Assembly: GCF_009827395.1 (NCBI RefSeq)
Contig: NZ_WTYX01000001.1
Location: 1,307,722-1,371,721, forward strand
Direction: 5' to 3'
Origin: Pontixanthobacter aquaemixtae
Lineage (GTDB): Bacteria > Pseudomonadota > Alphaproteobacteria > Sphingomonadales > Sphingomonadaceae
DNA length: 64,000 bases
Part shown: piece after piece, positions 1 through 64,000 of the stretch
Numbering within the stretch: position 1 is the stretch's first letter
Layout: each line of letters opens with the position of its first letter
The notes under the pieces: generated by a model
What the model saw: the letters and a program-made list of their open reading frames with translations, nothing else
Told to the model about the DNA's origin: nothing
Databases searched by the model: none
Program-made: the position numbers and the translations under genes

Positions 1-1187
1 ACCGAACCCGCGCCCGAACCACGCCCCGGCCCCACCGGAATGCCGTTATCCTTGGCCCATTTGATGAAGTCAGCAACGATCAGAAAATACCCGGGGAAAC
101 CCATGCCAACGATCACTTCGACTTCAAATTTGAGTCGATCAGAATACGCTCTCACTTCCTCCAAATTTCCGCTCGCCCTGAGCTTGTCAAAGGGTTGCCC
201 TTCTTCGGGCATTCCGTTCGAAAGCAAGGACAAGGCTTCGACAAGCTCAGCCTGATCGGTTTCTGGGTAGTATGGCGCCAAGCGCTCGGCCAAGCCCTTG
301 CGCGCATCCTCGGCCAGTGCCTTGGCCTCGCCTTCCAGATCACCGGCAAGGCTGGGCAGGATCGGGTCGCGATATGGCGGCGCATAGGCACATCTCTGCG
401 CGATGGTCAGCGTGTTGGCGATGGCTTCGGGAAGATCATCGAAAAGCTCTTCCATCATCGGCGCGGATTTGATGAAAGCCTCTCGATTGGAACGCGGCCG
501 GTTTTCGGCATCGATCTGGGACGAATTGGCAATGCACAGCATCGCATCATGCGCCGCAAACATATGCGGCTCTGCAAAGAAGGAAGGATTGGTCCCGACC
601 AGCGGCAGATTGCGCTGATAAGCCAGATCGATCAGGGCCTTTTCCGCCGCGTCCTGAACCGCATCAAATTTGCGCGACAGCTCGATATAGAGACGACCGG
701 GGAAAAGCCCTTGCAGCCTGTCGAGCAGCGCCTCGCCATGCTCCTGCTGCCCTTCGCCCAGCAGCCGTGACAAAGCCCCGTCCCCCGATCCGGTCAGCGA
801 AATTAGCCCGTCCGTATGGCCTTCCAGATTGCTCAGCCGGACATGCGGTTCAAATTCCAGTGGCCGGTCGAGATGCGCCATGCTGACAAGGTGGCAAAGA
901 TTGTCATAGCCCGCTTCATCCTGCGCATAGAGCGGGAGATAATCGACCTGCTTGCCTTCTTTGTCGCGGGCAATCCCCAGCAGCGTTCCGATGATGGGCT
1001 GGATGCCTTCATCAAAGCACGCCTTGGCGAACATCACCGCGCCGTAAAGCCCGTTGCGATCACAAATGGCGATTGCCGGAAAGCCGCGCTCTTTGGCCAG
1101 TTTCGCAATCTGCTTGGGATCAATCGCCGCCTCGAGCATCGAGTAGGACGACAGAACGCGAAGCGGAACGAAGGGAGCAAAAGGCAT
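1..1187 (-). CDS. dnaE: DNA polymerase III subunit alpha (N-terminal part, gene runs off the left edge)
   Basis: Polymerising subunit of the replicative DNA polymerase III. The first 395 codons are present; the gene leaves the window just after the GRGSGAGS motif that opens the polymerase region, so the catalytic aspartates are outside. The ATG at 1187 gives MPFAPFVPLRVLSSYSMLE, the normal opening of the PHP domain; the LRVHS histidine of E. coli DnaE is Leu here, so this PHP metal site looks degenerate. Residues about 312-338 (including PFDKLRASG) are encoded by a palindromic element inserted in frame (see repeat at 176-252). It is the last visible gene of a run that starts with lolC/E, an arrangement I know from sphingomonads. 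Confidence 0.95.
   Translation of the reverse strand, partial: MPFAPFVPLRVLSSYSMLEAAIDPKQIAKLAKERGFPAIAICDRNGLYGAVMFAKACFDEGIQPIIGTLLGIARDKEGKQVDYLPLYAQDEAGYDNLCHLVSMAHLDRPLEFEPHVRLSNLEGHTDGLISLTGSGDGALSRLLGEGQQEHGEALLDRLQGLFPGRLYIELSRKFDAVQDAAEKALIDLAYQRNLPLVGTNPSFFAEPHMFAAHDAMLCIANSSQIDAENRPRSNREAFIKSAPMMEELFDDLPEAIANTLTIAQRCAYAPPYRDPILPSLAGDLEGEAKALAEDARKGLAERLAPYYPETDQAELVEALSLLSNGMPEEGQPFDKLRASGNLEEVRAYSDRLKFEVEVIVGMGFPGYFLIVADFIKWAKDNGIPVGPGRGSGAGS
176..252. repeat. Palindromic element inside dnaE, read in frame
   Basis: An inverted repeat with arms at 176-193 and 235-252 (shared core CTGAGCTTGTC followed by one mismatch and AAG) and about 41 bases between them. It resembles the dispersed palindromic repeats, usually intergenic, that occur in many sphingomonad genomes. 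Here it lies inside dnaE and is translated without a stop as roughly AELVEALSLLSNG, then PFDKLRASG. The flanking protein sequence (APYYPETD before, EEVRAYSDRLKFEVEVI after) is ordinary DnaE. Confidence 0.75.
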
Positions 1188-1249
1188 CAGAGGAATATGC
1201 GGGCGATTGGTCGAGTCGTGAAGAGCGAAGGAGCCTTATTCCCCTCTTT

Positions 1250-1277
1250 CGTCATCCCCCCGAAAACCGGAATGACG
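1250..1277. repeat. Small hairpin between the 113-aa gene and dnaE
   Basis: CGTCATCC at the left pairs with GGAATGACG at the right around a short loop. There is no T-run, so it does not look like an intrinsic terminator. Its ends (CGTCAT/ATGACG) match those of the larger palindromic element between korA and korB at 14262-14342, which suggests a related repeat family. Confidence 0.45.
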
Positions 1278-1283
1278 GGAGCA

Positions 1284-1625
1284 CTACGGTTTTGTGGCTT
1301 CCGCCTTCGCCGCGGCAATCTTCTTGCGCGTGTCACGAATGCTCGACCATGCACCGTAAAGGATCAGCGCACCAAGAAAAATCCACACCCAGATCGGGAT
1401 ATTGCGCCCTGCAATGGCGAGATAGAGATAGGCCGAAACAAAAAAGAAGCCCGCGCACATTGTCGGCAACAGGGTCGATTTGCCCGATTTCGCATTGCGC
1501 ACCAGCCAACCGATGCTGAGCAGAAAGAACGGGATTGCTCCGACATAGATAGCGCCGAAGATATACGGGTTCACACCATATTCGGCGCCAAGCGACAGGA
1601 ACCACTGATTGATCGATTCGAGCAC
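1284..1625 (-). CDS. Small inner-membrane protein of unknown function
   Basis: A 113-residue protein with three hydrophobic segments (roughly residues 20-43, 53-71 and 76-94) and a basic C-terminal tail (RDTRKKIAAAKAE). No enzymatic motif is visible. The start is GTG at 1625, chosen because AGGAGGG lies just upstream at good spacing and no better ATG exists. It sits between the glutathione peroxidase gene and dnaE in the same direction and is probably co-transcribed with them. Confidence 0.75.
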   Translation of the reverse strand: MLESINQWFLSLGAEYGVNPYIFGAIYVGAIPFFLLSIGWLVRNAKSGKSTLLPTMCAGFFFVSAYLYLAIAGRNIPIWVWIFLGALILYGAWSSIRDTRKKIAAAKAEATKP

Positions 1626-1675
1626 GCTGCCCTCCTAAAATAACGTCCGGCTATTCGCAGCGGAATCGCAAGCGG

Positions 1676-2155
1676 TTACAGCAGCTTGGCAATATCCTTC
1701 CCGATCTTCGCGGGCGTGTCTTGCGGTGCATAGCGTTTCACCACTTCCCCATCGCGATTGATCAGAAATTTGGTGAAATTCCATTTGATTGTCTTGCTGC
1801 CCATCAGCCCCGGCGCTTCGCGCTTCATCCAGTCGAACAGCGGGCTTGCGCCGTCGCCATTGACTTCCACCTTTTGCATCAGCGGAAATGTCAGGCCGAA
1901 ATTGACTTTGCAAAATTCTTCAATCTCTTCCGCATTGCCCGGTTCCTGTCCGCCGAACTGGTTGCAGGGGAAAGCCAGCACCTCAAAACCCTTCTCGCCA
2001 TATTCCTGATGCAGCGACTCGAGCCCGTCATATTGCGGAGTAAATCCGCATTTGCTGGCGGTGTTGACCACCAACAGGACTTTGCCTTTCTTTTCAGAGA
2101 GGTCGAGATCGGACCCGTCCGGTTTCTTGACGCTGAAATCTGCAATCGTGGTCAT
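1676..2155 (-). CDS. Glutathione peroxidase family protein (Cys type)
   Basis: Thiol peroxidase of the GPx/BsaA family, expected to reduce hydroperoxides with glutathione or thioredoxin. The 159-residue length is typical. The signature regions are present: NTASKCGFTPQYDGL with the peroxidatic Cys near residue 36 (Cys rather than selenocysteine), LAFPCNQFGGQEPG with the second Cys and Gln of the tetrad, and the WNFTKFL motif carrying the conserved Trp/Asn. No signal peptide, so cytoplasmic. It overlaps the upstream DUF1579-like gene by 4 bases (ATGA), pointing to translational coupling. Confidence 0.93.
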   Translation of the reverse strand: MTTIADFSVKKPDGSDLDLSEKKGKVLLVVNTASKCGFTPQYDGLESLHQEYGEKGFEVLAFPCNQFGGQEPGNAEEIEEFCKVNFGLTFPLMQKVEVNGDGASPLFDWMKREAPGLMGSKTIKWNFTKFLINRDGEVVKRYAPQDTPAKIGKDIAKLL

Positions 2156-2721
2156 CGTGAATCTTTCGTGTCGCCGCTTGGCCGGTAAGTGAAATCAAAG
2201 CTCGGCCCCCAGCTTTTTCCCTGATCGTAGGAAACTTCGCCGCGTTGTCGAACCGAGCCGTCCAGCTCATTTGGGGTGTAGGTCATGCGGATCAAGCCAT
2301 CCTTGCCCGGCCCGCCGATATTGGGCCAAGTGCCCGTCAGCACCATGCCGGTGCGCACGCCCTGCCCCTTGAAATAGACCGGCCCCGGCGATGATCCGAT
2401 CCAGGTCTGTTCCCACAGCTGTGTTCTGGGGTTGTAACTGCTCAAACTGCCGCCGGGATTGGGCCGCACAGGCATCCAGTTTTCGCGGATCGCACAGCCA
2501 TTATAGAGCCTTTCGACGAGGCTTCGGGCGACGATCTTTTCCGATCCGTCCGCCGCGGTTTCTGCCCCGGTGACATAGACTTTCCACGCGCCAACCCAGA
2601 AATCGAAAGCATCGTAATTTTCGCCGCTGCATGCAGGCTGCGATGGCGGCGGCGCTACCGGTTGGACCGTTTCAACCGCAGTTTCCTGCGCGAGTGCGAG
2701 AGCAAGAACCGAAACTAACAT
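2152..2721 (-). CDS. Secreted DUF1579-like protein
   Basis: A 189-residue protein with a short N-terminal signal segment (MLVSVLALALA) followed by a Pro/Ala-rich stretch. The core YDAFDFWVGAWKVYV, then NGCAIRENW and SSYNPRTQLWEQTW, resembles the DUF1579 family, a beta-rich fold of unknown activity often seen in secreted proteins. The three cysteines are at the mature N-terminus and in the NGC motif. It lies 39 bases downstream of lolD and overlaps the peroxidase gene by 4 bases, so it is likely part of the lol-dnaE run. Function not assignable from sequence. Confidence 0.7.
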   Translation of the reverse strand: MLVSVLALALAQETAVETVQPVAPPPSQPACSGENYDAFDFWVGAWKVYVTGAETAADGSEKIVARSLVERLYNGCAIRENWMPVRPNPGGSLSSYNPRTQLWEQTWIGSSPGPVYFKGQGVRTGMVLTGTWPNIGGPGKDGLIRMTYTPNELDGSVRQRGEVSYDQGKSWGPSFDFTYRPSGDTKDSR

Positions 2722-2760
2722 CTATAAAGCCCTTTCCGCAGAAATTCTGCCTTGGGCCAC

Positions 2761-3435
2761 TCAGGAAAGTGTGCCCTCGTGCAAGCGTACCACACGGTCC
2801 ATCTGTGAGGCCAGCCGTTCATTATGCGTCGCCACCAGCGCCGCGCTGCCCTCGCCCCGCACAAGCGCCAGAAACTGGTCGAGCACTTTGTCAGCGGTTG
2901 CCTCGTCAAGATTGCCGGTTGGTTCATCGGCGAGCACGAGCTGCGGGCGATTGGCCAAGGCGCGCGCCACGGCAACACGTTGCTGCTCGCCGCCCGAAAG
3001 CTGGCTTGGCCTATGCTCCAGCCGGCCGGCCAAACCGAGCGAGCTGAGCAATTCGCGCGCGCGGTCATCCGCCTCTTCGCGCGAAGTCCCTCCAACCATT
3101 TGTGGGAGGACGACATTTTCTTCCGCGCTGAAATCGGGAAGGAGATGGTGGAACTGATAGACGAAGCCCATATGTGTCCGCCGCAATTCGGTGCGCCCAT
3201 CAGAGGGGAGCTGGCTCGCATCTATCCCGTCAATCTGGATAGTTCCGCCAAAACCGCCTTCCAGTAGGCCCACCGCTTGCAGCATCGTCGATTTGCCCGA
3301 GCCCGAGGGGCCAAGCAGCGCAACGATTTCACCCGGTTGGATTTCCAGATTAACCCCGCGCAAGACATCAATACGCACGCCGCCCTGTTCGAACGACCGC
3401 GTCAGGTCGGTGAGTTTGACGACCGGATTACTCAT
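2761..3435 (-). CDS. lolD: Lipoprotein-releasing ABC transporter ATP-binding protein LolD
   Basis: ATPase of the LolCDE complex, which extracts outer-membrane lipoproteins from the inner membrane for transfer to LolA. The 224 residues contain Walker [10 protein letters not shown] near residue 42, the Q-loop, the signature [15 protein letters not shown] near residue 143, Walker [16 protein letters not shown] and the H-loop [28 protein letters not shown] is characteristic of LolD. The ATG at 3435 overlaps the end of the permease gene by 8 bases, so the two are co-translated. Confidence 0.95.
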
Positions 3436-4669
3436 AGCGCAGCACCTGTACCGGATCGGTCTTGGCCGCCTTCATCGCCGGATATAGCGTCGCGAGGAAG
3501 CTGAGCCCGATAGCCAGCGCGCATATCCCGACAATTTCGGCCGGATCAGATCGCGCGGGAAGTTCGGTCAGCAAGCGGACTTCGGGGTTCCAGATGTCCT
3601 GCCCCGTGGCCCAATTGAGAAATTTCAGGATCGGCTGACGGAAGTAAAGCACCAGAAAGCCGAGAGCGACACCGGTGAATGTGCCGAACGCGCCGATCAC
3701 CGTCCCCGTCGTCACGAAAATCTTCAGAATGTTCCGCCGCGTTGCGCCCATGGTGCGCAGGATCGCGATATCGCGGGTCTTGGCGCGCACCAGCATCACT
3801 AGCGAGGACAGAATATTGAACGCTGCGACCAGCACAATCAGCGACAGGGCAAAGAACATCGCCACGCGTTCCACCTCGAGCGCTTCGAAAATGCTGGAAT
3901 TGATCGTCCGCCAGTCATTGATCACCGCGATTCCCTGCAACCTGGGCTGCAATGGCTCGAGAATGCGGCCCACATCCTCCGCATCGGTGGTCATGACTTC
4001 GATCAGGCCAATCTTGTCACCGGTCAGAAGCAGCGTTTGCGCATCCTTGATCGGCATCACCACAAAGGTCTGGTCAAATTCGTACACACCCGTCTCGATC
4101 AGCGCGGAGACTTGATAACCAACCTGGCGCGGGACCGTACCGAAGGGCGTCGTGCGGCCCTGCGGATTGAGCAGCGTCACGGTATCGCCCGTCCGCGCCC
4201 CGAGATTTTCTGCGAGCCGTTTGCCAATGGCAATCTGGCCGGCCTCGGGCTGGATTGCGGACAGATTGCCTTCAACGAGATTGGGAGCCAGCTTGGCAAT
4301 GTCCTGCTGCGTATTCCCGCGGACTTTGACGCCGTTTGCGCGGCCATTGAACGTGATCAGCAGCGGCTGTTCGATGATCGGAGAGGCGCTGACCACATCG
4401 GGTGTCGCGCGCACTTCCTCCAGAATCTCTTCCCAATTATCGAGCCGGCCATTGTAGCCGATGATCATCGCATGGCCGTTGAGATTGACGAAACGGTCGA
4501 GCAGCTCGCCCCGAAACCCGTTCATCACGCTCATCACCACGATCAGCAGCGCGACGGATAGCATGACCACAAGCACACTGATCCCGGCCACGAGCGCGAT
4601 AAACCCCTCGCCCTTGCCCGGCAGCATGTACCGCTTGGTGATCGTCCATTCGAAAGGATTGAGGAACAA
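3428..4669 (-). CDS. lolC: Lipoprotein-releasing ABC transporter permease LolC/LolE
   Basis: Membrane subunit of the lipoprotein-releasing ABC transporter. 413 residues: one N-terminal transmembrane helix (about 22-47), a large periplasmic domain (about 50-270) and three C-terminal helices, the usual FtsX/MacB_PCD layout. [11 protein letters not shown] after helix 1 and [24 protein letters not shown] at the C-terminus are family hallmarks. The start is probably the TTG at 4669 ([18 protein letters not shown]), since the preceding codons offer no ATG or GTG. Only one permease gene is present, as in other alphaproteobacteria where one protein serves as both LolC and LolE. Confidence 0.93.
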
Positions 4670-4888
4670 GATAGTGGTGTGCTTCCCGTTAAGACCTGAG
4701 CGCCCGTTTAGGCATGGTTTCCTGTCGCTGCAATGAAATCTCTAAGACTATGCGCATAAACCCGAAGACACCTTCGCGATGGCCCTTGTAATTGAACTGC
4801 AACACCGCCATTGAGCGCGCATGTTTGCACCCCTGCGGCGCAGCAATCGGCCACACGCAACAAACAGCAGGCATCGGGCGGTCCCAAT
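4670..4888. other. Divergent intergenic region lolC/purF
   Basis: About 220 bases between the divergent lolC and purF start codons. It should contain both promoters. I see no convincing -10/-35 pair or riboswitch-like structure. An open frame continues upstream of purF to 4811 but encodes an unusual 26-residue extension that is not part of the PurF family. Confidence 0.5.
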
Positions 4889-6355
4889 ATGAACCTTTCT
4901 CACCCGTTTATCGACGCCAATGGAGACAAGCTGCGCGAAGAATGCGGCATCTTCGGCACCATTAATGCCGATAACGCCTCTGCTCTGACCGCGTTGGGTC
5001 TGCACGCCTTGCAACATCGCGGGCAAGAAGCAGCGGGCATCACCAGCTACAATGGCGACCGTTTCTATTCCGTGCGCGGAACTGGCCATGTTGCTGACAA
5101 TTTTTCAACCGAAGAAGCGCTGGCCGAATTGCCCGGCCATATGGCGGCGGGCCATGTACGCTATTCAACCACCGGCGGATCGGGCCTCAGGAACGTCCAG
5201 CCGCTATTTGCCGATCTGGCCAGCGGCGGCTTTGCCGTGGCGCACAATGGCAATATCTCCAACGCGCGCACTTTGCGCGATGATCTGGTCAGCCGCGGCG
5301 CGATATTCCAGTCGACTTCGGATACCGAAGTCATCATCCACCTCGTCGCGACCAGCCGCTATCCCACCATGATCGACAGGATCGTGGACGCCTTGCGGAT
5401 GGTCGAAGGCGCCTATTCGCTGATCATCATGACGCCCGAAGGGATGATCGCCTGCCGCGATCCGCACGGTATCCGCCCGCTGGTGATGGGAAAAGTCGGC
5501 GACACAATCACCTTTGCCAGCGAAAGCGTGGCCTTCAATGTAATCGGGGCGGAGATGATCCGCGAAGTAGAACCGGGCGAATTGATCCGCGTTGATTATG
5601 ACGGAAAGATCGAATCGCTTCATCCTTTCGGCAACATCAAGCCGCGTCCCTGCATTTTCGAGCACGTCTATTTCAGCCGCCCGGATTCGGTGTTTGTCGG
5701 ACAGTCGGTCTATTCCTCGCGCAAGTCGATTGGCGAACAGCTGGCAATTGAAAATCCCGCCGAAGTCGATCTGGTGGTTCCTGTGCCCGACAGCGGCGTT
5801 CCCGCGGCCATCGGTTATGCCCAGCAAGCGGGCATTCCTTTCGAGCTGGGAATCATCCGGTCGCACTATGTCGGGCGCACTTTCATCCAGCCGACGCAAG
5901 GCGCGCGTACTTCCAGCGTGTCGCTCAAGCACAATGCCAACCGGGCGCTGGTCGAAGGCAAACGCATTGTCCTGATCGACGATTCGCTGGTGCGCGGCAC
6001 GACCAGCATCAAGATCGTCCAGATGATGCGCGATGCGGGTGCAACCGAAGTCCATTTCCGCGTTGCCAGTCCGCCATTTGCAAATAGCTGCTTTTACGGT
6101 GTCGACACGCCCGAGCGGGAAAAGCTGCTCGCGGCGCAGATGGATATGGACGCGATGCGCGATCATATTGGCGCAGACAGCCTCGCTTTTGTGTCGATTG
6201 ACGGGCTCTATCGCGCGGTCGGTCTGGAAGGCCGCAACAGCGCGTGCCCGCAATATTGCGACGCCTGTTTCACCGGAGAATATCCGACACCGTTGACCGA
6301 TCAAGCCGGGCGCGACGACAAGGACGCCCAGCTATCCTTTGACAGAGTTGCATGA
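4889..6355 (+). CDS. purF: Amidophosphoribosyltransferase PurF
   Basis: First committed enzyme of purine synthesis: transfers the amide of glutamine to PRPP to form phosphoribosylamine. Residues 19-250 are the class II glutamine amidotransferase domain; Cys19 in REECGIFG becomes the N-terminal nucleophile after removal of an 18-residue propeptide. The C-terminal half is the phosphoribosyltransferase domain with the PRPP loop IVLIDDSLVRGTTS. The C-terminal QYCDACFTGEYPTPLTD is typical. The start at 4889 (MNLSHPFIDANGDKLREECG) fits homologues better than the longer frame from 4811. It overlaps the following SDR gene by 4 bases. Confidence 0.96.
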   Translation: MNLSHPFIDANGDKLREECGIFGTINADNASALTALGLHALQHRGQEAAGITSYNGDRFYSVRGTGHVADNFSTEEALAELPGHMAAGHVRYSTTGGSGLRNVQPLFADLASGGFAVAHNGNISNARTLRDDLVSRGAIFQSTSDTEVIIHLVATSRYPTMIDRIVDALRMVEGAYSLIIMTPEGMIACRDPHGIRPLVMGKVGDTITFASESVAFNVIGAEMIREVEPGELIRVDYDGKIESLHPFGNIKPRPCIFEHVYFSRPDSVFVGQSVYSSRKSIGEQLAIENPAEVDLVVPVPDSGVPAAIGYAQQAGIPFELGIIRSHYVGRTFIQPTQGARTSSVSLKHNANRALVEGKRIVLIDDSLVRGTTSIKIVQMMRDAGATEVHFRVASPPFANSCFYGVDTPEREKLLAAQMDMDAMRDHIGADSLAFVSIDGLYRAVGLEGRNSACPQYCDACFTGEYPTPLTDQAGRDDKDAQLSFDRVA

Positions 6356-7077
6356 TGGCTGACAGCAAGCCGCTCGACGGCAAATTGGCGCTCGTCACCG
6401 GATCAAGCCGCGGAATCGGCGCAGAAACCGCCAAATCGCTGGCCAAGGCAGGCGCGCATGTGGTGCTGACCGGGCGCGATGTCAAAGCGCTGGAAGCGGT
6501 TGAAGATGAAATTCACGCGATAGGTGGCAGCTCCACCATCGCGCCGCTCGATCTTGCGGAAGTGGATGCGATTTCGCGCTTGGCAGCGGCCATTTCTGGA
6601 CGCTGGGATAAGCTGGATTACCTAGTAATTTCGGCCGCCTATTTACCAACCCTCACACCCGTCACGCAGATCGACCAGAAACAGTTCAGCGTGGCGATCA
6701 CTACCAATGTGCTGGCAACACAAGCATTGCTGGCGGCATTCGATCCACTGCTCAAGCGCGCCGATGCGGGCCGCGTGATCGGTCTGACCAGCAGCGTTGG
6801 TTCGGATGCCCGTGCCTACTGGGCGGCATACGGATCCACCAAAGCCGCGTTTGAATCGATGCTCGACAGCTACGCGCAGGAAGTCGAGAAAATCGGCGGT
6901 GTGAAAGTCGCAATTGTCGATCCGGGCGCGACTCGCACGGCAATGCGCGCAAAAGCCTATCCCGGAGAAGATCCCGCGACGGTCAAAAGCGCGGACGTGG
7001 TGGGCGACCGAATCGTCGAGTTGCTGGTTGAAGATTTTGCAACTTCGCACCGCGAGCGTGTGGTAAAACATCCGTAA
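6352..7077 (+). CDS. SDR family NAD(P)-dependent oxidoreductase
   Basis: A 241-residue classical short-chain dehydrogenase. The cofactor motif TGSSRGIG is at about residues 16-23, the structural motif is altered to ISAAY (usually NNAG), the catalytic Ser lies in GLTSSVGS and the catalytic YxxxK is YGSTK. The C-terminal VDPGATRTAMRAKAYPGEDP is a common PG-motif variant. The first ATG at 6352 shares ATGA with the purF stop, so expression is coupled to purF. The substrate cannot be told; similar genes beside purF occur in other sphingomonads. Confidence 0.88.
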   Translation: MMADSKPLDGKLALVTGSSRGIGAETAKSLAKAGAHVVLTGRDVKALEAVEDEIHAIGGSSTIAPLDLAEVDAISRLAAAISGRWDKLDYLVISAAYLPTLTPVTQIDQKQFSVAITTNVLATQALLAAFDPLLKRADAGRVIGLTSSVGSDARAYWAAYGSTKAAFESMLDSYAQEVEKIGGVKVAIVDPGATRTAMRAKAYPGEDPATVKSADVVGDRIVELLVEDFATSHRERVVKHP

Positions 7078-7187
7078 CCATTGCCGGTAACTTCCCGGAA
7101 AGCAGACCAGTCCACATTGTGCAAAGCCTGAGCGGAAACTTCCGCGAAAGGTGTGGTTAGTCTTTAAGCATTCTGGATGCCCGAAAA

Positions 7188-7538
7188 ATGTTGGCTGAAA
7201 CCTACGATTCATACGAGCTTGCCGCGCAAGAGGACCGCTGTTCTCCGCGCACCAAGCTGACAATTCCGGCGCAGCTACGCGCTTCGGGTGGTCGGGCATT
7301 CCAGACCGTGATCCACGACCTGTCGATTTCCGGCTTCTCCGGCGCTGCGATCAGCCGCATGCGTCCCGGCCAGATTTGCTGGGTCACTCTGCCGGGCCTT
7401 GAATCGCTTCAGGCCGAAGTGGTCTGGTGGGACGATTCGGTTGTCGGCTGTGCCTTCACCGAATTGCTCAGCCCGATCGTGCATGACAATATCTTGCAGC
7501 GATACAGCCCAAGCTCCGTGTATCGCGGCAACCTCTAA
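7188..7538 (+). CDS. PilZ domain protein
   Basis: A 116-residue single-domain PilZ protein, a likely cyclic-di-GMP receptor. The N-terminal arginine motif is CSPRTKLTIPAQLR and the second motif is DLSISGFSGAAI (D/NxSxxG), followed by the expected beta-barrel strands. There is no output domain. It stands alone with its own 110-base upstream region and is followed by a hairpin terminator. The two GGDEF-EAL proteins at 56-61 kb could supply the ligand, but that link is only inference. Confidence 0.87.
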   Translation: MLAETYDSYELAAQEDRCSPRTKLTIPAQLRASGGRAFQTVIHDLSISGFSGAAISRMRPGQICWVTLPGLESLQAEVVWWDDSVVGCAFTELLSPIVHDNILQRYSPSSVYRGNL

Positions 7539-7581
7539 GGGGTCTGCCCCCAAAACAAAGACACCCTTAGATGTCCCGAAG

Positions 7582-7609
7582 CGGGTCGCCCGAAAGAGCG
7601 GCCCGTTTT
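7582..7609 (+). terminator. Intrinsic terminator after the PilZ gene
   Basis: Stem CGGGTCGC paired with GCGGCCCG (one G-T wobble) around an 8-base loop, followed by TTTT. It lies between the convergent PilZ and beta-lactamase-fold genes. A second small hairpin (GGGG TCTG CCCC) directly follows the PilZ stop codon. Confidence 0.65.
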
Positions 7610-7621
7610 GCTGTCCGGCGG

Positions 7622-8836
7622 CTATTCTGCCGGCGCGCCAGCTGCCGGAGCTGACCGCGCATCAACCGCAGCCTGCACCGCTTTGTAGAATTCGCGCCGT
7701 TGCGCGCCCTCTTCGCCCTGCCCCGATGCATTGGGCCAGTTGCTGTTGGACGCGATTACCAGCTTGCGCGCGGGGTCGACGAAGATACCTTGCCCGAAAA
7801 TCCCTTGCGCGGCGAAAGCGCCGTCATCTTCGGTCCACCATTGGAAACCATAGCCGAAACCCGGCGATCCGATATCGGCCTGTTTGGTGGTGGCCTGCGC
7901 CAACCAATCGTCGGGCACGATCGACACGCCATCGATCATCGCGCCTGTTCGGATAAACTCGCCAAACCGGGCATAGTCGCGCGTCGCCGCCTGGATACAG
8001 CACCCGCCGATCTCGTGGCCGGTGGAACCGAGCAGCCATGTTGCATCCTGCTGCATACCGTATGGCGCCCACACTTTTTCCGACAGATATTCGGCAAGTG
8101 TCTTTCCGGTTGCCTCGCTGACCAGCACACCGATCAAATTTGTTTCACCGGTGCTATAGACCCATTTCTCCCCCGCCGGGACATCGCGGGGTAGTGTTTT
8201 CATATAGCTGACAGTGACATCTTCCCCTTCAGCCGCCTGATGTTCGTTGAACAAGGCAACATCCGATTTTGGATCGGTATAATCCTCGTTCCAGCGGACG
8301 CCCGATGTCATGGTCAGCAATTGCCGGATCGAAACATCGTCATAGGCAGAGCCTTTGAGACCTTCGATGTAGTCGGTCACCTTGTCATCAAGGCTCTTGA
8401 TATGTCCGTCCTTCACAGCCGCGCCGACCAATGTGGAAGTGAAACTTTTCGCGACCGAGAAACTGGTCCACTTGCCATCGCGCCCGAAATCGAGCCCGTA
8501 GCGTTCGTAAACCAACTTTCCGTCAAGCAGGATGACAATCGCCGCTGTGCGCTGCTCTTTCATGTAAGCGTCAACATCGGTCGCAATGGTCAGCGGATCA
8601 CCTTCGGGGAGTACACGGATCGTATCGCCCGACGCAATCACATTGGCATTGGCCAAAAGCGGAATTGCATCCATCGCCCGGAAAGCCGCCTCGCGCTGTT
8701 CATCTGACCAGAACAGTACATTGCGATCGGTCGGCATATTCGCGACCAGCGCGCGCTGGTCTTTATCGAGGGTGAAATAGGTAATCCCGCCGCCCGCCAG
8801 CAGCATTAGCAAAATGCCGATGATCCACTTTTTCAT
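7622..8836 (-). CDS. Serine beta-lactamase-fold hydrolase (class C / NylB-like)
   Basis: A 404-residue serine hydrolase of the beta-lactamase (Pfam Beta-lactamase) fold, closest in style to 6-aminohexanoate-dimer hydrolase and EstB-type esterases rather than true AmpC. An N-terminal membrane anchor or uncleaved signal (residues 5-22) places it in the periplasm. The nucleophile motif SxxK is SVAK in FSVAKSFTSTLVGAA near residue 130; a YST motif replaces YxN in WVYSTGETN, and FGYGFQWW is typical of the NylB group. The C-terminus is Ala/Pro-rich. Substrate unknown. Confidence 0.85.
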   Translation of the reverse strand: MKKWIIGILLMLLAGGGITYFTLDKDQRALVANMPTDRNVLFWSDEQREAAFRAMDAIPLLANANVIASGDTIRVLPEGDPLTIATDVDAYMKEQRTAAIVILLDGKLVYERYGLDFGRDGKWTSFSVAKSFTSTLVGAAVKDGHIKSLDDKVTDYIEGLKGSAYDDVSIRQLLTMTSGVRWNEDYTDPKSDVALFNEHQAAEGEDVTVSYMKTLPRDVPAGEKWVYSTGETNLIGVLVSEATGKTLAEYLSEKVWAPYGMQQDATWLLGSTGHEIGGCCIQAATRDYARFGEFIRTGAMIDGVSIVPDDWLAQATTKQADIGSPGFGYGFQWWTEDDGAFAAQGIFGQGIFVDPARKLVIASNSNWPNASGQGEEGAQRREFYKAVQAAVDARSAPAAGAPAE

Positions 8837-8874
8837 CTCTCAACCACTCCCATTCGTTTCTTACCGGACTGTTA

Positions 8875-10116
8875 TTATTGGGCTTTGACCAGCGTCACCT
8901 GGCTCACATCAATCCCGCCTGCGCGAAAACCGCCTTCGCAATACATCAGATAGAACCGCCAAAGCCGGACAAAGCGTTCGTCAAATCCATCGGGCAATCT
9001 GCCCTGTTTGACCGCAGCATCAAAATTTTCCCGCCAGATGCGCAGCGTTTCGGCATAATCCTGCCCGAAATATTCCTGATCCGTCCATTGCAGCCCACGT
9101 GACTCTGCAAGCTCTTGAAACTCGCTATTGCGGATCAGCAAACCGCCCGGGAAAATATATGCCTGGATGAAGTCCGCGCTTGCGGCATAGGCATCGAACA
9201 ATTCGTCATCAAAAGTGATAAACTGGATGGCCGCGCGGCCACCGGGTTTCAGATTACGCGCGATGCAGTCGAAATAGCTGGGCCAATATTCGCGGCCGAC
9301 CGCTTCGACCATTTCGACGCTGACGATGGCATCGAACTGTTCTTCGGTGTCGCGGTAATCCTGCTTGCGGAACTCGATTGCCGGATCGTGATGCTCGCGC
9401 GCCCAGGCCAACTGCGCATGGGACAGGCTGATACCGGTGACCTTCGCCCCCTCGTCCGCAAAATGCCCCGCCAATGCGCCCCAACCGCAGCCGATTTCCA
9501 GCAGCGTTTCGGGCTTTTGCAAACGCCGGGACAACCGCGCCCATTTGCGCCGCTGCGCCGATTCAAGATCGTCTCCATCCGCAAACATCGCGGAGGAATA
9601 GCTCATCGTGCGGTCGAGCCATTGCGCGTAGAAATCATTGCCCAGATCATAATGCGCGTGGATGTTGCGCGCCGATCCCGATTTGCTGTTGCGATTGAGC
9701 CAATGGGCAATCTTGGCCGCCCAGCGGAACGGGCCCTTGGCCCTGCCCGCCGTGCCCAGTGACTTGGCATTGTGATTGAACACCGCGAACACATCGACTT
9801 CGTTGGGGCTGTCCCACTCGCCCGCTTCCCATGCCTGATACCACCCGACAGAACCGTTGGTCGCCAGCCGCATGACACCGCGCCAATCATGCAGATAGAC
9901 GACCGCTTCGAAACCGGGATTGCGCGCGCCCAGCAGGCGGGTTGTTCCATCGGGCAAATGGCCGAGGATCGAACCGCGTTCCAGCCCGCGATCAATCTGG
10001 TCCAGAACCTTGTGAAAGCTGGGGGCAAACAGGCGCGTGAAAAGGCCGGGCTTGCGCTCGAATCGTGACGCGCCCTCGATCAGCTGTGACCCCCGATTTG
10101 TCCCCTCCGCACTCAT
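8875..10116 (-). CDS. cfa: Cyclopropane-fatty-acyl-phospholipid synthase family protein
   Basis: SAM-dependent methyltransferase that adds a methylene bridge to unsaturated acyl chains of membrane phospholipids. The 413-residue protein has the N-terminal lipid-binding part and the catalytic signature HYDLGNDFYAQWLDRTMSYS near residue 150, followed by SAM motif LEIGCGWGALA and VSVEMVEAVG with the conserved Glu. IQFITFDDELFD and YIFPGGLLI are also family hallmarks. I use the ATG at 10116 (MSAEGTNRGSQ); a TTG 48 bases upstream is an alternative. Confidence 0.92.
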   Translation of the reverse strand: MSAEGTNRGSQLIEGASRFERKPGLFTRLFAPSFHKVLDQIDRGLERGSILGHLPDGTTRLLGARNPGFEAVVYLHDWRGVMRLATNGSVGWYQAWEAGEWDSPNEVDVFAVFNHNAKSLGTAGRAKGPFRWAAKIAHWLNRNSKSGSARNIHAHYDLGNDFYAQWLDRTMSYSSAMFADGDDLESAQRRKWARLSRRLQKPETLLEIGCGWGALAGHFADEGAKVTGISLSHAQLAWAREHHDPAIEFRKQDYRDTEEQFDAIVSVEMVEAVGREYWPSYFDCIARNLKPGGRAAIQFITFDDELFDAYAASADFIQAYIFPGGLLIRNSEFQELAESRGLQWTDQEYFGQDYAETLRIWRENFDAAVKQGRLPDGFDERFVRLWRFYLMYCEGGFRAGGIDVSQVTLVKAQ

Positions 10117-10248
10117 GGCGGGGTTTATGCCGCGCAGCTTTGACGGGGGCAAGCCCACCGGCAAATTTGCGTGGCAGCAGCATCTGGTGGTAACAAACGG
10201 CCATCAGACAGAGCGCCGCATGAAAGCGCGTCGTCGATGGGGGGAAGC

Positions 10249-10662
10249 ATGCAAAATCCATTGGTAAAAAGAATTGTCGCCGTCGTTGTGGGTGTATTGG
10301 TCGCCGGTCTGGTAGTGGGCGTTGTCGAAGGGCTCGGCCATATGGCTTTTCCGCCGCCAGAGGGGCTGGATATCACCGACCCTGAAGATCAGGCGCGGAT
10401 CATGCTCGAGATACCGCTTGCTGCAAAAATTTCTGTCGTCGCCGCGTGGTTTCTCGGCGCGCTTGCGGGCGCTTGGAGTGCGATCCGTATTGCGAGCGAG
10501 GTCATTCCCGGCTGGATTGTCGGGCTGGTGATGGTCGGGCTCAGCGCGTGGACCACCCAGATGTTTCCGCATCCGCTGTGGATGATGGTTTCGGCATTCG
10601 TCTTGCCGCTCATTGCAGTGCTGGTGGCCAAACAGCTGCACAAAGCGCGGCTTACTGCTTGA
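10249..10662 (+). CDS. Small integral membrane protein of unknown function
   Basis: A 137-residue protein with about four transmembrane helices (roughly residues 8-30, 60-82, 86-104 and 110-128) and a short soluble loop containing GLDITDPEDQARIML. No catalytic motif is visible. The ATG at 10249 is chosen for the GGGGAAGC ribosome-binding site; an upstream open extension has no such site. It runs convergently into phrB, overlapping its 3' end by 11 bases. Confidence 0.75.
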   Translation: MQNPLVKRIVAVVVGVLVAGLVVGVVEGLGHMAFPPPEGLDITDPEDQARIMLEIPLAAKISVVAAWFLGALAGAWSAIRIASEVIPGWIVGLVMVGLSAWTTQMFPHPLWMMVSAFVLPLIAVLVAKQLHKARLTA

Positions 10663-12040
10663 TCGCCTTATACGTGTCGAGCGCGCGTTCGCGTGCTTCG
10701 CGGTGCCCGATGATTTTCGCCGGATAGCCATCGGGCAGGCATCCATGCTCCTCGGGATCGTGGATATAGGGCGCGTCCAGCTGCGCCAGTTCGGGCACAT
10801 ATTCGCTGATATAACCCGCCGCATCGAATTTCTCCGACTGGCTCAGCGGCGCCATAATCCGCACGAACATATTGCTGTCCACGCCGGTCCCCGCGACCCA
10901 TTGCCAATTGGTGCCGTTTTGCGCGTAGTCGGCATCGACCAGCGTGTCCCAAAACCATTGTTCGCCATGCCGCCAATCAATCAGCAGATGCTTGATCAGA
11001 AAACTCGCCGCGATCATCCGCACGCGGTTATGCATCCATCCCGTTTGCCATAGCTGGCGCATTCCCGCATCGACCACGGGGTATCCGGTCTTTCCCTTTT
11101 GCCACGCTTTCAGATCAGCAGCGGCATCCGCGTCGGTTTTCGGATCGCGCCATTTCAGCTTTTCGAAATCCTCACGATAGGATTGCGTGGGATAGGCCGG
11201 AAACTGGCAAATCACATTTTGTGCATAGTCGCGCCAGATCAGCTCCTTGCCATAAACATCCCAGCCCTTCCCCCGCCGCCCTTTCAAGGCGTGCCACACC
11301 TGCGCGGGCGAAATTTCGCCGAAATGCAAATGCGGTGAGAGACGCGATGATCCATCCTGCGAGGGCAAGTTGCGCGCGTCATCATATTCGGCGACATCGC
11401 CTTCCCATTCGGCCAGGCGATCTTGCGCAGCGGCCTCACCCACTTGCCAGAAGGCATCGATCCCGCCCGACCAATCGGGCCGCGTGGGCAGCAGGTTCCA
11501 ATCATCCAACGCATCGCTTTTGGGCCAGCTATCGGGATGCGACAGCGTCTCTGGCTCCGGCAACACATCGCGCGGAGGCATCTGTTCGAGCGTGGCTTTG
11601 GAAAACGGCGTGTAGATCTTGTACGGCGTGCCCGATCCGGTGGTGACCGCGCCCGGCGGCAGCAGGTAATTCCCGTCATAGAGCTGCAGATCGAAGGCGT
11701 CTGACAGTTTGCCCTGTGCCTTGCGCCACCATGGTTCGTAATGGCGAATGGCGTGGATAACCTCTGCGCCTGTTTCTTCGACAATTTTTGTCAGCTCTTC
11801 CACCGTATCGCCGCACCGCAGGATTAGCCGCGAATGTCTTGCGCCAAGCGACTTGGACAGGCTGTCCAGCGAGTGATGCATCCACCAGCGCGAGGCACCA
11901 CCATAGGCATGGCTGCCCGCGGCATCGTCATCCAGCACATAGACCGGAATAACCGGCCCTGCCTGCGCGGCGGCATACAGAGCGGGCTGATCTGCCATCC
12001 GCAGATCACGCCGAAGCCAGACGATTTGTGGTTTGGTCAT
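10652..12040 (-). CDS. phrB: Deoxyribodipyrimidine photo-lyase
   Basis: Light-driven repair of cyclobutane pyrimidine dimers with FAD. 462 residues: N-terminal antenna domain beginning IVWLRRDLRMADQPAL, then the FAD domain with RLSPHLHFGEISPAQVW, GMRQLWQTGWMHNRVRM and WQWVAGTGVDSN, the signatures of class I CPD photolyases. The C-terminal IMAPLSQSEKFDAAGYISEYVPEL is typical. The ATG at 12040 has AAGGAGACAG directly upstream. A palindromic repeat lies 15 bases upstream of the start, so the promoter is probably inside or beyond it. Confidence 0.95.
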   Translation of the reverse strand: MTKPQIVWLRRDLRMADQPALYAAAQAGPVIPVYVLDDDAAGSHAYGGASRWWMHHSLDSLSKSLGARHSRLILRCGDTVEELTKIVEETGAEVIHAIRHYEPWWRKAQGKLSDAFDLQLYDGNYLLPPGAVTTGSGTPYKIYTPFSKATLEQMPPRDVLPEPETLSHPDSWPKSDALDDWNLLPTRPDWSGGIDAFWQVGEAAAQDRLAEWEGDVAEYDDARNLPSQDGSSRLSPHLHFGEISPAQVWHALKGRRGKGWDVYGKELIWRDYAQNVICQFPAYPTQSYREDFEKLKWRDPKTDADAAADLKAWQKGKTGYPVVDAGMRQLWQTGWMHNRVRMIAASFLIKHLLIDWRHGEQWFWDTLVDADYAQNGTNWQWVAGTGVDSNMFVRIMAPLSQSEKFDAAGYISEYVPELAQLDAPYIHDPEEHGCLPDGYPAKIIGHREARERALDTYKAIKQ

Positions 12041-12055
12041 CTGTCTCCTTACCGC

Positions 12056-12192
12056 CCCTCTTCTTTAGAGGAGGGGCAACGAGACTTGGCGTTGCTCGGC
12101 AATGCCTAGTCGCAGTGGGGTGGTGGAGATGGCTCGCGCGAGGCTCACGCCTCGCCACCACCCCCAACCCCCTCCTCTAAAGAAGAGGGGGC
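12056..12192. repeat. Long palindromic element upstream of phrB
   Basis: Outer arms at 12056-12077 and 12170-12191 are a perfect 22-base inverted repeat (core CCCCTCTTCTTTAGAGGAGG), with a second nested pair, GGGGTGGTGG near 12116 against CCACCACCCC near 12157. The whole about 137-base element can fold into one long branched hairpin. It fills the gap between phrB and the DUF457 gene and encodes nothing. The arms look like terminal inverted repeats of a small non-autonomous element, but no target-site duplication was identified. Confidence 0.75.
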
Positions 12193-12209
12193 TTTCGTGT
12201 TAAAGCGCC

Positions 12210-13190
12210 CTACCCCGCCGGAAGTTCCTCACATTCCACTTCGGGCAACGCGACAGTGAAGCGATCCCGCGCACGAGGATCGTAGAATCGCGCGTCGCGG
12301 AGGAGAACGGTGCCGTCTTCGGCGCGCTCGGCAAAGGGAGCGCGTGACCAGAAGAGGAAGGCGTCAACACCCGGATCTTTTCCTCGATCAGATTCCAAAT
12401 CCGGCAGTAGGCATCTTCCACTGACGATTTCTTCAGCGTGGAACCCTCCGCTATCATATCGGATGAGCGTCAGCCACCTTCCTTCATTGACCGCGAGCGT
12501 TTCACGAGCCCAAAAGTCAAAGGGGATCGGGCTTGCGATCACTTCAGCGCTGCTCATTTCCGCAAATGAACTCCCGGCATCCAATCCCGCGACATATTGG
12601 CTTCCATCGCGTTCAAATTTGTAAGTAATCGCCCCATTCAACCCGATATACGCCAAGCTCACCGCAATCGCCACGCGCGCAGGCTTCTTCCAATCCCCGC
12701 CCCGCTTCTCTCGTCGCAAAGAGAACCACGTCGCAAAACCCATCAGCGCCCATAGCCACACATCGATGATAAACAGCGTATCGCCGTAGAACCATTGGCT
12801 CGAAAATGGCTCCAGCAGGCGGATGCCATACACGTTCAGCCAATCAAGCGCGGGATGCGTCAAGCAGCCGATAAAGCTGAGCAGGAACAGCCATTTGAAA
12901 TTGACCGGCAACCTGCCCTCGGGCCTCTTGCCGCGTTTCGTCTGCCACCTGTCAAACGCATAGAGCAGCCCTGCCAATATCAGCGGCAACAGCACCAGCG
13001 CCGGCGGGCCATGCGTAATCCCACGCCGGAAACCGAGATGCTCCGCGCCCTCCAGCCAGAAAAAACACGCCGCATCGACATCGGGCAAATTCGCCCCGAT
13101 AATCAGCGCGGGCATGGCAAGGCCGGTTTTCTTCTTGAGACCAGCCTGCCCCAGCAATGCACCAACGAGAGAGTGGGTTAGGTTGTCCAC
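12210..13190 (-). CDS. DUF457-type membrane-bound metal-dependent hydrolase
   Basis: A 326-residue protein of the YdjM/YfhO-like 'LexA-regulated, membrane-bound hydrolase' family. MDNLTHSLVGALLGQAGL at the N-terminus, ANLPDVDA, GITHGPPALV and LTHPALDW supply the conserved His/Asp residues between about five transmembrane helices in the first 190 residues; the rest is a soluble domain. The enzymatic activity of the family is not established. Start is GTG at 13190, 12 bases after the korB stop, so it may be transcribed with korAB. Confidence 0.82.
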   Translation of the reverse strand: MDNLTHSLVGALLGQAGLKKKTGLAMPALIIGANLPDVDAACFFWLEGAEHLGFRRGITHGPPALVLLPLILAGLLYAFDRWQTKRGKRPEGRLPVNFKWLFLLSFIGCLTHPALDWLNVYGIRLLEPFSSQWFYGDTLFIIDVWLWALMGFATWFSLRREKRGGDWKKPARVAIAVSLAYIGLNGAITYKFERDGSQYVAGLDAGSSFAEMSSAEVIASPIPFDFWARETLAVNEGRWLTLIRYDSGGFHAEEIVSGRCLLPDLESDRGKDPGVDAFLFWSRAPFAERAEDGTVLLRDARFYDPRARDRFTVALPEVECEELPAG

Positions 13191-13202
13191 GCGCCGCGCA
13201 CC

Positions 13203-14252
13203 CTAATCCGTCGGATGCCCTTCATTCGGATCGACAGTCCACGTCTGCCCCTTGCCTAGCAGTTTGGCGAGATTGGCTTCTTTGCCCTCTGATGCCCGCG
13301 CGCGTTCTTCGATTACGGCAGTTTCAAAGGTCGGGCGCGGATCGTCATAGATCACGCCCAGAGCCATCGGGAACGGCCCGAAAGGCATTTCGATCAGCAT
13401 ATGCGCGATGGTGCGGTCTTTGGCGTTGTGGACCAGCACGCCCGCCTCTTCCCAATTCTCTTCACTCGCATCGACGACTTTGAGAGTCAGCGTGTCGCGA
13501 TCGAGCGCAATGCCCTTGTCGTAGCCCGCCTTGGGATCGCCGAACAGCATCGGCTTGCCATCTTCCAGCCATAGCTGGCGGTCGCCCGCGCCTTTCGGGG
13601 CGGCGAAATCGTTGAACACGTCTTTGTTATAGACGATGCAGTTCTGGAAAATCTCGATAAAGGCCGCGCCTTGATGGGCATGCGCTGCCATCAGCACATC
13701 GGGCAGGTTTTTCGAAACATCAAAACCGCGCCCGACAAAACGCGCACCTGCACCCAGCGCAAAGGCGCATGGATTGGCCGGGTGATCATAGGACCCGATC
13801 GGCGTCGACGGGCTCTTGGTCCCTTCGCGGCTTGTGGGGGAGCTTTGCCCCTTGGTCAGGCCGTAAATCTCGTTGTTGAACAGCATGATCTGCATGTTCA
13901 CATTGCGGCGCAGCACATGCATCATATGGTTGCCGCCGATGGACAGCCCGTCACCGTCACCGGTCACCAGCCAGATATCGAGATCGGGATTGGCCAGCTT
14001 AACACCCGTCGCAATCGCCGGCGCACGGCCGTGGATCGTGTGGAAGCCGTATGTTTCCATATAATAGGGGAACCGGCTGGAGCAGCCGATGCCGCTGATA
14101 AAGCAGGTGTTCGAAGGGTTCGCGCCAAGCTGCGGCAAAGTGCGCTGCACCGCCTTGAGGATCGCATAGTCCCCGCAACCGGGACACCAGCGGACCTCTT
14201 GATCCGTTTCCCAATCCTTGAGCGTGGTTTCGAATTTAACGGGTGCGTTCAT
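13203..14252 (-). CDS. korB: 2-oxoacid:ferredoxin oxidoreductase subunit beta
   Basis: Thiamine-diphosphate subunit of a 2-oxoglutarate (or related 2-oxoacid):ferredoxin oxidoreductase, giving CoA-thioester, CO2 and reduced ferredoxin. The 349 residues include WCPGCGDYAILKAVQ near residue 22 (conserved Cys pair), GIGCSSRFPYYM, the TPP motif GDGDGLSIGGNHMMH and NNEIYGLTKGQ. The partner subunit korA is directly upstream, separated by a palindromic repeat. ATG at 14252 has GAGG upstream, lying at the edge of that repeat. Confidence 0.93.
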   Translation of the reverse strand: MNAPVKFETTLKDWETDQEVRWCPGCGDYAILKAVQRTLPQLGANPSNTCFISGIGCSSRFPYYMETYGFHTIHGRAPAIATGVKLANPDLDIWLVTGDGDGLSIGGNHMMHVLRRNVNMQIMLFNNEIYGLTKGQSSPTSREGTKSPSTPIGSYDHPANPCAFALGAGARFVGRGFDVSKNLPDVLMAAHAHQGAAFIEIFQNCIVYNKDVFNDFAAPKGAGDRQLWLEDGKPMLFGDPKAGYDKGIALDRDTLTLKVVDASEENWEEAGVLVHNAKDRTIAHMLIEMPFGPFPMALGVIYDDPRPTFETAVIEERARASEGKEANLAKLLGKGQTWTVDPNEGHPTD

Positions 14253-14261
14253 AATTTACCT

Positions 14262-14342
14262 CGTCATCCCAGCGAATGCTGGGATCGCTATCAGCAAGCT
14301 CCGCCCAAGCGGAGGAAGATCCCAGCTTTCGCTGGGATGACG
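14262..14342. repeat. Palindromic repeat between korA and korB
   Basis: Arms at 14262-14286 and 14318-14342 are inverted copies matching at 24 of 25 bases, and each arm is itself a hairpin (ATCCCAGC / GCTGGGAT). A third small stem CTCCGC / GCGGAG sits in the middle. It occupies most of the korA-korB intergenic space; its left end CGTCAT, read on the minus strand, runs straight into the korB ribosome-binding site (GACGAGG). Probably a dispersed repeat of the same type as the small hairpin at 1250-1277. Confidence 0.8.
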
Positions 14343-14356
14343 GAAGAGAGAATGGA

Positions 14357-16276
14357 TCACTGCTCCGGACTCGGCAGTTGGTCGTCATTGACCGGAACCT
14401 GCCCGCCTTCATTGCCCGAAACATCGTCAAAATATTTGCCAATTGCCGCTTCCATTTCCGCAATCGCGAAAGGCTGTCCGCTGGTTTTGGTCAGCGGGGT
14501 CGCATCGACAAGGAACTGGTCGCGCAGCACGGTTTTGAACTGGCCGGTGTTCATTTCGGGCACCAGCACATTGTCATAGCTTTTCAGCAGATCGCCAAGG
14601 TTCGCGGGTAGCGGCCACAAATGGCGCACATGGATATGGCTGACATCGCAGCCCTTGGCGCGCATCCGGCGGACCGCCTGATGGATCGGGCCAAAAGTGG
14701 ACCCCCAACCGACCACTGCCAGAGTGCCCGAAGTCTCGCCCAGTGCCACGTCCTGATCGGGCACTTTCACGCCTTTAACCTTGTTCACGCGCGCATCGGT
14801 CATCGCCTGATGGTTGTCGGGCGCGTAATCGATATGGCCGGTATCGACCGCCTTCTCGATCCCGCCAATGCGGTGCATCAGATCGGGCGTGCCCGGCTTG
14901 ATCCATGGGCGCGCGCCCTTTTCGTCGCGCTTGTATGGGAGCAGCTCTTCGCCGCCGTTTTTCTCTTGCAGGAACTTCGCCGGAAACGGCTCAAACGTTT
15001 CGGGATCGGGCACTTTCCAGGGTTCTGCTGCATTGGCGATATAGCCATCGGTCAGCAGCATCACCGGCGTCATATATTCAACCGCGATCCGGCATGCCTC
15101 GATAGCGACTTCAAACGCGTCGCCCGGGCTGCATGCAGATACAACCGGCATCGGCGCATCGCCGTTGCGGCCATAAATCGCCTGATAGAGATCGCTTTGC
15201 TCGGTCTTGGTCGGAAGGCCGGTCGATGGCCCGCCGCGTTGGCTGTTGACGATGACCAGCGGCAGCTCGGTCATAATCGCAAGCCCCATCGCCTCGCCTT
15301 TCAGCGCGATACCGGGGCCGGAGGATGACGTAATGCCAAGCTGGCCTGCATAGGACGCGCCGATTGCCGCACAGATCGCGGCGATCTCGTCCTCTGCCTG
15401 AAAAGTGGTGACGCCGAATTCTTTGAGCCGCGCCAGATGGTGGAGGATCGCCGAGGCTGGCGTGATCGGATAGCCGCCAAAGAACATCGGCAATTCGGCC
15501 AATTGCGCGCCCGCAACCAGACCCAGCGAAATCGCCTCTGCCCCGGTGATGGTCCGGTACAGGCCCGGCTCGCTTTCAACCGCATCGACGTGGACCTTGG
15601 TCAGCGGCCCCGCAATTTCTGCCGTCTCGCCATAGGCATGGCCGGCATTCAGCGCCGCGATATTGGCATCGGCAATCTCGGGCTTGGATTTGAACTTGGC
15701 TTTCAGCCAATCCTCGATCGGCGTGCGATCGCGGTCAAACATCCACAGCGCGAGGCCCAGCGTCCACATATTCTTGGACCGCAGCGCATCCTTGTTACCC
15801 AGACCGAAGGGCTTCACCGCCTCGATCGTCAGCGCGGAAATGTCGAAGGCCAGCACATCCCATTTGGCCAGCGTGTCATCCTCCAGCGGCGACACATCAT
15901 ATTTCGCCTTGTCGAGATTGCGCTTGGAAAATTCGCCGGTGTCGATGATCACCAGCCCGCCGGGCTTGAGCGACGGCAAATTCACTTTGAGCGCGGCGGG
16001 GTTCATCGCCACCAGCACATCGGGAGCATCGCCCGCGGTGTTGATCTCGCGGCTGCCGAAATTGATCTGGAAAGCAGACACACCGAACAAAGTGCCCTGC
16101 GGTGCACGGATTTCGGCGGGGAAATCAGGGAAGGTCGCCAGATCGTTGCCCGCAAGCGCGGTTGATAGAGTGAACTGACCGCCGGTCAGCTGCATTCCAT
16201 CGCCCGAATCTCCGGCGAAACGAACGACAACTGCTTCGGGTGCTGTGGTGGGTTTTTCCTTGGCCAAACTAGCCAT
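14357..16276 (-). CDS. korA: 2-oxoacid:acceptor oxidoreductase subunit alpha
   Basis: Large subunit partner of KorB. 639 residues with the gamma-type domain fused at the N-terminus (VVRFAGDSGDGMQLTGGQF near residue 20, then DVLVAMNPAALKVNLPSLKPGG) followed by the pyrimidine-binding alpha domain (GGYPITPASAILHHLARL, AIGASYAGQLGITSSSGPG, QRGGPSTGLPTKTEQSDL). This fused architecture is the KorA form of aerobic and microaerobic bacteria. The ATG at 16276 is preferred over 16282 because AAGGA sits six bases before it. Divergent from rppH. Confidence 0.93.
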   Translation of the reverse strand: MASLAKEKPTTAPEAVVVRFAGDSGDGMQLTGGQFTLSTALAGNDLATFPDFPAEIRAPQGTLFGVSAFQINFGSREINTAGDAPDVLVAMNPAALKVNLPSLKPGGLVIIDTGEFSKRNLDKAKYDVSPLEDDTLAKWDVLAFDISALTIEAVKPFGLGNKDALRSKNMWTLGLALWMFDRDRTPIEDWLKAKFKSKPEIADANIAALNAGHAYGETAEIAGPLTKVHVDAVESEPGLYRTITGAEAISLGLVAGAQLAELPMFFGGYPITPASAILHHLARLKEFGVTTFQAEDEIAAICAAIGASYAGQLGITSSSGPGIALKGEAMGLAIMTELPLVIVNSQRGGPSTGLPTKTEQSDLYQAIYGRNGDAPMPVVSACSPGDAFEVAIEACRIAVEYMTPVMLLTDGYIANAAEPWKVPDPETFEPFPAKFLQEKNGGEELLPYKRDEKGARPWIKPGTPDLMHRIGGIEKAVDTGHIDYAPDNHQAMTDARVNKVKGVKVPDQDVALGETSGTLAVVGWGSTFGPIHQAVRRMRAKGCDVSHIHVRHLWPLPANLGDLLKSYDNVLVPEMNTGQFKTVLRDQFLVDATPLTKTSGQPFAIAEMEAAIGKYFDDVSGNEGGQVPVNDDQLPSPEQ

Positions 16277-16426
16277 CAACATTCCTTTTCGTGCGCGATT
16301 TTGCGCGCCTTATTCTGTCAGGAAACCGCACCTATGCGCGGTCACCTGCTCCCGCAATGTAGTTTTTCTCCTAGAAGGGCAAAAAGTCGAGTGGAAAATG
16401 AAGTTTTCCGCGTTAGAGCAGCCCCC

Positions 16427-16948
16427 ATGAGCAAGGATGCGCAGATGAAAGAGCTTGGCTATCGCCCCTGTGTCGGGGTGATGCTGGTCAATACACACAG
16501 CAAGGTGTTTGTCGCCGAACGGCTCGATAGCCGCCACGGCAACGGCCACACGTCGGGCTTCTGGCAAATGCCGCAAGGCGGCGTCGATAAGGGCGAAGAT
16601 TTGCAGGAAGCCGCGCTGCGCGAACTGGCCGAAGAAACCGGCGTCGGCGCCGACAAGGTCACTCTGCTGGGCCAGACGCGCGAACCCATCCGCTATGACT
16701 TGCCCGATGAATTGATCGGCAAATTATGGAAGGGAAAATATCGCGGCCAGGAACAGGTCTGGTACTGCGCCCGCTTCCTGGGCGACGATGCCGATATCGA
16801 TCTGGAGGCACACGATCCGCCGGAGTTTTCCCAGTGGAAATGGATCGACCCTGAACGGCTTCCCGATGTGATCGTGCCGTTTAAGAAGCACGTCTATCAG
16901 GCTGTTCTGGAAGAGTTTCGTGCTTTGGTTTTTGCGGACACACCATGA
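16427..16948 (+). CDS. rppH: RNA pyrophosphohydrolase RppH (Nudix)
   Basis: Nudix hydrolase that removes pyrophosphate from 5'-triphosphate mRNA ends (and acts on ApnA). The 173-residue protein opens ELGYRPCVGVMLVNTHSKVF, and the Nudix box GGVDKGEDLQEAALRELAEETGVG lies at about residues 49-72 (split here as GGVDKGEDLQEAALRELAEE then TGVG). WQMPQGG and YRGQEQVWYCARFLG are RppH hallmarks. ATG at 16427 follows the noncoding stretch; a later ATG at 16445 is also possible. Its stop overlaps the next small gene by 4 bases. Confidence 0.92.
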   Translation: MSKDAQMKELGYRPCVGVMLVNTHSKVFVAERLDSRHGNGHTSGFWQMPQGGVDKGEDLQEAALRELAEETGVGADKVTLLGQTREPIRYDLPDELIGKLWKGKYRGQEQVWYCARFLGDDADIDLEAHDPPEFSQWKWIDPERLPDVIVPFKKHVYQAVLEEFRALVFADTP

Positions 16949-17166
16949 CCGACTATCAATGCTGGTTCTGTGGCGAGGGCATCAATCAGTCAGATTGCGG
17001 AGCGGTTATCATCACCATCGAAAATCTATGGCGATGGAACAAGGCGTCCAGCGAAACGGATGCCCCCGCTCAAGCTGTTTTTGCGCATAGAGAGTGTGCC
17101 AAGAGGAAGCTTCGCGGTCAGGGAATGGAATTTGACCCAGGAGTCTTCAACGAGGACGATAGTTAG
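16945..17166 (+). CDS. Small CxxC-containing protein of unknown function
   Basis: A 73-residue protein beginning MTDYQCWFCGEGI. The CxxC pair near residue 6-9 plus a later Cys and His (FAHRECAKRKLRG) suggest a small zinc-binding fold. It shares ATGA with the end of rppH and is therefore translated with it. No function can be assigned; the acidic C-terminus (EDDS) ends abruptly but no frameshift is apparent. Confidence 0.7.
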   Translation: MTDYQCWFCGEGINQSDCGAVIITIENLWRWNKASSETDAPAQAVFAHRECAKRKLRGQGMEFDPGVFNEDDS

Positions 17167-17247
17167 CCAATCGCTCTCAGGCGTGGACACATCGCCCCAT
17201 AATCAACCGGCTAATGGGCGAATGAGAATTTCGGAACGATACCGCTC

Positions 17248-17751
17248 TCAGTTCTGAGAAATTTCCGTATCGGGCATCACCGCCTCTGCGCGCAGCACTT
17301 GTGGCTGCGGGCCTCTTGCAATGGCGGCGGCCAGTTGGCGGGTTTCGGTGCAGGAAGTGCCGCACAAAGTTTCCAGCCGGGAAAGGTTTCCGCGCGCTTT
17401 TTCAACCGCGCCTTTTTCCACCAGAGCCTCGCCCTCACCCGAAATTGCGGCGAGATTTTCAGGCTCTCGCGCCAGGGCTTCACGATAGAGGCGGATTGCC
17501 TTGCCTTGCAGCCCTTCGCGGCGCGATGCCTCCGCCAGATAAAGGAAAACCGGCGTATAGGCCGGATCGACCGCCAGCGCGGCCTCGAAACTGTCAATGG
17601 CGCGTTGCGGCTGGCCGGCGTCAAGCGCTGCCTTGCCCTCGGCGATCAACATCGCGGCGCGTGGATGCGCATCGCGGTCCTGCGCCTGACCAATGCTGGC
17701 AGTAACGGCAAAAACCAGTGAAAGAGCCGCGGCGGCAGGGGCAAAGCGCAT
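17248..17751 (-). CDS. Secreted TPR-repeat protein
   Basis: A 167-residue periplasmic protein with a signal peptide (MRFAPAAAALSLVFAVTASIGQAQ) and about three tetratricopeptide repeats, for example AMLIAEGKAALDAGQPQRAI, FLYLAEASRREGLQGKAIRL and EGEALVEKGAVEKARGNL. Two cysteines (LCGTSC) lie after the last repeat. The ATG at 17751 has a strong AAGGAG site upstream, so the longer open frame to 17805 is not used. TPR proteins of this kind act as scaffolds; the partner is unknown. Confidence 0.82.
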   Translation of the reverse strand: MRFAPAAAALSLVFAVTASIGQAQDRDAHPRAAMLIAEGKAALDAGQPQRAIDSFEAALAVDPAYTPVFLYLAEASRREGLQGKAIRLYREALAREPENLAAISGEGEALVEKGAVEKARGNLSRLETLCGTSCTETRQLAAAIARGPQPQVLRAEAVMPDTEISQN

Positions 17752-17823
17752 TATTAACTCCTTGACGGCAGTTTTCTCGGGATGGGTCGAATCTGCCATG
17801 GCCATAGTAGTTAACAGCGATTC

Positions 17824-19005
17824 CTATGCGGGTGAAGTGACGCGCGCGATGAAGAAGCCGTCCGTGCCGTCATGGAACGGAGTAAGCCGCCTTCCTTTCC
17901 CGTGCGGTCGGCCAATCGGCCAGTCGAGCGCGTCTGCCTGCCAGCCGGGATGCGCGGTCAGAAACGCGTCGATCCGGCTCGACCCTTCTTCGTCGAGCAA
18001 AGAGCAGGTGACATAGATAATCCGCCCGCCGGGTTTCACCAATTGCGCCGCCATGCCCAGCAAGCGCGATTGCAGCAGAGAGAATTCGGTCACCGCGGCC
18101 TTGTCCAGCCGCCAGCGCGCTTCGGGGTTGCGCCGCCATGTGCCGACGCCCGAACATGGTGCATCAACCAGAACCGCATCGGCCTTCCCACGAAAATCGG
18201 CGAGAATCTCCAGCTCTTTGCCCGGATCAAGCAAGATGGTTTCGATAACACCCGCACCGGCGCGTTCGGCGCGCGGGGGCAAATTGCCCAAGCGGCGTTT
18301 GTCGGTATCGCTGGCGATCAACGTCCCGCAATTGTCCATCGCCGCCGCGAGAGACAGCGTTTTGCCCCCTGCCCCGGCGCACAGATCGATCACCGTTTCG
18401 CCCGGTTTCGCATCGACCGCTGAACAGGCCCATTGGCTGCCGTGATCCTGCACTTCGATCTGGCCTTCGCGGAAGGCCTGCCATTGCTCTACCTGCGTTC
18501 CCGAGGGAAAGCGCAAACCCTGCGGGGCGAGCAATTCTTCGCCCTGTTCGGGAAGCTCCAGCGTGCCGCGATCGGCGCGCAGCGTATTCACCCTGATGTC
18601 GAGCGGCGCACGGTCGAGCAATGCCCCCGCTTCGGTTCCAACGATGTCGGATGCGGCGAGCAATTTGTTGACCACAGAATGCGCGATGCCGCCCTTCGCC
18701 GGGACTTCCCTGTCACCAATCGCAGGCGGGCCGTATTGCGATCCGTCAAACAGCGGCTTCAGCTCTGCATCGATTTCTGCAAGCCGCAACATTGCCGCGC
18801 GGCCGGTATCAGGAATGGGGCCGCAAGCGCGAATGGCACCATAGACCAGCTCGCGGATGGCGCGGCGGTCTTTCGAACCGGCATAGCGATTGCTGCGCGC
18901 CCAATCTGCGATGATCCGATCTGCCGGCGCGCCTTTGATCCGCGCCTTGTCGATAATGGTGTCGAGTATCTCAATCGACGCCTGAACGCGTGCTGCTGGG
19001 GTCAT
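17824..19005 (-). CDS. rsmB: RsmB/NOP family class I SAM-dependent RNA methyltransferase
   Basis: Predicted 16S rRNA m5C methyltransferase. 393 residues: an N-terminal NusB-like helical region, then the Rossmann domain with VIDLCAGAGGKTLSLAAAM (motif I), SDTDKRRLGNLPPRAER, the catalytic VLVDAPCSGVGTWRRNPE (motif IV with PC dipeptide) and YVTCSLLDEEGSSRI (motif VI with the nucleophilic TCS cysteine). The start at 19005 overlaps the stop of the upstream 91-aa gene by 4 bases. Confidence 0.92.
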   Translation of the reverse strand: MTPAARVQASIEILDTIIDKARIKGAPADRIIADWARSNRYAGSKDRRAIRELVYGAIRACGPIPDTGRAAMLRLAEIDAELKPLFDGSQYGPPAIGDREVPAKGGIAHSVVNKLLAASDIVGTEAGALLDRAPLDIRVNTLRADRGTLELPEQGEELLAPQGLRFPSGTQVEQWQAFREGQIEVQDHGSQWACSAVDAKPGETVIDLCAGAGGKTLSLAAAMDNCGTLIASDTDKRRLGNLPPRAERAGAGVIETILLDPGKELEILADFRGKADAVLVDAPCSGVGTWRRNPEARWRLDKAAVTEFSLLQSRLLGMAAQLVKPGGRIIYVTCSLLDEEGSSRIDAFLTAHPGWQADALDWPIGRPHGKGRRLTPFHDGTDGFFIARVTSPA

Positions 19006-19277
19006 TTTCTGCTTCCAAGGTCGCGTTCCAGCTTGCGTTCGATTTCTCTGTCGAACGCGTCGCTGATTTTTTCAGATCTAGGTATCTCGGTGCAAGCGAA
19101 CTGGTACCGCAACCCATCACTGGCGCTCATATTGCGCTCGTCAGCGAGTTTGGTGCCTTCAGCCTCGCATTCTTCGAGGGTTCGAAACACAACCGGTTGA
19201 CGTTGCAAATCGAACTCTCCCGCTCGATCCGGATGCCATTCGATCAGGAAGAGCATGAAAGGGATGATTTCGATCAT
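19002..19277 (-). CDS. Small hypothetical protein between guaB and rsmB
   Basis: A 91-residue protein starting MIEIIPFMLFLIEWHPDRAG, with a central segment (FRTLEECEAEGTKLADERN) and a basic C-terminus. It has a conserved-looking layout of an aromatic N-terminal strand and a helix with Cys, but I do not recognise the family. It begins 5 bases after the guaB stop and overlaps rsmB by 4 bases, so the three form one transcription unit. Confidence 0.7.
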   Translation of the reverse strand: MIEIIPFMLFLIEWHPDRAGEFDLQRQPVVFRTLEECEAEGTKLADERNMSASDGLRYQFACTEIPRSEKISDAFDREIERKLERDLGSRK

Positions 19278-19282
19278 GTCAT

Positions 19283-22362
<3,080 letters not shown>

Positions 22363-22388
22363 GTGCCCTTAACCCGTCCCCGTTGGCT

Positions 22389-23144
22389 TTATTCGGCGGT
22401 CCACCCGCCGTCGATGCTCCAATTGGCACCGGTTACATTGCCCGCTTCCTCGCGGCACAGGAACACTGCCAGAGCGCCGATCTCTGCAGGCTGAACGAAT
22501 TTCTTGGTTGGTTGTTTGGCCAAGAGGACATCGTTGATAACCTCTTCCTCGCTCAAACCGCGCGCTTTCATCGTGTCGGGGATCTGCCCTTCGATCAGCG
22601 GGGTCCAGACATAGCCCGGGCTGATGCAATTGGCGGTCACACCGGTTTGCGCCAGTTCGAGCGCGATAGTCTTGGTGAAACCGTCAATCCCGTGTTTCGA
22701 AGCGTTGTAAGCGCTTTTGAAAGGCGAAGCGGTTTTGGAATGCGCGCTGGCGGTGTTGATGATCCGGCCCCAGCCCGCTTTTTTCATATACGGCACCGCG
22801 AGCCGCGTTGTGTGGAATGCGGCCGTGAGGTTGAGCGCGATGATCGCTTCCCATTTGGCGGTCGGAAAATCCTCTATCGGAGAGACAAATTGCATCCCCG
22901 CATTGTTTACCAAAATATCGACCGCGCCCGCATCGGCCATCAACTTTTCGCACCCTTCCTGCGTCAGCAGATCTGCATTCACATGGGTGGCTTTCAGTTC
23001 GTCGCACAGCGCCGCTATCTCGTCCGCTTCGCCGAAACCGCTGATCACCACTTCGGCCCCTTCGCCGGCCAATGCGCGGGCAATGGCAACGCCAATTCCC
23101 GAAGTTGATCCTGTGACAAGCGCGCGTTTTCCGGACAGGGACAT
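22389..23144 (-). CDS. bdhA: 3-hydroxybutyrate dehydrogenase
   Basis: NAD-dependent SDR interconverting 3-hydroxybutyrate and acetoacetate. 251 residues with TGSTSGIG at residues 11-18, NNAG motif, catalytic Ser in INTASAHSK, YNASK and the lid IPDTMKARGLSEEEV followed by AKQPTKKFV, which is characteristic of D-3-hydroxybutyrate dehydrogenases. GGWTAE ends the protein as in the family. It would complete PHB use together with the PHA synthase and depolymerase-like genes at 61-63.6 kb, although it is not linked to them. Confidence 0.92.
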   Translation of the reverse strand: MSLSGKRALVTGSTSGIGVAIARALAGEGAEVVISGFGEADEIAALCDELKATHVNADLLTQEGCEKLMADAGAVDILVNNAGMQFVSPIEDFPTAKWEAIIALNLTAAFHTTRLAVPYMKKAGWGRIINTASAHSKTASPFKSAYNASKHGIDGFTKTIALELAQTGVTANCISPGYVWTPLIEGQIPDTMKARGLSEEEVINDVLLAKQPTKKFVQPAEIGALAVFLCREEAGNVTGANWSIDGGWTAE

Positions 23145-23259
23145 TTGGTACTCCAGATAGTTAGAGAAATCGGACCTTTGCGTATGCTGTCATTTGCGGC
23201 CATCATGCGCGCCACGCAAGAATTATCCGCAACACCAGGTCGATTCGAAGGGAAAGACT

Positions 23260-24123
23260 ATGCGCCTCAACCGGTTCAACCCGAACTCGATCCGCGTCGA
23301 AGACCAGCGTGGGGGCAGGTTCCCCGGCGGCGGCGGCGGCAAGGTCGGTTGCGGTACGATCATCATCGCGATCATCGCCGCTCTGGTTTTTGGCGTCGAT
23401 CCGGCGCAGATGATCGGCGCGCTCGATGGCGGCCAGCAACCGGGAATTACCCAATCCGGCCAAGCGGGCAGGAGCACCGAAGAAAGCTGCGCGGTAAACC
23501 AGTATAGTCAGGAATCCTGCGCCGTTCTGGCCTCGCTCAACGAGACATGGCAGCCCGAATTCGAAAAGGCGGGCATCCGCTTCGGGCAGCCCAAGCTGGT
23601 GTTCTATGGCGGACGCGGCCGGTCAGGCTGCGGCGCGGCGCAGTCGGCAATGGGGCCGTTCTATTGTCCGGCGGACCAGGGCATTTACATCGACACCAGC
23701 TTTTATGACACGATGGCGCAGCGCATGGGCGCAGGTGGCGACTTTGCGCGCTATTACGTGATGGCGCATGAATACGGGCATCATATCCAATATCTGACCG
23801 GGATCGCGGGCCAGGTACGCAGCGCGCAGCAGCAAAATCCGCGCGGCGCCAACCAGTTGCAAGTCCGGATGGAATTGCAGGCAGACTGCTATGCCGGGGT
23901 CTGGGCCGGGAAAAACCGCCATCTGATCGAGGCCGGCGATATGGAAGAAGGCCTGCGGGCAGCGGCTTCGATCGGCGACGATACGCTGCAACGCAATGCC
24001 GGCCAGCGGGTACGGCCGGAAAGCTTCACTCACGGGTCAAGCGCGCAGCGCATGGAAGCGTTGAAGATCGGCATGCAAAGCGGAGACGATACCCGCTGCG
24101 ACGCCTATTTCGACATGCGCTAA
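23260..24123 (+). CDS. Neutral zinc metallopeptidase (YpfJ family)
   Basis: A 287-residue predicted metalloprotease of the zinc_peptidase (YpfJ) family. It opens MRLNRFNPNSIRVEDQRGG, a Gly-rich linker and one transmembrane helix (about residues 30-48) follow, and the catalytic helix HEYGHHIQYLTG supplies HExxH near residue 171. MGPFYCPADQGIYIDTSFYD and the C-terminal HGSSAQRMEALKIGMQSGD are family hallmarks. The ATG at 23260 has GAAGGGAAAG upstream. Substrate unknown. Confidence 0.9.
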   Translation: MRLNRFNPNSIRVEDQRGGRFPGGGGGKVGCGTIIIAIIAALVFGVDPAQMIGALDGGQQPGITQSGQAGRSTEESCAVNQYSQESCAVLASLNETWQPEFEKAGIRFGQPKLVFYGGRGRSGCGAAQSAMGPFYCPADQGIYIDTSFYDTMAQRMGAGGDFARYYVMAHEYGHHIQYLTGIAGQVRSAQQQNPRGANQLQVRMELQADCYAGVWAGKNRHLIEAGDMEEGLRAAASIGDDTLQRNAGQRVRPESFTHGSSAQRMEALKIGMQSGDDTRCDAYFDMR

Positions 24124-24125
24124 AC

Positions 24126-24163
24126 ATAAAAAGAGGCGGGAATTGTCGCCATTCCCGCCTCTT
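24126..24163 (-). terminator. Intrinsic terminator for the M56/BlaR gene
   Basis: Perfect 13-base stem AAGAGGCGGGAAT / ATTCCCGCCTCTT with a 7-base loop. Read on the minus strand it is followed by TTTTTATG, a proper U-tract, so it ends the blaI-M56 transcript. The same hairpin is immediately downstream of the plus-strand zinc peptidase gene and may stop that transcript as well. Confidence 0.85.
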
Positions 24164-24191
24164 CAGCTGACTTAAAATTTAGGGGATTTAG

Positions 24192-25745
24192 TCAGCGTTC
24201 TTTGCCCCAATGCGCGATCTTGTCATCGATCGTGCGGAGAACTTCGGCGCGCATCTCATCGGACATGTCCGAATTTTTGGCGATGGATTCGCGCGCTTCC
24301 TTCAGACCTTTGAGAGCGCTCGCCATCACTTCGCTCTTGCAGACATGGACAACGCGCTGTCCGTCCACTTCGCTGGTATCGCCGAGCCGCTTGCCCGCTT
24401 TGCAGGTTGTTTCGACCCGGGTGCGTTTGCCATCATTGTTCATCTCGATAACCGAAACGCGCACTTCCTTCATCGCGTCTTCGATCTCGCCTTCCATGCC
24501 CGCCATTTCGGCTCGCATCTCAGCAATCATCGCGTCTTTTTCTTCGCGCGTCATGTGCTTCCCATCTCGGGTAACGATGCGGTGCTTGCGCACTTTGCGC
24601 CGCTCGCCATCGGCATCTTCTTCGACATCTTCGATCACGAAGACTTCGCGTTCGACTTCCTTTGCTTCGGGCGCTTCCGGCGCATCGGGTGCCTCGGGCG
24701 CAGCTTGCAAAGCCAGCGGCGCAGCGGGTGGCGCAGGCGGTGTGACCTTGGGCGATGCAGACGCGGCGGGTGGAACCGGCGCGCTCGGCGCCGAAATGGC
24801 TTCGGCGTATGAGATCGACGCGGTCAGCGGCAGCGCAAGCAGCGCAGCGCCCATCAATGCGCGACCGGCCAGTTTCCGGCGGGGGGATATTTCTGTCATA
24901 GTCAGGCTCCTCAAACGGTGGATTATCGATTTTTCGCCAATGACGGGGCACGCCATCGGCGCAGCAAGTGCAAGTTTCGGGGTGGCATCGTGCCGCGCAG
25001 CAAAACCGGCAATCACCGCCGCATAGGCCGCCTTTTGCGCACCGCCGCGAGCGGCCATCACGCGAGCATCGCATGCGGCCTCCTGATCGCGGCGCATCGC
25101 GCGCCATCCATACCAGGCAAGCGGGTTGAACCAGTGCAGCGCGAAAAGCGGTTGCGCCAGAAAATTGGCAAGCAGATCGTGCGCCTTGTGGTGCGACAAT
25201 TCATGCTCCAGCGCGAGATCACGCTCGGTCCGGTCGCTCAGCGCCATAAAGCCTTGGGGCAGCGCCACGACCTTGTCGAACACGCCAAAGGCAATCGGGG
25301 AATTGGTCGTCGGTGTTTCCACCAGCCTGACCGCACCGTCTTCGCCCACCGGATAGGCATCTTCGAGCAATTCGTCGCGCATGCGGAAATAGATGTTGAA
25401 GCGCACCGCCAGGAAGATCGCGGCCCCGACCAGCCACACCGTCAGCGCCAGTGGCGTCCAGTCGAAAGGCGCGGCCTCCGCAAGCGGTTCTGCAACAGCA
25501 AGCGGGGCTTCGCTGAGCGTGTAATTGACTGATGTGTGCGACACCGGATCGGGCGCAGGGGCAAGCCACGCAGGCAAGACGACCGGCGGCAAAATCAGCC
25601 GCAGCAACGGGATCGTCCACAAGGCATAGGCAACATGCGGCCCGAAATGGCGCGCAACCGGGCGGCGAAGGACAAGAACCAGCGCAATCAGTGCGGCGGT
25701 CCAGACGAGCGTATCAAGCAGGAATGATTGGACTTCGGCGGTCAT
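24192..25745 (-). CDS. M56 family (BlaR1/MecR1-like) membrane metallopeptidase
   Basis: A 517-residue sensor-protease that would cleave the partner BlaI-type repressor. Four N-terminal transmembrane helices flank the cytoplasmic zinc peptidase with HELSHHKAHD (HExxH near residue 186) and HWFNPLAWYGWRAMRRDQEAACD. After the last helix comes a long Ala/Pro-rich linker (about residues 325-365) and a charged domain with two cysteines (TTCKAGKRL, VVHVCKSE). There is no penicillin-binding SxxK domain as in staphylococcal BlaR1, so the signal sensed is probably not a covalently bound beta-lactam. Overlaps blaI by 4 bases. Confidence 0.88.
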   Translation of the reverse strand: MTAEVQSFLLDTLVWTAALIALVLVLRRPVARHFGPHVAYALWTIPLLRLILPPVVLPAWLAPAPDPVSHTSVNYTLSEAPLAVAEPLAEAAPFDWTPLALTVWLVGAAIFLAVRFNIYFRMRDELLEDAYPVGEDGAVRLVETPTTNSPIAFGVFDKVVALPQGFMALSDRTERDLALEHELSHHKAHDLLANFLAQPLFALHWFNPLAWYGWRAMRRDQEAACDARVMAARGGAQKAAYAAVIAGFAARHDATPKLALAAPMACPVIGEKSIIHRLRSLTMTEISPRRKLAGRALMGAALLALPLTASISYAEAISAPSAPVPPAASASPKVTPPAPPAAPLALQAAPEAPDAPEAPEAKEVEREVFVIEDVEEDADGERRKVRKHRIVTRDGKHMTREEKDAMIAEMRAEMAGMEGEIEDAMKEVRVSVIEMNNDGKRTRVETTCKAGKRLGDTSEVDGQRVVHVCKSEVMASALKGLKEARESIAKNSDMSDEMRAEVLRTIDDKIAHWGKER

Positions 25746-26131
25746 TTGCGCAGCTCCTTCAACAGAGCTTCCATTTCGGCGAGGTCATCTTCGGTCAGCG
25801 CCTCCGCCTCCGCCAATTGCGCGAATAGCGGCGCCGCGCGCCCGCCAAACAAGCGATCCACCAAACGGCGCGATTCCGATCCTGTATAATCGGCCCGCTC
25901 CAAAAGCGGGGAGTAAAGAAACCGGCGGCCATCGGGCTGCGTGGCGATCGCCTTCTTGGCGACCAGCCGTGACAGCAATGTCTTGACCGTTGCCAGCGAC
26001 CAGTCGCGCTGCTCGCAAACCTCGTCGCACACTTCCGATGCGGTAAGCGGGCTACGCTTCCACAGCGCTTCCATCACCGCATGTTCGGCATCACTAATAC
26101 GTTCTGGCTTTTCAGGATTCGACCCGGACAT
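25742..26131 (-). CDS. blaI: BlaI/MecI/CopY family transcriptional repressor
   Basis: A 129-residue winged-helix repressor. ISDAEHAVMEALWKRSPLTASEVCDEV and WSLATVKTLLSRLVAKKAI form the DNA-binding domain; the C-terminal helices mediate dimerisation and contain the usual cleavage region. It is the first gene of a two-gene operon with the M56 peptidase. Two TACA-like palindromes spaced 21 bases apart lie 60-90 bases upstream of its start, consistent with autorepression. Confidence 0.92.
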   Translation of the reverse strand: MSGSNPEKPERISDAEHAVMEALWKRSPLTASEVCDEVCEQRDWSLATVKTLLSRLVAKKAIATQPDGRRFLYSPLLERADYTGSESRRLVDRLFGGRAAPLFAQLAEAEALTEDDLAEMEALLKELRK

Positions 26132-26189
26132 TCAGCCCTCCCCGGCATTTCCGCCAAAGGGCCCGATCTGTGCCCCGTTGTTAGACGAT

Positions 26190-26220
26190 TACATCTGTAG
26201 CCATTGCGATTACGTCTGTA
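26190..26220. promoter_or_regulatory. Tandem BlaI-type operators upstream of blaI
   Basis: TACATCTGTA at 26190-26199 and TACGTCTGTA at 26211-26220. The first fits the TACAnnTGTA consensus known for BlaI/MecI operators exactly; the second differs at one base. Their centres are 21 bases apart, two helical turns, which would place two repressor dimers on the same face. They lie 59-89 bases upstream of the blaI start codon. Confidence 0.7.
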
Positions 26221-26278
26221 AACATGAAGCATGGATGAACGGCATATGTCGCTCGTCGAACGACCGGCGCGCCCCATG

Positions 26279-26312
26279 GAAAACGGGCGGAGAAGCCATG
26301 CTCCCCCGCCCG
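26279..26312 (-). terminator. Terminator after creD
   Basis: Stem CGGGCGG (26284-26290) with CCGCCCG (26306-26312), extended by partial pairing of GAG/CTTC inside the loop; on the minus strand it is followed by TTTTCC. It separates creD from the blaI operon, which is read in the same direction. Confidence 0.6.
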
Positions 26313-26335
26313 GTCCTTTCCCCAAAGGGAGTGGG

Positions 26336-27754
26336 TTAGCTTGCCGGGGCGAAGCCTTCCTCTTCTTCCTGCCCGGTGATGCCCGACCAATTGATGTTGC
26401 GTGTTGCATACATCACCGCCGCAAGAGCCACGAACAGCAGCACCGAACCGATCACCAGCGACAGCGCCTCGAGGCTCAGCAAGATGTAGAGCGTGGTGTA
26501 CAATCCGGCGAGCATACCGCCGATCATTGCCGCACGATGCCATCCGCCCAGCACCGCCGCGCTGTAGGATGTCAGCAATCCGATGATCGCTGCGCTGGCG
26601 ACGATATAGGCCCAGGCAAAGCCGATCACTTCGGCAAAGGCGAGCAACATCACGAAGAACAGCACCAGCCCGACACCGGTCAGCAGATATTCCGCGGCCG
26701 CCACGCGCGCACCGGCAACCACATCGAACATGAAGAAGCACACGAATGTGAAGCCGATAAACAGGAACCCGTATTTCACCGAGCGATCGACCTGGCTGTA
26801 AAGATCAACCGGTTCGATCAGGCGGATCGAGGCGTATTTGGTGCTCGAGCCATCGCCCATTTCTGTCGCATAGCGGATATCGGTCCGCCCGTGCACATCG
26901 TCCACCACCGGCGCCGGCGCGTCGCTCAGATTGACCAGCGATTCACCCAAGGCGAGGTTGGTGATACCGCCATAGGTTGCGGTGAAGCCTTCGCCATTGC
27001 CTTGCGATTCATCAGGATTGTCGGGCAGGAAATCGCCTTTGAAGCTGGGATGCTGCCACGGTGATTTGACGGTCCATTCGGTTTCGCCGCCGCGCGGGAC
27101 GAGCGCAATCGAGCGGCTGCCGCGCAGGCCATATTGCCAGCTGACCGACAGCTCTTCGCTGCCATCCCATTCGACCGCTGTCGAGAAGCCCGATCCGTTG
27201 GTGCTCGCCGGGCCGTTGCCCGGATGCAGTTCCTGAACCTTTCCCGCAACGCGAACCGTAGTCCCATCGGTCAGGCCGCGCGGGTCGGAAACGCCGAAGC
27301 GCAATTCTGCCTGATCGAACAGCAATTGATCGCGCGAAACGCCGCTGCGGGCGAGATCGCGCGGCAGCATAAAGCGTGCACTGCCAGTCATGTCCGATTG
27401 ATAGATGACCGAGCGATAGATCGAAATTTGTTTCACATCGGGCTGCAAATCGGTTTCGATGCTCTGCTTGAGCGGCGAAAGGAACAATTCGCGCCGGACA
27501 TTGGTTGATCGCGTGACCTGCTTGCCATCGACGGTTTCGGTTTCCACCGACCGGCTGTTGTAAGGGATCACCAAAACCGGCCCGGTGACAATCTGCGCAC
27601 CGCCCCAACCCGCGGTGATAGACGCCTGCGCGGTTTCCGACTGGTTTTCACGATCGCTCACCAAGGCGTAAACCATCACCAGCGGGATTAACAAAACGGC
27701 GCCTATCAGCGCCGCCAAAAACAACTTCACTCCGGGACTTCGATCTCGTTTCAT
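26336..27754 (-). CDS. creD: Inner membrane protein CreD
   Basis: A 472-residue CreD family protein: one N-terminal helix (about residues 8-30), a large periplasmic domain with the conserved GPVLVIPYN and PWQHPSFKGDFLP, and five C-terminal helices (KYGFLFIGFTFVCFFMFDVV onwards). CreD is linked to envelope stress and beta-lactam tolerance in other Gram-negatives. The ATG at 27754 (MKRDRSPGVKLFL) has a near-perfect GAAGGAGGT site; the open frame further upstream is not used. The histidine kinase CreC and regulator CreB are not in the window. Confidence 0.9.
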   Translation of the reverse strand: MKRDRSPGVKLFLAALIGAVLLIPLVMVYALVSDRENQSETAQASITAGWGGAQIVTGPVLVIPYNSRSVETETVDGKQVTRSTNVRRELFLSPLKQSIETDLQPDVKQISIYRSVIYQSDMTGSARFMLPRDLARSGVSRDQLLFDQAELRFGVSDPRGLTDGTTVRVAGKVQELHPGNGPASTNGSGFSTAVEWDGSEELSVSWQYGLRGSRSIALVPRGGETEWTVKSPWQHPSFKGDFLPDNPDESQGNGEGFTATYGGITNLALGESLVNLSDAPAPVVDDVHGRTDIRYATEMGDGSSTKYASIRLIEPVDLYSQVDRSVKYGFLFIGFTFVCFFMFDVVAGARVAAAEYLLTGVGLVLFFVMLLAFAEVIGFAWAYIVASAAIIGLLTSYSAAVLGGWHRAAMIGGMLAGLYTTLYILLSLEALSLVIGSVLLFVALAAVMYATRNINWSGITGQEEEEGFAPAS

Positions 27755-27838
27755 CACTACCTCCTTCTGCGATGAACCGTGCATTGGGAGCGATGAACTG
27801 AATGGTCTGTGAACACTGTTTCGCTGCACCCACACCGC

Positions 27839-27864
27839 AAAAAGCCTCGCCAAACCGGCGAAGC
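27839..27864 (-). terminator. Terminator after the C13 peptidase gene
   Basis: On the minus strand GCTTCGCC pairs with GGCGAGGC (one wobble) around GGTTT and is followed by TTTTTG. It ends the C13 peptidase transcript before the creD start region. Confidence 0.8.
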
Positions 27865-27911
27865 ACACGTTTTCGGTATATGTGGGAGTTTGTGCTGGAA
27901 CCGCCGGAAAA

Positions 27912-28958
27912 TCAGCGTTGTGAAGGTCGCTGCCGGGCCTCAAACTTCTTGCGCAGCTCATTCACCTCGGTGAGCTTACCCGTCGGCGCGGTCGCGCCTT
28001 TGGGGATATTCGCTTCCAATTGCGGCAACCATTCGCTGACCGCCGGGCCTATCGACGTTTGCGGCAGTGAGTTCTGTACGCCCAGCGCGGTTTCCCAGCC
28101 GGTGATCATCTGCTTTGCCTCCTTGGCCGCTGCCTCCAATGAATGCGGCTTGCGCAACGCGCGATTGATCAAGGCGTCGCCAAAAAACGTCCAGTCATTA
28201 TCCGCTTCGCAGCCGAACGAGGTGCGGTTGAAAGTCGATGCGGTAACCACCGCAGTATCAGGCCCCGAAAGCTCGGGCACGAACACGCCCGAATAGCATG
28301 CGCTGATAATTAGGATCCGCCGATCGATCCCGACGCTTTGCAAAATATTGTGCAGGCGCTTGGGCGAGAGAATTCCATAACCCGTATTGCCATAGTGATA
28401 GGCCAGCCCCTGCGGTGCGCCGTGAGTGGTGGTGTAGAGCACCAGCACATCTTCATCGGTGTCCATAAGTTCCGCAATCCGGGCGATTGCAATGGTCATC
28501 GCGGTTATCGATCCGCGCGGCAGCCTGTTGGTGGCTTCGCGGCCATTGGGCCCGGCCAGCGTCACCGTGCGCCCGGCGGCATTGTATCGCCGCGAAAGGA
28601 CATTGGCGGCTTCCCTCGTCTCGCGCGAGAACACCGCATCGCTATCGAGCGCGACGCTGAGCACATAGACGTCCACCTCGCCCGCGCGTTGCGGCGTTAG
28701 GCTGTCTAGCGCACCATCGAGCAAGCGCCGTTGCCGCAGCATTTCCTTTGCGTCGACACCGCGATGCAATTCGGGCGCGAGCTCCAGACTGCGCCGCCGC
28801 TGGGTTGGATTATTACCGCTGCCAAGTCCGGGCCAAGAAGCGGTATGGCGCGGGGGCTGTTGAGGTTCGCCAGCAGTTTGGGCAATCGCGGGCTGAAACC
28901 CTGCGCAGATTGCAGTGGTAAGCACAGTGATTGCCAATTGTGCCAGCCGCGTCCTCAA
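27912..28958 (-). CDS. Secreted C13 (legumain / caspase-fold) family peptidase
   Basis: A 348-residue exported cysteine peptidase. The signal peptide is LAQLAITVLTTAICAGFQPA. The catalytic pair is visible as LVLYTTTHGAPQG (His) and ILIISACYSGVFVPEL (Cys), the arrangement of peptidase clan CD family C13. Downstream, TASTFNRTSFGCEADNDWTFFGDALINRAL matches the bacterial C13 family. The start is probably TTG at 28958: AGGAG lies nine bases upstream and no ATG occurs before residue 60. Bacterial members are little studied; the substrate is unknown. Confidence 0.85.
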   Translation of the reverse strand: MRTRLAQLAITVLTTAICAGFQPAIAQTAGEPQQPPRHTASWPGLGSGNNPTQRRRSLELAPELHRGVDAKEMLRQRRLLDGALDSLTPQRAGEVDVYVLSVALDSDAVFSRETREAANVLSRRYNAAGRTVTLAGPNGREATNRLPRGSITAMTIAIARIAELMDTDEDVLVLYTTTHGAPQGLAYHYGNTGYGILSPKRLHNILQSVGIDRRILIISACYSGVFVPELSGPDTAVVTASTFNRTSFGCEADNDWTFFGDALINRALRKPHSLEAAAKEAKQMITGWETALGVQNSLPQTSIGPAVSEWLPQLEANIPKGATAPTGKLTEVNELRKKFEARQRPSQR

Positions 28959-29022
28959 ATGCGATCACTCCTATCTTTGTATCCAGGGCAGAATCGAACC
29001 ATTTCCCTCGCCTGATCCTCCA

Positions 29023-29553
29023 TCATATCGATCTGGGAGCGAAACGATCAATCGCGGCTAACAAGTCGCTATGGGACTTGTCTGTACCGGTCATGCTAAT
29101 CGCGTATGGAAAACCTGTTAGAGACCGGTTCGCTGCTGCCGACATCCGGGTGTAACGCTTCAGGTTCAGCGTTCCAGCATCGCTAAGCTCAAAACCAAAA
29201 AACTTCGTCTGCCTTATGGAGTAGCTCCCCATCGAGACAATAGATGCCCAAGGAATGATAGTGTCCGACACCCTTGCATCAAAAATGCCGACCTGATCGA
29301 CGCGAACGGCAAGCCCGCCGGTCATCGCCTTTTTTAGCAAAAACACTGCTAAAGCGCCGAAAAACAAGATGCACACCCAACCAATGGCATAGGCCATTTC
29401 GGGACTTAACCGCCGTGGTGTCGGCGGTTCTCCGAAAGCGCCAATCATCCAAAGACCGGCGGAAACAAAGCCTATGCCAAGCAAACTCAGCAGCAAAAGC
29501 CGCCAAGGCGAATAATGCGCCTCAAAATGGTTTTGGTCAGGCCCTTCGATCAA
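29023..29553 (-). CDS. STM3941-like membrane protein
   Basis: A 176-residue protein with two transmembrane helices (about 17-40 and 54-73) followed by a PH-like beta domain ([30 protein letters not shown]), resembling the STM3941 family. Start is likely TTG at 29553, which overlaps the sdhA stop by 4 bases (TTGA); the N-terminal [17 protein letters not shown] is a conserved part, so a shorter start is unlikely. It occupies the position where sdhB usually follows sdhA. Function unknown. Confidence 0.72.
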
Positions 29554-31376
29554 TACACCCGCTTCTTCGGCTTGATATATTCCGCATCGTCGGTGAGCGT
29601 ATATTCGTGGACCGGGCGGTAGTCGATTTTGACTTTGCCGCCTTTGCCGCCCCAGCCTTCAAACCAGGCGGCGGTGTGTTTCATCCACTGCTTGTCGTCA
29701 CGCTCGGGGAAATCCTCATGTGCGTGGGCGCCGCGGCTTTCTTTGCGGTTTTCGGCAGAGGTCATGGTTACGCTAGCCTGCGCGATCAGATTGTCGAGCT
29801 CGAGCGTTTCGATCAGGTCGCTGTTCCAGATAAGCGAGCGGTCGGACACTTTGATATCTGACATCTTCTTATAGGTCGCGGCGAGCTGTTTGACACCTTC
29901 CTTCATCAATTCGCTGTCACGGAACACAGCGGCGTGTTTCTGCATCGTCTTCTGCATATCGCTACGCAGTTCCGCCGTGGGCGTGCCGCCATCGGCATTG
30001 CGGAAGTGATCGACGCGGCTGAGCGCGAGATCCGCACTGTCTTTGGGCAGATCGGGCTGCGCCGCGCCGGGCTTGGTGATTTCTTTCAGGCGATGACCGG
30101 TTGCCCGGCCAAACACCACCAGATCGATCAGCGAGTTCGAGCCGAGACGGTTCGCACCGTGGACCGACACACAGGCCGCTTCGCCCACCGCAAACAGGCC
30201 CGGTACAACCGTGTCCGGATTGCCATCCTTGCCGATGGTCACGACTTCGCCGTGATAGTTACAGGGGATGCCGCCCATATTGTAGTGAACCGTCGGAGTC
30301 ACCGGCAGCGGTTCACGGGTCAGATCGACATTGGCGAAAATCTTGCCGCTTTCGGTAATGCCCGGCAGGCGATCGGCCAGCACTTCGGGATCTATATGAT
30401 CGAGGTGCAGATAGATATGGTCACCTTCGTCGCCGACACCGCGCCCTTCGCGCATTTCCAGCGCCATAGAGCGGCTGACAACATCGCGCGAAGCAAGGTC
30501 TTTGGCCGACGGCGCGTAACGCTCCATAAAGCGCTCGCCTTCGGAGTTGGTCAGATAGCCGCCTTCGCCGCGCGCACCCTCGGTAATCAGAACGCCCGCA
30601 CCGTAAATGCCGGTGGGGTGGAACTGGACGAATTCCATATCCTGCAATGGCAAGCCAGCGCGCAGAACCATACCGCCGCCATCGCCGGTGCATGTATGCG
30701 CCGATGTCGCGGTGTAATAGCAGCGGCCATAACCGCCGGTCGCCAGCACGACCGATTGCGCGCGGAAGCGGTGGATCGATCCATCGTCCAGGCACATCGC
30801 GATCACGCCAACGCATTTGCCCTCATTCATAATCAGGTCGAGCGCGAAATATTCGATGAAGAAGTCCGCATCATATTTCAGGCTCTGCTGATAGAGCGCG
30901 TGGAGCATCGCGTGGCCCGTGCGGTCAGCCGCAGCGCATGTCCGCTGGACCGGAGGCCCGTCGCCCATATTCTGCATATGGCCGCCAAATGGCCGCTGGT
31001 AGATTGTCCCGTCTTCGTTGCGCGAGAAAGGCACACCGGCATGTTCAAGCTCGTACACCGCTTGCGGCGCTTCGCGAACGAGATATTCGATCGCGTCCTG
31101 ATCGCCCAGCCAGTCTGACCCCTTCACCGTGTCATACATATGCCATGACCAGTGATCTGGCGTGTTATTGCCCAGCGACGCGGCAATGCCGCCTTGCGCC
31201 GCAACCGTGTGCGAACGGGTTGGGAAAACCTTGGAGATATTGGCCGTTTTCAGACCTGCTTCGGCGCTGCCCATGGTCGCGCGAAGGCCGGAGCCACCTG
31301 CACCGACAACGACGGTGTCATAAAGGTGATCGATAATCTTGTAGGCAGGCTGAGTGCCCGCTTCGGACGCGCTCAT
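29550..31376 (-). CDS. sdhA: Succinate dehydrogenase flavoprotein subunit
   Basis: Catalytic subunit of complex II, oxidising succinate to fumarate. 608 residues: [20 protein letters not shown] near the N-terminus binds FAD, the covalent FAD histidine is in [17 protein letters not shown], and [21 protein letters not shown] with the catalytic Arg and [18 protein letters not shown] follow. The ATG at 31376 (MSASEAGTQ) lies one base after the sdhD stop; the longer frame to 31433 is a shadow within sdhD. Part of sdhCDA; the iron-sulphur subunit gene is not adjacent. Confidence 0.96.
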
Positions 31377-31377
31377 A

Positions 31378-31818
31378 TTAGCGGGCTCCCATTTGATTTT
31401 GAAGTTCGGCCAGCGCCCCTTCGGCGGCGGCATCGCCCTGCGCAGTCATAACGATCCGCGCGACAAAGAAGATACCCGCAACCGCACCGCCAACAGCAGC
31501 CAGATTGACCAATGCCAGCGCAGCAAATTTGTTGCCGGGAGTGTGGACGTAATCCTCGATCAGCACCTGCAAGCCATGATGTGCATGCCAGAACACGCAG
31601 ATGATCAGCAGGATCATCGCAGTCGCAGGCACACCGCCGGAGAGATATTCGCTCCACGTGCCATATGCCATATCGGGCAGCAGAATGATCGATGCGACCA
31701 GCCAGATCGTCAGCACAACATTGCCGATCGCGGTGAAGCGCTGGACCAGCCAGTGATGCGCGCCCTCGTGCGAGGAGCCGAGCCCGCGCACCTTACCAAG
31801 TGAGGTTCCGTTACCCAT
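31378..31818 (-). CDS. sdhD: Succinate dehydrogenase membrane anchor subunit
   Basis: Hydrophobic anchor of complex II with three transmembrane helices in 146 residues. [20 protein letters not shown] at the N-terminus (the conserved Arg near the quinone site) and [17 protein letters not shown] (haem-ligand His region) are typical. Between sdhC (12-base gap) and sdhA. Confidence 0.92.
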
Positions 31819-31829
31819 GGTCTATTTCC

Positions 31830-32264
31830 TCAGAGATACAGGATTGTGGCCCAGAAGCCGGCGGTCAAAAGAATGGCGATAATCGGGCTGGCGATGGACC
31901 ACATCTTGTTGGAATCCAGCTCGTACCCGGCGCCCACATCCAAAACAAAGTGGCGCAGGCCGCTGCACAGATGGTTGAAGAATGCCCAGCTCAGGCCGAT
32001 CACAACAATCTTCAGAATGATCTTGATGATCGAATAGAAAATCTCCGCCCCGCTCCATTCCAGCGCGGCCAGATCAGCCCACATCCAGCTTTGGAATGTC
32101 GCATAGGCATCCGGCCCGCCAGCCAGCGCGCCAAGCCACCAGAGCAACACGCCCAAACCGACAATCGCCATCCCGTCGCCCGAAATGCGATGCAAGATAG
32201 AGACCAGCATTGCCGGCCCCCACTTCCAAATCGATAAATGCGGTGAGAGGGGTCTGTTAGCCAT
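31830..32264 (-). CDS. sdhC: Succinate dehydrogenase cytochrome b556 subunit
   Basis: Haem-b binding anchor subunit, 144 residues. RPLSPHLSIWKWGPAMLVSI with SILHRISGD (quinone-site Ser/Arg) and HLCSGLRHFVLDVG (haem His) define the family, with three transmembrane helices. The ATG at 32264 gives MANRPLSPHLSIW; an in-frame extension of more than 300 residues upstream has no family similarity and overlaps the divergent SDR gene, so it is not coding. First gene of the sdhCDA operon. Confidence 0.93.
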   Translation of the reverse strand: MANRPLSPHLSIWKWGPAMLVSILHRISGDGMAIVGLGVLLWWLGALAGGPDAYATFQSWMWADLAALEWSGAEIFYSIIKIILKIVVIGLSWAFFNHLCSGLRHFVLDVGAGYELDSNKMWSIASPIIAILLTAGFWATILYL

Positions 32265-32372
32265 AAGTCCGTCCGGAAGAGTACCTGTTTGAGCCACTCC
32301 CTTAGCGCAATATGTGCGTGAAACAAGCAGAGTAGCGTGGACTTCTGATACAAAGTTCTGAATAGGTCCAAA

Positions 32373-33083
32373 ATGGACAGAATCCTCCTGACAGGATCGA
32401 GCAGAGGCATTGGGGCAGCCATCCGCACGCAGCTGGAGGAGCGCGGGGCGAAAGTGTTTGGCCATGCCTCCAAAGCCTATGACGAAGCGACAATCGGTGC
32501 AGATCTGGCGCAGGCCGGTGCGCCCGCAATGCTGTGGAAGACAGCAATGGATCGCTCTGGCGGTGCAATAGATGTTCTGATCAACAATGCCGGTCTGTTC
32601 GACGCGGTGCCGCTCGATGACAGCGACGAGGCGTGGCTGGAAAGCTGGCACAAGACGCTGCAAATCAATCTGACCGCAGCGGCTGAATTGTCCCGATTTG
32701 CGGTGCGCCACTGGCAGGAACGCGGCGTTGCTGGCCGAATCGTCCACATCGCCAGCCGCGCGGGCCATCGCGGTGACAGCCCCGCCCATTGGCACTATGC
32801 AGCCGCCAAAGGGGGAATGCTGGCGATGCACAAGACCATTGCGCGCGCCTATGCCAAGGACCGGATTTGCAGCTTTGCGGTCACGCCAGGCTTCACCGAT
32901 ACGGCGATGGCAGGGGATTATCTGGAAAGCCGCGGAGGAGCGGGCCTGCTCGCGGACATACCGCTGGGCCGCGTTGCCGAGCCGGACGAAATTGCCAATA
33001 TCGCGGTCTACTGCGCGCTCGATGCTCCCGAAAGTCTTACGGGCGCAACATTGGACGCAAATGGAGCCAGCTATGTTCGGTAA
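32373..33083 (+). CDS. SDR family oxidoreductase
   Basis: A 236-residue short-chain dehydrogenase with TGSSRGIG at residues 7-14, NNAGLF, the catalytic Ser in HIASRAGHRG and YAAAK. Its C-terminus GATLDANGASYVR resembles FabG-like enzymes but lacks the GG ending. It is divergent from sdhC and overlaps the start of the metallo-beta-lactamase gene by 11 bases. Substrate unknown. Confidence 0.88.
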   Translation: MDRILLTGSSRGIGAAIRTQLEERGAKVFGHASKAYDEATIGADLAQAGAPAMLWKTAMDRSGGAIDVLINNAGLFDAVPLDDSDEAWLESWHKTLQINLTAAAELSRFAVRHWQERGVAGRIVHIASRAGHRGDSPAHWHYAAAKGGMLAMHKTIARAYAKDRICSFAVTPGFTDTAMAGDYLESRGGAGLLADIPLGRVAEPDEIANIAVYCALDAPESLTGATLDANGASYVR

Positions 33084-34038
33084 ACCGCGCTTCATCGCTG
33101 CTCTCACGGCCGCCTGCGCAAGCGCGCTTTTGCTGTCTTGCTCTGCCCAACCCAACGCCCAACCCAACGCACAAGCCAGCGCACAGGCCAACGCCCAAGC
33201 TGGCGCACTGGAACAGCCGAACATCGCCGGGGCAAAGGAATTCCAGCCATTTCTGGCGGCCTGCAAACCATGGGATGACTGGGACAAGCCCGCCCCGCCT
33301 TTCAAGGTTCATGGCAATAGCTATTACGTCGGGACATGCGGGATCGCGGCAATCCTGATCACCGGCGATGAAGGCCACGTCCTGATCGATACGGGCACGC
33401 GCAAAGGCGCAGAAGTGGTCGCGGCCAACATCCAGACGCTTGGCTTCAAGCTGGAAGATGTTGCGGTGATCCTCCACACCCACGAACATTTCGACCATGT
33501 CGGCGGTTTTGCGTGGATGCGCGAACAAACCGGCGCACAGATCTTCGCGTCTCCTGAAGCTGCCAAGGCGCTCGAAAGCGGCATTGTCTCCGAAGATGAT
33601 CCGCAATCGGGAATGCACGACCCGATGGAACCGGTGATCGTTGCCGGTGTGCTGACGGACGATTTTTCCAGCGACACACCGTTGAACCAGCTGACCATGA
33701 TCAAAACACCGGGCCATTCGCCGGGTGCGCTTAGCTGGCAATGGGAAAGTTGCGCCCTAAACGACTGTAAAACGATTGTTTTCGCAGATAGTTTAAGCCC
33801 GATCAGCCGCGATAACTATAGGTTTGGAGATCACCTTAACTATCTCTCCGCATATCGCGAAGGAATCGAGCGATTGGGATCAGTTAAATGCGACATTTTA
33901 CTCACGCCCCACCCTTCGCACAGCCAAATGCTGGAACGGATGCGGGCAGGCGGCCTGAACGACCCGAACGCATGCTCAGACTATGCGCGCAAGAAACGTG
34001 CTGATCTTGCGGACAGACTACGAAAAGAAGGCGCATAG
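33073..34038 (+). CDS. bla: Subclass B3 metallo-beta-lactamase, lipoprotein
   Basis: A predicted zinc beta-lactamase of 321 residues. The signal ends in a lipobox (SALLLSCSAQ), so the enzyme is probably membrane-anchored. A low-complexity linker rich in Ala, Gln, Asn and Pro (residues about 25-43) separates the anchor from the enzyme. The zinc ligands are all present: HEHFDHVGG (His116, His118, Asp120, His121 in BBL numbering), GHSPGALSW (His196) and PHPSHSQM (His263), the B3 set. Overall layout matches B3 enzymes such as those found in Erythrobacter. It overlaps the SDR gene upstream. Confidence 0.87.
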   Translation: MFGKPRFIAALTAACASALLLSCSAQPNAQPNAQASAQANAQAGALEQPNIAGAKEFQPFLAACKPWDDWDKPAPPFKVHGNSYYVGTCGIAAILITGDEGHVLIDTGTRKGAEVVAANIQTLGFKLEDVAVILHTHEHFDHVGGFAWMREQTGAQIFASPEAAKALESGIVSEDDPQSGMHDPMEPVIVAGVLTDDFSSDTPLNQLTMIKTPGHSPGALSWQWESCALNDCKTIVFADSLSPISRDNYRFGDHLNYLSAYREGIERLGSVKCDILLTPHPSHSQMLERMRAGGLNDPNACSDYARKKRADLADRLRKEGA

Positions 34039-34042
34039 CCCG

Positions 34043-34954
34043 ATGTCGGACAGCTGGAAGATCACCGCCTTTGCCAACAAGGCGGATGTCGAAAATGCAC
34101 TGCTGGCGCATGATGAGGCGCTCAATTGGGATCATGAGATAGTGCTGTCCGGCAGCGAGATCGCCGAGGATAGCCCGCAAGACTGGAAGCTGGAGGCGTG
34201 GCTCCCGCGCAAACCGGACGAGAATGACACCGCAGCGATCGCAGCATTGTTTGCAGGAATTGCCCCCGAACTGACGATCGACCGGCTGGAGGAACAGGAC
34301 TGGCTCACGCTCAGCCAGCACGGTGTCGATCCGATCCATGCGGGCAAATTCTATATCCACACGCCCGATCATCCCGCCAATGACAATTCGGCGACGACCA
34401 GCATCACCATCCCCGCCAGCCAGGCCTTCGGCACCGGCCAGCATGAAACGACCGCAGGGTGTCTGGCGATGCTGACCTTGATGAAACGGTCGGGTGTTGC
34501 CGCGCGCAATGTGGCCGATATCGGCACGGGAACCGGTCTGCTTGCCTTCGCCGCGCTTGATCTTTGGCCCGGCGCCTTTGCCACCGCCAGCGATATCGAC
34601 CCGGTCTGCACCGGCGTGGTCGAAGCCAACGCCGCGACCAACAATTTTGCCCTCGGCCATCGGCGCGGGGAATTGACCATGGTGATTGCCGACGGGATGG
34701 ACGATCCGCTGCTGCAAGCGCGCGGCCCCTATGATGTGTTGATCGCCAATATCCTGGCCGGTCCGCTGGTCGATCTCGCGCCCGATTTTGCCGAATGCGT
34801 GCCCGCTGGCGGGCATCTGGTGCTGGCCGGTTTGATCACCAAGCAGGAAAGGCGCGTGCGCCGCGCCTATCGCCGCGCAGGCTTCCGGTTGGCGAAACGG
34901 CTGGTCAAGGGCGATTGGTCCATTCTCTGGCTGCGCAAGCGGCGCAAGGTCTAA
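34043..34954 (+). CDS. prmA: Ribosomal protein L11 methyltransferase
   Basis: SAM-dependent methyltransferase modifying ribosomal protein L11. 303 residues; SITIPASQAFGTGQHETTAG is the PrmA signature, followed by VADIGTGTGLLAFAAL (SAM motif I), ASDIDPVC and the catalytic-loop motif YDVLIANILAGPLVDLAPD (NI-A). The ATG at 34043 (MSDSWKITAF) lies 4 bases after the metallo-beta-lactamase stop, so the genes may be co-transcribed. Convergent with the CinA-like gene, overlapping by 4 bases. Confidence 0.94.
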   Translation: MSDSWKITAFANKADVENALLAHDEALNWDHEIVLSGSEIAEDSPQDWKLEAWLPRKPDENDTAAIAALFAGIAPELTIDRLEEQDWLTLSQHGVDPIHAGKFYIHTPDHPANDNSATTSITIPASQAFGTGQHETTAGCLAMLTLMKRSGVAARNVADIGTGTGLLAFAALDLWPGAFATASDIDPVCTGVVEANAATNNFALGHRRGELTMVIADGMDDPLLQARGPYDVLIANILAGPLVDLAPDFAECVPAGGHLVLAGLITKQERRVRRAYRRAGFRLAKRLVKGDWSILWLRKRRKV

Positions 34955-35445
34955 CCCGCCGACAGCCTCTCTGCGAAGAATGACAGCGCGGCCGCGGTGA
35001 AGGCCCACATATTGGCGATGCGTTCGTCGCTTTGCGTTTCGGTGATCTGCGTCCATTCGCCCTGCGGGCCGGCCAAGGCGGCGCAGCTTCGCCCGGCGGC
35101 GGCTCCGCTCGGGTGTTTGCTCCCGCCGACAGAGCCGCTTACCGCCAGCCCCCAATGCGCACCAAAGTTTTCGCGGATCGATCGCGCCTGCAGCAAGGCA
35201 TAGTCCTCGCTCGCGCCGCGCATGCCCTTATAGGCCTTGGCCGGCTGATCGAACAGAATGTCGCGCGCGCGGAAGGAATAAACGACACCGCCACCGACAA
35301 AGAAATCCAGCGCCCCCGGTACGGTCAGCAGCGACGCCGCGATCAGACCGCCCGTTGCGCCATCGGCGACAGCCACTTTCTCCCCCCGTTCGCGCAGCAA
35401 ACCGGCTATTTTAACCGTGGTCGGGTGCAATTGCTCGAGTGTCAT
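34951..35445 (-). CDS. CinA-family protein with altered catalytic motif
   Basis: A 164-residue protein of the CinA C-terminal (PncC, nicotinamide-nucleotide amidohydrolase) family. The fold is recognisable from VAVADGATGGLIAASLLTVP and FFVGGGVVYSFRARDILF. The normal catalytic segment ESCTGG reads DGATGG here, so the nucleophilic Ser is missing, and the usual SGIAGPDGG loop is SGSVGGSKHP. It is therefore unlikely to be a normal amidase. It overlaps the DUF4166 gene by 4 bases and heads no operon of its own. Confidence 0.82.
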   Translation of the reverse strand: MTLEQLHPTTVKIAGLLRERGEKVAVADGATGGLIAASLLTVPGALDFFVGGGVVYSFRARDILFDQPAKAYKGMRGASEDYALLQARSIRENFGAHWGLAVSGSVGGSKHPSGAAAGRSCAALAGPQGEWTQITETQSDERIANMWAFTAAALSFFAERLSAG

Positions 35446-36020
35446 GTGCTGTTCTCCGCTTCCCCGGTATCGGGCGATAGCGCGCCCTTATATGTCACGA
35501 TCAGGCCCACAAAGGGCGCGGCGATTTCCACGTCGAAGCGGAAAAAGCCATCACGCTCGCTTTCAAAGCTGTCTCCGCCGGGCATGAGAAATCCGGGCAT
35601 GGGCACGCCCAGCAGTGACCATTTCTTCGGCACCAAGAGCAACCTGCCATCGCTGACAACCAATGCCATTGTCGCCGAGACGGGGCCAAACCGTTCGGTG
35701 AGAAGTCCTGCACCTTCTTCGCTTCCCTGCGACTGGACGGAGTGGAACTTTCGGCCGCCGAAATTGCGCGTCCATCTTTCGCCATTCTTCTCCGGCGCAA
35801 AAGTGACCGTCACCGGCACATTCGATCCCGCTGCGGGAAAGCCGAAGATTGCCGCAGCGATCCTTGAAAGCACACCCGTCCCCCGGGTGATATCCGCGGC
35901 CCCGCTCCAGCTTCGCAATTCGCTGCTGTCATGCAGCTGTTTGACCTTTGGCGGGAGCCCATCGAACGCGACGCCCATTATCCTTCGGTAAAGAGGCAAC
36001 GGACCGCCCGGGCGCGACAT
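35442..36020 (-). CDS. DUF4166 domain protein
   Basis: A 192-residue protein that is almost entirely a DUF4166 domain: LYRRIMGVAFDGLPPKVKQL, FGFPAAGSNVPVTVTF, WTRNFGGRKF and LTERFGPVSA are family landmarks. The domain is often found alone or fused to saccharopine-dehydrogenase-like proteins; its function is unknown. ATG at 36020 shares ATGA with the stop of the sterol desaturase gene. Confidence 0.83.
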   Translation of the reverse strand: MSRPGGPLPLYRRIMGVAFDGLPPKVKQLHDSSELRSWSGAADITRGTGVLSRIAAAIFGFPAAGSNVPVTVTFAPEKNGERWTRNFGGRKFHSVQSQGSEEGAGLLTERFGPVSATMALVVSDGRLLLVPKKWSLLGVPMPGFLMPGGDSFESERDGFFRFDVEIAAPFVGLIVTYKGALSPDTGEAENST

Positions 36021-37198
36021 CAATCTGTCTTTTCGCCCGTGCGCGTCCACGGATAGAGGAACTGCCCGGCATAGCCGCGCGGCACGTCTTCGGGGATGCC
36101 GTAATCCTTCGGCCAGCGATCTTCGGGCAAGTGGAAAGTGCCGAACATCTTGTCGATCCACGGGAAATGGATCGCGAAATTGACGTCAAACGCCTCGCGC
36201 TCCAACCCGTGGTGCCAATGGTGAAAACGCGGCGTCGCGAGCCAGTGGCCCAGCCGGTTGAAATTGCCGCCGACATTGGCGTGCAATAGCGAGGAATAGA
36301 CATAGACGAAACCGATATAGGCCTGCAGCACCGACGGGCTGAAGCCCAGCGTGAACAGCGGCAGCGATGTCACCATCCGCAGCATGATCACTTCGACAAT
36401 ATGCATCCGCGATCCGGCCAGCCAGTCCATGCTCTTGGCGCTGTGATGCACCGCATGGAAACCCCACAGAAACGGCACCTGATGGAACAGCCGGTGGTAC
36501 CAATATTGCGCGAGGTCAGAGACAAACACCGCGATCAGGAATTGCAGCACCCACGGAATATCCGCCACAAAGGCGCGGAACGCATCCAAGCCTCCGGTGG
36601 CCTCGTTGATGAAGTTTGACGGGGCGAGCGTCAGGAATGCCAGAATTTGCACAAACATTGTGCTGATCAGGAAATAGAACAAATCCTCCCGCCATTCATT
36701 GCGGAACAATCTTTGTTCGCGCCGGTGCGGGCGGAACCGTTCGAGCGGGGCGAACATGAACCCTGTCGCCAGCAGATTGACGATGAAAAAGTCGAGCCCG
36801 AAGAAAACCCCCAGGCTTCGTGTGCCATCGGCTTCGACATTGGACCCGCCGAGCAACGCCGCCGCGATCCCGATCATCAGCGCCATCAGACCGAGAGCTT
36901 TGCGCGGTCTGAGAAGCAGGCTGAGCAAGGACAGCACATAGCTAGCCAACAGCACAGCATGCAGCACCACGCGGAAACCGCCCCATTGCTTGATTAGCTC
37001 CAGCTCTGGCGTGGCAAACCATTCGGGAAATTTGAGCGCGATCACCAGCAGCAGAGCGCTGATCGCCAATAGCAGCGCAAAAAAGCCGGAAAGCCACCCG
37101 CTGCCAAATCGCCTTACTTCGCGCGGCGATTCCAGATCGCGCATAAGCTGACGCAGGAATGGCCGCGCCGCATCGTCAATTTTCTCTTCGATTTTCAT
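36020..37198 (-). CDS. Sterol desaturase / fatty acid hydroxylase family protein
   Basis: A 392-residue di-iron membrane oxygenase. About six transmembrane helices; the eight-histidine motif is visible as YHRLFH, WGFHAVHHSAKSM and RFHHWHHGLER. The substrate could be a lipid, carotenoid or hopanoid-type compound; the sequence does not decide. Overlaps the beta-lactamase-like gene upstream by 4 bases and the DUF4166 gene downstream. Confidence 0.88.
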   Translation of the reverse strand: MKIEEKIDDAARPFLRQLMRDLESPREVRRFGSGWLSGFFALLLAISALLLVIALKFPEWFATPELELIKQWGGFRVVLHAVLLASYVLSLLSLLLRPRKALGLMALMIGIAAALLGGSNVEADGTRSLGVFFGLDFFIVNLLATGFMFAPLERFRPHRREQRLFRNEWREDLFYFLISTMFVQILAFLTLAPSNFINEATGGLDAFRAFVADIPWVLQFLIAVFVSDLAQYWYHRLFHQVPFLWGFHAVHHSAKSMDWLAGSRMHIVEVIMLRMVTSLPLFTLGFSPSVLQAYIGFVYVYSSLLHANVGGNFNRLGHWLATPRFHHWHHGLEREAFDVNFAIHFPWIDKMFGTFHLPEDRWPKDYGIPEDVPRGYAGQFLYPWTRTGEKTD

Positions 37199-38360
37199 AT
37201 TGCCCCGTCCCGTTCGCTGGTGTCAGTGGGAGGTAACATCTCCACCGGCACCGGCTGCCCTTTGGCATCAAAGTGATAGTGTACCGTTGCCGCAACAATT
37301 GCGTGCATCAATTCCATTCGCTGCGGCACGGGCACCGCAGTGCGCCCGATCATCACCACCACGGCGTAGCGGCTCCCGTCGGGCGCGGTGAGGATGCCGA
37401 CATCATTGTAACCGGCTTGCTCCCCAATCACGCCCGGCGGAACAATATCGAGAACCTGCCCGGTGCCGGTTTTGTGGCCGATCAACCAGCCAGCGGGAAC
37501 CCCGCCCTTCAACCGGTTGGGCCCGCTTTTCACATTCGCGAGGAGATCAAGAAAATGCGCGGTAGTCGGCGCTTCCAGCAATTCCCCCTTGGCCAGCTTT
37601 CCCAGCGCATCGGCAATCGCCACCGGGCTCGCGCCATCGACGGGATCAAGCACATAGGCATCGAATGCTTCTTTGCGCTGCGCCTCGGGCACCGCCTTGC
37701 GCACTTCGAAAAACCGTTTGCCGAAGGAATAGGATGGATCCCATTGCAGACCGGCCAGCGCGCTTTGCATTTCGCGTTCGCCGGGGCCGAATTTGATTGC
37801 GCCCAGCCCGGCAGCGGCGATGGCGTTGCGCACCCCGGGCGGCCCGCCAACGCGCTTCAGCAGCATATCATTGGCGGTGTTGTCACTCTCGGTAATCGCC
37901 CGCCTCAGCAAATCACCATAATCGGTATGGAACGCACCGCGCGCCAGCACGATTTTGCGCACGGGCTGGTGAAACAGTGTGAGATCGCTACGCCGGATCG
38001 ATACCGGCTCGGCCAATTCCAGCGTGCCTTCGTCAACCTTTTGCAATGCCGCCAGCGCGACCCATAATTTGCTCAGGCTCTGCTGCGGGAACAGCCGTTC
38101 GCCGTTGTAATGAACGGTCCGGTCACGCGCAATATCGTGGATCGCGACCCCCAGATATCCGTCAAACCCGTTGGCCGCTGCAAACAACGCATTATCGAGC
38201 GCGCGTTCCTCTGCCGATAGCATCGGCGCATAACTCCGCTCGGCCACCGGCTCTCCGGCGGCCGCTTGTTCCTGATCGCCTTGCGTGCCGGGAAAGTCGC
38301 ACGCGGTCAGAACCATGCAGCCAAGCGCCGCGAGTGCCCAACGAACGGGCCGCCGCCACA

Positions 38361-38361
<1 letters not shown>
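37195..38361 (-). CDS. Class A beta-lactamase-like serine hydrolase, lipoprotein
   Basis: A 388-residue serine beta-lactamase/transpeptidase-fold enzyme. Lipoprotein signal with lipobox VLTACD. The active-site set is SLSK in PQQSLSKLWVALAAL, SDN in AITESDNTANDMLL, and KTG in IGHKTGTGQ, which is the class A pattern. The omega-loop ExxLN motif is not obvious (region FGPGEREMQSALAG), so true beta-lactamase activity is uncertain. Longer than typical class A enzymes by about 100 residues. ATG at 38361 overlaps the ligA stop. Confidence 0.82.
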
Positions 38362-40922
<2,561 letters not shown>

Positions 40923-40923
<1 letters not shown>

Positions 40924-41106
40924 CACAGTTTCTCCAATATTGTCACCACCAGCGCACGCCGCTCTGCAAATCCGAGCTGCTCATATAGGCCGTTCGCGCC
41001 ATGACTATGCACTTGGGCGCAGGTAGGCCCGGTCACCGCGCATACTCGAAGCCCCGGCGCATCCAAGGTTCCTCTCCCTTCACTAAGCCCCCTTGCCTCT
41101 GTATGT
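40923..41106 (-). pseudogene. Possible remnant of a GNAT acetyltransferase
   Basis: An open frame of about 60 codons with no plausible start ends at 40923. Its C-terminus GLYEQLGFAERRALVVTILE looks like the last strand-helix of a GNAT acetyltransferase (LYExLGF motif). The stop overlaps the ATG of the ABM gene in a TGATG arrangement, as if the two once formed an operon. The rest of the gene is missing. The call rests on one short motif. Confidence 0.35.
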
Positions 41107-41154
41107 CACGTGCTTACAGCATGATCTGCACATAGACTTTGGGGGAGGATATCA

Positions 41155-42099
41155 ATGAAGCGGGCTATTCTGGCAGGATTGGGAGCTATTGCACTTGCGG
41201 TAACGGGCAGCACGGTGGCTGAGGCGCAGTTGGGCGGGCTTATCCGTGACAATGTGCCGGGCGTGAAATTGCCCGACATTCTGGGCGGGAAGCAGCCCGT
41301 ATCGACCAATATCAAGGATGCGAAATACGCCGATCCTTCGAAAGACAGTTTCAATCCCGGCACCGCGCGCTCGATGACAGAGCTTGAGCGCAGCGGCGAT
41401 GGCGGATTTGTGCTGCAGGCCGGCTATTTCTCGATGATCGCGCAAACCTATTGCCTGCGCGCGGGGACCTATGGCCCGACCGGCGGGGACGGATATCTTT
41501 ATGCGCCGGTCAAAGGGTCGCAGCACAAGATTGTCACCGCGATTTTGCGCAATTCCACCAACCGCCCCGAAATTGACCAACGCGATATCCAGGTGCTGCT
41601 CTGGGCGGTGGTCGCGCGCGCGAAGTTTGAAGATCTGAATTCGCGGCTGAAACTGGTCGCATCGCAGCTGTTGACCACGCGCGAGCTGGCCTCGATGAAC
41701 CGCAATGCGCTCGACGTGCTGACCAATCGCCAGCTGAACCAGGTTACCGGCGGTCTGCCCGAACCAGTCGCGCGGATTGCCCGGGCCGAGGCGGATATGC
41801 GGCGGATGCTGGCATCGGGCGGCTCGAATTATGGCGATCTGGAAGCGGCGGCGGTGCTTGCCGGGGTTGCGCCGCGCGGCGCAGGCAGCATCGATGTTCC
41901 CGCCAGCCGGTGGAGCAAGCATCCTGACGGTTATTGGGTCCGCTATGATCCACAAGGATACAAGCGCACGCATGTAGAGATTTATGTCGAACCGGGCAGC
42001 AAGGCGGTGGGCCGCGTGTATGATCCGGCGACATCGGTGGCTGTGCCCGGAAACACGTCAAAACAGCGGATCGGCCAGTCGGGGCGGGTATACAGCTAG
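41155..42099 (+). CDS. Secreted protein of unknown function
   Basis: A 314-residue exported protein. The signal peptide is MKRAILAGLGAIALAVTGST ending at AEA-QLGG. The mature part has YCLRAGTYGPTGGDGYLYAP near residue 100, a long helical middle (ELASMNRNALDVLTNRQLNQ) and a basic C-terminal domain with WSKHPDGYWVRYDPQG. I do not recognise the family. It has its own upstream region with GGGGGAGGATATCA before the ATG. Convergent with recN. Confidence 0.78.
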   Translation: MKRAILAGLGAIALAVTGSTVAEAQLGGLIRDNVPGVKLPDILGGKQPVSTNIKDAKYADPSKDSFNPGTARSMTELERSGDGGFVLQAGYFSMIAQTYCLRAGTYGPTGGDGYLYAPVKGSQHKIVTAILRNSTNRPEIDQRDIQVLLWAVVARAKFEDLNSRLKLVASQLLTTRELASMNRNALDVLTNRQLNQVTGGLPEPVARIARAEADMRRMLASGGSNYGDLEAAAVLAGVAPRGAGSIDVPASRWSKHPDGYWVRYDPQGYKRTHVEIYVEPGSKAVGRVYDPATSVAVPGNTSKQRIGQSGRVYS

Positions 42100-42125
42100 G
42101 CTGGCGCAAACGCCCCGCGCGCAGC

Positions 42126-42153
42126 CGCTTTCGATCAGGCGCTTTCGATCAGG
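42126..42153. repeat. Two 14-base tandem repeats at the 3' end of recN
   Basis: CGCTTTCGATCAGG occurs twice in direct succession (42126-42139 and 42140-42153), the second copy spanning the recN stop codon. The motif TTCGATCAG is shared with the 11-base repeats at 43947-43979. Confidence 0.8.
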
Positions 42154-43813
42154 CTTTTTCGAGCAAACGGTCCGCCTGCGCGCGGGCTTCATCGGTGGTT
42201 TCAGCGCCCGATAGCATCCGCGCGATTTCTTCCTTGCGCTCCGTCTCGTCGAGCAAGCGAACCGAGGTGCGGGTAACCGTTCCTTCGGAAGATTTTGCGA
42301 TCATGTAATGCTGCCCGCCGCGCGCCGCGACTTGCGGGCTGTGCGTAACCGCGAGCAATTGCCCGCCATCGGCAAGCCTTGCCAGACGGTCGCCAATCGC
42401 GCTCGCCACTGCGCCGCCAACGCCGCGGTCGATCTCGTCGAAAATCACCGTCGCCGCCCCGCCCTTTTCCGCCAGCGCCACTTTCAGCGCGAGGATAAAG
42501 CGCGACAGTTCGCCGCCCGAGGCAATCTTGCCCAGCGGCGCAAAATCCGCGCCGGGATTGGTTGAAATGAGATATTCGACGCTGTCGGTCCCTTGCGCGC
42601 CCCAGCGATCTTCGGGAAGTGTTTCGATCGCAGTTTTGAACCGCGCCGCATCCAGTTTCAGCGGGACCAGCTCCCCTTCCACTGCCTTGTCCAGCGTCTT
42701 CGCCGCGCGCATCCGCGCATCGTGCAGTTTCTGCGCAGCGTTGCGGTACGCCTCGCCCGCCTCTTTCTCCGCCGCTTCGAGAGCGCCGACGCCTGCTTCG
42801 CCGCCTTCGATTGCATCGAGCTGCGCGCGCATTGTCCGCATCAATTCGGGCAAAGCATCAACATCGCAGCGATGCTTGCGCGCCGCCGCACGAAGTTCGA
42901 ACAAGCGCGTTTCCGCATTGTCCAAAGCTTCGGGGTCGTGGACCAGTTGATAGCCCGCTTCGGTCAGCTTGTCCTCCGCCTCACCCGCTTCGATCACCGC
43001 GCGGTCGAGCGAAGCCAGCGCTTCGGACAGCAGCGGATGTTCCTCTGCAATACGGTCCAGCTTGCGCGCGGCGCTGCGCAGCGAGGCCAGCGGGGAATTG
43101 GACCCGTCCCACACTTTGCGCAGGTCCTCCAACTCGCCCTGCAGCCGCTCGCCCTTCTGCATGTCGGAACGCAGCCCGGCCAGCTGCGCCTCTTCCCCCG
43201 CCGTGGGCTGCAATTCGGTCAGCTCGGCGAGATGCGCGATCAGCAGATCTTCGTCTTCCTTGGCCTGTTCGATAGAGGCACGCGCATCGGCCAGCTTGGC
43301 GCGCACATCGCGCCACCTGTCCCAAGCTGCGGACACCGCATCGACATTGGCCCCGGCAAAGCGATCTAGCAAGATCCGGTGCCCGCCGGGATTGACCAGG
43401 CCGCGATCATCATGCTGGCCATGCAATTCGACCAGAGTGCCCGACATGGACCGCAGCAGCGCCACACCCACCGGCTGATCGTTCACAAATGCCTTGGAGC
43501 CGCCATCAGCTTTGAGCCGCCGCCGCAGGATCAGCGGTTCGCCAGGCTCGATCTCAACTTCCGCATCGTCCAGCACGTCGCGCAAAGCAGCGGGCATTGC
43601 GGCGAATTCAAACGTGGCGGTGACGCTGGCGCTATCCTCTCCCGCACGGATCAGGCCCATATCGGCGCGGTTGCCCAGCACCAGACCAAGCGCATCGAGC
43701 AGAATCGATTTACCCGCCCCTGTTTCGCCGGTCAGCACACCCAACCCGCCCGAAAATGTCAGGTCTAGCGCCTCGATCAGCACGATATTGCGGATGGAAA
43801 GCTGGGTCAGCAT
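42149..43813 (-). CDS. recN: DNA repair protein RecN
   Basis: SMC-like ATPase used in double-strand break repair. 554 residues: LSIRNIVLIEALDLTFSGGL and Walker A GETGAGKSILLDALGLVLG at the N-terminus, a coiled-coil middle with many Ala/Glu/Arg (about residues 160-370), and the C-terminal ABC signature SGGELSRFILALKVALAE with Walker B TVIFDEIDRGVGG. ATG at 43813 matches homologues (MLTQLSIRNIVLIE). Confidence 0.95.
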   Translation of the reverse strand: MLTQLSIRNIVLIEALDLTFSGGLGVLTGETGAGKSILLDALGLVLGNRADMGLIRAGEDSASVTATFEFAAMPAALRDVLDDAEVEIEPGEPLILRRRLKADGGSKAFVNDQPVGVALLRSMSGTLVELHGQHDDRGLVNPGGHRILLDRFAGANVDAVSAAWDRWRDVRAKLADARASIEQAKEDEDLLIAHLAELTELQPTAGEEAQLAGLRSDMQKGERLQGELEDLRKVWDGSNSPLASLRSAARKLDRIAEEHPLLSEALASLDRAVIEAGEAEDKLTEAGYQLVHDPEALDNAETRLFELRAAARKHRCDVDALPELMRTMRAQLDAIEGGEAGVGALEAAEKEAGEAYRNAAQKLHDARMRAAKTLDKAVEGELVPLKLDAARFKTAIETLPEDRWGAQGTDSVEYLISTNPGADFAPLGKIASGGELSRFILALKVALAEKGGAATVIFDEIDRGVGGAVASAIGDRLARLADGGQLLAVTHSPQVAARGGQHYMIAKSSEGTVTRTSVRLLDETERKEEIARMLSGAETTDEARAQADRLLEKA

Positions 43814-43946
43814 CAGGCGGTAATATCGCAGACCTTTGCCTACGTCATCAGCCGCGTGCGCGCTATTGACAGCTTAGGCGGACATTGCGCCAGTCCCGTT
43901 GGTGAGCCGGTTAATTCTTGGCTGCGCAGTTGCAGCCGCAGCGCCC

Positions 43947-43979
43947 GTTCGATCAGCGTTCGATCAGCGTTCGATCAGC
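43947..43979. repeat. Three 11-base tandem repeats at the end of bamD
   Basis: GTTCGATCAGC occurs three times perfectly (43947-43957, 43958-43968, 43969-43979). The third copy contains the bamD stop codon, so the first two are downstream on the transcript. Likely replication slippage. Confidence 0.85.
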
Positions 43980-44802
43980 TGGCGGTTGCGCCGGGTGCTT
44001 TCTTCTGGATCAGCTCGAACGCTTTCTCATACCACTCGTTGCCCGGGTAATTGGCACCCAGAACCGCGGCATATTTTACCGCTTCTTGCGGCACACCCAG
44101 CGCCAGACTGCTTTCGGTCAAGCGATAGAGAGCTTCCGGCGCGTGGCTGGTCGTCTGGTAATTGTCGACCACATTCTGGAAGCGGATCTGCGAAGCAAGC
44201 CAGCGGCCGGAACGTTGATAGAAACGCCCGATTTCCATTTCTTTGCCGGCAAGGTGATCGTTGACAAGGTCGAGCTTCAGCCGCGCATCGGCGGCATATT
44301 CGGTTGTCGGGAACCGGCGGTTTACTTCGGTCAGTGCCGAGCGCGCCTGATCGGTGATTTTCTGATCGCGGGTCACATCGCTGATCTGCTCGTAATAGCT
44401 GAGCGCAATCAGATAATAGGCGTATGGCGCGTCTTTGTTACCCGGGTGGATCGACAGGAAGCGCTGCGCGCTGGCAATCGATTTGTTGTAATCACGGCCA
44501 ACGTAATAGCTGAAGGCGCTCATCAATTGTGCGCGGCGCGCCCATGGCGAATAGGGGTGCTGCCGTTCAACCTCGTCAAACAAAGCGGCGGCAAGCGGAG
44601 CGCGGCCTTGGTCGAGCTTTTCCTTGGCCGAGAAATACAGCGTTTCCACATCGCGCGCGACATAGGCCGTGCCGTCGGTACCACCGCCGGCACCGCCGCC
44701 TCCACCAATTCCCAAAGAGGCGCAGCCGCCCAGCATCATTGTGCTGGCGGCGAAAGCGGAAGCAAGTGCGATTGAGCGCGGACTGCGAGTGTTCGATGTC
44801 AT
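43975..44802 (-). CDS. bamD: Outer membrane protein assembly factor BamD
   Basis: Lipoprotein of the BAM complex that inserts beta-barrel proteins. 275 residues with a lipobox (MMLGGCASLG), a Gly-rich linker, then TPR-like repeats: EKLDQGRAPLAAALFDEVER, RAQLMSAFSYYVGRDYNKSI, YAYYLIALSYYEQI. LDLVNDHLAGKEMEIGRFYQ is a BamD signature. ATG at 44802 is preferred over the TTG six bases upstream. Downstream in the same direction is recN, an order common in alphaproteobacteria. Confidence 0.94.
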   Translation of the reverse strand: MTSNTRSPRSIALASAFAASTMMLGGCASLGIGGGGGAGGGTDGTAYVARDVETLYFSAKEKLDQGRAPLAAALFDEVERQHPYSPWARRAQLMSAFSYYVGRDYNKSIASAQRFLSIHPGNKDAPYAYYLIALSYYEQISDVTRDQKITDQARSALTEVNRRFPTTEYAADARLKLDLVNDHLAGKEMEIGRFYQRSGRWLASQIRFQNVVDNYQTTSHAPEALYRLTESSLALGVPQEAVKYAAVLGANYPGNEWYEKAFELIQKKAPGATAS

Positions 44803-44874
44803 AGCCAAGGCCTATAGACAGCCACTCGCTGAACGCCAAGTGAAGGTTGCGTTAAATGCTGTGCGTAGTGGCGA

Positions 44875-45003
44875 TTAGCTGAGGGTGTAGGCAAGACCGC
44901 CTTCAAAACCTGAGGGATTAGTGCCAGCCCGCGTCCGCTTCAGCGGATCGACGAATTCCACTTTCGGCTTTACCCAGGCTTTTTTCTTATCGGACGTGTT
45001 CAT
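44875..45003 (-). CDS. Candidate lasso peptide precursor 1
   Basis: A 42-residue product. Leader MNTSDKKKAWVKPKVEFV then DPLKRTR; putative core AGTNPSGFEGGLAYTLS. The leader has a WxKPxV motif comparable to the YxxPxL motif bound by lasso RRE proteins, Thr at -2, Ala at core 1 and Glu at core 9, which would give a nine-residue macrolactam ring. The ATG at 45003 is preceded by GGGGGGAAG. It is one of three paralogues in tandem with 96- and 133-base gaps. No lasso cyclase (B2), leader peptidase (B1) or exporter is present in the window. Confidence 0.65.
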   Translation of the reverse strand: MNTSDKKKAWVKPKVEFVDPLKRTRAGTNPSGFEGGLAYTLS

Positions 45004-45099
45004 AACTTTCTTCCCCCCATCGATCATCGATAATGACCTTAGCCAACTAAACGCCTAGAACCAAGTGAAGCTTACATCAAATGCTGTGCGTAGCTGCGC

Positions 45100-45243
45100 T
45101 TAGCTGGGCGTGTAGAAAGGGCTTTCCACCTTGCCTATGTAGGCACCACCTTGCGTGTGCTTGATCGGCGTCACGCTTTTAACCGTCGGCTTCGACCAGA
45201 CACTCGGCTTTGCCCAAGACTTCTTACTATCGGCGGATTTCAC
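45100..45243 (-). CDS. Candidate lasso peptide precursor 2 (doubled leader motif)
   Basis: A 47-residue paralogue with GTG start at 45243, preceded by GAGGGGAAAG. The leader contains the motif twice in succession (WAKPSV then WSKPTV), making it six residues longer than its neighbours; it ends PIKHTQ. Putative core GGAYIGKVESPFYTPS has Gly at 1 and Glu at 9, with Thr at -2. The stop and about 55 bases after it resemble the matching region of copy 1 (about 46 of 55 identical), evidence of tandem duplication including the 3' flank. Confidence 0.65.
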   Translation of the reverse strand: MKSADSKKSWAKPSVWSKPTVKSVTPIKHTQGGAYIGKVESPFYTPS

Positions 45244-45376
45244 GAATCTTTCCCCTCTTCAATCAATTCCCGGCGTCCCTAACGCAACAAACTTACAATT
45301 TGCAAGGTGCGGCGCGGTTCAAAGCAGCGGTTGCGTTCTCGCTGCACCTGCCCTGGCCGTTCGGTCAGCCCGGTAT

Positions 45377-45502
45377 TTAGCTGGGCGTGTATAATGCGTT
45401 TTCGACCGGTGCGGGTTTAATCGCAGCGCGTGTTTGCCGCAGGGGCGATACGAATTGCACCGTCGGTTTTACCCAAGCCTTCTTAGTATCTGCGGCCTCC
45501 AT
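45377..45502 (-). CDS. Candidate lasso peptide precursor 3
   Basis: A 41-residue paralogue, first in the transcription order. Leader MEAADTKKAWVKPTVQFV then SPLRQTR; putative core AAIKPAPVENALYTPS with Ala at 1 and Glu at 9 and Thr at -2. The ATG at 45502 follows GGGAGAG at good spacing. The tail ending LYTPS is shared with copy 2 (FYTPS) and nearly with copy 1 (AYTLS). Its upstream region (45503-45671) is shared with the divergent TPR-like gene. Confidence 0.65.
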   Translation of the reverse strand: MEAADTKKAWVKPTVQFVSPLRQTRAAIKPAPVENALYTPS

Positions 45503-45671
45503 CAATCTCTCCCGAGTTTCACGAAAAAATGCTCAGTGAGGCAACGGGAAGAGGAATGCAAATCAAACAATCGATTTGCCCATACGGAAGGCACACATTC
45601 CCCCAACGCCGCAAATATTGGAAATATCTGGCGATGCCTGTTACCAATGTGGGGGATTCTGGGAGGGTACT
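45503..45671. promoter_or_regulatory. Divergent control region between the precursor genes and the TPR-FecR genes
   Basis: About 170 bases, visibly more AT-rich than the flanking genes, separating the minus-strand small precursor genes from the plus-strand TPR-like gene. It must hold both promoters. I cannot point to a confident -10/-35 pair or operator. Confidence 0.4.
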
Positions 45672-46052
45672 ATGAATCGACATAATTTCCGCAATTTGGC
45701 AGCCGCGATTCTTTGCGGCGCATTGATCGCGGTTCCCGCGGCCGCGCAAACGCTTGAAGAACTTGATACGATGTCGGACGTTTCGGAAAGCGAAGAGGCG
45801 GGAATCGCTTTCGCGCAGGAACAGGCTGGTCGCGGTGAATTTCTGGAAGCAATCGCGACACTTGAACGCGTTCTGGCCAACCATCCCAAATCGCAATCCG
45901 CGCGGCTGCTTCACGCGATTTTTCTGTGCCGGATAGACGACCGTCCCGGCGGAACGGTGGAATTGTCCAAATTGAAAGAGAAACATTTCACCCCTGAATT
46001 ATGGGCACGCGCTGCCGCGATCTGCGCCGCGCCGCAGGGGAATGAGCCATGA
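45672..46052 (+). CDS. Small exported TPR-like protein
   Basis: A 126-residue protein with signal peptide (MNRHNFRNLAAAILCGALIA, cleaved after AAA) followed by a single TPR-like pair: EEAGIAFAQEQAGRGEFLEA and TLERVLANHPKSQSARLLHA. ATG at 45672 follows GGGAGG. It shares ATGA with the FecR gene and so is co-translated with it. Such small TPR partners are often found beside FecR-domain proteins and CHASE2 cyclases. Confidence 0.8.
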   Translation: MNRHNFRNLAAAILCGALIAVPAAAQTLEELDTMSDVSESEEAGIAFAQEQAGRGEFLEAIATLERVLANHPKSQSARLLHAIFLCRIDDRPGGTVELSKLKEKHFTPELWARAAAICAAPQGNEP

Positions 46053-46975
46053 CCCATTTCTCCACATTCTCGTTTAGGGGTTTCTCGCTCAAAGCCACTT
46101 TGGTCGCGCTGACCGCGATTGTCCTGACCGCTGCCCCCGCTGCCTCGGCACCGGTCCAGGTTGGCATCGCGGCGCTGGTGGTTGGCGATGTCAGAATGAG
46201 CAACGCCTCTATCACCAAGCCGCGCAAGATTGCCCGGCGTGCGCGTCTTTTCTGGGGCGACACGGTGCAAACCAAAAGCAACAGCAAGCTGCAAATCCTG
46301 CTACTCGACCGGTCAAGCCTGACGATTGGTTCAAAAGCCAGCCTGACCATCGACCGCTTCGTTTACGATCCCAACAAGAGCCGCACTTTGAGCTCCAGCG
46401 TCATCCGCGGCGCTTTTCGCTATATGTCTGGCAGACGGACGGGCAATTCTACCGCAACGGTCAGTTCACCTGTGGGTACGATTGGCATTCGCGGAACCGT
46501 TCTGGATGGTATCGTCGGCAAGGAAGCAAAAGACATCGCCGAGGACGAGCCGTTTCTCGACGGGGTAAAGAGCGACAAGAACACCGCCACATTGGTGGTG
46601 CTGCGCGGCCCCGGTGCCAGCACCGAAGCCGGGCTGACGGTCGGCTCCGCCGATGTGACCGCAGCGGGCAAAACGGTGCTGCTCGATCAGCCCTCGCTCG
46701 CCGCCTATATTCCGCGCCCCGGTGCGCAGCCGATTGGTCCGTTCCGGCTTTCTGGCCCCGGCCTCGCCAAGCTGCAGGATGAACTCTCTCCGCGTGTGGC
46801 CAAGGCCAATAGCGGCGGCGGATTACTGGGCAAATTGCTTCCGGCTGTGGCTGTCGGCGTGGGGATATTGTTGCTGACAGATGGCGATGATGACGATCCG
46901 AACCCCAACAACCCGAGCAATAATATACCGGCTAACAACCCGACCAGTTGCCCTCCGAACAGTCCCAATTGCTGA
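46049..46975 (+). CDS. FecR-domain exported protein
   Basis: A 308-residue protein with a signal peptide (about residues 1-33) and a FecR domain: ARLFWGDTVQTKSNSKLQIL, DRSSLTIGSKASLTIDRFVY and GAFRYMSGRR then TATVSSPVGTIGIRGTVLDG, which is the typical FecR pattern. Near the C-terminus a hydrophobic helix (LLPAVAVGVGILLLTDG) precedes an Asp/Asn/Pro-rich tail with two cysteines. It is not the sigma-factor-linked FecR form (no FecI nearby). Convergent with the CHASE2 cyclase gene. Confidence 0.87.
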   Translation: MTHFSTFSFRGFSLKATLVALTAIVLTAAPAASAPVQVGIAALVVGDVRMSNASITKPRKIARRARLFWGDTVQTKSNSKLQILLLDRSSLTIGSKASLTIDRFVYDPNKSRTLSSSVIRGAFRYMSGRRTGNSTATVSSPVGTIGIRGTVLDGIVGKEAKDIAEDEPFLDGVKSDKNTATLVVLRGPGASTEAGLTVGSADVTAAGKTVLLDQPSLAAYIPRPGAQPIGPFRLSGPGLAKLQDELSPRVAKANSGGGLLGKLLPAVAVGVGILLLTDGDDDDPNPNNPSNNIPANNPTSCPPNSPNC

Positions 46976-46996
46976 GAAGGCTGGATTACGCGCCGA

Positions 46997-49252
46997 TTAT
47001 TTGCGGGTTGCTTCGAACGTGCCGTCCCAATCGGGTGGCAGGGTTCCCTTTGCCAATGCGGTAACTCTGTCGCGATAGATTTGCGTCAGGTCTGACAAAC
47101 CAAGCGCCGTGTAATCGGCATTCGCCGTTTCGAGTATCGCCTTGGCCGCCGACCAATCCTGCGCGCGATAGGCGGCGAGGAACTGCTCATGCTGCGGCAA
47201 AACCGCTTTGAACGCCGCGCTTGCAGCGAAATCTTCATCCCCGAGCAGCGCATAGACCGTGTCGGGCGCATCGCGGCCCACCACTTTCACGCGGTCCAGT
47301 TCGATCAGCGCAAATCCGTCAAGCTGCGCTGCCAGCGCGCTGCCGATCATAATCTCTACGCCATATTGCTTGGTCAGCCCTTCGAAGCGAGAGGCGATGT
47401 TCACCGTATCGCCGATCAGCGAATAGGATAGCCGCTGCTGCGACCCCATATTGCCGACGCAGCACAGGCCCGAATTCATCCCGATCCCGATTTTGACATT
47501 GTCGGGCCAGATCTGGCCATCGCGCTGCGGCATCTCTCTATTAAGCTGATCGAGCGCAGCGACCATTTGCAATGCGGAGCGCGCTCCATTGCGGAACTGG
47601 TCCGGATCGTCGAGCGGCGCGTTCCAGAAAGCCAGAATTGCGTCGCCGATAAATTTGTCGACCGTGGCTTTGCGCTCCAGCATGATGTCGCACATCGGGG
47701 TAAGAAAACCGGTCAGGAAGTTGATCACTTCATGCGGTTCATATTGCTCTGATATCTTCGAAAAGCCGCGAATATCGCAGAAGAGGACTGTCATCTCGCG
47801 CTCTTCGCCGCCGAGTTGCAGTTTCTCCGGACTGGCGGCGATCTGGCGGACCATTTCGGGCGACAGATACCGGTCAAACGCGTCGTGAATATAGGCGCGC
47901 TGTTGCTCTTCCTGACGGAAACTGAGCAGCGTTTGCACCGCATAGACCAGCACCATCGCCGCAATCGGATAGGTCGGATCGATCAAATAGCGCCACTGGT
48001 CAAAAGCCAGCCAGCTGCCCCCCGCGACCGATGCCGTGCCCGCCAGGCCAAAGGCCGCACCGGCAATCGCGCCGGCTTTGGGCAGCGCCAGCGCCAAAGC
48101 CCCGCCCAGCAGCAGGATCAGCGCAAATTCCAGCCCGCGCGCCCAGTCGGGTTGCTCGAGAAACTGGCCCAGCAGCATCTGTTCGGCCGCTTGCGCATGG
48201 ACCATCACGCCGGGTTCGCGCTCGCTCGCCGGGGTTGCAACAACGTCACGCAGGCCGGTTGCGCTGGCGCCGATGAAGATGATTTTCCCGCCGAACAGAT
48301 CAGCCTTTTCCTCGTCCGTAATATCGGGAGAAAGCGCTTTCCATGCGGGGATCGTCCGGCCCGGTTCGGGCGCGGTGAAATGTGACCACAGCTCGCCCGC
48401 CTCGGTCGTCGGCACTTCCAGCGCGCCAACCCTGAGCGAGACCATCGCGCCGGGCGCGCCGCGCGTTTCGCCGCTGCCATCGCTGGTCTTGATCAGGATG
48501 GACCCCGCCTGCTGCGCGACCCGCAAGGTCTCGAGCGACAGCGCGGGAACCAGCTCGCCGCGATGATGGAACAGCAGCGCCGCGCGCCGCACCACCCCGT
48601 CCTCTCCCTTGTTGATGCTGAGCGAGCCAAGGCCCGATGCCGCCTCTTGCAGCTGCGGAAGCGACTGCACCGATCCGCGGAAATCGGGCTCGACCAAAGT
48701 CGGCGGTGTCCCCAGCATCGCCATTCCGACGGGCAGTTCGAGCGGCCTTCCGCGATCCTCGGTCAGCAGGAAATAGCCGCCGACAACCGGCGCAGCGGCA
48801 AAGCTTTCCGCCAGCACCGCATCATTGCTGGGCAAGCCGGACAAGGTCGCGACCAGCGCCGCATTGCCCCCTTCCCCCGCGAACCGCTCGGCAATTTTGG
48901 CGGGAGAGGTGCGGTCTTCCTCCGAAAACACCATATCGAACCCGATCGCCAGCGCCCCGGCGGCGTTCAGCGTATCGGTGAGCCGCGCGATCTCGGTACG
49001 CGGCCACGGCCATTGCCCGAGCCGCTCAAGCGATTCCTCGTCAATATCGACAATCCGCACCCCGGCATCCTGATAGACCCGCGGCGCGGCGCGCTGATAG
49101 GCATCGAACACCATCAATCCGGCGCGGTCGAAGCCGGGGATCCGGGCAAAATGCACCGCCGCAACCGCCAACACGATCAACAACCCCACCGCCACCGGCG
49201 CTTTCAAGAATGACAGTCCCCTCACCCGGCGGAGAGTGCACCCGCTGCGCAT
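46997..49252 (-). CDS. CHASE2-domain adenylate cyclase
   Basis: A 751-residue membrane sensor. N-terminal helix, then an extracytoplasmic CHASE2 domain (residues about 35-350: IVDIDEESLERLGQWPWPR, GFDMVFSEEDR), three helices, and a class III cyclase catalytic domain with MTVLFCDIRGFSKISEQYEP (metal Asp), VDKFIGDAILAFWNAP (substrate Lys and second metal Asp) and YSLIGDTVNIASRFE (Asp and Arg). The Lys/Asp pair indicates cAMP rather than cGMP. Start ATG 49252 or nearby GTG. Often partnered with FecR-domain proteins as here. Confidence 0.88.
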   Translation of the reverse strand: MRSGCTLRRVRGLSFLKAPVAVGLLIVLAVAAVHFARIPGFDRAGLMVFDAYQRAAPRVYQDAGVRIVDIDEESLERLGQWPWPRTEIARLTDTLNAAGALAIGFDMVFSEEDRTSPAKIAERFAGEGGNAALVATLSGLPSNDAVLAESFAAAPVVGGYFLLTEDRGRPLELPVGMAMLGTPPTLVEPDFRGSVQSLPQLQEAASGLGSLSINKGEDGVVRRAALLFHHRGELVPALSLETLRVAQQAGSILIKTSDGSGETRGAPGAMVSLRVGALEVPTTEAGELWSHFTAPEPGRTIPAWKALSPDITDEEKADLFGGKIIFIGASATGLRDVVATPASEREPGVMVHAQAAEQMLLGQFLEQPDWARGLEFALILLLGGALALALPKAGAIAGAAFGLAGTASVAGGSWLAFDQWRYLIDPTYPIAAMVLVYAVQTLLSFRQEEQQRAYIHDAFDRYLSPEMVRQIAASPEKLQLGGEEREMTVLFCDIRGFSKISEQYEPHEVINFLTGFLTPMCDIMLERKATVDKFIGDAILAFWNAPLDDPDQFRNGARSALQMVAALDQLNREMPQRDGQIWPDNVKIGIGMNSGLCCVGNMGSQQRLSYSLIGDTVNIASRFEGLTKQYGVEIMIGSALAAQLDGFALIELDRVKVVGRDAPDTVYALLGDEDFAASAAFKAVLPQHEQFLAAYRAQDWSAAKAILETANADYTALGLSDLTQIYRDRVTALAKGTLPPDWDGTFEATRK

Positions 49253-49261
49253 GAGGCGCAA

Positions 49262-49578
49262 GGGGGAGAGTTGTTTGTTTGGTCCCTCAGTCGCCGGAGA
49301 GTTGTTTGTTTAGACCCTCAGTCGCCGGGCGCTGGCCATCCGGCCAGCTTGGCTGTCCTCGCTATCGCTCGGGCGGGCCGGTCGGCCCTTTGGCTGCCGC
49401 GACCAAGAACGGGCGCAATGCTGATGGCCGGGAATGGTCCGGTCCGCCAACGGACGGACCGCAAGCGCGACCGCACGCCGCCGTTAGGCGTAGCCAAGTG
49501 AGCGGATGCGAACGCCGGCGCTTGAGGCAAAACAAAAAACTTTTTCCTACTCACCACAATTCTGCTTCACGCTGCCGG
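49262..49578. other. Gene-free stretch with tandem repeats and hairpins
   Basis: Holds two copies of a 31-base direct repeat (49267-49297 and 49298-49328, 29 of 31 bases alike, beginning GAGAGTTGTTTGTTT), then a hairpin CTGGCC/GGCCAG near 49332-49347 and a second, stronger one around GGTCCG...CGGACC near 49436-49460. The last 40 bases before the next gene are A-rich. Nothing here looks coding. Confidence 0.6.
49267..49328. repeat. 31-base tandem direct repeat
   Basis: Two units, 49267-49297 and 49298-49328, differing at two positions (GGTCCCTC versus AGACCCTC in the middle). Located right upstream of the CHASE2 cyclase start region and at the left edge of the accessory island. Confidence 0.85.
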
Positions 49579-50409
49579 ATGACCAGAAGAGCCGATCCCC
49601 GCACCTCCCGCCTGCCTGTTTCCGCGACACAGCTCCCCGCTTTCACCCCCGTCCCGCGCCAATGCAATCGCCACGATGGCTGGACCGAGCAGCGCCAGCG
49701 CGACTTTATCGAGGCCCTAGCAGACACCGGCAGCGTCCACGCCGCTTGCAAAGCGGTCAATATGAGCCAGCGGGGCGCGTACCACCTGCGCCGCCAACCG
49801 GGCGGGGAAAGCTTCCGCGCCGCATGGCAAGCCGCGCTCGATCTGGGCGTGCAACGGATAGAGGACGTCGCAATGGACCGCGCGCTCAACGGGGTGGATG
49901 TGCCCGTCTATTCCTATGGCAAGCTGGTGGGCAAACGCACCGTCTATAATGACCGCCTGCTGATGTTCATCCTGCGCAACCGCGCGCCCGAACGTTTTGC
50001 CGAAAGCGGCAAGTCCCCCGCGATGAAAGGCGCGATCGGCAAAATGGAAAAGCGCCGCCTCAAGAAAAAATGGCGAAAAAAAGGGGAGGCCGAACTGCCC
50101 GAGCGGCGGATGATGGAGGGCAAAAAAGCGCGCGCCATCATCGAGCAGAAACTGGAAGAACTGCGCCAACGCGTAACCGCGCGCAAAGACGCCGAATGGG
50201 AGCGCCTGTCGGAAGAAACCCGCACCGCCTTCGCGCGAGCGGAAGAACTAAAAGCCCGCGATCTTGCGCGGACCGCTTACGGCGCGGCGGAGGAAACGGA
50301 GGCGCTACCCGCTCTGGCTGAGACGAAGGTGGAGTGTGAGGATGAAGCCGCGCCCGAGGAGCACCCGCGCGTGCGGATCAGGACGGCGAAGGATGATGGG
50401 TGGGGGTGA
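49579..50409 (+). CDS. Terminase-small-subunit-like HTH protein
   Basis: A 276-residue basic protein. DGWTEQRQRDFIEALADTGS followed by VHAACKAVNMSQRGAYHLRR is a helix-turn-helix region of the type seen in phage terminase small subunits; the C-terminal half is a charged Glu/Lys/Arg-rich coiled coil (EKRRLKKKWRKKGEAELPER). It stands alone without a large terminase or other phage genes. Similar free-standing proteins are common in this bacterial group. ATG at 49579 chosen; no strong ribosome-binding site. Role unknown. Confidence 0.72.
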   Translation: MTRRADPRTSRLPVSATQLPAFTPVPRQCNRHDGWTEQRQRDFIEALADTGSVHAACKAVNMSQRGAYHLRRQPGGESFRAAWQAALDLGVQRIEDVAMDRALNGVDVPVYSYGKLVGKRTVYNDRLLMFILRNRAPERFAESGKSPAMKGAIGKMEKRRLKKKWRKKGEAELPERRMMEGKKARAIIEQKLEELRQRVTARKDAEWERLSEETRTAFARAEELKARDLARTAYGAAEETEALPALAETKVECEDEAAPEEHPRVRIRTAKDDGWG

Positions 50410-50507
50410 AGACTACAGTTGCAGTTAAGCTTCACCAATTCGAAATCACCGGAATTTCTATGATTGACTATTGCTGTGCGCAGGTAATTCGGGAACTAAT
50501 TCTCCCC

Positions 50508-51596
50508 ATGCAACGCATGCGGGCAGTCGATCTTTTTTGTGGCACAGGTGGTTTCTCCCGTGGTGCTCACGCTGCGGGTTTTGATGTCGTCTCAGCTTAC
50601 GACAATGATCCCAACCTTACCTATTCTTATAAGACGAATTTCCCTAATACAAATTTGTTTTCTAAGGATATTTCTTGCCTATCGGGCACTGAACTCCTTG
50701 AAGATGCGCATGGCCCGGTCGATCTGATTTTCGGCGGCCCGCCCTGCCAGGGATTCAGCCTTATTGGTCGACGCGATGAGAATGACCCTAGGCGCAACCT
50801 TTTAGGAAAATTCTTCGAGATCGTGGACGAGGCGCGCCCTCGCGCTTTCGTAATGGAGAACGTCGAAGGGGTTATGATCGGTTCAGCCAGAGATGAACTG
50901 GATGACGCGATAAACGGGCTTACCGGATATATAACAACGGAACCGACCGTTCTTGATGCCTCCGAGTTTGGAGCGGCGACAAAACGCCGTAGAGCTTTTG
51001 TAGTAGGCTATTTACCTGGAGAATGCGCTCCATTCGACTTCAACGATCTTGATGAACTAAAGAGAGATCCTTCAACCGTCGAAGATGCGATCTCGGATTT
51101 GAGATCGTTAGTACCTGTTCACATTGAAGACGACGGGACCGACGTGTGGCGGCTCCGCGCAAATGCGAAAAGCTCAAAATACTCGAAGAAATTACATTCG
51201 AGCGATCGGGAGTTGACTGGCAACAAATCGACATCGCATCTTGATCGCGTCGTCGAACGATTTGCAATGATCCCACAAGGTGGTTTCGATCAAGTCGGAA
51301 AATACCCCCGGCTGAAATGGACCGGTCTTTGCCCGACCCTTCGAGCCGGGACTGGCTCAGATAAAGGATCGCATCAAGCAGTTCGGCCAATCCACCCTGC
51401 CGAGAACAGGGTCATTACCGTACGAGAAGCGGCGAGACTTCAGGGGTTTCCAGATCAACATCGCTTCCATCCAACCATCTGGCATAGCTTCAGACAGATT
51501 GGTAATTCCGTATCGCCAATTATTGCGGAATCCGTATTATTATCTGTACAACAGAAGTTAAATGAAAGAATGAATGTAGCTATAGCCGCCGAATAG
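50508..51596 (+). CDS. dcm: DNA (cytosine-5-)methyltransferase
   Basis: A 362-residue m5C methyltransferase. AVDLFCGTGGFSRGAHAAGF is motif I, GPPCQGFSLIGRRDE holds the catalytic Cys (motif IV), FVMENVEG is motif VI, and LQGFPDQHRF with RQIGNSVSP are motifs IX-X. The target-recognition region lies at about residues 180-280. A start further upstream (50460) is also possible. The DNA is more AT-rich than the flanking core genes, suggesting acquisition. No restriction endonuclease of known type follows; the next two genes form an unusual partner pair. Confidence 0.9.
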   Translation: MQRMRAVDLFCGTGGFSRGAHAAGFDVVSAYDNDPNLTYSYKTNFPNTNLFSKDISCLSGTELLEDAHGPVDLIFGGPPCQGFSLIGRRDENDPRRNLLGKFFEIVDEARPRAFVMENVEGVMIGSARDELDDAINGLTGYITTEPTVLDASEFGAATKRRRAFVVGYLPGECAPFDFNDLDELKRDPSTVEDAISDLRSLVPVHIEDDGTDVWRLRANAKSSKYSKKLHSSDRELTGNKSTSHLDRVVERFAMIPQGGFDQVGKYPRLKWTGLCPTLRAGTGSDKGSHQAVRPIHPAENRVITVREAARLQGFPDQHRFHPTIWHSFRQIGNSVSPIIAESVLLSVQQKLNERMNVAIAAE

Positions 51597-51615
51597 TCTG
51601 ATTTAAGAGGAACGG

Positions 51616-53013
51616 ATGGACGAAGACGAAGCCAACGAAAACTCGATATATGGCGGACCAACGAAACGATTTTTTGTTTCTATGCTCACTCGGGATATCG
51701 ACCTCGATGACGCAATTCTCGATCTAATCGATAACTCAGTCGACGGCGCTATCAGGCAAACCCACGCCAAGCCCTTCAGCCCATCGCCATTTTCCGGTTT
51801 CGAAGCAAACCTGACCTTAACCGAGAACTCATTCGAACTGACCGACAATTGCGGCGGGATCCCAGATGAATTTCTTGCTGATGCGTTCTCCTTAGGGCGA
51901 CCTAGCATCGACAAGGATGGGGATATTCCCACCATTGGAATGTACGGAATAGGCATGAAGCGTGCGGTGTTCAAAATCGCCAAATGCGCGGAAATAACAT
52001 CAATAAACCCTGAAGTATCTGCCAGTGTTAACTACTCGCGCGAATGGTTAAGCCCCGATAATATGAGCTGGGACTTGGACCTAGAACCGGTAGACCCGAT
52101 GGGGCGAGAAAACGGCGTCACAATAGAGAGTGATGATCTCCGAGAAGAAGTTGCAGAAATGTTCGCAAATGACGACTTCTGTAACCAGCTAATCGACAAA
52201 ATCGCGACCCACTATGGTTACATCATGCAGCGGGGTTTTGTAATCAAACTGAATGGGGCGGAAATTGAGCCGGTGACGCTGCCTTTGCTTTCTGCCGGTC
52301 ACGGCTCGCAGCCCGCCATAAGGCCGTTCGACTTCGTCTCAAAATTTGGAGACGTTCACATTAATGTTTCGATCGGATTTTTTCGATCGCTCGTACGTGA
52401 AACAGAGATCGACGAGGAATCCGAAGCGCCTTCGACTGCTGAAAACGCCGGAATTTCGGTCGTATGCAACGACCGCGTCGTGTTGATTCATGATCGAACA
52501 ATAAAAACAGGTTGGGGTGACGGTGGTGTCCCAAGATTTCACCCTCAGTTCCGCGCGATTGCCGGTTTAGTTGTTTTACAGAGCAACAAAGCCGATCAAC
52601 TCCCGATCTCGACAACTAAGCGTGATCTAGATGTAGGTTCCGATCTCTTCCTACAAGTGCGACAAGCCTGCATAGAAGGACTGAAGATTTTCACTGACTT
52701 TACCAACAAATGGAAAGGAATGGAGAAGGAAACTGACGAGTTTTTTAAGAACGCGGAGAAGCAAGATGTCCGCACAAAAATTCGTCTAGCGGCGGATCAT
52801 GGGACTGCTGTACGCGGAAACCCAGAAGCCAAGCGTTATCGCCCGACACTTCCGATGCCCGTTAGCAAATCCCCGCGACGCAGAATTTCGTTTGTACGCG
52901 ATCTGGATCAAATTGAAGTTGTTTCTGAACACCTATTCGGGGAGCGCGGAGAAAAACCGGCTATGGTAGGTGCTGAGTGTTTTGATCGCGCCTTCAAAGA
53001 GGCGAAAAAATGA
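51616..53013 (+). CDS. GHKL (MORC/MutL-like) ATPase
   Basis: A 465-residue protein with an N-terminal GHKL ATPase domain: DDAILDLIDNSVDGA (N-box with catalytic acid and Mg-binding Asn), LTDNCGGIPDEFLADAF (G1) and TIGMYGIGMKRAVFKI (G2). A MutL/MORC-type S5 domain with a Lys in ISTTKRDLDVG follows and the C-terminus is basic. Such ATPases are known in predicted restriction-modification loci (Iyer, Abhiman and Aravind 2008). AAGAGGAACGG lies just before the ATG. 19 bases after dcm and overlapping the next gene by 4. Confidence 0.88.
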   Translation: MDEDEANENSIYGGPTKRFFVSMLTRDIDLDDAILDLIDNSVDGAIRQTHAKPFSPSPFSGFEANLTLTENSFELTDNCGGIPDEFLADAFSLGRPSIDKDGDIPTIGMYGIGMKRAVFKIAKCAEITSINPEVSASVNYSREWLSPDNMSWDLDLEPVDPMGRENGVTIESDDLREEVAEMFANDDFCNQLIDKIATHYGYIMQRGFVIKLNGAEIEPVTLPLLSAGHGSQPAIRPFDFVSKFGDVHINVSIGFFRSLVRETEIDEESEAPSTAENAGISVVCNDRVVLIHDRTIKTGWGDGGVPRFHPQFRAIAGLVVLQSNKADQLPISTTKRDLDVGSDLFLQVRQACIEGLKIFTDFTNKWKGMEKETDEFFKNAEKQDVRTKIRLAADHGTAVRGNPEAKRYRPTLPMPVSKSPRRRISFVRDLDQIEVVSEHLFGERGEKPAMVGAECFDRAFKEAKK

Positions 53014-53996
53014 CGAAAGGGAATGATGTTCCCTACCAGCTGCGTCCTAACAAATTCATAGATCGTCAGATATTTTTGGATTTGCTCCAACGCACCGTAG
53101 GAGAAGTAGGTAGCGAGAAATTTCTGTATATCTCTATGGGCGGCAAACATCTTGTTGATCACGAGTCGGTCTATCGCAGAGTCGGCATCCGCAATCTATT
53201 CGCTTTCGACACAGAAGAGTGGGTTGTATCCCGACAGCTCGCAAACTGCCCCAACGAAAGAGTAGTGTGTCAAAAGCTCTCCTCGAGTTCACTGCCAAGC
53301 CAAATCGACGATTTGTTGGGCCTGTTCGACTATGCTGAAAAGCTGATAATATGGCTAGACTATACCCGGCCGAGCGAACGGTTAAGTCAACTGGAAGAAT
53401 TGAAGCAAATCCTTGAAAAGTGCCAGCCGGGCGACCTCGTCAGGATTACGATGAATGCGGACCCTTTTGGATTTCGAGGCGACTGGAGAAAGCAGGGATA
53501 CAATTCACACTCAGCTTTTCGAGCACAAAAACTCAAAAATCAGATTGCATCGTTTTTTCCCAATTCGATCAATTCAATAACAGAAGAAGAAATCCCTGTT
53601 GTCCTCGCGAAAGCGATAGCTCTGGCGGCATCAAAAGCGAGCGCATCGACGAAACTAGATTACCATCCCGTTCTGGGAACCACCTACGCTGACAGGCAAC
53701 GCATGGTCACCGTATCAATCCTCGTTTCAGAGCTAAACGCCACCTTATCTCCGGCGATCAAAAACTGGGAATTCACCCCAACTAGCTGGGACGATCTCTT
53801 GGACATCTCGGCCCCCGATCTGTCAATGAAAGAAAAATTGCATATTGATCAGCACATTGAGAAGGATGAGGCGGCCATTCTAAACTCAATCAAATTTCAA
53901 CCGGCTGAAACGAGCACTGAAGCGCTCAGGGCGATTTCAAGCTACAAGCTCTTGCATCGCTATTACCCCACGTTTTACGCAATAGGCATTCAATAG
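53010..53996 (+). CDS. Predicted Rossmann-fold (methyltransferase-like) protein of the accessory island
   Basis: A 328-residue protein sharing ATGA with the GHKL ATPase gene. Residues about 35-150 look like a Rossmann-type core: KFLYISMGGKHLVDHESVYR (Gly-rich strand-loop), LFAFDTEEWVVSRQLANCPN (acidic residue after strand 2), KLIIWLDYTRPSERLSQLEE and PGDLVRITMNADPFG. This recalls the putative O-methyltransferase family found in defence islands, but I cannot confirm membership. The C-terminal half (about 190-328) is unlike anything I recognise. Could be the effector or a second modifier. Confidence 0.7.
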   Translation: MTKGNDVPYQLRPNKFIDRQIFLDLLQRTVGEVGSEKFLYISMGGKHLVDHESVYRRVGIRNLFAFDTEEWVVSRQLANCPNERVVCQKLSSSSLPSQIDDLLGLFDYAEKLIIWLDYTRPSERLSQLEELKQILEKCQPGDLVRITMNADPFGFRGDWRKQGYNSHSAFRAQKLKNQIASFFPNSINSITEEEIPVVLAKAIALAASKASASTKLDYHPVLGTTYADRQRMVTVSILVSELNATLSPAIKNWEFTPTSWDDLLDISAPDLSMKEKLHIDQHIEKDEAAILNSIKFQPAETSTEALRAISSYKLLHRYYPTFYAIGIQ

Positions 53997-54059
53997 CCTC
54001 CCGCGCCCATACGCAGCACGGCAATTTACTCATGCGGCGCTCCCGCATCCAAAATGGGT

Positions 54060-55877
54060 TCACTCCTCCCCCATCCGCAGCGCAGCAATAAACGCCTCCT
54101 GCGGAATTGAAACATTCCCATACTCCCGCATCTTCGCCTTACCCTTCTTCTGCTTCTCAAGCAGTTTCTTCTTCCGCGAAATATCGCCGCCGTAACATTT
54201 CGCGGTCACGTCTTTGCGCATTGCGCTGATTGTTTCGCGGGCGATAACTTTGCCGCCGATCGCGGCCTGGATGGGGATTTTGAAGAGGTGGCGGGGGATC
54301 AGGTCTTTCAGGCGTTCGCACATGCCGCGGCCGCGCGCCTCGGCGTTGGCGCGGTGGACGATCATGCTGAGCGCGTCGACCGGTTCGTTGTTCACCAGAA
54401 TGCTCATTTTCACCAGATCGCCTTCGCGCAGGCCGATCTGCTCGTAATCGAAGCTGGCGTACCCCCGGGAGATGCTTTTGAGCCGGTCGTAGAAATCGAA
54501 CACCACTTCGTTGAGCGGTAGCTCGTACGTCACTTGCGCGCGGCCACCCACATAAGTCAGGTCGATCTGCACGCCGCGCCGGTCCTGGCACAGTTTCAGA
54601 ATGCCGCCGAGATATTCGTCGGGCGTGTAAATCACTGCCTTGATCCACGGTTCCTCGATCATCGCGATCCGCGTGGGGTCGGGATAATCGGCGGGGTTGT
54701 GCAGCATCAGCTCGCCCTCGGGCTCGGTCTTCGATTTGCTCAGCTGGATGCGGTACACGACCGAGGGGGCGGTGGTGATCAGGTCGAGATCATATTCGCG
54801 CGTGAGGCGTTCCTGGATGATCTCCAGATGGAGCAGGCCGAGGAAGCCGCAGCGGAAGCCGAAGCCGAGCGCGGCGCTGCTTTCGGTTTCGAAAGTGAAG
54901 CTGGCATCGTTGAGGCGCAGCTTGGCGATGCTCTCGCGCAGTTTCTCGAAATCGGCCGCATCGACGGGGAAAATGCCGCAGAAGACAACGCTTTGCACTT
55001 CCTTGTAACCGGGCAGAGGCTCTGCCGCCCCGCCCTTCACCGTGGTGATCGTGTCACCCACGCGGGCCTGTTCAACCTCTTTGATCTGCGCGGTGATAAA
55101 GCCGATTTCGCCGGGGCCAAGCTCGGGCAATTGCTCGATCTTGGGGCGCATGCAGCCAACGCGGTCAATCAGATGTTCGGTGCCGCCGACCATGAATTTG
55201 ACCTGCTGCCCCTTGGTGATAACGCCGTCGATCACGCGCACGAGGATGACGACGCCGAGATAGGGATCGTACCAGCTGTCGACCAGGCTGGCTTTGAGCG
55301 GGGCGTCGCGGCGGCCGGCGGGCGCGGGGATTTTGGCGACAACCTGTTCGAGGATGTCCTCGATCCCGATGCCCGATTTGGCGGAGGCGAGCACGGCTTC
55401 GGATGCGTCGAGGCCGATGACGTCTTCGATTTCGGCGCGGACTTGCTCGGGTTCGGCAGCGGGGAGGTCGATCTTGTTGATGACGGGGACGATTTCGTGA
55501 TCGTGCTCGATCGACTGGTAGACATTGGCGAGCGTTTGCGCCTCGACGCCTTGGGCGGCATCGACGACGAGCAGCGCGCCTTCGCATGCGGCTAGGCTGC
55601 GCGAAACTTCGTAAGCGAAATCGACGTGGCCGGGCGTGTCCATCAGGTTGAGCTGATAAGTCTCGCCATCTTTCGCGGTGTAATCGAGACGCACGGTCTG
55701 CGCCTTGATCGTGATCCCGCGCTCCTTCTCAATGTCCATGTTATCAAGGACTTGCTCGGACATCTCGCGCTCGGTCAGGCCGCCGGTATGTTGGATTAGC
55801 CGGTCAGCCAGAGTCGACTTGCCATGATCGATATGCGCGATAATCGAGAAATTGCGGATTTTGGATAATTCAGTCAT
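54060..55877 (-). CDS. lepA: Elongation factor 4 (LepA)
   Basis: Ribosomal back-translocating GTPase. 605 residues: [14 protein letters not shown] (G1), [20 protein letters not shown] (G3), [13 protein letters not shown] (G4), then domains II, III, V and the LepA-specific C-terminal domain with [11 protein letters not shown] at the end. [18 protein letters not shown] is typical. ATG 55877 ([11 protein letters not shown]) is preferred; an upstream start at 55898 is open too. Confidence 0.96.
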
Positions 55878-55944
55878 CGCCGCCGCAATTAGCGACACTA
55901 GAAAGCGATGTCAGCACAATAAGCGCCGCACCGGATTTTCCCGA

Positions 55945-58161
55945 TCAGCCTTTGTGGACCTTCATGTCGAGTTCCATAAAGGCAGGCCGTGTTGGTGTGC
56001 CATCTGCTGCCTGATTGTTGATCAGCGGATAGTTGCCCGGCGGCAATGCGGCCAACGGCATTCCTGCTGCTGCCAGCGAATAGGGAGATACGCGGTGGCG
56101 CGTGCACAGGCCGTCTGCTCCGTCGCTGACCAGTGGCGTTTCGAATTGCAGGCCCTGCGTCGCATCCCTTGACCGGCGGACCGTTGCAACCGCCAATTGC
56201 CCCTCACCCAAGTCGAGCACCAGATTGGTGCCCTTGGGAATGTTGAGAATGCCCTCGATCATCGCGCCGGTTGCCGACAGGTTGCGCAACACGGCCTTGT
56301 AGCGGTGATCTTCGTGGATCACGCCGATCTTGCGGAACACGGTCTTGCGATCGGCGCGATGTTTTGCGGGCCCCGACGGGTTAAATGTAAGCAGCCCTTC
56401 GGCAAAGCGGCTGAGCACTTCTGCTTGTGGCATCGCCCGGGAGAAAATGAACCCCTGGATCGCCCCTGCCCCGCGTTCGGTAACAAGCTGCAGCTCATCC
56501 GCGGACTCGACCCCTTCGGCGACAGTATCCATGTTGAGTGCCTTCGCAAGGCTTACGATCGCCGTGATAATGGCCGAATTATTGTTGCCCTTAACCGTCG
56601 ATCCGCGAACGAAACTCTGGTCGATTTTGACCTTGTCGAACGGAGCATCGCGCAAGTATGCCAGCGATGAATAGCCTGTGCCAAAATCGTCTAGCGCCAA
56701 CCGCACACCAAGCTTTTTGAGCTTCTTGAACATCCGGTTGGTGGCATGAGGATCGCCCATGAAGACGCTTTCCGTAATCTCGAGCTCAAGCCTGCCCGGA
56801 GTCAGACCCGAATTCTGCAAAGCGCGCTCGACGATTTGCGGAAAATCATCATTGGCGAATTGCACCGCCGAAACATTTACCGCGACGCGAATGGTATCGG
56901 GCCATTCGACCGCGTCGGTGCAAGCCCGCATCAAAGCCCATTCGCCGATATCGGCGATAATGCTGGTTTCTTCGGCAATCGGGATGAATTCGCCCGGGCT
57001 GATCCATCCCCGGTCAGGGTGGTTCCACCGCATCAAGGACTCAAACGCCTTGGCGTGCCGCGTATGCGGGCAAACAAGCGGTTGATAATGCAGTTCAAGC
57101 TGCTCTTTATGCAGCGCGTCACGAAGGTCTTCCTCGATCTGCTTGCGGAGCTTGGCCCCGTCTTTCAGATCGCTGGAATAGAAACGGAACTGCCCGCGCC
57201 CGCCCCCTTTGGCGGCATAAAGCGCCAGATCGGCAGCGCTGACCAGCTCATCGGCGTCCAACCCGTCATAAGGCGCAATCGCGACACCGATAGACGTCCC
57301 GATAATCGCCCGGCTTCCATCGATCGAATAGGGTTGCGACACCATCTGGATCACGCGCTGGGCAAGATCACCCAGCTTGCCGCGATCGTCCAGATCGGGG
57401 AGCATTATCTGGAATTCGTCGCCGCCCAGCCGGCCAATCTCGCCATTTTCCCCGATGATCGTCGTCAGCCGCTGGGCAACTTGCTTGAGAAGCTCGTCAC
57501 CCGCCGGATGCCCGAGCGTATCGTTCACCTGCTTGAAGCGGTCCAGGTCGAGCATCATCAACGCGCAGCTTCGCTTCGCCGCCTGATAGGCGGTGAGCGT
57601 AGCGGTCAGCCGTTTCTCCATCCGGTGACGGTTGGCAAGACCCGTCAGCGTATCGAACCTAGCAAGGCGCGTAGCATCCAGTTCGCGCTCCCTGACCGCG
57701 GTGACATCCTTCGCGCCGCCGCGATAGCCAACGAATTCACCCTCTTTATCGTACTGGGGCTTGCCCGAAATGGACCACCAGACTTCGCTCTCTGTGCCTT
57801 CGATCGCAACGCGCGCTGCCAGATCGGCAAAGGAGTTTCGGGCGCTGATCAGGAAGGGAAGCGGACGTTCGGACTTTTCCGGATCATCGTTCTTGTCGGG
57901 GATGAACAGGCTGGTCAGCTGGCGACCGACAAGCGCGACACTGTCGCTACCCAAAGCGACAGCCGCACTTTCGGAAAGGTAGATCATGCGGCCTTTGGCG
58001 TCAGTCGCCCAGAACCAGCCGAGATCGAGATTCTCGAAATTGTCGAGCAGCTCCAGGCGCTGAATCGCGTTATCCAGCGCCACAGGCGCAGACGCTGGTT
58101 GCTGTTCAGCCTGAGCAGCCTTGCTGCTCCCCAACCGAGAGAGAAATCCGCCTTTAGACAC
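55945..58161 (-). CDS. PAS-GGDEF-EAL-PilZ protein with altered EAL motif
   Basis: A 738-residue cytoplasmic cyclic-di-GMP protein. PAS domain (about 40-165: LGWFWATDAKGRMIYLSESA), GGDEF domain with intact RLGGDEFQIMLPD near residue 245, EAL domain in which the signature reads FESLMRWNHPDRG (ESL for EAL) while DDFGTGYSSLAYLRDA, KIDQSFVRG and ITESVFMG are intact, and a C-terminal PilZ domain (RNLSATGAMIEG). GTG start at 58161. It is a paralogue of the next gene upstream, and the pair is probably a tandem duplication. Confidence 0.92.
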   Translation of the reverse strand: MSKGGFLSRLGSSKAAQAEQQPASAPVALDNAIQRLELLDNFENLDLGWFWATDAKGRMIYLSESAAVALGSDSVALVGRQLTSLFIPDKNDDPEKSERPLPFLISARNSFADLAARVAIEGTESEVWWSISGKPQYDKEGEFVGYRGGAKDVTAVRERELDATRLARFDTLTGLANRHRMEKRLTATLTAYQAAKRSCALMMLDLDRFKQVNDTLGHPAGDELLKQVAQRLTTIIGENGEIGRLGGDEFQIMLPDLDDRGKLGDLAQRVIQMVSQPYSIDGSRAIIGTSIGVAIAPYDGLDADELVSAADLALYAAKGGGRGQFRFYSSDLKDGAKLRKQIEEDLRDALHKEQLELHYQPLVCPHTRHAKAFESLMRWNHPDRGWISPGEFIPIAEETSIIADIGEWALMRACTDAVEWPDTIRVAVNVSAVQFANDDFPQIVERALQNSGLTPGRLELEITESVFMGDPHATNRMFKKLKKLGVRLALDDFGTGYSSLAYLRDAPFDKVKIDQSFVRGSTVKGNNNSAIITAIVSLAKALNMDTVAEGVESADELQLVTERGAGAIQGFIFSRAMPQAEVLSRFAEGLLTFNPSGPAKHRADRKTVFRKIGVIHEDHRYKAVLRNLSATGAMIEGILNIPKGTNLVLDLGEGQLAVATVRRSRDATQGLQFETPLVSDGADGLCTRHRVSPYSLAAAGMPLAALPPGNYPLINNQAADGTPTRPAFMELDMKVHKG

Positions 58162-58191
58162 GCGCGGTTCCTAATCCTGAATAGGTAACGA

Positions 58192-60939
58192 TCATCCGCC
58201 CATCCCCGCAAGGTCATGTGCTTGCCGGTCGAGAACAGACGCCCGCTTCCTGAATTCAACTTTGTCCATATCGATGGGCTCGGCGAATTGTACGCCCATC
58301 CGCTCGTCTTCACTCCAGATTGTGGTCGCTTTGACGATGAGGCTTTCGGACAAAGCTATCGTAAATTCGGTGCCCGGCGGAACGTTCCACAGCCCCACAA
58401 TCATCGCACCGCCGCTGGCGATGTTGCGGATATTCGCGTCGTAGAACTGTCCGTCATGGCTCAGCACAACTTTGCGCAGCATGGTTTGGCGCGGCGCACG
58501 TGCAGAGCGCGGCCCCTTGGCATCCAGCTGAAGTCCGTTGGAGAGTTGATCGAACACCTCATCACCCGGAAGAGGTTTCGAATAGATATAGCCCTGAACA
58601 TGGCTGCAGCCCAGATTATGGACCAGTTCCAGTTCGTCCATCGTCTCGACACCCTCTGCCGTGGTATCCATGCCGAGCGACTTGGCCAGGCTGGTAATTG
58701 ACGTGATCAAGGCGCCGTTTCTGCTGCCGGGTTCGGTTGCACCGCGAACAAAGCTCTGGTCGATCTTGATCTTGTCGAATGGCGCTTTCTTCAGATAGCC
58801 GAGCGAAGAGTACCCTGTGCCGAAATCGTCGAGCGCCAGACGAACGCCGACCCGCTTGAGCGAGGCGAACATCGCATCGGTTCCTTCGTCATCGCTAAGG
58901 AAAACGCTTTCGGTAATCTCAAGCTCCAACCGCGCGGGATCAATCCGTGCATGCGCGATGGCATTGGTCACGATTGCCGGGAGCTGCGGGTTGGCAAACT
59001 GCAGTGGCGAAACGTTCACGGCGCAGCGGATATTCTCCGGCCAACGCGCCATATTGTCGCATGCGGTGCGGATCGCCCATTCGCCGATCGCGTTGATCAG
59101 ACCGATGTCTTCCGCAATCGGTATGAACTTGGCGGGCGACATCCATCCCCTTTGCGGGTGGTTCCAGCGCAGCAGCGCCTCGAAGCCGGCAATGGTTTCG
59201 TCCTGTGCGTTTACGACCGGCTGATAGTACAGCTCGAAACCGCCATGCGCGACGGCATCTCGCAAATCCTCTTCGAGCTTGCTGCGCTCTTCCGCTGCAG
59301 AAAGAAGGTCGTTTGAATAGAAATGGTGACGTCCGCGTCCGCCATCCTTTGCCGCATAGAGCGCAAGGTCGGCGTTGCGGACGATCATGTCGCTGGTCGT
59401 GCCGTCCTGCGGAGCAGTAGCAATGCCAACCGATGCCCCGATGATTACCCGCTGGCCTTCGATCGAATATGGCTGTGACAGCGAATAGATGATTTCCTGC
59501 GCGATTTGAGCCAAGCGCTCGCGCTCGGTCCTGCCGGGGATGATCACTTCGAATTCGTCACCGCCAACGCGGCCGACCCGGCCATCATCGCCAACCGCGC
59601 GCAGCAATCGTTGCGACACTTGTTTCAGCAAGGCGTCGCCTGCCGGATGGCCCAGCGTATCGTTGACTTGCTTGAACCGGTCGAGATCAAGCAGAAACAG
59701 GCTGCATTCGCGGTGATGCAGATGCGGTGCGTTGAGAATTTTCTCGAGTGTCTGCTGCATCTGGAACCGGTTGGCGAGCCCCGTCAATGAATCGAATTGG
59801 GCAAGTCGATTGACGTTTTCTTCGCTGCGCTTCTTTTCGGTCAGATCGGTCCCCGATCCGCGAAACCCGACAAAGTTGTGAAAATTGTCATATGCCGGGC
59901 GGCCATTCACCGACCACCAACGCTCTTCGCCCGAAGTGGCGGCCTTCACACCTAGCTCTTGAAATGACGATCGCGATGACAGGTGGAACGTCAGCGTCCG
60001 TTCACCCTCGCTGTTGCCGACGCCGAGTTCAAACAGGTCGACAAAGTCGGATCCGATTACATCATCTTCGGCCCGGTCCAACACCGAAATGACCGAGGGT
60101 GAGAGATAGGTGACATTGCCGCGGCGGTCGGTTTCCCAAAACCAACCCTGGCCTGTTTCCTCGTAATCTCTCAGAATGTCCTCAGCGCGGTTGCGCTCTC
60201 TCTCGCGCGCTTGCACTTTCTCGCGGCGTTTCTCGACGATAATCGATTGGCGATAGCCAACCACCACCATCGCAATCGCGGCAACGGAAATGCCCAAATA
60301 AGAAGTGTTGCTACCTTCGAGTATCGCTGCAGGGAACCAACAACAAAACTGGGCAACAAATTGTTGAACGATCCGGCCCGACAAGAGGCTGCCCGCGAGC
60401 GCCCCGGCACAGACCAGCCCGGCCAAGGCCCAAGGCCATGCCAGATCGCTATACATCACCCAGTAAGCGTGGCTGAATCCAATGCCAATCATGGGGATCA
60501 CAATGGTCGCCCAGGCAATGGCAGACAGGGTCAAGTTGCTTTCTTCGCGAATACGCTCTCGTTTGGCGGCATTGCGGGCAACAAAGCACCCGATCAAACT
60601 GGCAGCGACGCTCACCATCACCGGCCAGGGCGGAAGCGCGGCTGTGAAGATAATCCCAATTGCAAGCGCGCCGGTGACCAAAATCGCCAATTGCCACCAA
60701 TCGATTGGCAGAACATGCATTTTGAACTTGGTGGAACGGTCAGAAATCCGCCCGGCGCGTTGGGACTTTACCCGGCGCTGTTCGCCAGTGCGTCGCTCTG
60801 GCATTTGCTTCGGGGGTTGGTCGTTTTCAGCGCTTTCGCTGCGGGCTTCGGGCGCACGCTTTGCCACGCTGCCGCGCGCATGCGTGCCATCATCCGGAAT
60901 CTGCCTTTGTGGTTCAGACCTGCCCATGGAACCCGCCAT
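58192..60939 (-). CDS. Membrane GGDEF-EAL-PilZ protein
   Basis: A 915-residue protein with a charged N-terminus, about five transmembrane helices (residues about 80-235), a coiled linker, PAS domain (GQGWFWETDRRGNVTYLSPS), GGDEF domain with RVGGDEFEVIIPG, an intact EAL domain (GFEALLRWNHPQRG, DDFGTGYSSLGYLKKA) and a C-terminal PilZ domain (RNIASGGAMIVG). Domain order from PAS onward is the same as in the neighbouring protein, 30 bases downstream. The ATG at 60939 with AAAGGAT upstream is my choice. Divergent from phaC. Confidence 0.9.
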   Translation of the reverse strand: MAGSMGRSEPQRQIPDDGTHARGSVAKRAPEARSESAENDQPPKQMPERRTGEQRRVKSQRAGRISDRSTKFKMHVLPIDWWQLAILVTGALAIGIIFTAALPPWPVMVSVAASLIGCFVARNAAKRERIREESNLTLSAIAWATIVIPMIGIGFSHAYWVMYSDLAWPWALAGLVCAGALAGSLLSGRIVQQFVAQFCCWFPAAILEGSNTSYLGISVAAIAMVVVGYRQSIIVEKRREKVQARERERNRAEDILRDYEETGQGWFWETDRRGNVTYLSPSVISVLDRAEDDVIGSDFVDLFELGVGNSEGERTLTFHLSSRSSFQELGVKAATSGEERWWSVNGRPAYDNFHNFVGFRGSGTDLTEKKRSEENVNRLAQFDSLTGLANRFQMQQTLEKILNAPHLHHRECSLFLLDLDRFKQVNDTLGHPAGDALLKQVSQRLLRAVGDDGRVGRVGGDEFEVIIPGRTERERLAQIAQEIIYSLSQPYSIEGQRVIIGASVGIATAPQDGTTSDMIVRNADLALYAAKDGGRGRHHFYSNDLLSAAEERSKLEEDLRDAVAHGGFELYYQPVVNAQDETIAGFEALLRWNHPQRGWMSPAKFIPIAEDIGLINAIGEWAIRTACDNMARWPENIRCAVNVSPLQFANPQLPAIVTNAIAHARIDPARLELEITESVFLSDDEGTDAMFASLKRVGVRLALDDFGTGYSSLGYLKKAPFDKIKIDQSFVRGATEPGSRNGALITSITSLAKSLGMDTTAEGVETMDELELVHNLGCSHVQGYIYSKPLPGDEVFDQLSNGLQLDAKGPRSARAPRQTMLRKVVLSHDGQFYDANIRNIASGGAMIVGLWNVPPGTEFTIALSESLIVKATTIWSEDERMGVQFAEPIDMDKVEFRKRASVLDRQAHDLAGMGG

Positions 60940-61067
60940 GCGCTTATCCTTTTGAAAAAACGTTAACCATCGCTGCAAATCTTGGCCAATTTTCCGGGGC
61001 CTGCTTGCCATTCCTACGGGTGCGGTGCATGAAACTTGAAAACCTGCCGGTTGGATTGGGAGAATTC

Positions 61068-62765
61068 ATGGCTGACGAAACCAAACTTCACGACGAAGCT
61101 GCGCAGTCGACGACGGCGCTTGGTCCGCTGATCGGAATCGCGCGAGAAGACTTTGTCGGGGCCATTGCTCTGCTGCTCCGCGAAACCGCTACGGACCCGA
61201 TGCGCTCGATGAAGCATGCTCAGGAAGTAGGACAGGACATGATCAAAATCATGACCGGCAAATCAGACCTTGCCCCCGACCCGCGCGACAAGCGCTTCAA
61301 AGACCCAGCCTGGCAATACAATCCGTTTTTCCGCGCCGGCGCGCAATATTACCTCGCTGTCCAGAAGGGTATGAGCAATTGGCTCAATGATCTGGAACTG
61401 GACGATCTGGAGCGCGATCGCGCCAACTTTATCTCCAACATCATTATTGATGGCCTTGCGCCGACTAACACGCTGATGGGCAATCCAACCGCCCAGAAAC
61501 GTCTGGTCGATAGCGGTGGGCTCAGCCTCGTTAAGGGTTTGAAGAACGCCTATAACGATATGGTCCATAACAAAGGCATGGTGAGCCAGGTCGACAAACG
61601 CCCGTTCAAGCTGGGCGAAAATGTCGCGACGTCAAAAGGCTCCGTCGTTTTGCGTACCGAAATGATGGAATTGATTCATTATGCACCAACGACTGACGAA
61701 GTGCATGAAATTCCACAGTTAACAATCCCGCCACAGATCAACAAAATGTATATTAACGACCTCTCGCCAGAGAAATCGGTGATCAAGTGGCAAACCGACA
61801 ATGCCATCCAGACATTCGTGATTTCGTGGCGCAATCCCTCCAAAGAACAAGGCCATTGGGATATGGCCGACTACGTCAGTTCCTGCCGCGAAGCGATGGA
61901 AGCTGTTTCGGCCATAACGGGCGCGAAAAAGGTCAATGTCTCCGCCGGTTGCTCGGGCGGGCAGACAGCGGCAATGCTGGCCAGCAAAATGGCATCCGAC
62001 AAGGATGATCTGCTGGGTGCGTTGACGCTGATGGTTTGCGTTTTGCACCCCAAAGATGGCGATATCGAAGCGGGTTCGCTTGTCAGTGAAAACGGCATGA
62101 AACTCGCCCGGCGTCGCGCGGCCAAGAAAGGCGTGATCAAGGCAGACGATCTGGCACGCGGCTTTGCATGGCTGCGCCCCAATGATCTGATCTGGAACTA
62201 TGTCATCAACAATTATTTGCTGGGCGATGATCCGCCGGCATTCGATGTGCTATTCTGGAATGCCGATGCCACCAATCTCTCGGCAAGTCTGATGGGCGAT
62301 TTCCTGACCGCGTTTGAAACGCTGGCATTCACCAAAAAGGGCGAAGTCGAAATGGTCGATCACAAGGTTGATCTGTCCAAAGTCACCAGCGATCTGTTCA
62401 TTCTTGGCGGCGTGACCGACCATATTACGCCGTGGAAAGCAACTTACCGGTCAACCCAGCTGTTCGGATCGAAGGATGTTACCTATGTGCTCAGTCAATC
62501 GGGTCACATGCAGGCGATCCTGAACCCTCCGGGCAATCCCAAGGCCAAATATTTCGTGCAAAAGAAGAAAGGCAAACTCCCGGCAACTGCCGATGAATGG
62601 TTGCCCGGGACAGAGGAAGTCGCCGGAAGCTGGTGGCCCTATTGGGCCGAGTGGGTGCAGGCCCGCTCGGGCAAGAAGAAGGCCGCGCCGAAAAAGCTGG
62701 GCAATGCCAAATACAAACCGATTGATCCGGCACCCGGCATCTATGTGACTGAAGAAGTCGCCTGA
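61068..62765 (+). CDS. phaC: Poly(3-hydroxyalkanoate) synthase
   Basis: Polymerises hydroxyacyl-CoA into storage PHA. 565 residues: FKDPAWQYNPFFRAGAQYYL and NPTAQKRLVDSGGLSLVKGL in the N-domain, then the alpha/beta-hydrolase core with the nucleophilic Cys in VSAGCSGGQTA (usual GxCxG), Asp in GVTDHITPW and His in SQSGHMQAILNPPGNPKA. Length and sequence fit class I/II synthases. ATG at 61068 (MADETKLHD) has GGGAGA just before it; an upstream ATG at 61029 is open. The PHA depolymerase-like gene follows after 28 bases. Confidence 0.93.
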   Translation: MADETKLHDEAAQSTTALGPLIGIAREDFVGAIALLLRETATDPMRSMKHAQEVGQDMIKIMTGKSDLAPDPRDKRFKDPAWQYNPFFRAGAQYYLAVQKGMSNWLNDLELDDLERDRANFISNIIIDGLAPTNTLMGNPTAQKRLVDSGGLSLVKGLKNAYNDMVHNKGMVSQVDKRPFKLGENVATSKGSVVLRTEMMELIHYAPTTDEVHEIPQLTIPPQINKMYINDLSPEKSVIKWQTDNAIQTFVISWRNPSKEQGHWDMADYVSSCREAMEAVSAITGAKKVNVSAGCSGGQTAAMLASKMASDKDDLLGALTLMVCVLHPKDGDIEAGSLVSENGMKLARRRAAKKGVIKADDLARGFAWLRPNDLIWNYVINNYLLGDDPPAFDVLFWNADATNLSASLMGDFLTAFETLAFTKKGEVEMVDHKVDLSKVTSDLFILGGVTDHITPWKATYRSTQLFGSKDVTYVLSQSGHMQAILNPPGNPKAKYFVQKKKGKLPATADEWLPGTEEVAGSWWPYWAEWVQARSGKKKAAPKKLGNAKYKPIDPAPGIYVTEEVA

Positions 62766-62793
62766 AACATCTCAATTATTTAAGGAATTTTGC

Positions 62794-63642
62794 TTGAGCA
62801 ATCCTATGGCCTCGGCCGAAGTATCGATTGAAAATGTCGGCGGGCGCGATCTGCGCATCGCCCGTTGGCGGCTTGATGAACCGAGCGATCATCCACCGGT
62901 GTTGTTCTTCAACGGGATCGGCGCAAATATCGAAGCGGTCGCTCCGCTGGCTGAAGCGATGGATGACCGCGCATTCATCATGTTCGATATGCCCGGAACA
63001 GGCGGTTCACCCGATCCGGTCATCCCCTACACTGTGGTCACCATGGCGTGGACAGCAACACAGGTGCTCGACAAGTTTGGCCTGGAAGAAGTCGATGTGA
63101 TGGGGATCAGCTGGGGCGGCGGATTGGCGCAGCATTTTGCGATCCAGCATCCCGGCCGCACACGCCGGCTTGTCCTGATCGCGACCAGTGCAGGCATGCT
63201 GATGGTACCGGGCAACCCTGCTGCGCTGACCAAGATGGCCAATCCGCGCCGCTATGTGGACCCGGACTTCATGGCGAAGCACTTCGAAACGCTTTACGGC
63301 GGCGCCTTGGGCAATTCGGAAGGCAAAGGGGGGCATATGTCGCGTCTCACGCCGCCCAGCCCGCGCGGTTACATGTATCAGTTGCTGGCCATGATCGGCT
63401 GGACCAGCGCGCCTGTTCTTCCCTTCATGCGCAAAGAGACGCTGATCCTGATGGGTGACGATGACCAGATCGTCCCGCTCGCCAATGGCAAATTTCTCAA
63501 TTCGCTGATTCCCAACAGCGAACTGATCGTGATGGAAGGCGGCGGCCACTTGTTCCTGCTCAGCCACAAGGATCAGTGCGTCAGCGCGATCAAGGACTTC
63601 CTCAACGCACCAGACGAGGCGGAGCTTTCCGCAGCAGCATAG
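62794..63642 (+). CDS. phaZ: Poly(3-hydroxyalkanoate) depolymerase-like alpha/beta hydrolase
   Basis: A 282-residue intracellular hydrolase. FFNGIGANIEAVAPLAEAM resembles the N-terminus of the Pseudomonas-type intracellular PHA depolymerase; the nucleophile elbow is GISWGGG, Asp is in MGDDDQIVP and His in GGGHLFLL. The start is probably TTG at 62794, since AAGGA lies seven bases upstream; the ATG at 62806 has no such site. Follows phaC closely, so synthesis and breakdown of the polymer are probably co-transcribed. Confidence 0.86.
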   Translation: MSNPMASAEVSIENVGGRDLRIARWRLDEPSDHPPVLFFNGIGANIEAVAPLAEAMDDRAFIMFDMPGTGGSPDPVIPYTVVTMAWTATQVLDKFGLEEVDVMGISWGGGLAQHFAIQHPGRTRRLVLIATSAGMLMVPGNPAALTKMANPRRYVDPDFMAKHFETLYGGALGNSEGKGGHMSRLTPPSPRGYMYQLLAMIGWTSAPVLPFMRKETLILMGDDDQIVPLANGKFLNSLIPNSELIVMEGGGHLFLLSHKDQCVSAIKDFLNAPDEAELSAAA

Positions 63643-63652
63643 AAAGGCACAT

Positions 63653-64000
63653 ATGCGGCATATTGCGATCATCGGGTCCGGCCCGGCCGGCTATTACACG
63701 GCGGAAGCCGCGCAAAAGCAGTGGGGCGATGATGTCCGCGTCGATATCTTCGATATGCTGCCGGTGCCATACGGGTTGATCCGCACCGGCGTCGCGCCCG
63801 ATCACCAGTCGATCAAAGGCGTGTCGCGGCGCTACGAGAAAACCGCGCTGACCGACAATGTCCGCTTCGTTGGCAATGTGTCGGTCGGCACGGACATTTC
63901 TATTGCCGAGCTTCAGGAACTTTACGACGCCGTGGTGCTCGCCACCGGCGCGCCCAATGACCGGCAATTGGGCCTGCCCGGCGAAGATCTGGGCCATGTG
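63653..64000 (+). CDS. fpr: Ferredoxin-NADP reductase, adrenodoxin-reductase type (5' part)
   Basis: First 116 codons; the gene runs off the right edge. IAIIGSGPAGYYTAEAAQKQ is the FAD-binding motif, DIFDMLPVPYGLIRTGVAPD with HQSIKGV is characteristic of FprA-type reductases, and VVLATGAPNDRQLGLPGEDL is the second dinucleotide-side motif. ATG at 63653 follows AAAGG. Starts 10 bases after the phaZ-like gene. It could supply reduced or oxidised ferredoxin to enzymes such as KorAB, which is only a suggestion. Confidence 0.9.
   Translation, partial: MRHIAIIGSGPAGYYTAEAAQKQWGDDVRVDIFDMLPVPYGLIRTGVAPDHQSIKGVSRRYEKTALTDNVRFVGNVSVGTDISIAELQELYDAVVLATGAPNDRQLGLPGEDLGHV

Follow-up and report, generated by a model that had tools for sequence, protein, structure and literature searches.

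Dispersed precursor genes of a kinase-type, lasso-like peptide family in Pontixanthobacter aquaemixtae, probably processed in trans by one remote enzyme cluster

We analysed a 64,000-nucleotide window of the Pontixanthobacter aquaemixtae genome (C1:1307722-1371721; genome of 2.98 Mb in three contigs), which contains three short genes in tandem, all on the minus strand. P1 (44875-45003, minus strand) starts with ATG and encodes 42 residues, MNTSDKKKAWVKPKVEFVDPLKRTR followed by AGTNPSGFEGGLAYTLS, the predicted cut after Thr-x lying between the two parts. P2 (45100-45243, minus strand) has a GTG start and encodes 47 residues (core GGAYIGKVESPFYTPS), and P3 (45377-45502, minus strand) has an ATG start and encodes 41 residues (core AAIKPAPVENALYTPS). 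The original prediction, made without database searches, had described them as paralogous products of 41-47 residues with a WxKPxV leader, Thr at -2, Ala, Gly and Ala at core 1, Glu at core 9, a C-terminal Y-T-(P/L)-S and a ribosome-binding site for each gene. All of these features hold in P1-P3, with the Thr(-2) register being an assumption and the ribosome-binding sites being represented by purine-rich, Shine-Dalgarno-like runs ahead of each start.

Directly downstream of P1-P3 lies bamD (YfiO, PF13525; 43975-44808, minus strand), which we use as the anchor of this site, and the opposite flank is a FecR-domain gene (PF04773; 46049-46975, plus strand). Two copies of a 91-nt repeat, 71% identical to each other, are found at 44800-44890, covering the start region of bamD, the intergenic stretch and the 3′ end of P1, and at 45025-45115, covering the region upstream of P1 and the 3′ end of P2. 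This pair suggests that tandem duplication upstream of bamD probably enlarged the array. WxKPxV is present twice in the P2 leader (WAKPSV and WSKPTV), so that the putative RRE-binding site, judged from sequence alone, would be duplicated within this leader. No sigma-70 promoter shared by the array was detected in 44780-45700 (0 vs 0.7 expected), and no RNA families were found in 43800-46200.

The short length of these genes, and the lack of any useful match to P1-P3 among the Pfam and NCBIfam precursor models, could be taken to mean that they are chance ORFs. Against this, a whole-genome search with P3 alone returned P1 (E 4.5e-9) and the precursor of the enzyme cluster described below (4.8e-5), as well as R1 (8e-4), R2 (1.4e-3) and P2 (1.9e-3). 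A profile built from seven precursors of P. aquaemixtae matched precursors of other genomes with E-values down to 5.7e-17, and homologues occur in three genera. With the iterated profile, P1-P3 scored between 1e-18 and 4e-16 and the next-best ORF of the window 0.038; these values are flattered by the presence of all three genes in the seed. The dN/dS values of the P1-P3 pairs were 0.34/1.54, 0.52/1.15 and 0.40/0.86, with dS high and near saturation, and dN was lower than dS in all eight precursor pairs with a defined dS (11 pairs tried). Chance ORFs are thus all but excluded: P1-P3 are genuine paralogous, coding genes for lasso-type precursors. Cyclisation, threading and phosphorylation of their products are inferred.

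The original prediction had further stated that the window holds neither B1/B2 enzymes nor an isopeptidase, TonB receptor or exporter, had offered service in trans by machinery elsewhere or a related, undescribed RiPP as the two readings, and had named the absence of RiPP modifying enzymes from the genome as a refutation. The claim on B1/B2 holds, as the only Transglut_core3 protein, the only PqqD protein and the one recognised lasso-type cyclase of the genome all lie outside the window; regarding the exporter, the window does contain a single match of ABC ATPase type (G000:C1:1310491). A genome search for B1, B2, an RRE and more WxKPxV precursors recovered an enzyme set and five further precursors. 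The enzymes are encoded in a cluster of about 8.4 kb on C1, 0.37 Mb from P1-P3, that holds B1, B2 and cyclase. In the coordinates of locus L002 (C1:1708001-1728000), it comprises B2 (9442-9897, plus strand), an NTP_transf_5 (nucleotidyltransferase-type) gene (9916-11217, minus strand) and, all on the plus strand, Sulfotransfer_3 (11210-12022), an Asp_Arg_Hydrox Asp beta-hydroxylase (12036-12662), an HPrK-like kinase (12676-13581), Sulfotransfer_1 (13662-14477), B1 (14482-14772), a cluster precursor (14881-15054), the cyclase (15232-16968) and a GT8 gene (16977-17879). On the strand opposite to GT8 lies an FG-GAP/UnbV_ASPIC protein (L002:17876-19975), which flanks all ten core-family cluster stretches examined, each time on the opposite strand (the fragmented genome G563 being left out); it could conceivably be a surface target or receptor.

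B1 scores 70.6 bits with PF05402 (cut-off 23.4) and 64 bits with NF033536, under the cut-off of 80, and its best PDB sequence match is the lasso PqqD chaperone 9x90_B, followed by TbiB1. B2 scores 61.4 bits with NF033537 (cut-off 33), and a Cys...HxW pattern is present in four of the five B2 proteins compared, that of P. aquaemixtae among them. Six genes of this genome account for seven Asn_synthase matches. The top NCBIfam match of the cluster cyclase is the lasso cyclase model (245 bits, cut-off 525), and the XrtA amidotransferase of P. aquaemixtae reaches 255 bits on the same model, so this model alone is no proof of a lasso cyclase. Its assignment as lasso-type is tentative, with the supporting gene context weighing no less than the models. 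As alternative cyclases, the two remaining large proteins with an Asn-synthase-like match were considered and rejected, their top match being the XrtA/PEP-CTERM amidotransferase model (one of them above its cut-off), and the count of one recognised cyclase excludes three short Asn_synthase frames (250-391 aa), which were not characterised. In four sister clusters (L052, L054, L056 and L057), an ABC exporter lies between the nucleotidyltransferase and the sulfotransferase; it is absent from the P. aquaemixtae cluster, and its nearest homologue there, 32% identical, is on another contig. P. aquaemixtae lacks this exporter in its cluster although its genome has the most precursors.

Eight precursors were gathered in P. 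aquaemixtae with the P3 search, the seven-row profile and the iterated profile: the cluster holds one, the window three, and a third site at C1:363372-364375, flanked by an S9 peptidase and an alkA-type glycosylase, the other four (R1-R4). In R3 (L020:9934-10074), neither Thr(-2) nor the Pro within WxKP is retained, and this copy is perhaps decaying. The sequences before the GTG starts of P2 and R1-R3 are alike (gaagagggaaagattc in R1, the others being one base longer or shorter), which is a possible, if weak, hint of copying between sites. We considered the S9 prolyl-oligopeptidase beside R1-R4 (L020) as a lasso isopeptidase and rejected it as a plain neighbour, because S9 is present in 11/11 genomes, seven of which have no precursor between it and the alkA-type gene.

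We then examined dispersal in three genome sets only, namely the family (298 genomes), an order-level draw (396) and the genus (8). In the family set, 16 genomes matched the profile at E<=0.01 and ten at E<1e-5; the six weak ones (G011, G198, G065, G055, G002 and G241; E 4e-4 to 0.0096) were dropped. A lasso B2 is present in all ten genomes with strong precursors, compared to 131 of the 298 overall; these ten genomes are related and do not represent ten independent cases. The order-level draw gave no additional precursors at E<1e-5, and its matches in G273, G420 and G198 (L082-L084), the only weak ones inspected at the level of the locus, were dropped for want of the full motif, that of G420 possibly belonging to another lasso type. 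In the genus search, seven of the eight genomes had precursors, and the fragmented genome G563 was added. With one genome counted per species, the core family comprises 27 precursors in 11 genomes, and the precursor-bearing relatives fall in Pontixanthobacter, Parerythrobacter and Sphingorhabdus. Nine precursors are direct neighbours of the cyclase; the other 18 are located away from it and are spread over six genomes: P. aquaemixtae (seven), P. luteolus (four), G291 (one), G015 (one), G044 (two) and G563 (three, on contigs other than the cyclase contig, next to alkA or bamD).

Other species, too, carry remote arrays at fixed sites, a result beyond the reach of the original prediction. The alkA/S9 site is occupied in four and empty in seven of 11 genomes, and the bamD site is occupied in one and empty in ten. 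In addition to these 11, two precursors adjoin alkA and one lies upstream of bamD in G563, and the junction bamD-p158-FecR is conserved without precursors in G120, G259 and G291. The occurrence of both states at alkA/S9 and at bamD indicates that copies come and go at these two fixed positions.

The P. luteolus genome bears most directly on the question of service in trans; its cluster locus (L054) agrees without a mismatch with a named record (L110) over 16,540 bases. Its cluster retains B1, kinase, B2 and cyclase, with B1 ending 33 bases ahead of the cyclase frame and no precursor between them; none was found in the 20-kb stretch around this cluster, and all four precursors found lie 1.19 Mb away from it. 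In G563, the gap between B1 and cyclase is likewise too small for a precursor and only remote precursors were found, with the reservation that parts of this cluster sit on different contigs and that the estimated completeness of the genome is 77%, so that a precursor elsewhere could be missed. These two genomes argue for service in trans, since the full cluster of P. luteolus would otherwise be left with nothing to act on. The remaining genus member, G037, has no core-family precursor; B2 is present and the best cyclase match is only 27% identical. A different lasso-like precursor candidate adjoins this distant cyclase (L193:1116-1340; WEKPEL leader, acidic core) and has an E-value of 1.8e-5 with the wide profile.

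Hence, we consider it likely (probability about 0.8, without peptide, transcript or enzyme data) that P1-P3 give rise to lasso-like RiPPs of the kinase type through processing in trans by a single remote cluster. The trans reading of the original prediction is therefore well supported, by the one B1/B2/cyclase set elsewhere together with its homologous precursor. At the sequence level, the precursors, the single recognised enzyme set, the kinase motif described below, the dispersed arrays and the precursor-free gaps between B1 and cyclase are shown. Two alternatives concern the remote copies. They could be duplicated, decaying copies that are no longer turned into products, as suggested by the state of R3, by array growth through tandem duplication and by the bamD site being empty in 10 of the 11 genomes first examined. 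This is unlikely given that dN is below dS in every pair with a defined dS, that Thr is kept in 26/27 and the terminal Ser in 27/27 precursors, and that P. luteolus retains its enzymes with only remote precursors found. Alternatively, the remote peptides could be regulators or decoys that occupy the RRE and form no product; the conserved leader could in principle bind B1, and separate regulation of the remote sites can be imagined. The retention of the acceptor Glu, the small core 1 and the terminal Ser in remote and local precursors alike, and the two genomes with remote precursors only, make this very unlikely.

We next looked at the conserved tail, which the original prediction had regarded as odd for lasso cores. 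The kinase of the cluster answers this concern, as kinase-type precursors conserve their C-terminal Ser (PMC9266682). Lasso kinases phosphorylate this Ser on the linear precursor, it is an extremely conserved site of kinase-type precursors, and SyanK of Sphingobium adds several phosphates (PMC9266682; PMC8498205). Ser is the last residue of all 27 core-family precursors, and a Tyr stands a short way ahead of it. The kinase motif (H, GxxGxGKS, DD) is present in all nine kinases found, with the same residues and spacing as the reported H148-G163-G166-G168-K169-S170-D186-D187 (PMC10368454); no kinase was seen in the G015 cluster stretch. By sequence, the kinase falls under the curated HPrK cut-offs, and a sequence search of the PDB gave nothing convincing. 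Its AlphaFold model (pLDDT 92.9) matched PEPCK first (TMq up to 0.55) and HPrK lower (TMq 0.32-0.36) among 50 fold-search entries. The conserved Y-x-x-S tail fits phosphorylation of the C-terminal Ser as reported for paeninodin and SyanA, with phosphorylation here being an inference.

For a wider set, genome contigs were scanned by cyclase alignment, the best 80 of 161 relatives giving 79 loci. At E<=1e-5, 62 of these are hit by the kinase profile, and 87 of the 92 unique parsed precursors (core family included) end in Ser. Of the 17 loci without a kinase in the stretch, six have no precursors and 11 have precursors that all end in Ser. In a contrast test over the 79 loci, the C-terminal Ser therefore does not track the presence of a kinase; this might be explained by a kinase encoded beyond the stretch, or equally by the Ser having a structural role.

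The position of the putative acceptor Glu is less uniform than P1-P3 had suggested. In ungapped, right-aligned sequences, the mean pairwise identity of the 27 precursors is 51% in the leader, 59% in the last four residues and 14% in the ring interior. Thr(-2), 14 residues after the conserved Trp, is kept in 26/27, and core 1 in the assumed register is Gly in 20, Ala in five and Ser in two; Asn at position 1 is reported for metanodin (PMC12670498). With a cut after Thr-x, Glu falls at core 8 in two precursors, 9 in 12, 10 in 11 and 11 in two, the last being Q4 of P. luteolus and the orphan of G291, so that Glu at core 9 is true of P1-P3 and is not kept by all homologues. An acidic residue lies at core 7-9 in 14 of the 27 precursors and not in the other 13. 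A cut one residue later would bring the range to 7-10, with only 2/27 outside 7-9, and the spacing of Bradymonas-type precursors, in which YxxPxL spans -17 to -12 (PMC10368454), would fit this later cut. We place no weight on the corresponding count for the wide set, 52/92 with an acid at 7-9 (16 rows unparsed), because the automatic choice of Thr is unreliable outside the core family. From the Thr-to-Glu spacing we infer predicted rings of 8-11 residues (7-10 with the later cut), beyond the 7-9 residues reported for lasso rings (PMC9266682; PMC8498205). In P. aquaemixtae, in one and the same register, the window precursors have Glu at "9" and the other five at "10". Accordingly, either both lengths are tolerated by the enzymes or the cleavage point moves.

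These ring lengths raise the possibility that the products are plain unthreaded lariats (branched macrolactams), or are only trimmed and phosphorylated, and hence are lasso-like without being lassos. In favour of this are the short cores (15-18 residues) with only six to eight residues past Glu, the predicted rings of up to 11 residues and the score of the cyclase far under the lasso cyclase cut-off. Against it, the B1/B2/cyclase set, Thr(-2) and the small core 1 are lasso-like, and a ten-residue lasso ring has been engineered in vitro (PMC8498205). We regard this alternative as less likely than not. A bolder reading, for which the balance also tips slightly to the negative side, is that a cell with one lasso-type set closes rings of varying size, natural macrolactams of ten and eleven residues among them, on dispersed precursors that undergo birth and death and share a fixed phospho-Ser tail. 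If true, this would be the lasso counterpart of the prochlorosin system and would break the 7-9 ring rule; a one-residue change of ring size has been reported to lower the yield sharply (PMC13352647).

For processing of P1-P3 in trans, we propose a pathway whose order and chemistry are inferred from the named families. The PqqD-type RRE (B1) would bind the WxKPxV leader, and the HPrK-like kinase would act on the still linear precursor, phosphorylating its invariant C-terminal Ser. Cleavage by B2 would fall two residues past the conserved Thr, and the Asn-synthetase-like cyclase would link the freed N terminus with the conserved Glu, so that a short tail containing F/Y remains. Further modification may come from the sulfotransferases, nucleotidyltransferase, Asp beta-hydroxylase and GT8, the conserved Tyr being a candidate sulfation site. 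As a guess, the dispersed, ring-variable arrays may let one enzyme set yield a changing peptide repertoire.

With the iterated profile, related precursors were found in the wider loci in Sphingopyxis, Pseudomonadales, cyanobacterial records and others, showing that this kinase-type kind of precursor is widespread. In addition, related cyclase loci number at least 9, 7, 6, 5, 3 and 3 in OY282353, OY282455, OY282378, OY282519, OY282433 and OY282379, respectively (counted from the best-80 list); all six are uncultured Pseudomonadales/Gammaproteobacteria chromosomes. Six precursor-like ORFs occur in L139, a Pseudomonadales MAG contig. From sequence alone, these multi-locus chromosomes would represent large lasso-like expansions. 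Closer to P. aquaemixtae, a study of six Pontixanthobacter/Allopontixanthobacter strains (PMC10040529) lists cluster-like genes, within Cluster_1738-1748, that co-occur with salt tolerance (its Table 2): B2, nucleotidyltransferase, ABC transporter, sulfotransferases, Asp beta-hydroxylase, PqqD, Asn synthase-related protein and glycosyltransferase. These are likely to be genes of the lasso-type cluster described here; that study treats the cyclase as an asparagine synthase, and the word "precursor" is absent from its text. A different sphingomonad lasso cluster is described in PMC11006600. In the open-licence literature searched, we recognised no report of remote lasso precursors or of natural rings above nine.

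Genome mining for lasso peptides normally seeks a precursor beside B and C. Since 18 of the 27 core-family members are located elsewhere, this approach would overlook the majority and would score the P. luteolus cluster as having no precursor. The family is a source of natural substrates whose differences are concentrated in the ring, with leader and tail fixed, and makes two questions directly testable, namely the largest ring that a lasso-type cyclase can close and the purpose of the conserved kinase target in the tail. It also suggests a way in which a single enzyme set could widen its product range, namely the cheap duplication of tiny genes.

Among known systems, the closest are SyanA/SyanK of the proteobacterium Sphingobium yanoikuyae and paeninodin (PadeA/PadeK) of Firmicutes, which have in common with the P. 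aquaemixtae system the split B1/B2/cyclase, the HPrK-like kinase with H, GxxGxGKS and DD, the conserved C-terminal Ser, the aromatic-xxP-x-hydrophobic leader motif and the Thr before the core (PMC9266682; PMC8498205; PMC10368454). The P. aquaemixtae system differs from them in its remote precursor sites and its unfixed ring length, and its cluster adds two sulfotransferases, an Asp beta-hydroxylase and a GT8; the SyanA sequence was not part of this comparison. The usual, though not strictly defining, kinase-type arrangement has the precursor inside the cluster, whereas P1-P3 lie 0.37 Mb from a cluster that holds one precursor of its own. Pseudomycoidin (kinase and nucleotidyltransferase; phosphoglycosylated) resembles our case in that the P. 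aquaemixtae cluster has a kinase and NTP_transf_5, a likeness with no sequence comparison behind it; it comes from a different phylum, and there is no evidence of hexose addition in P. aquaemixtae. Caulosegnins I-III likewise combine one enzyme set with several precursors and ring sizes of 8 and 9 (PMC13352647), but their rings stay within 8-9. Caulosegnin precursors are local. In the prochlorosins (ProcM lanthipeptides), many precursors are likewise served by one solitary, promiscuous enzyme (PMC10783134), although the chemistry and the enzyme family are different and only the logic is alike. Prochlorosin cores are hypervariable and their precursors dispersed. In summary, kinase-type lasso peptides are already known, and what is new here are the dispersed arrays and the spread of predicted ring lengths.
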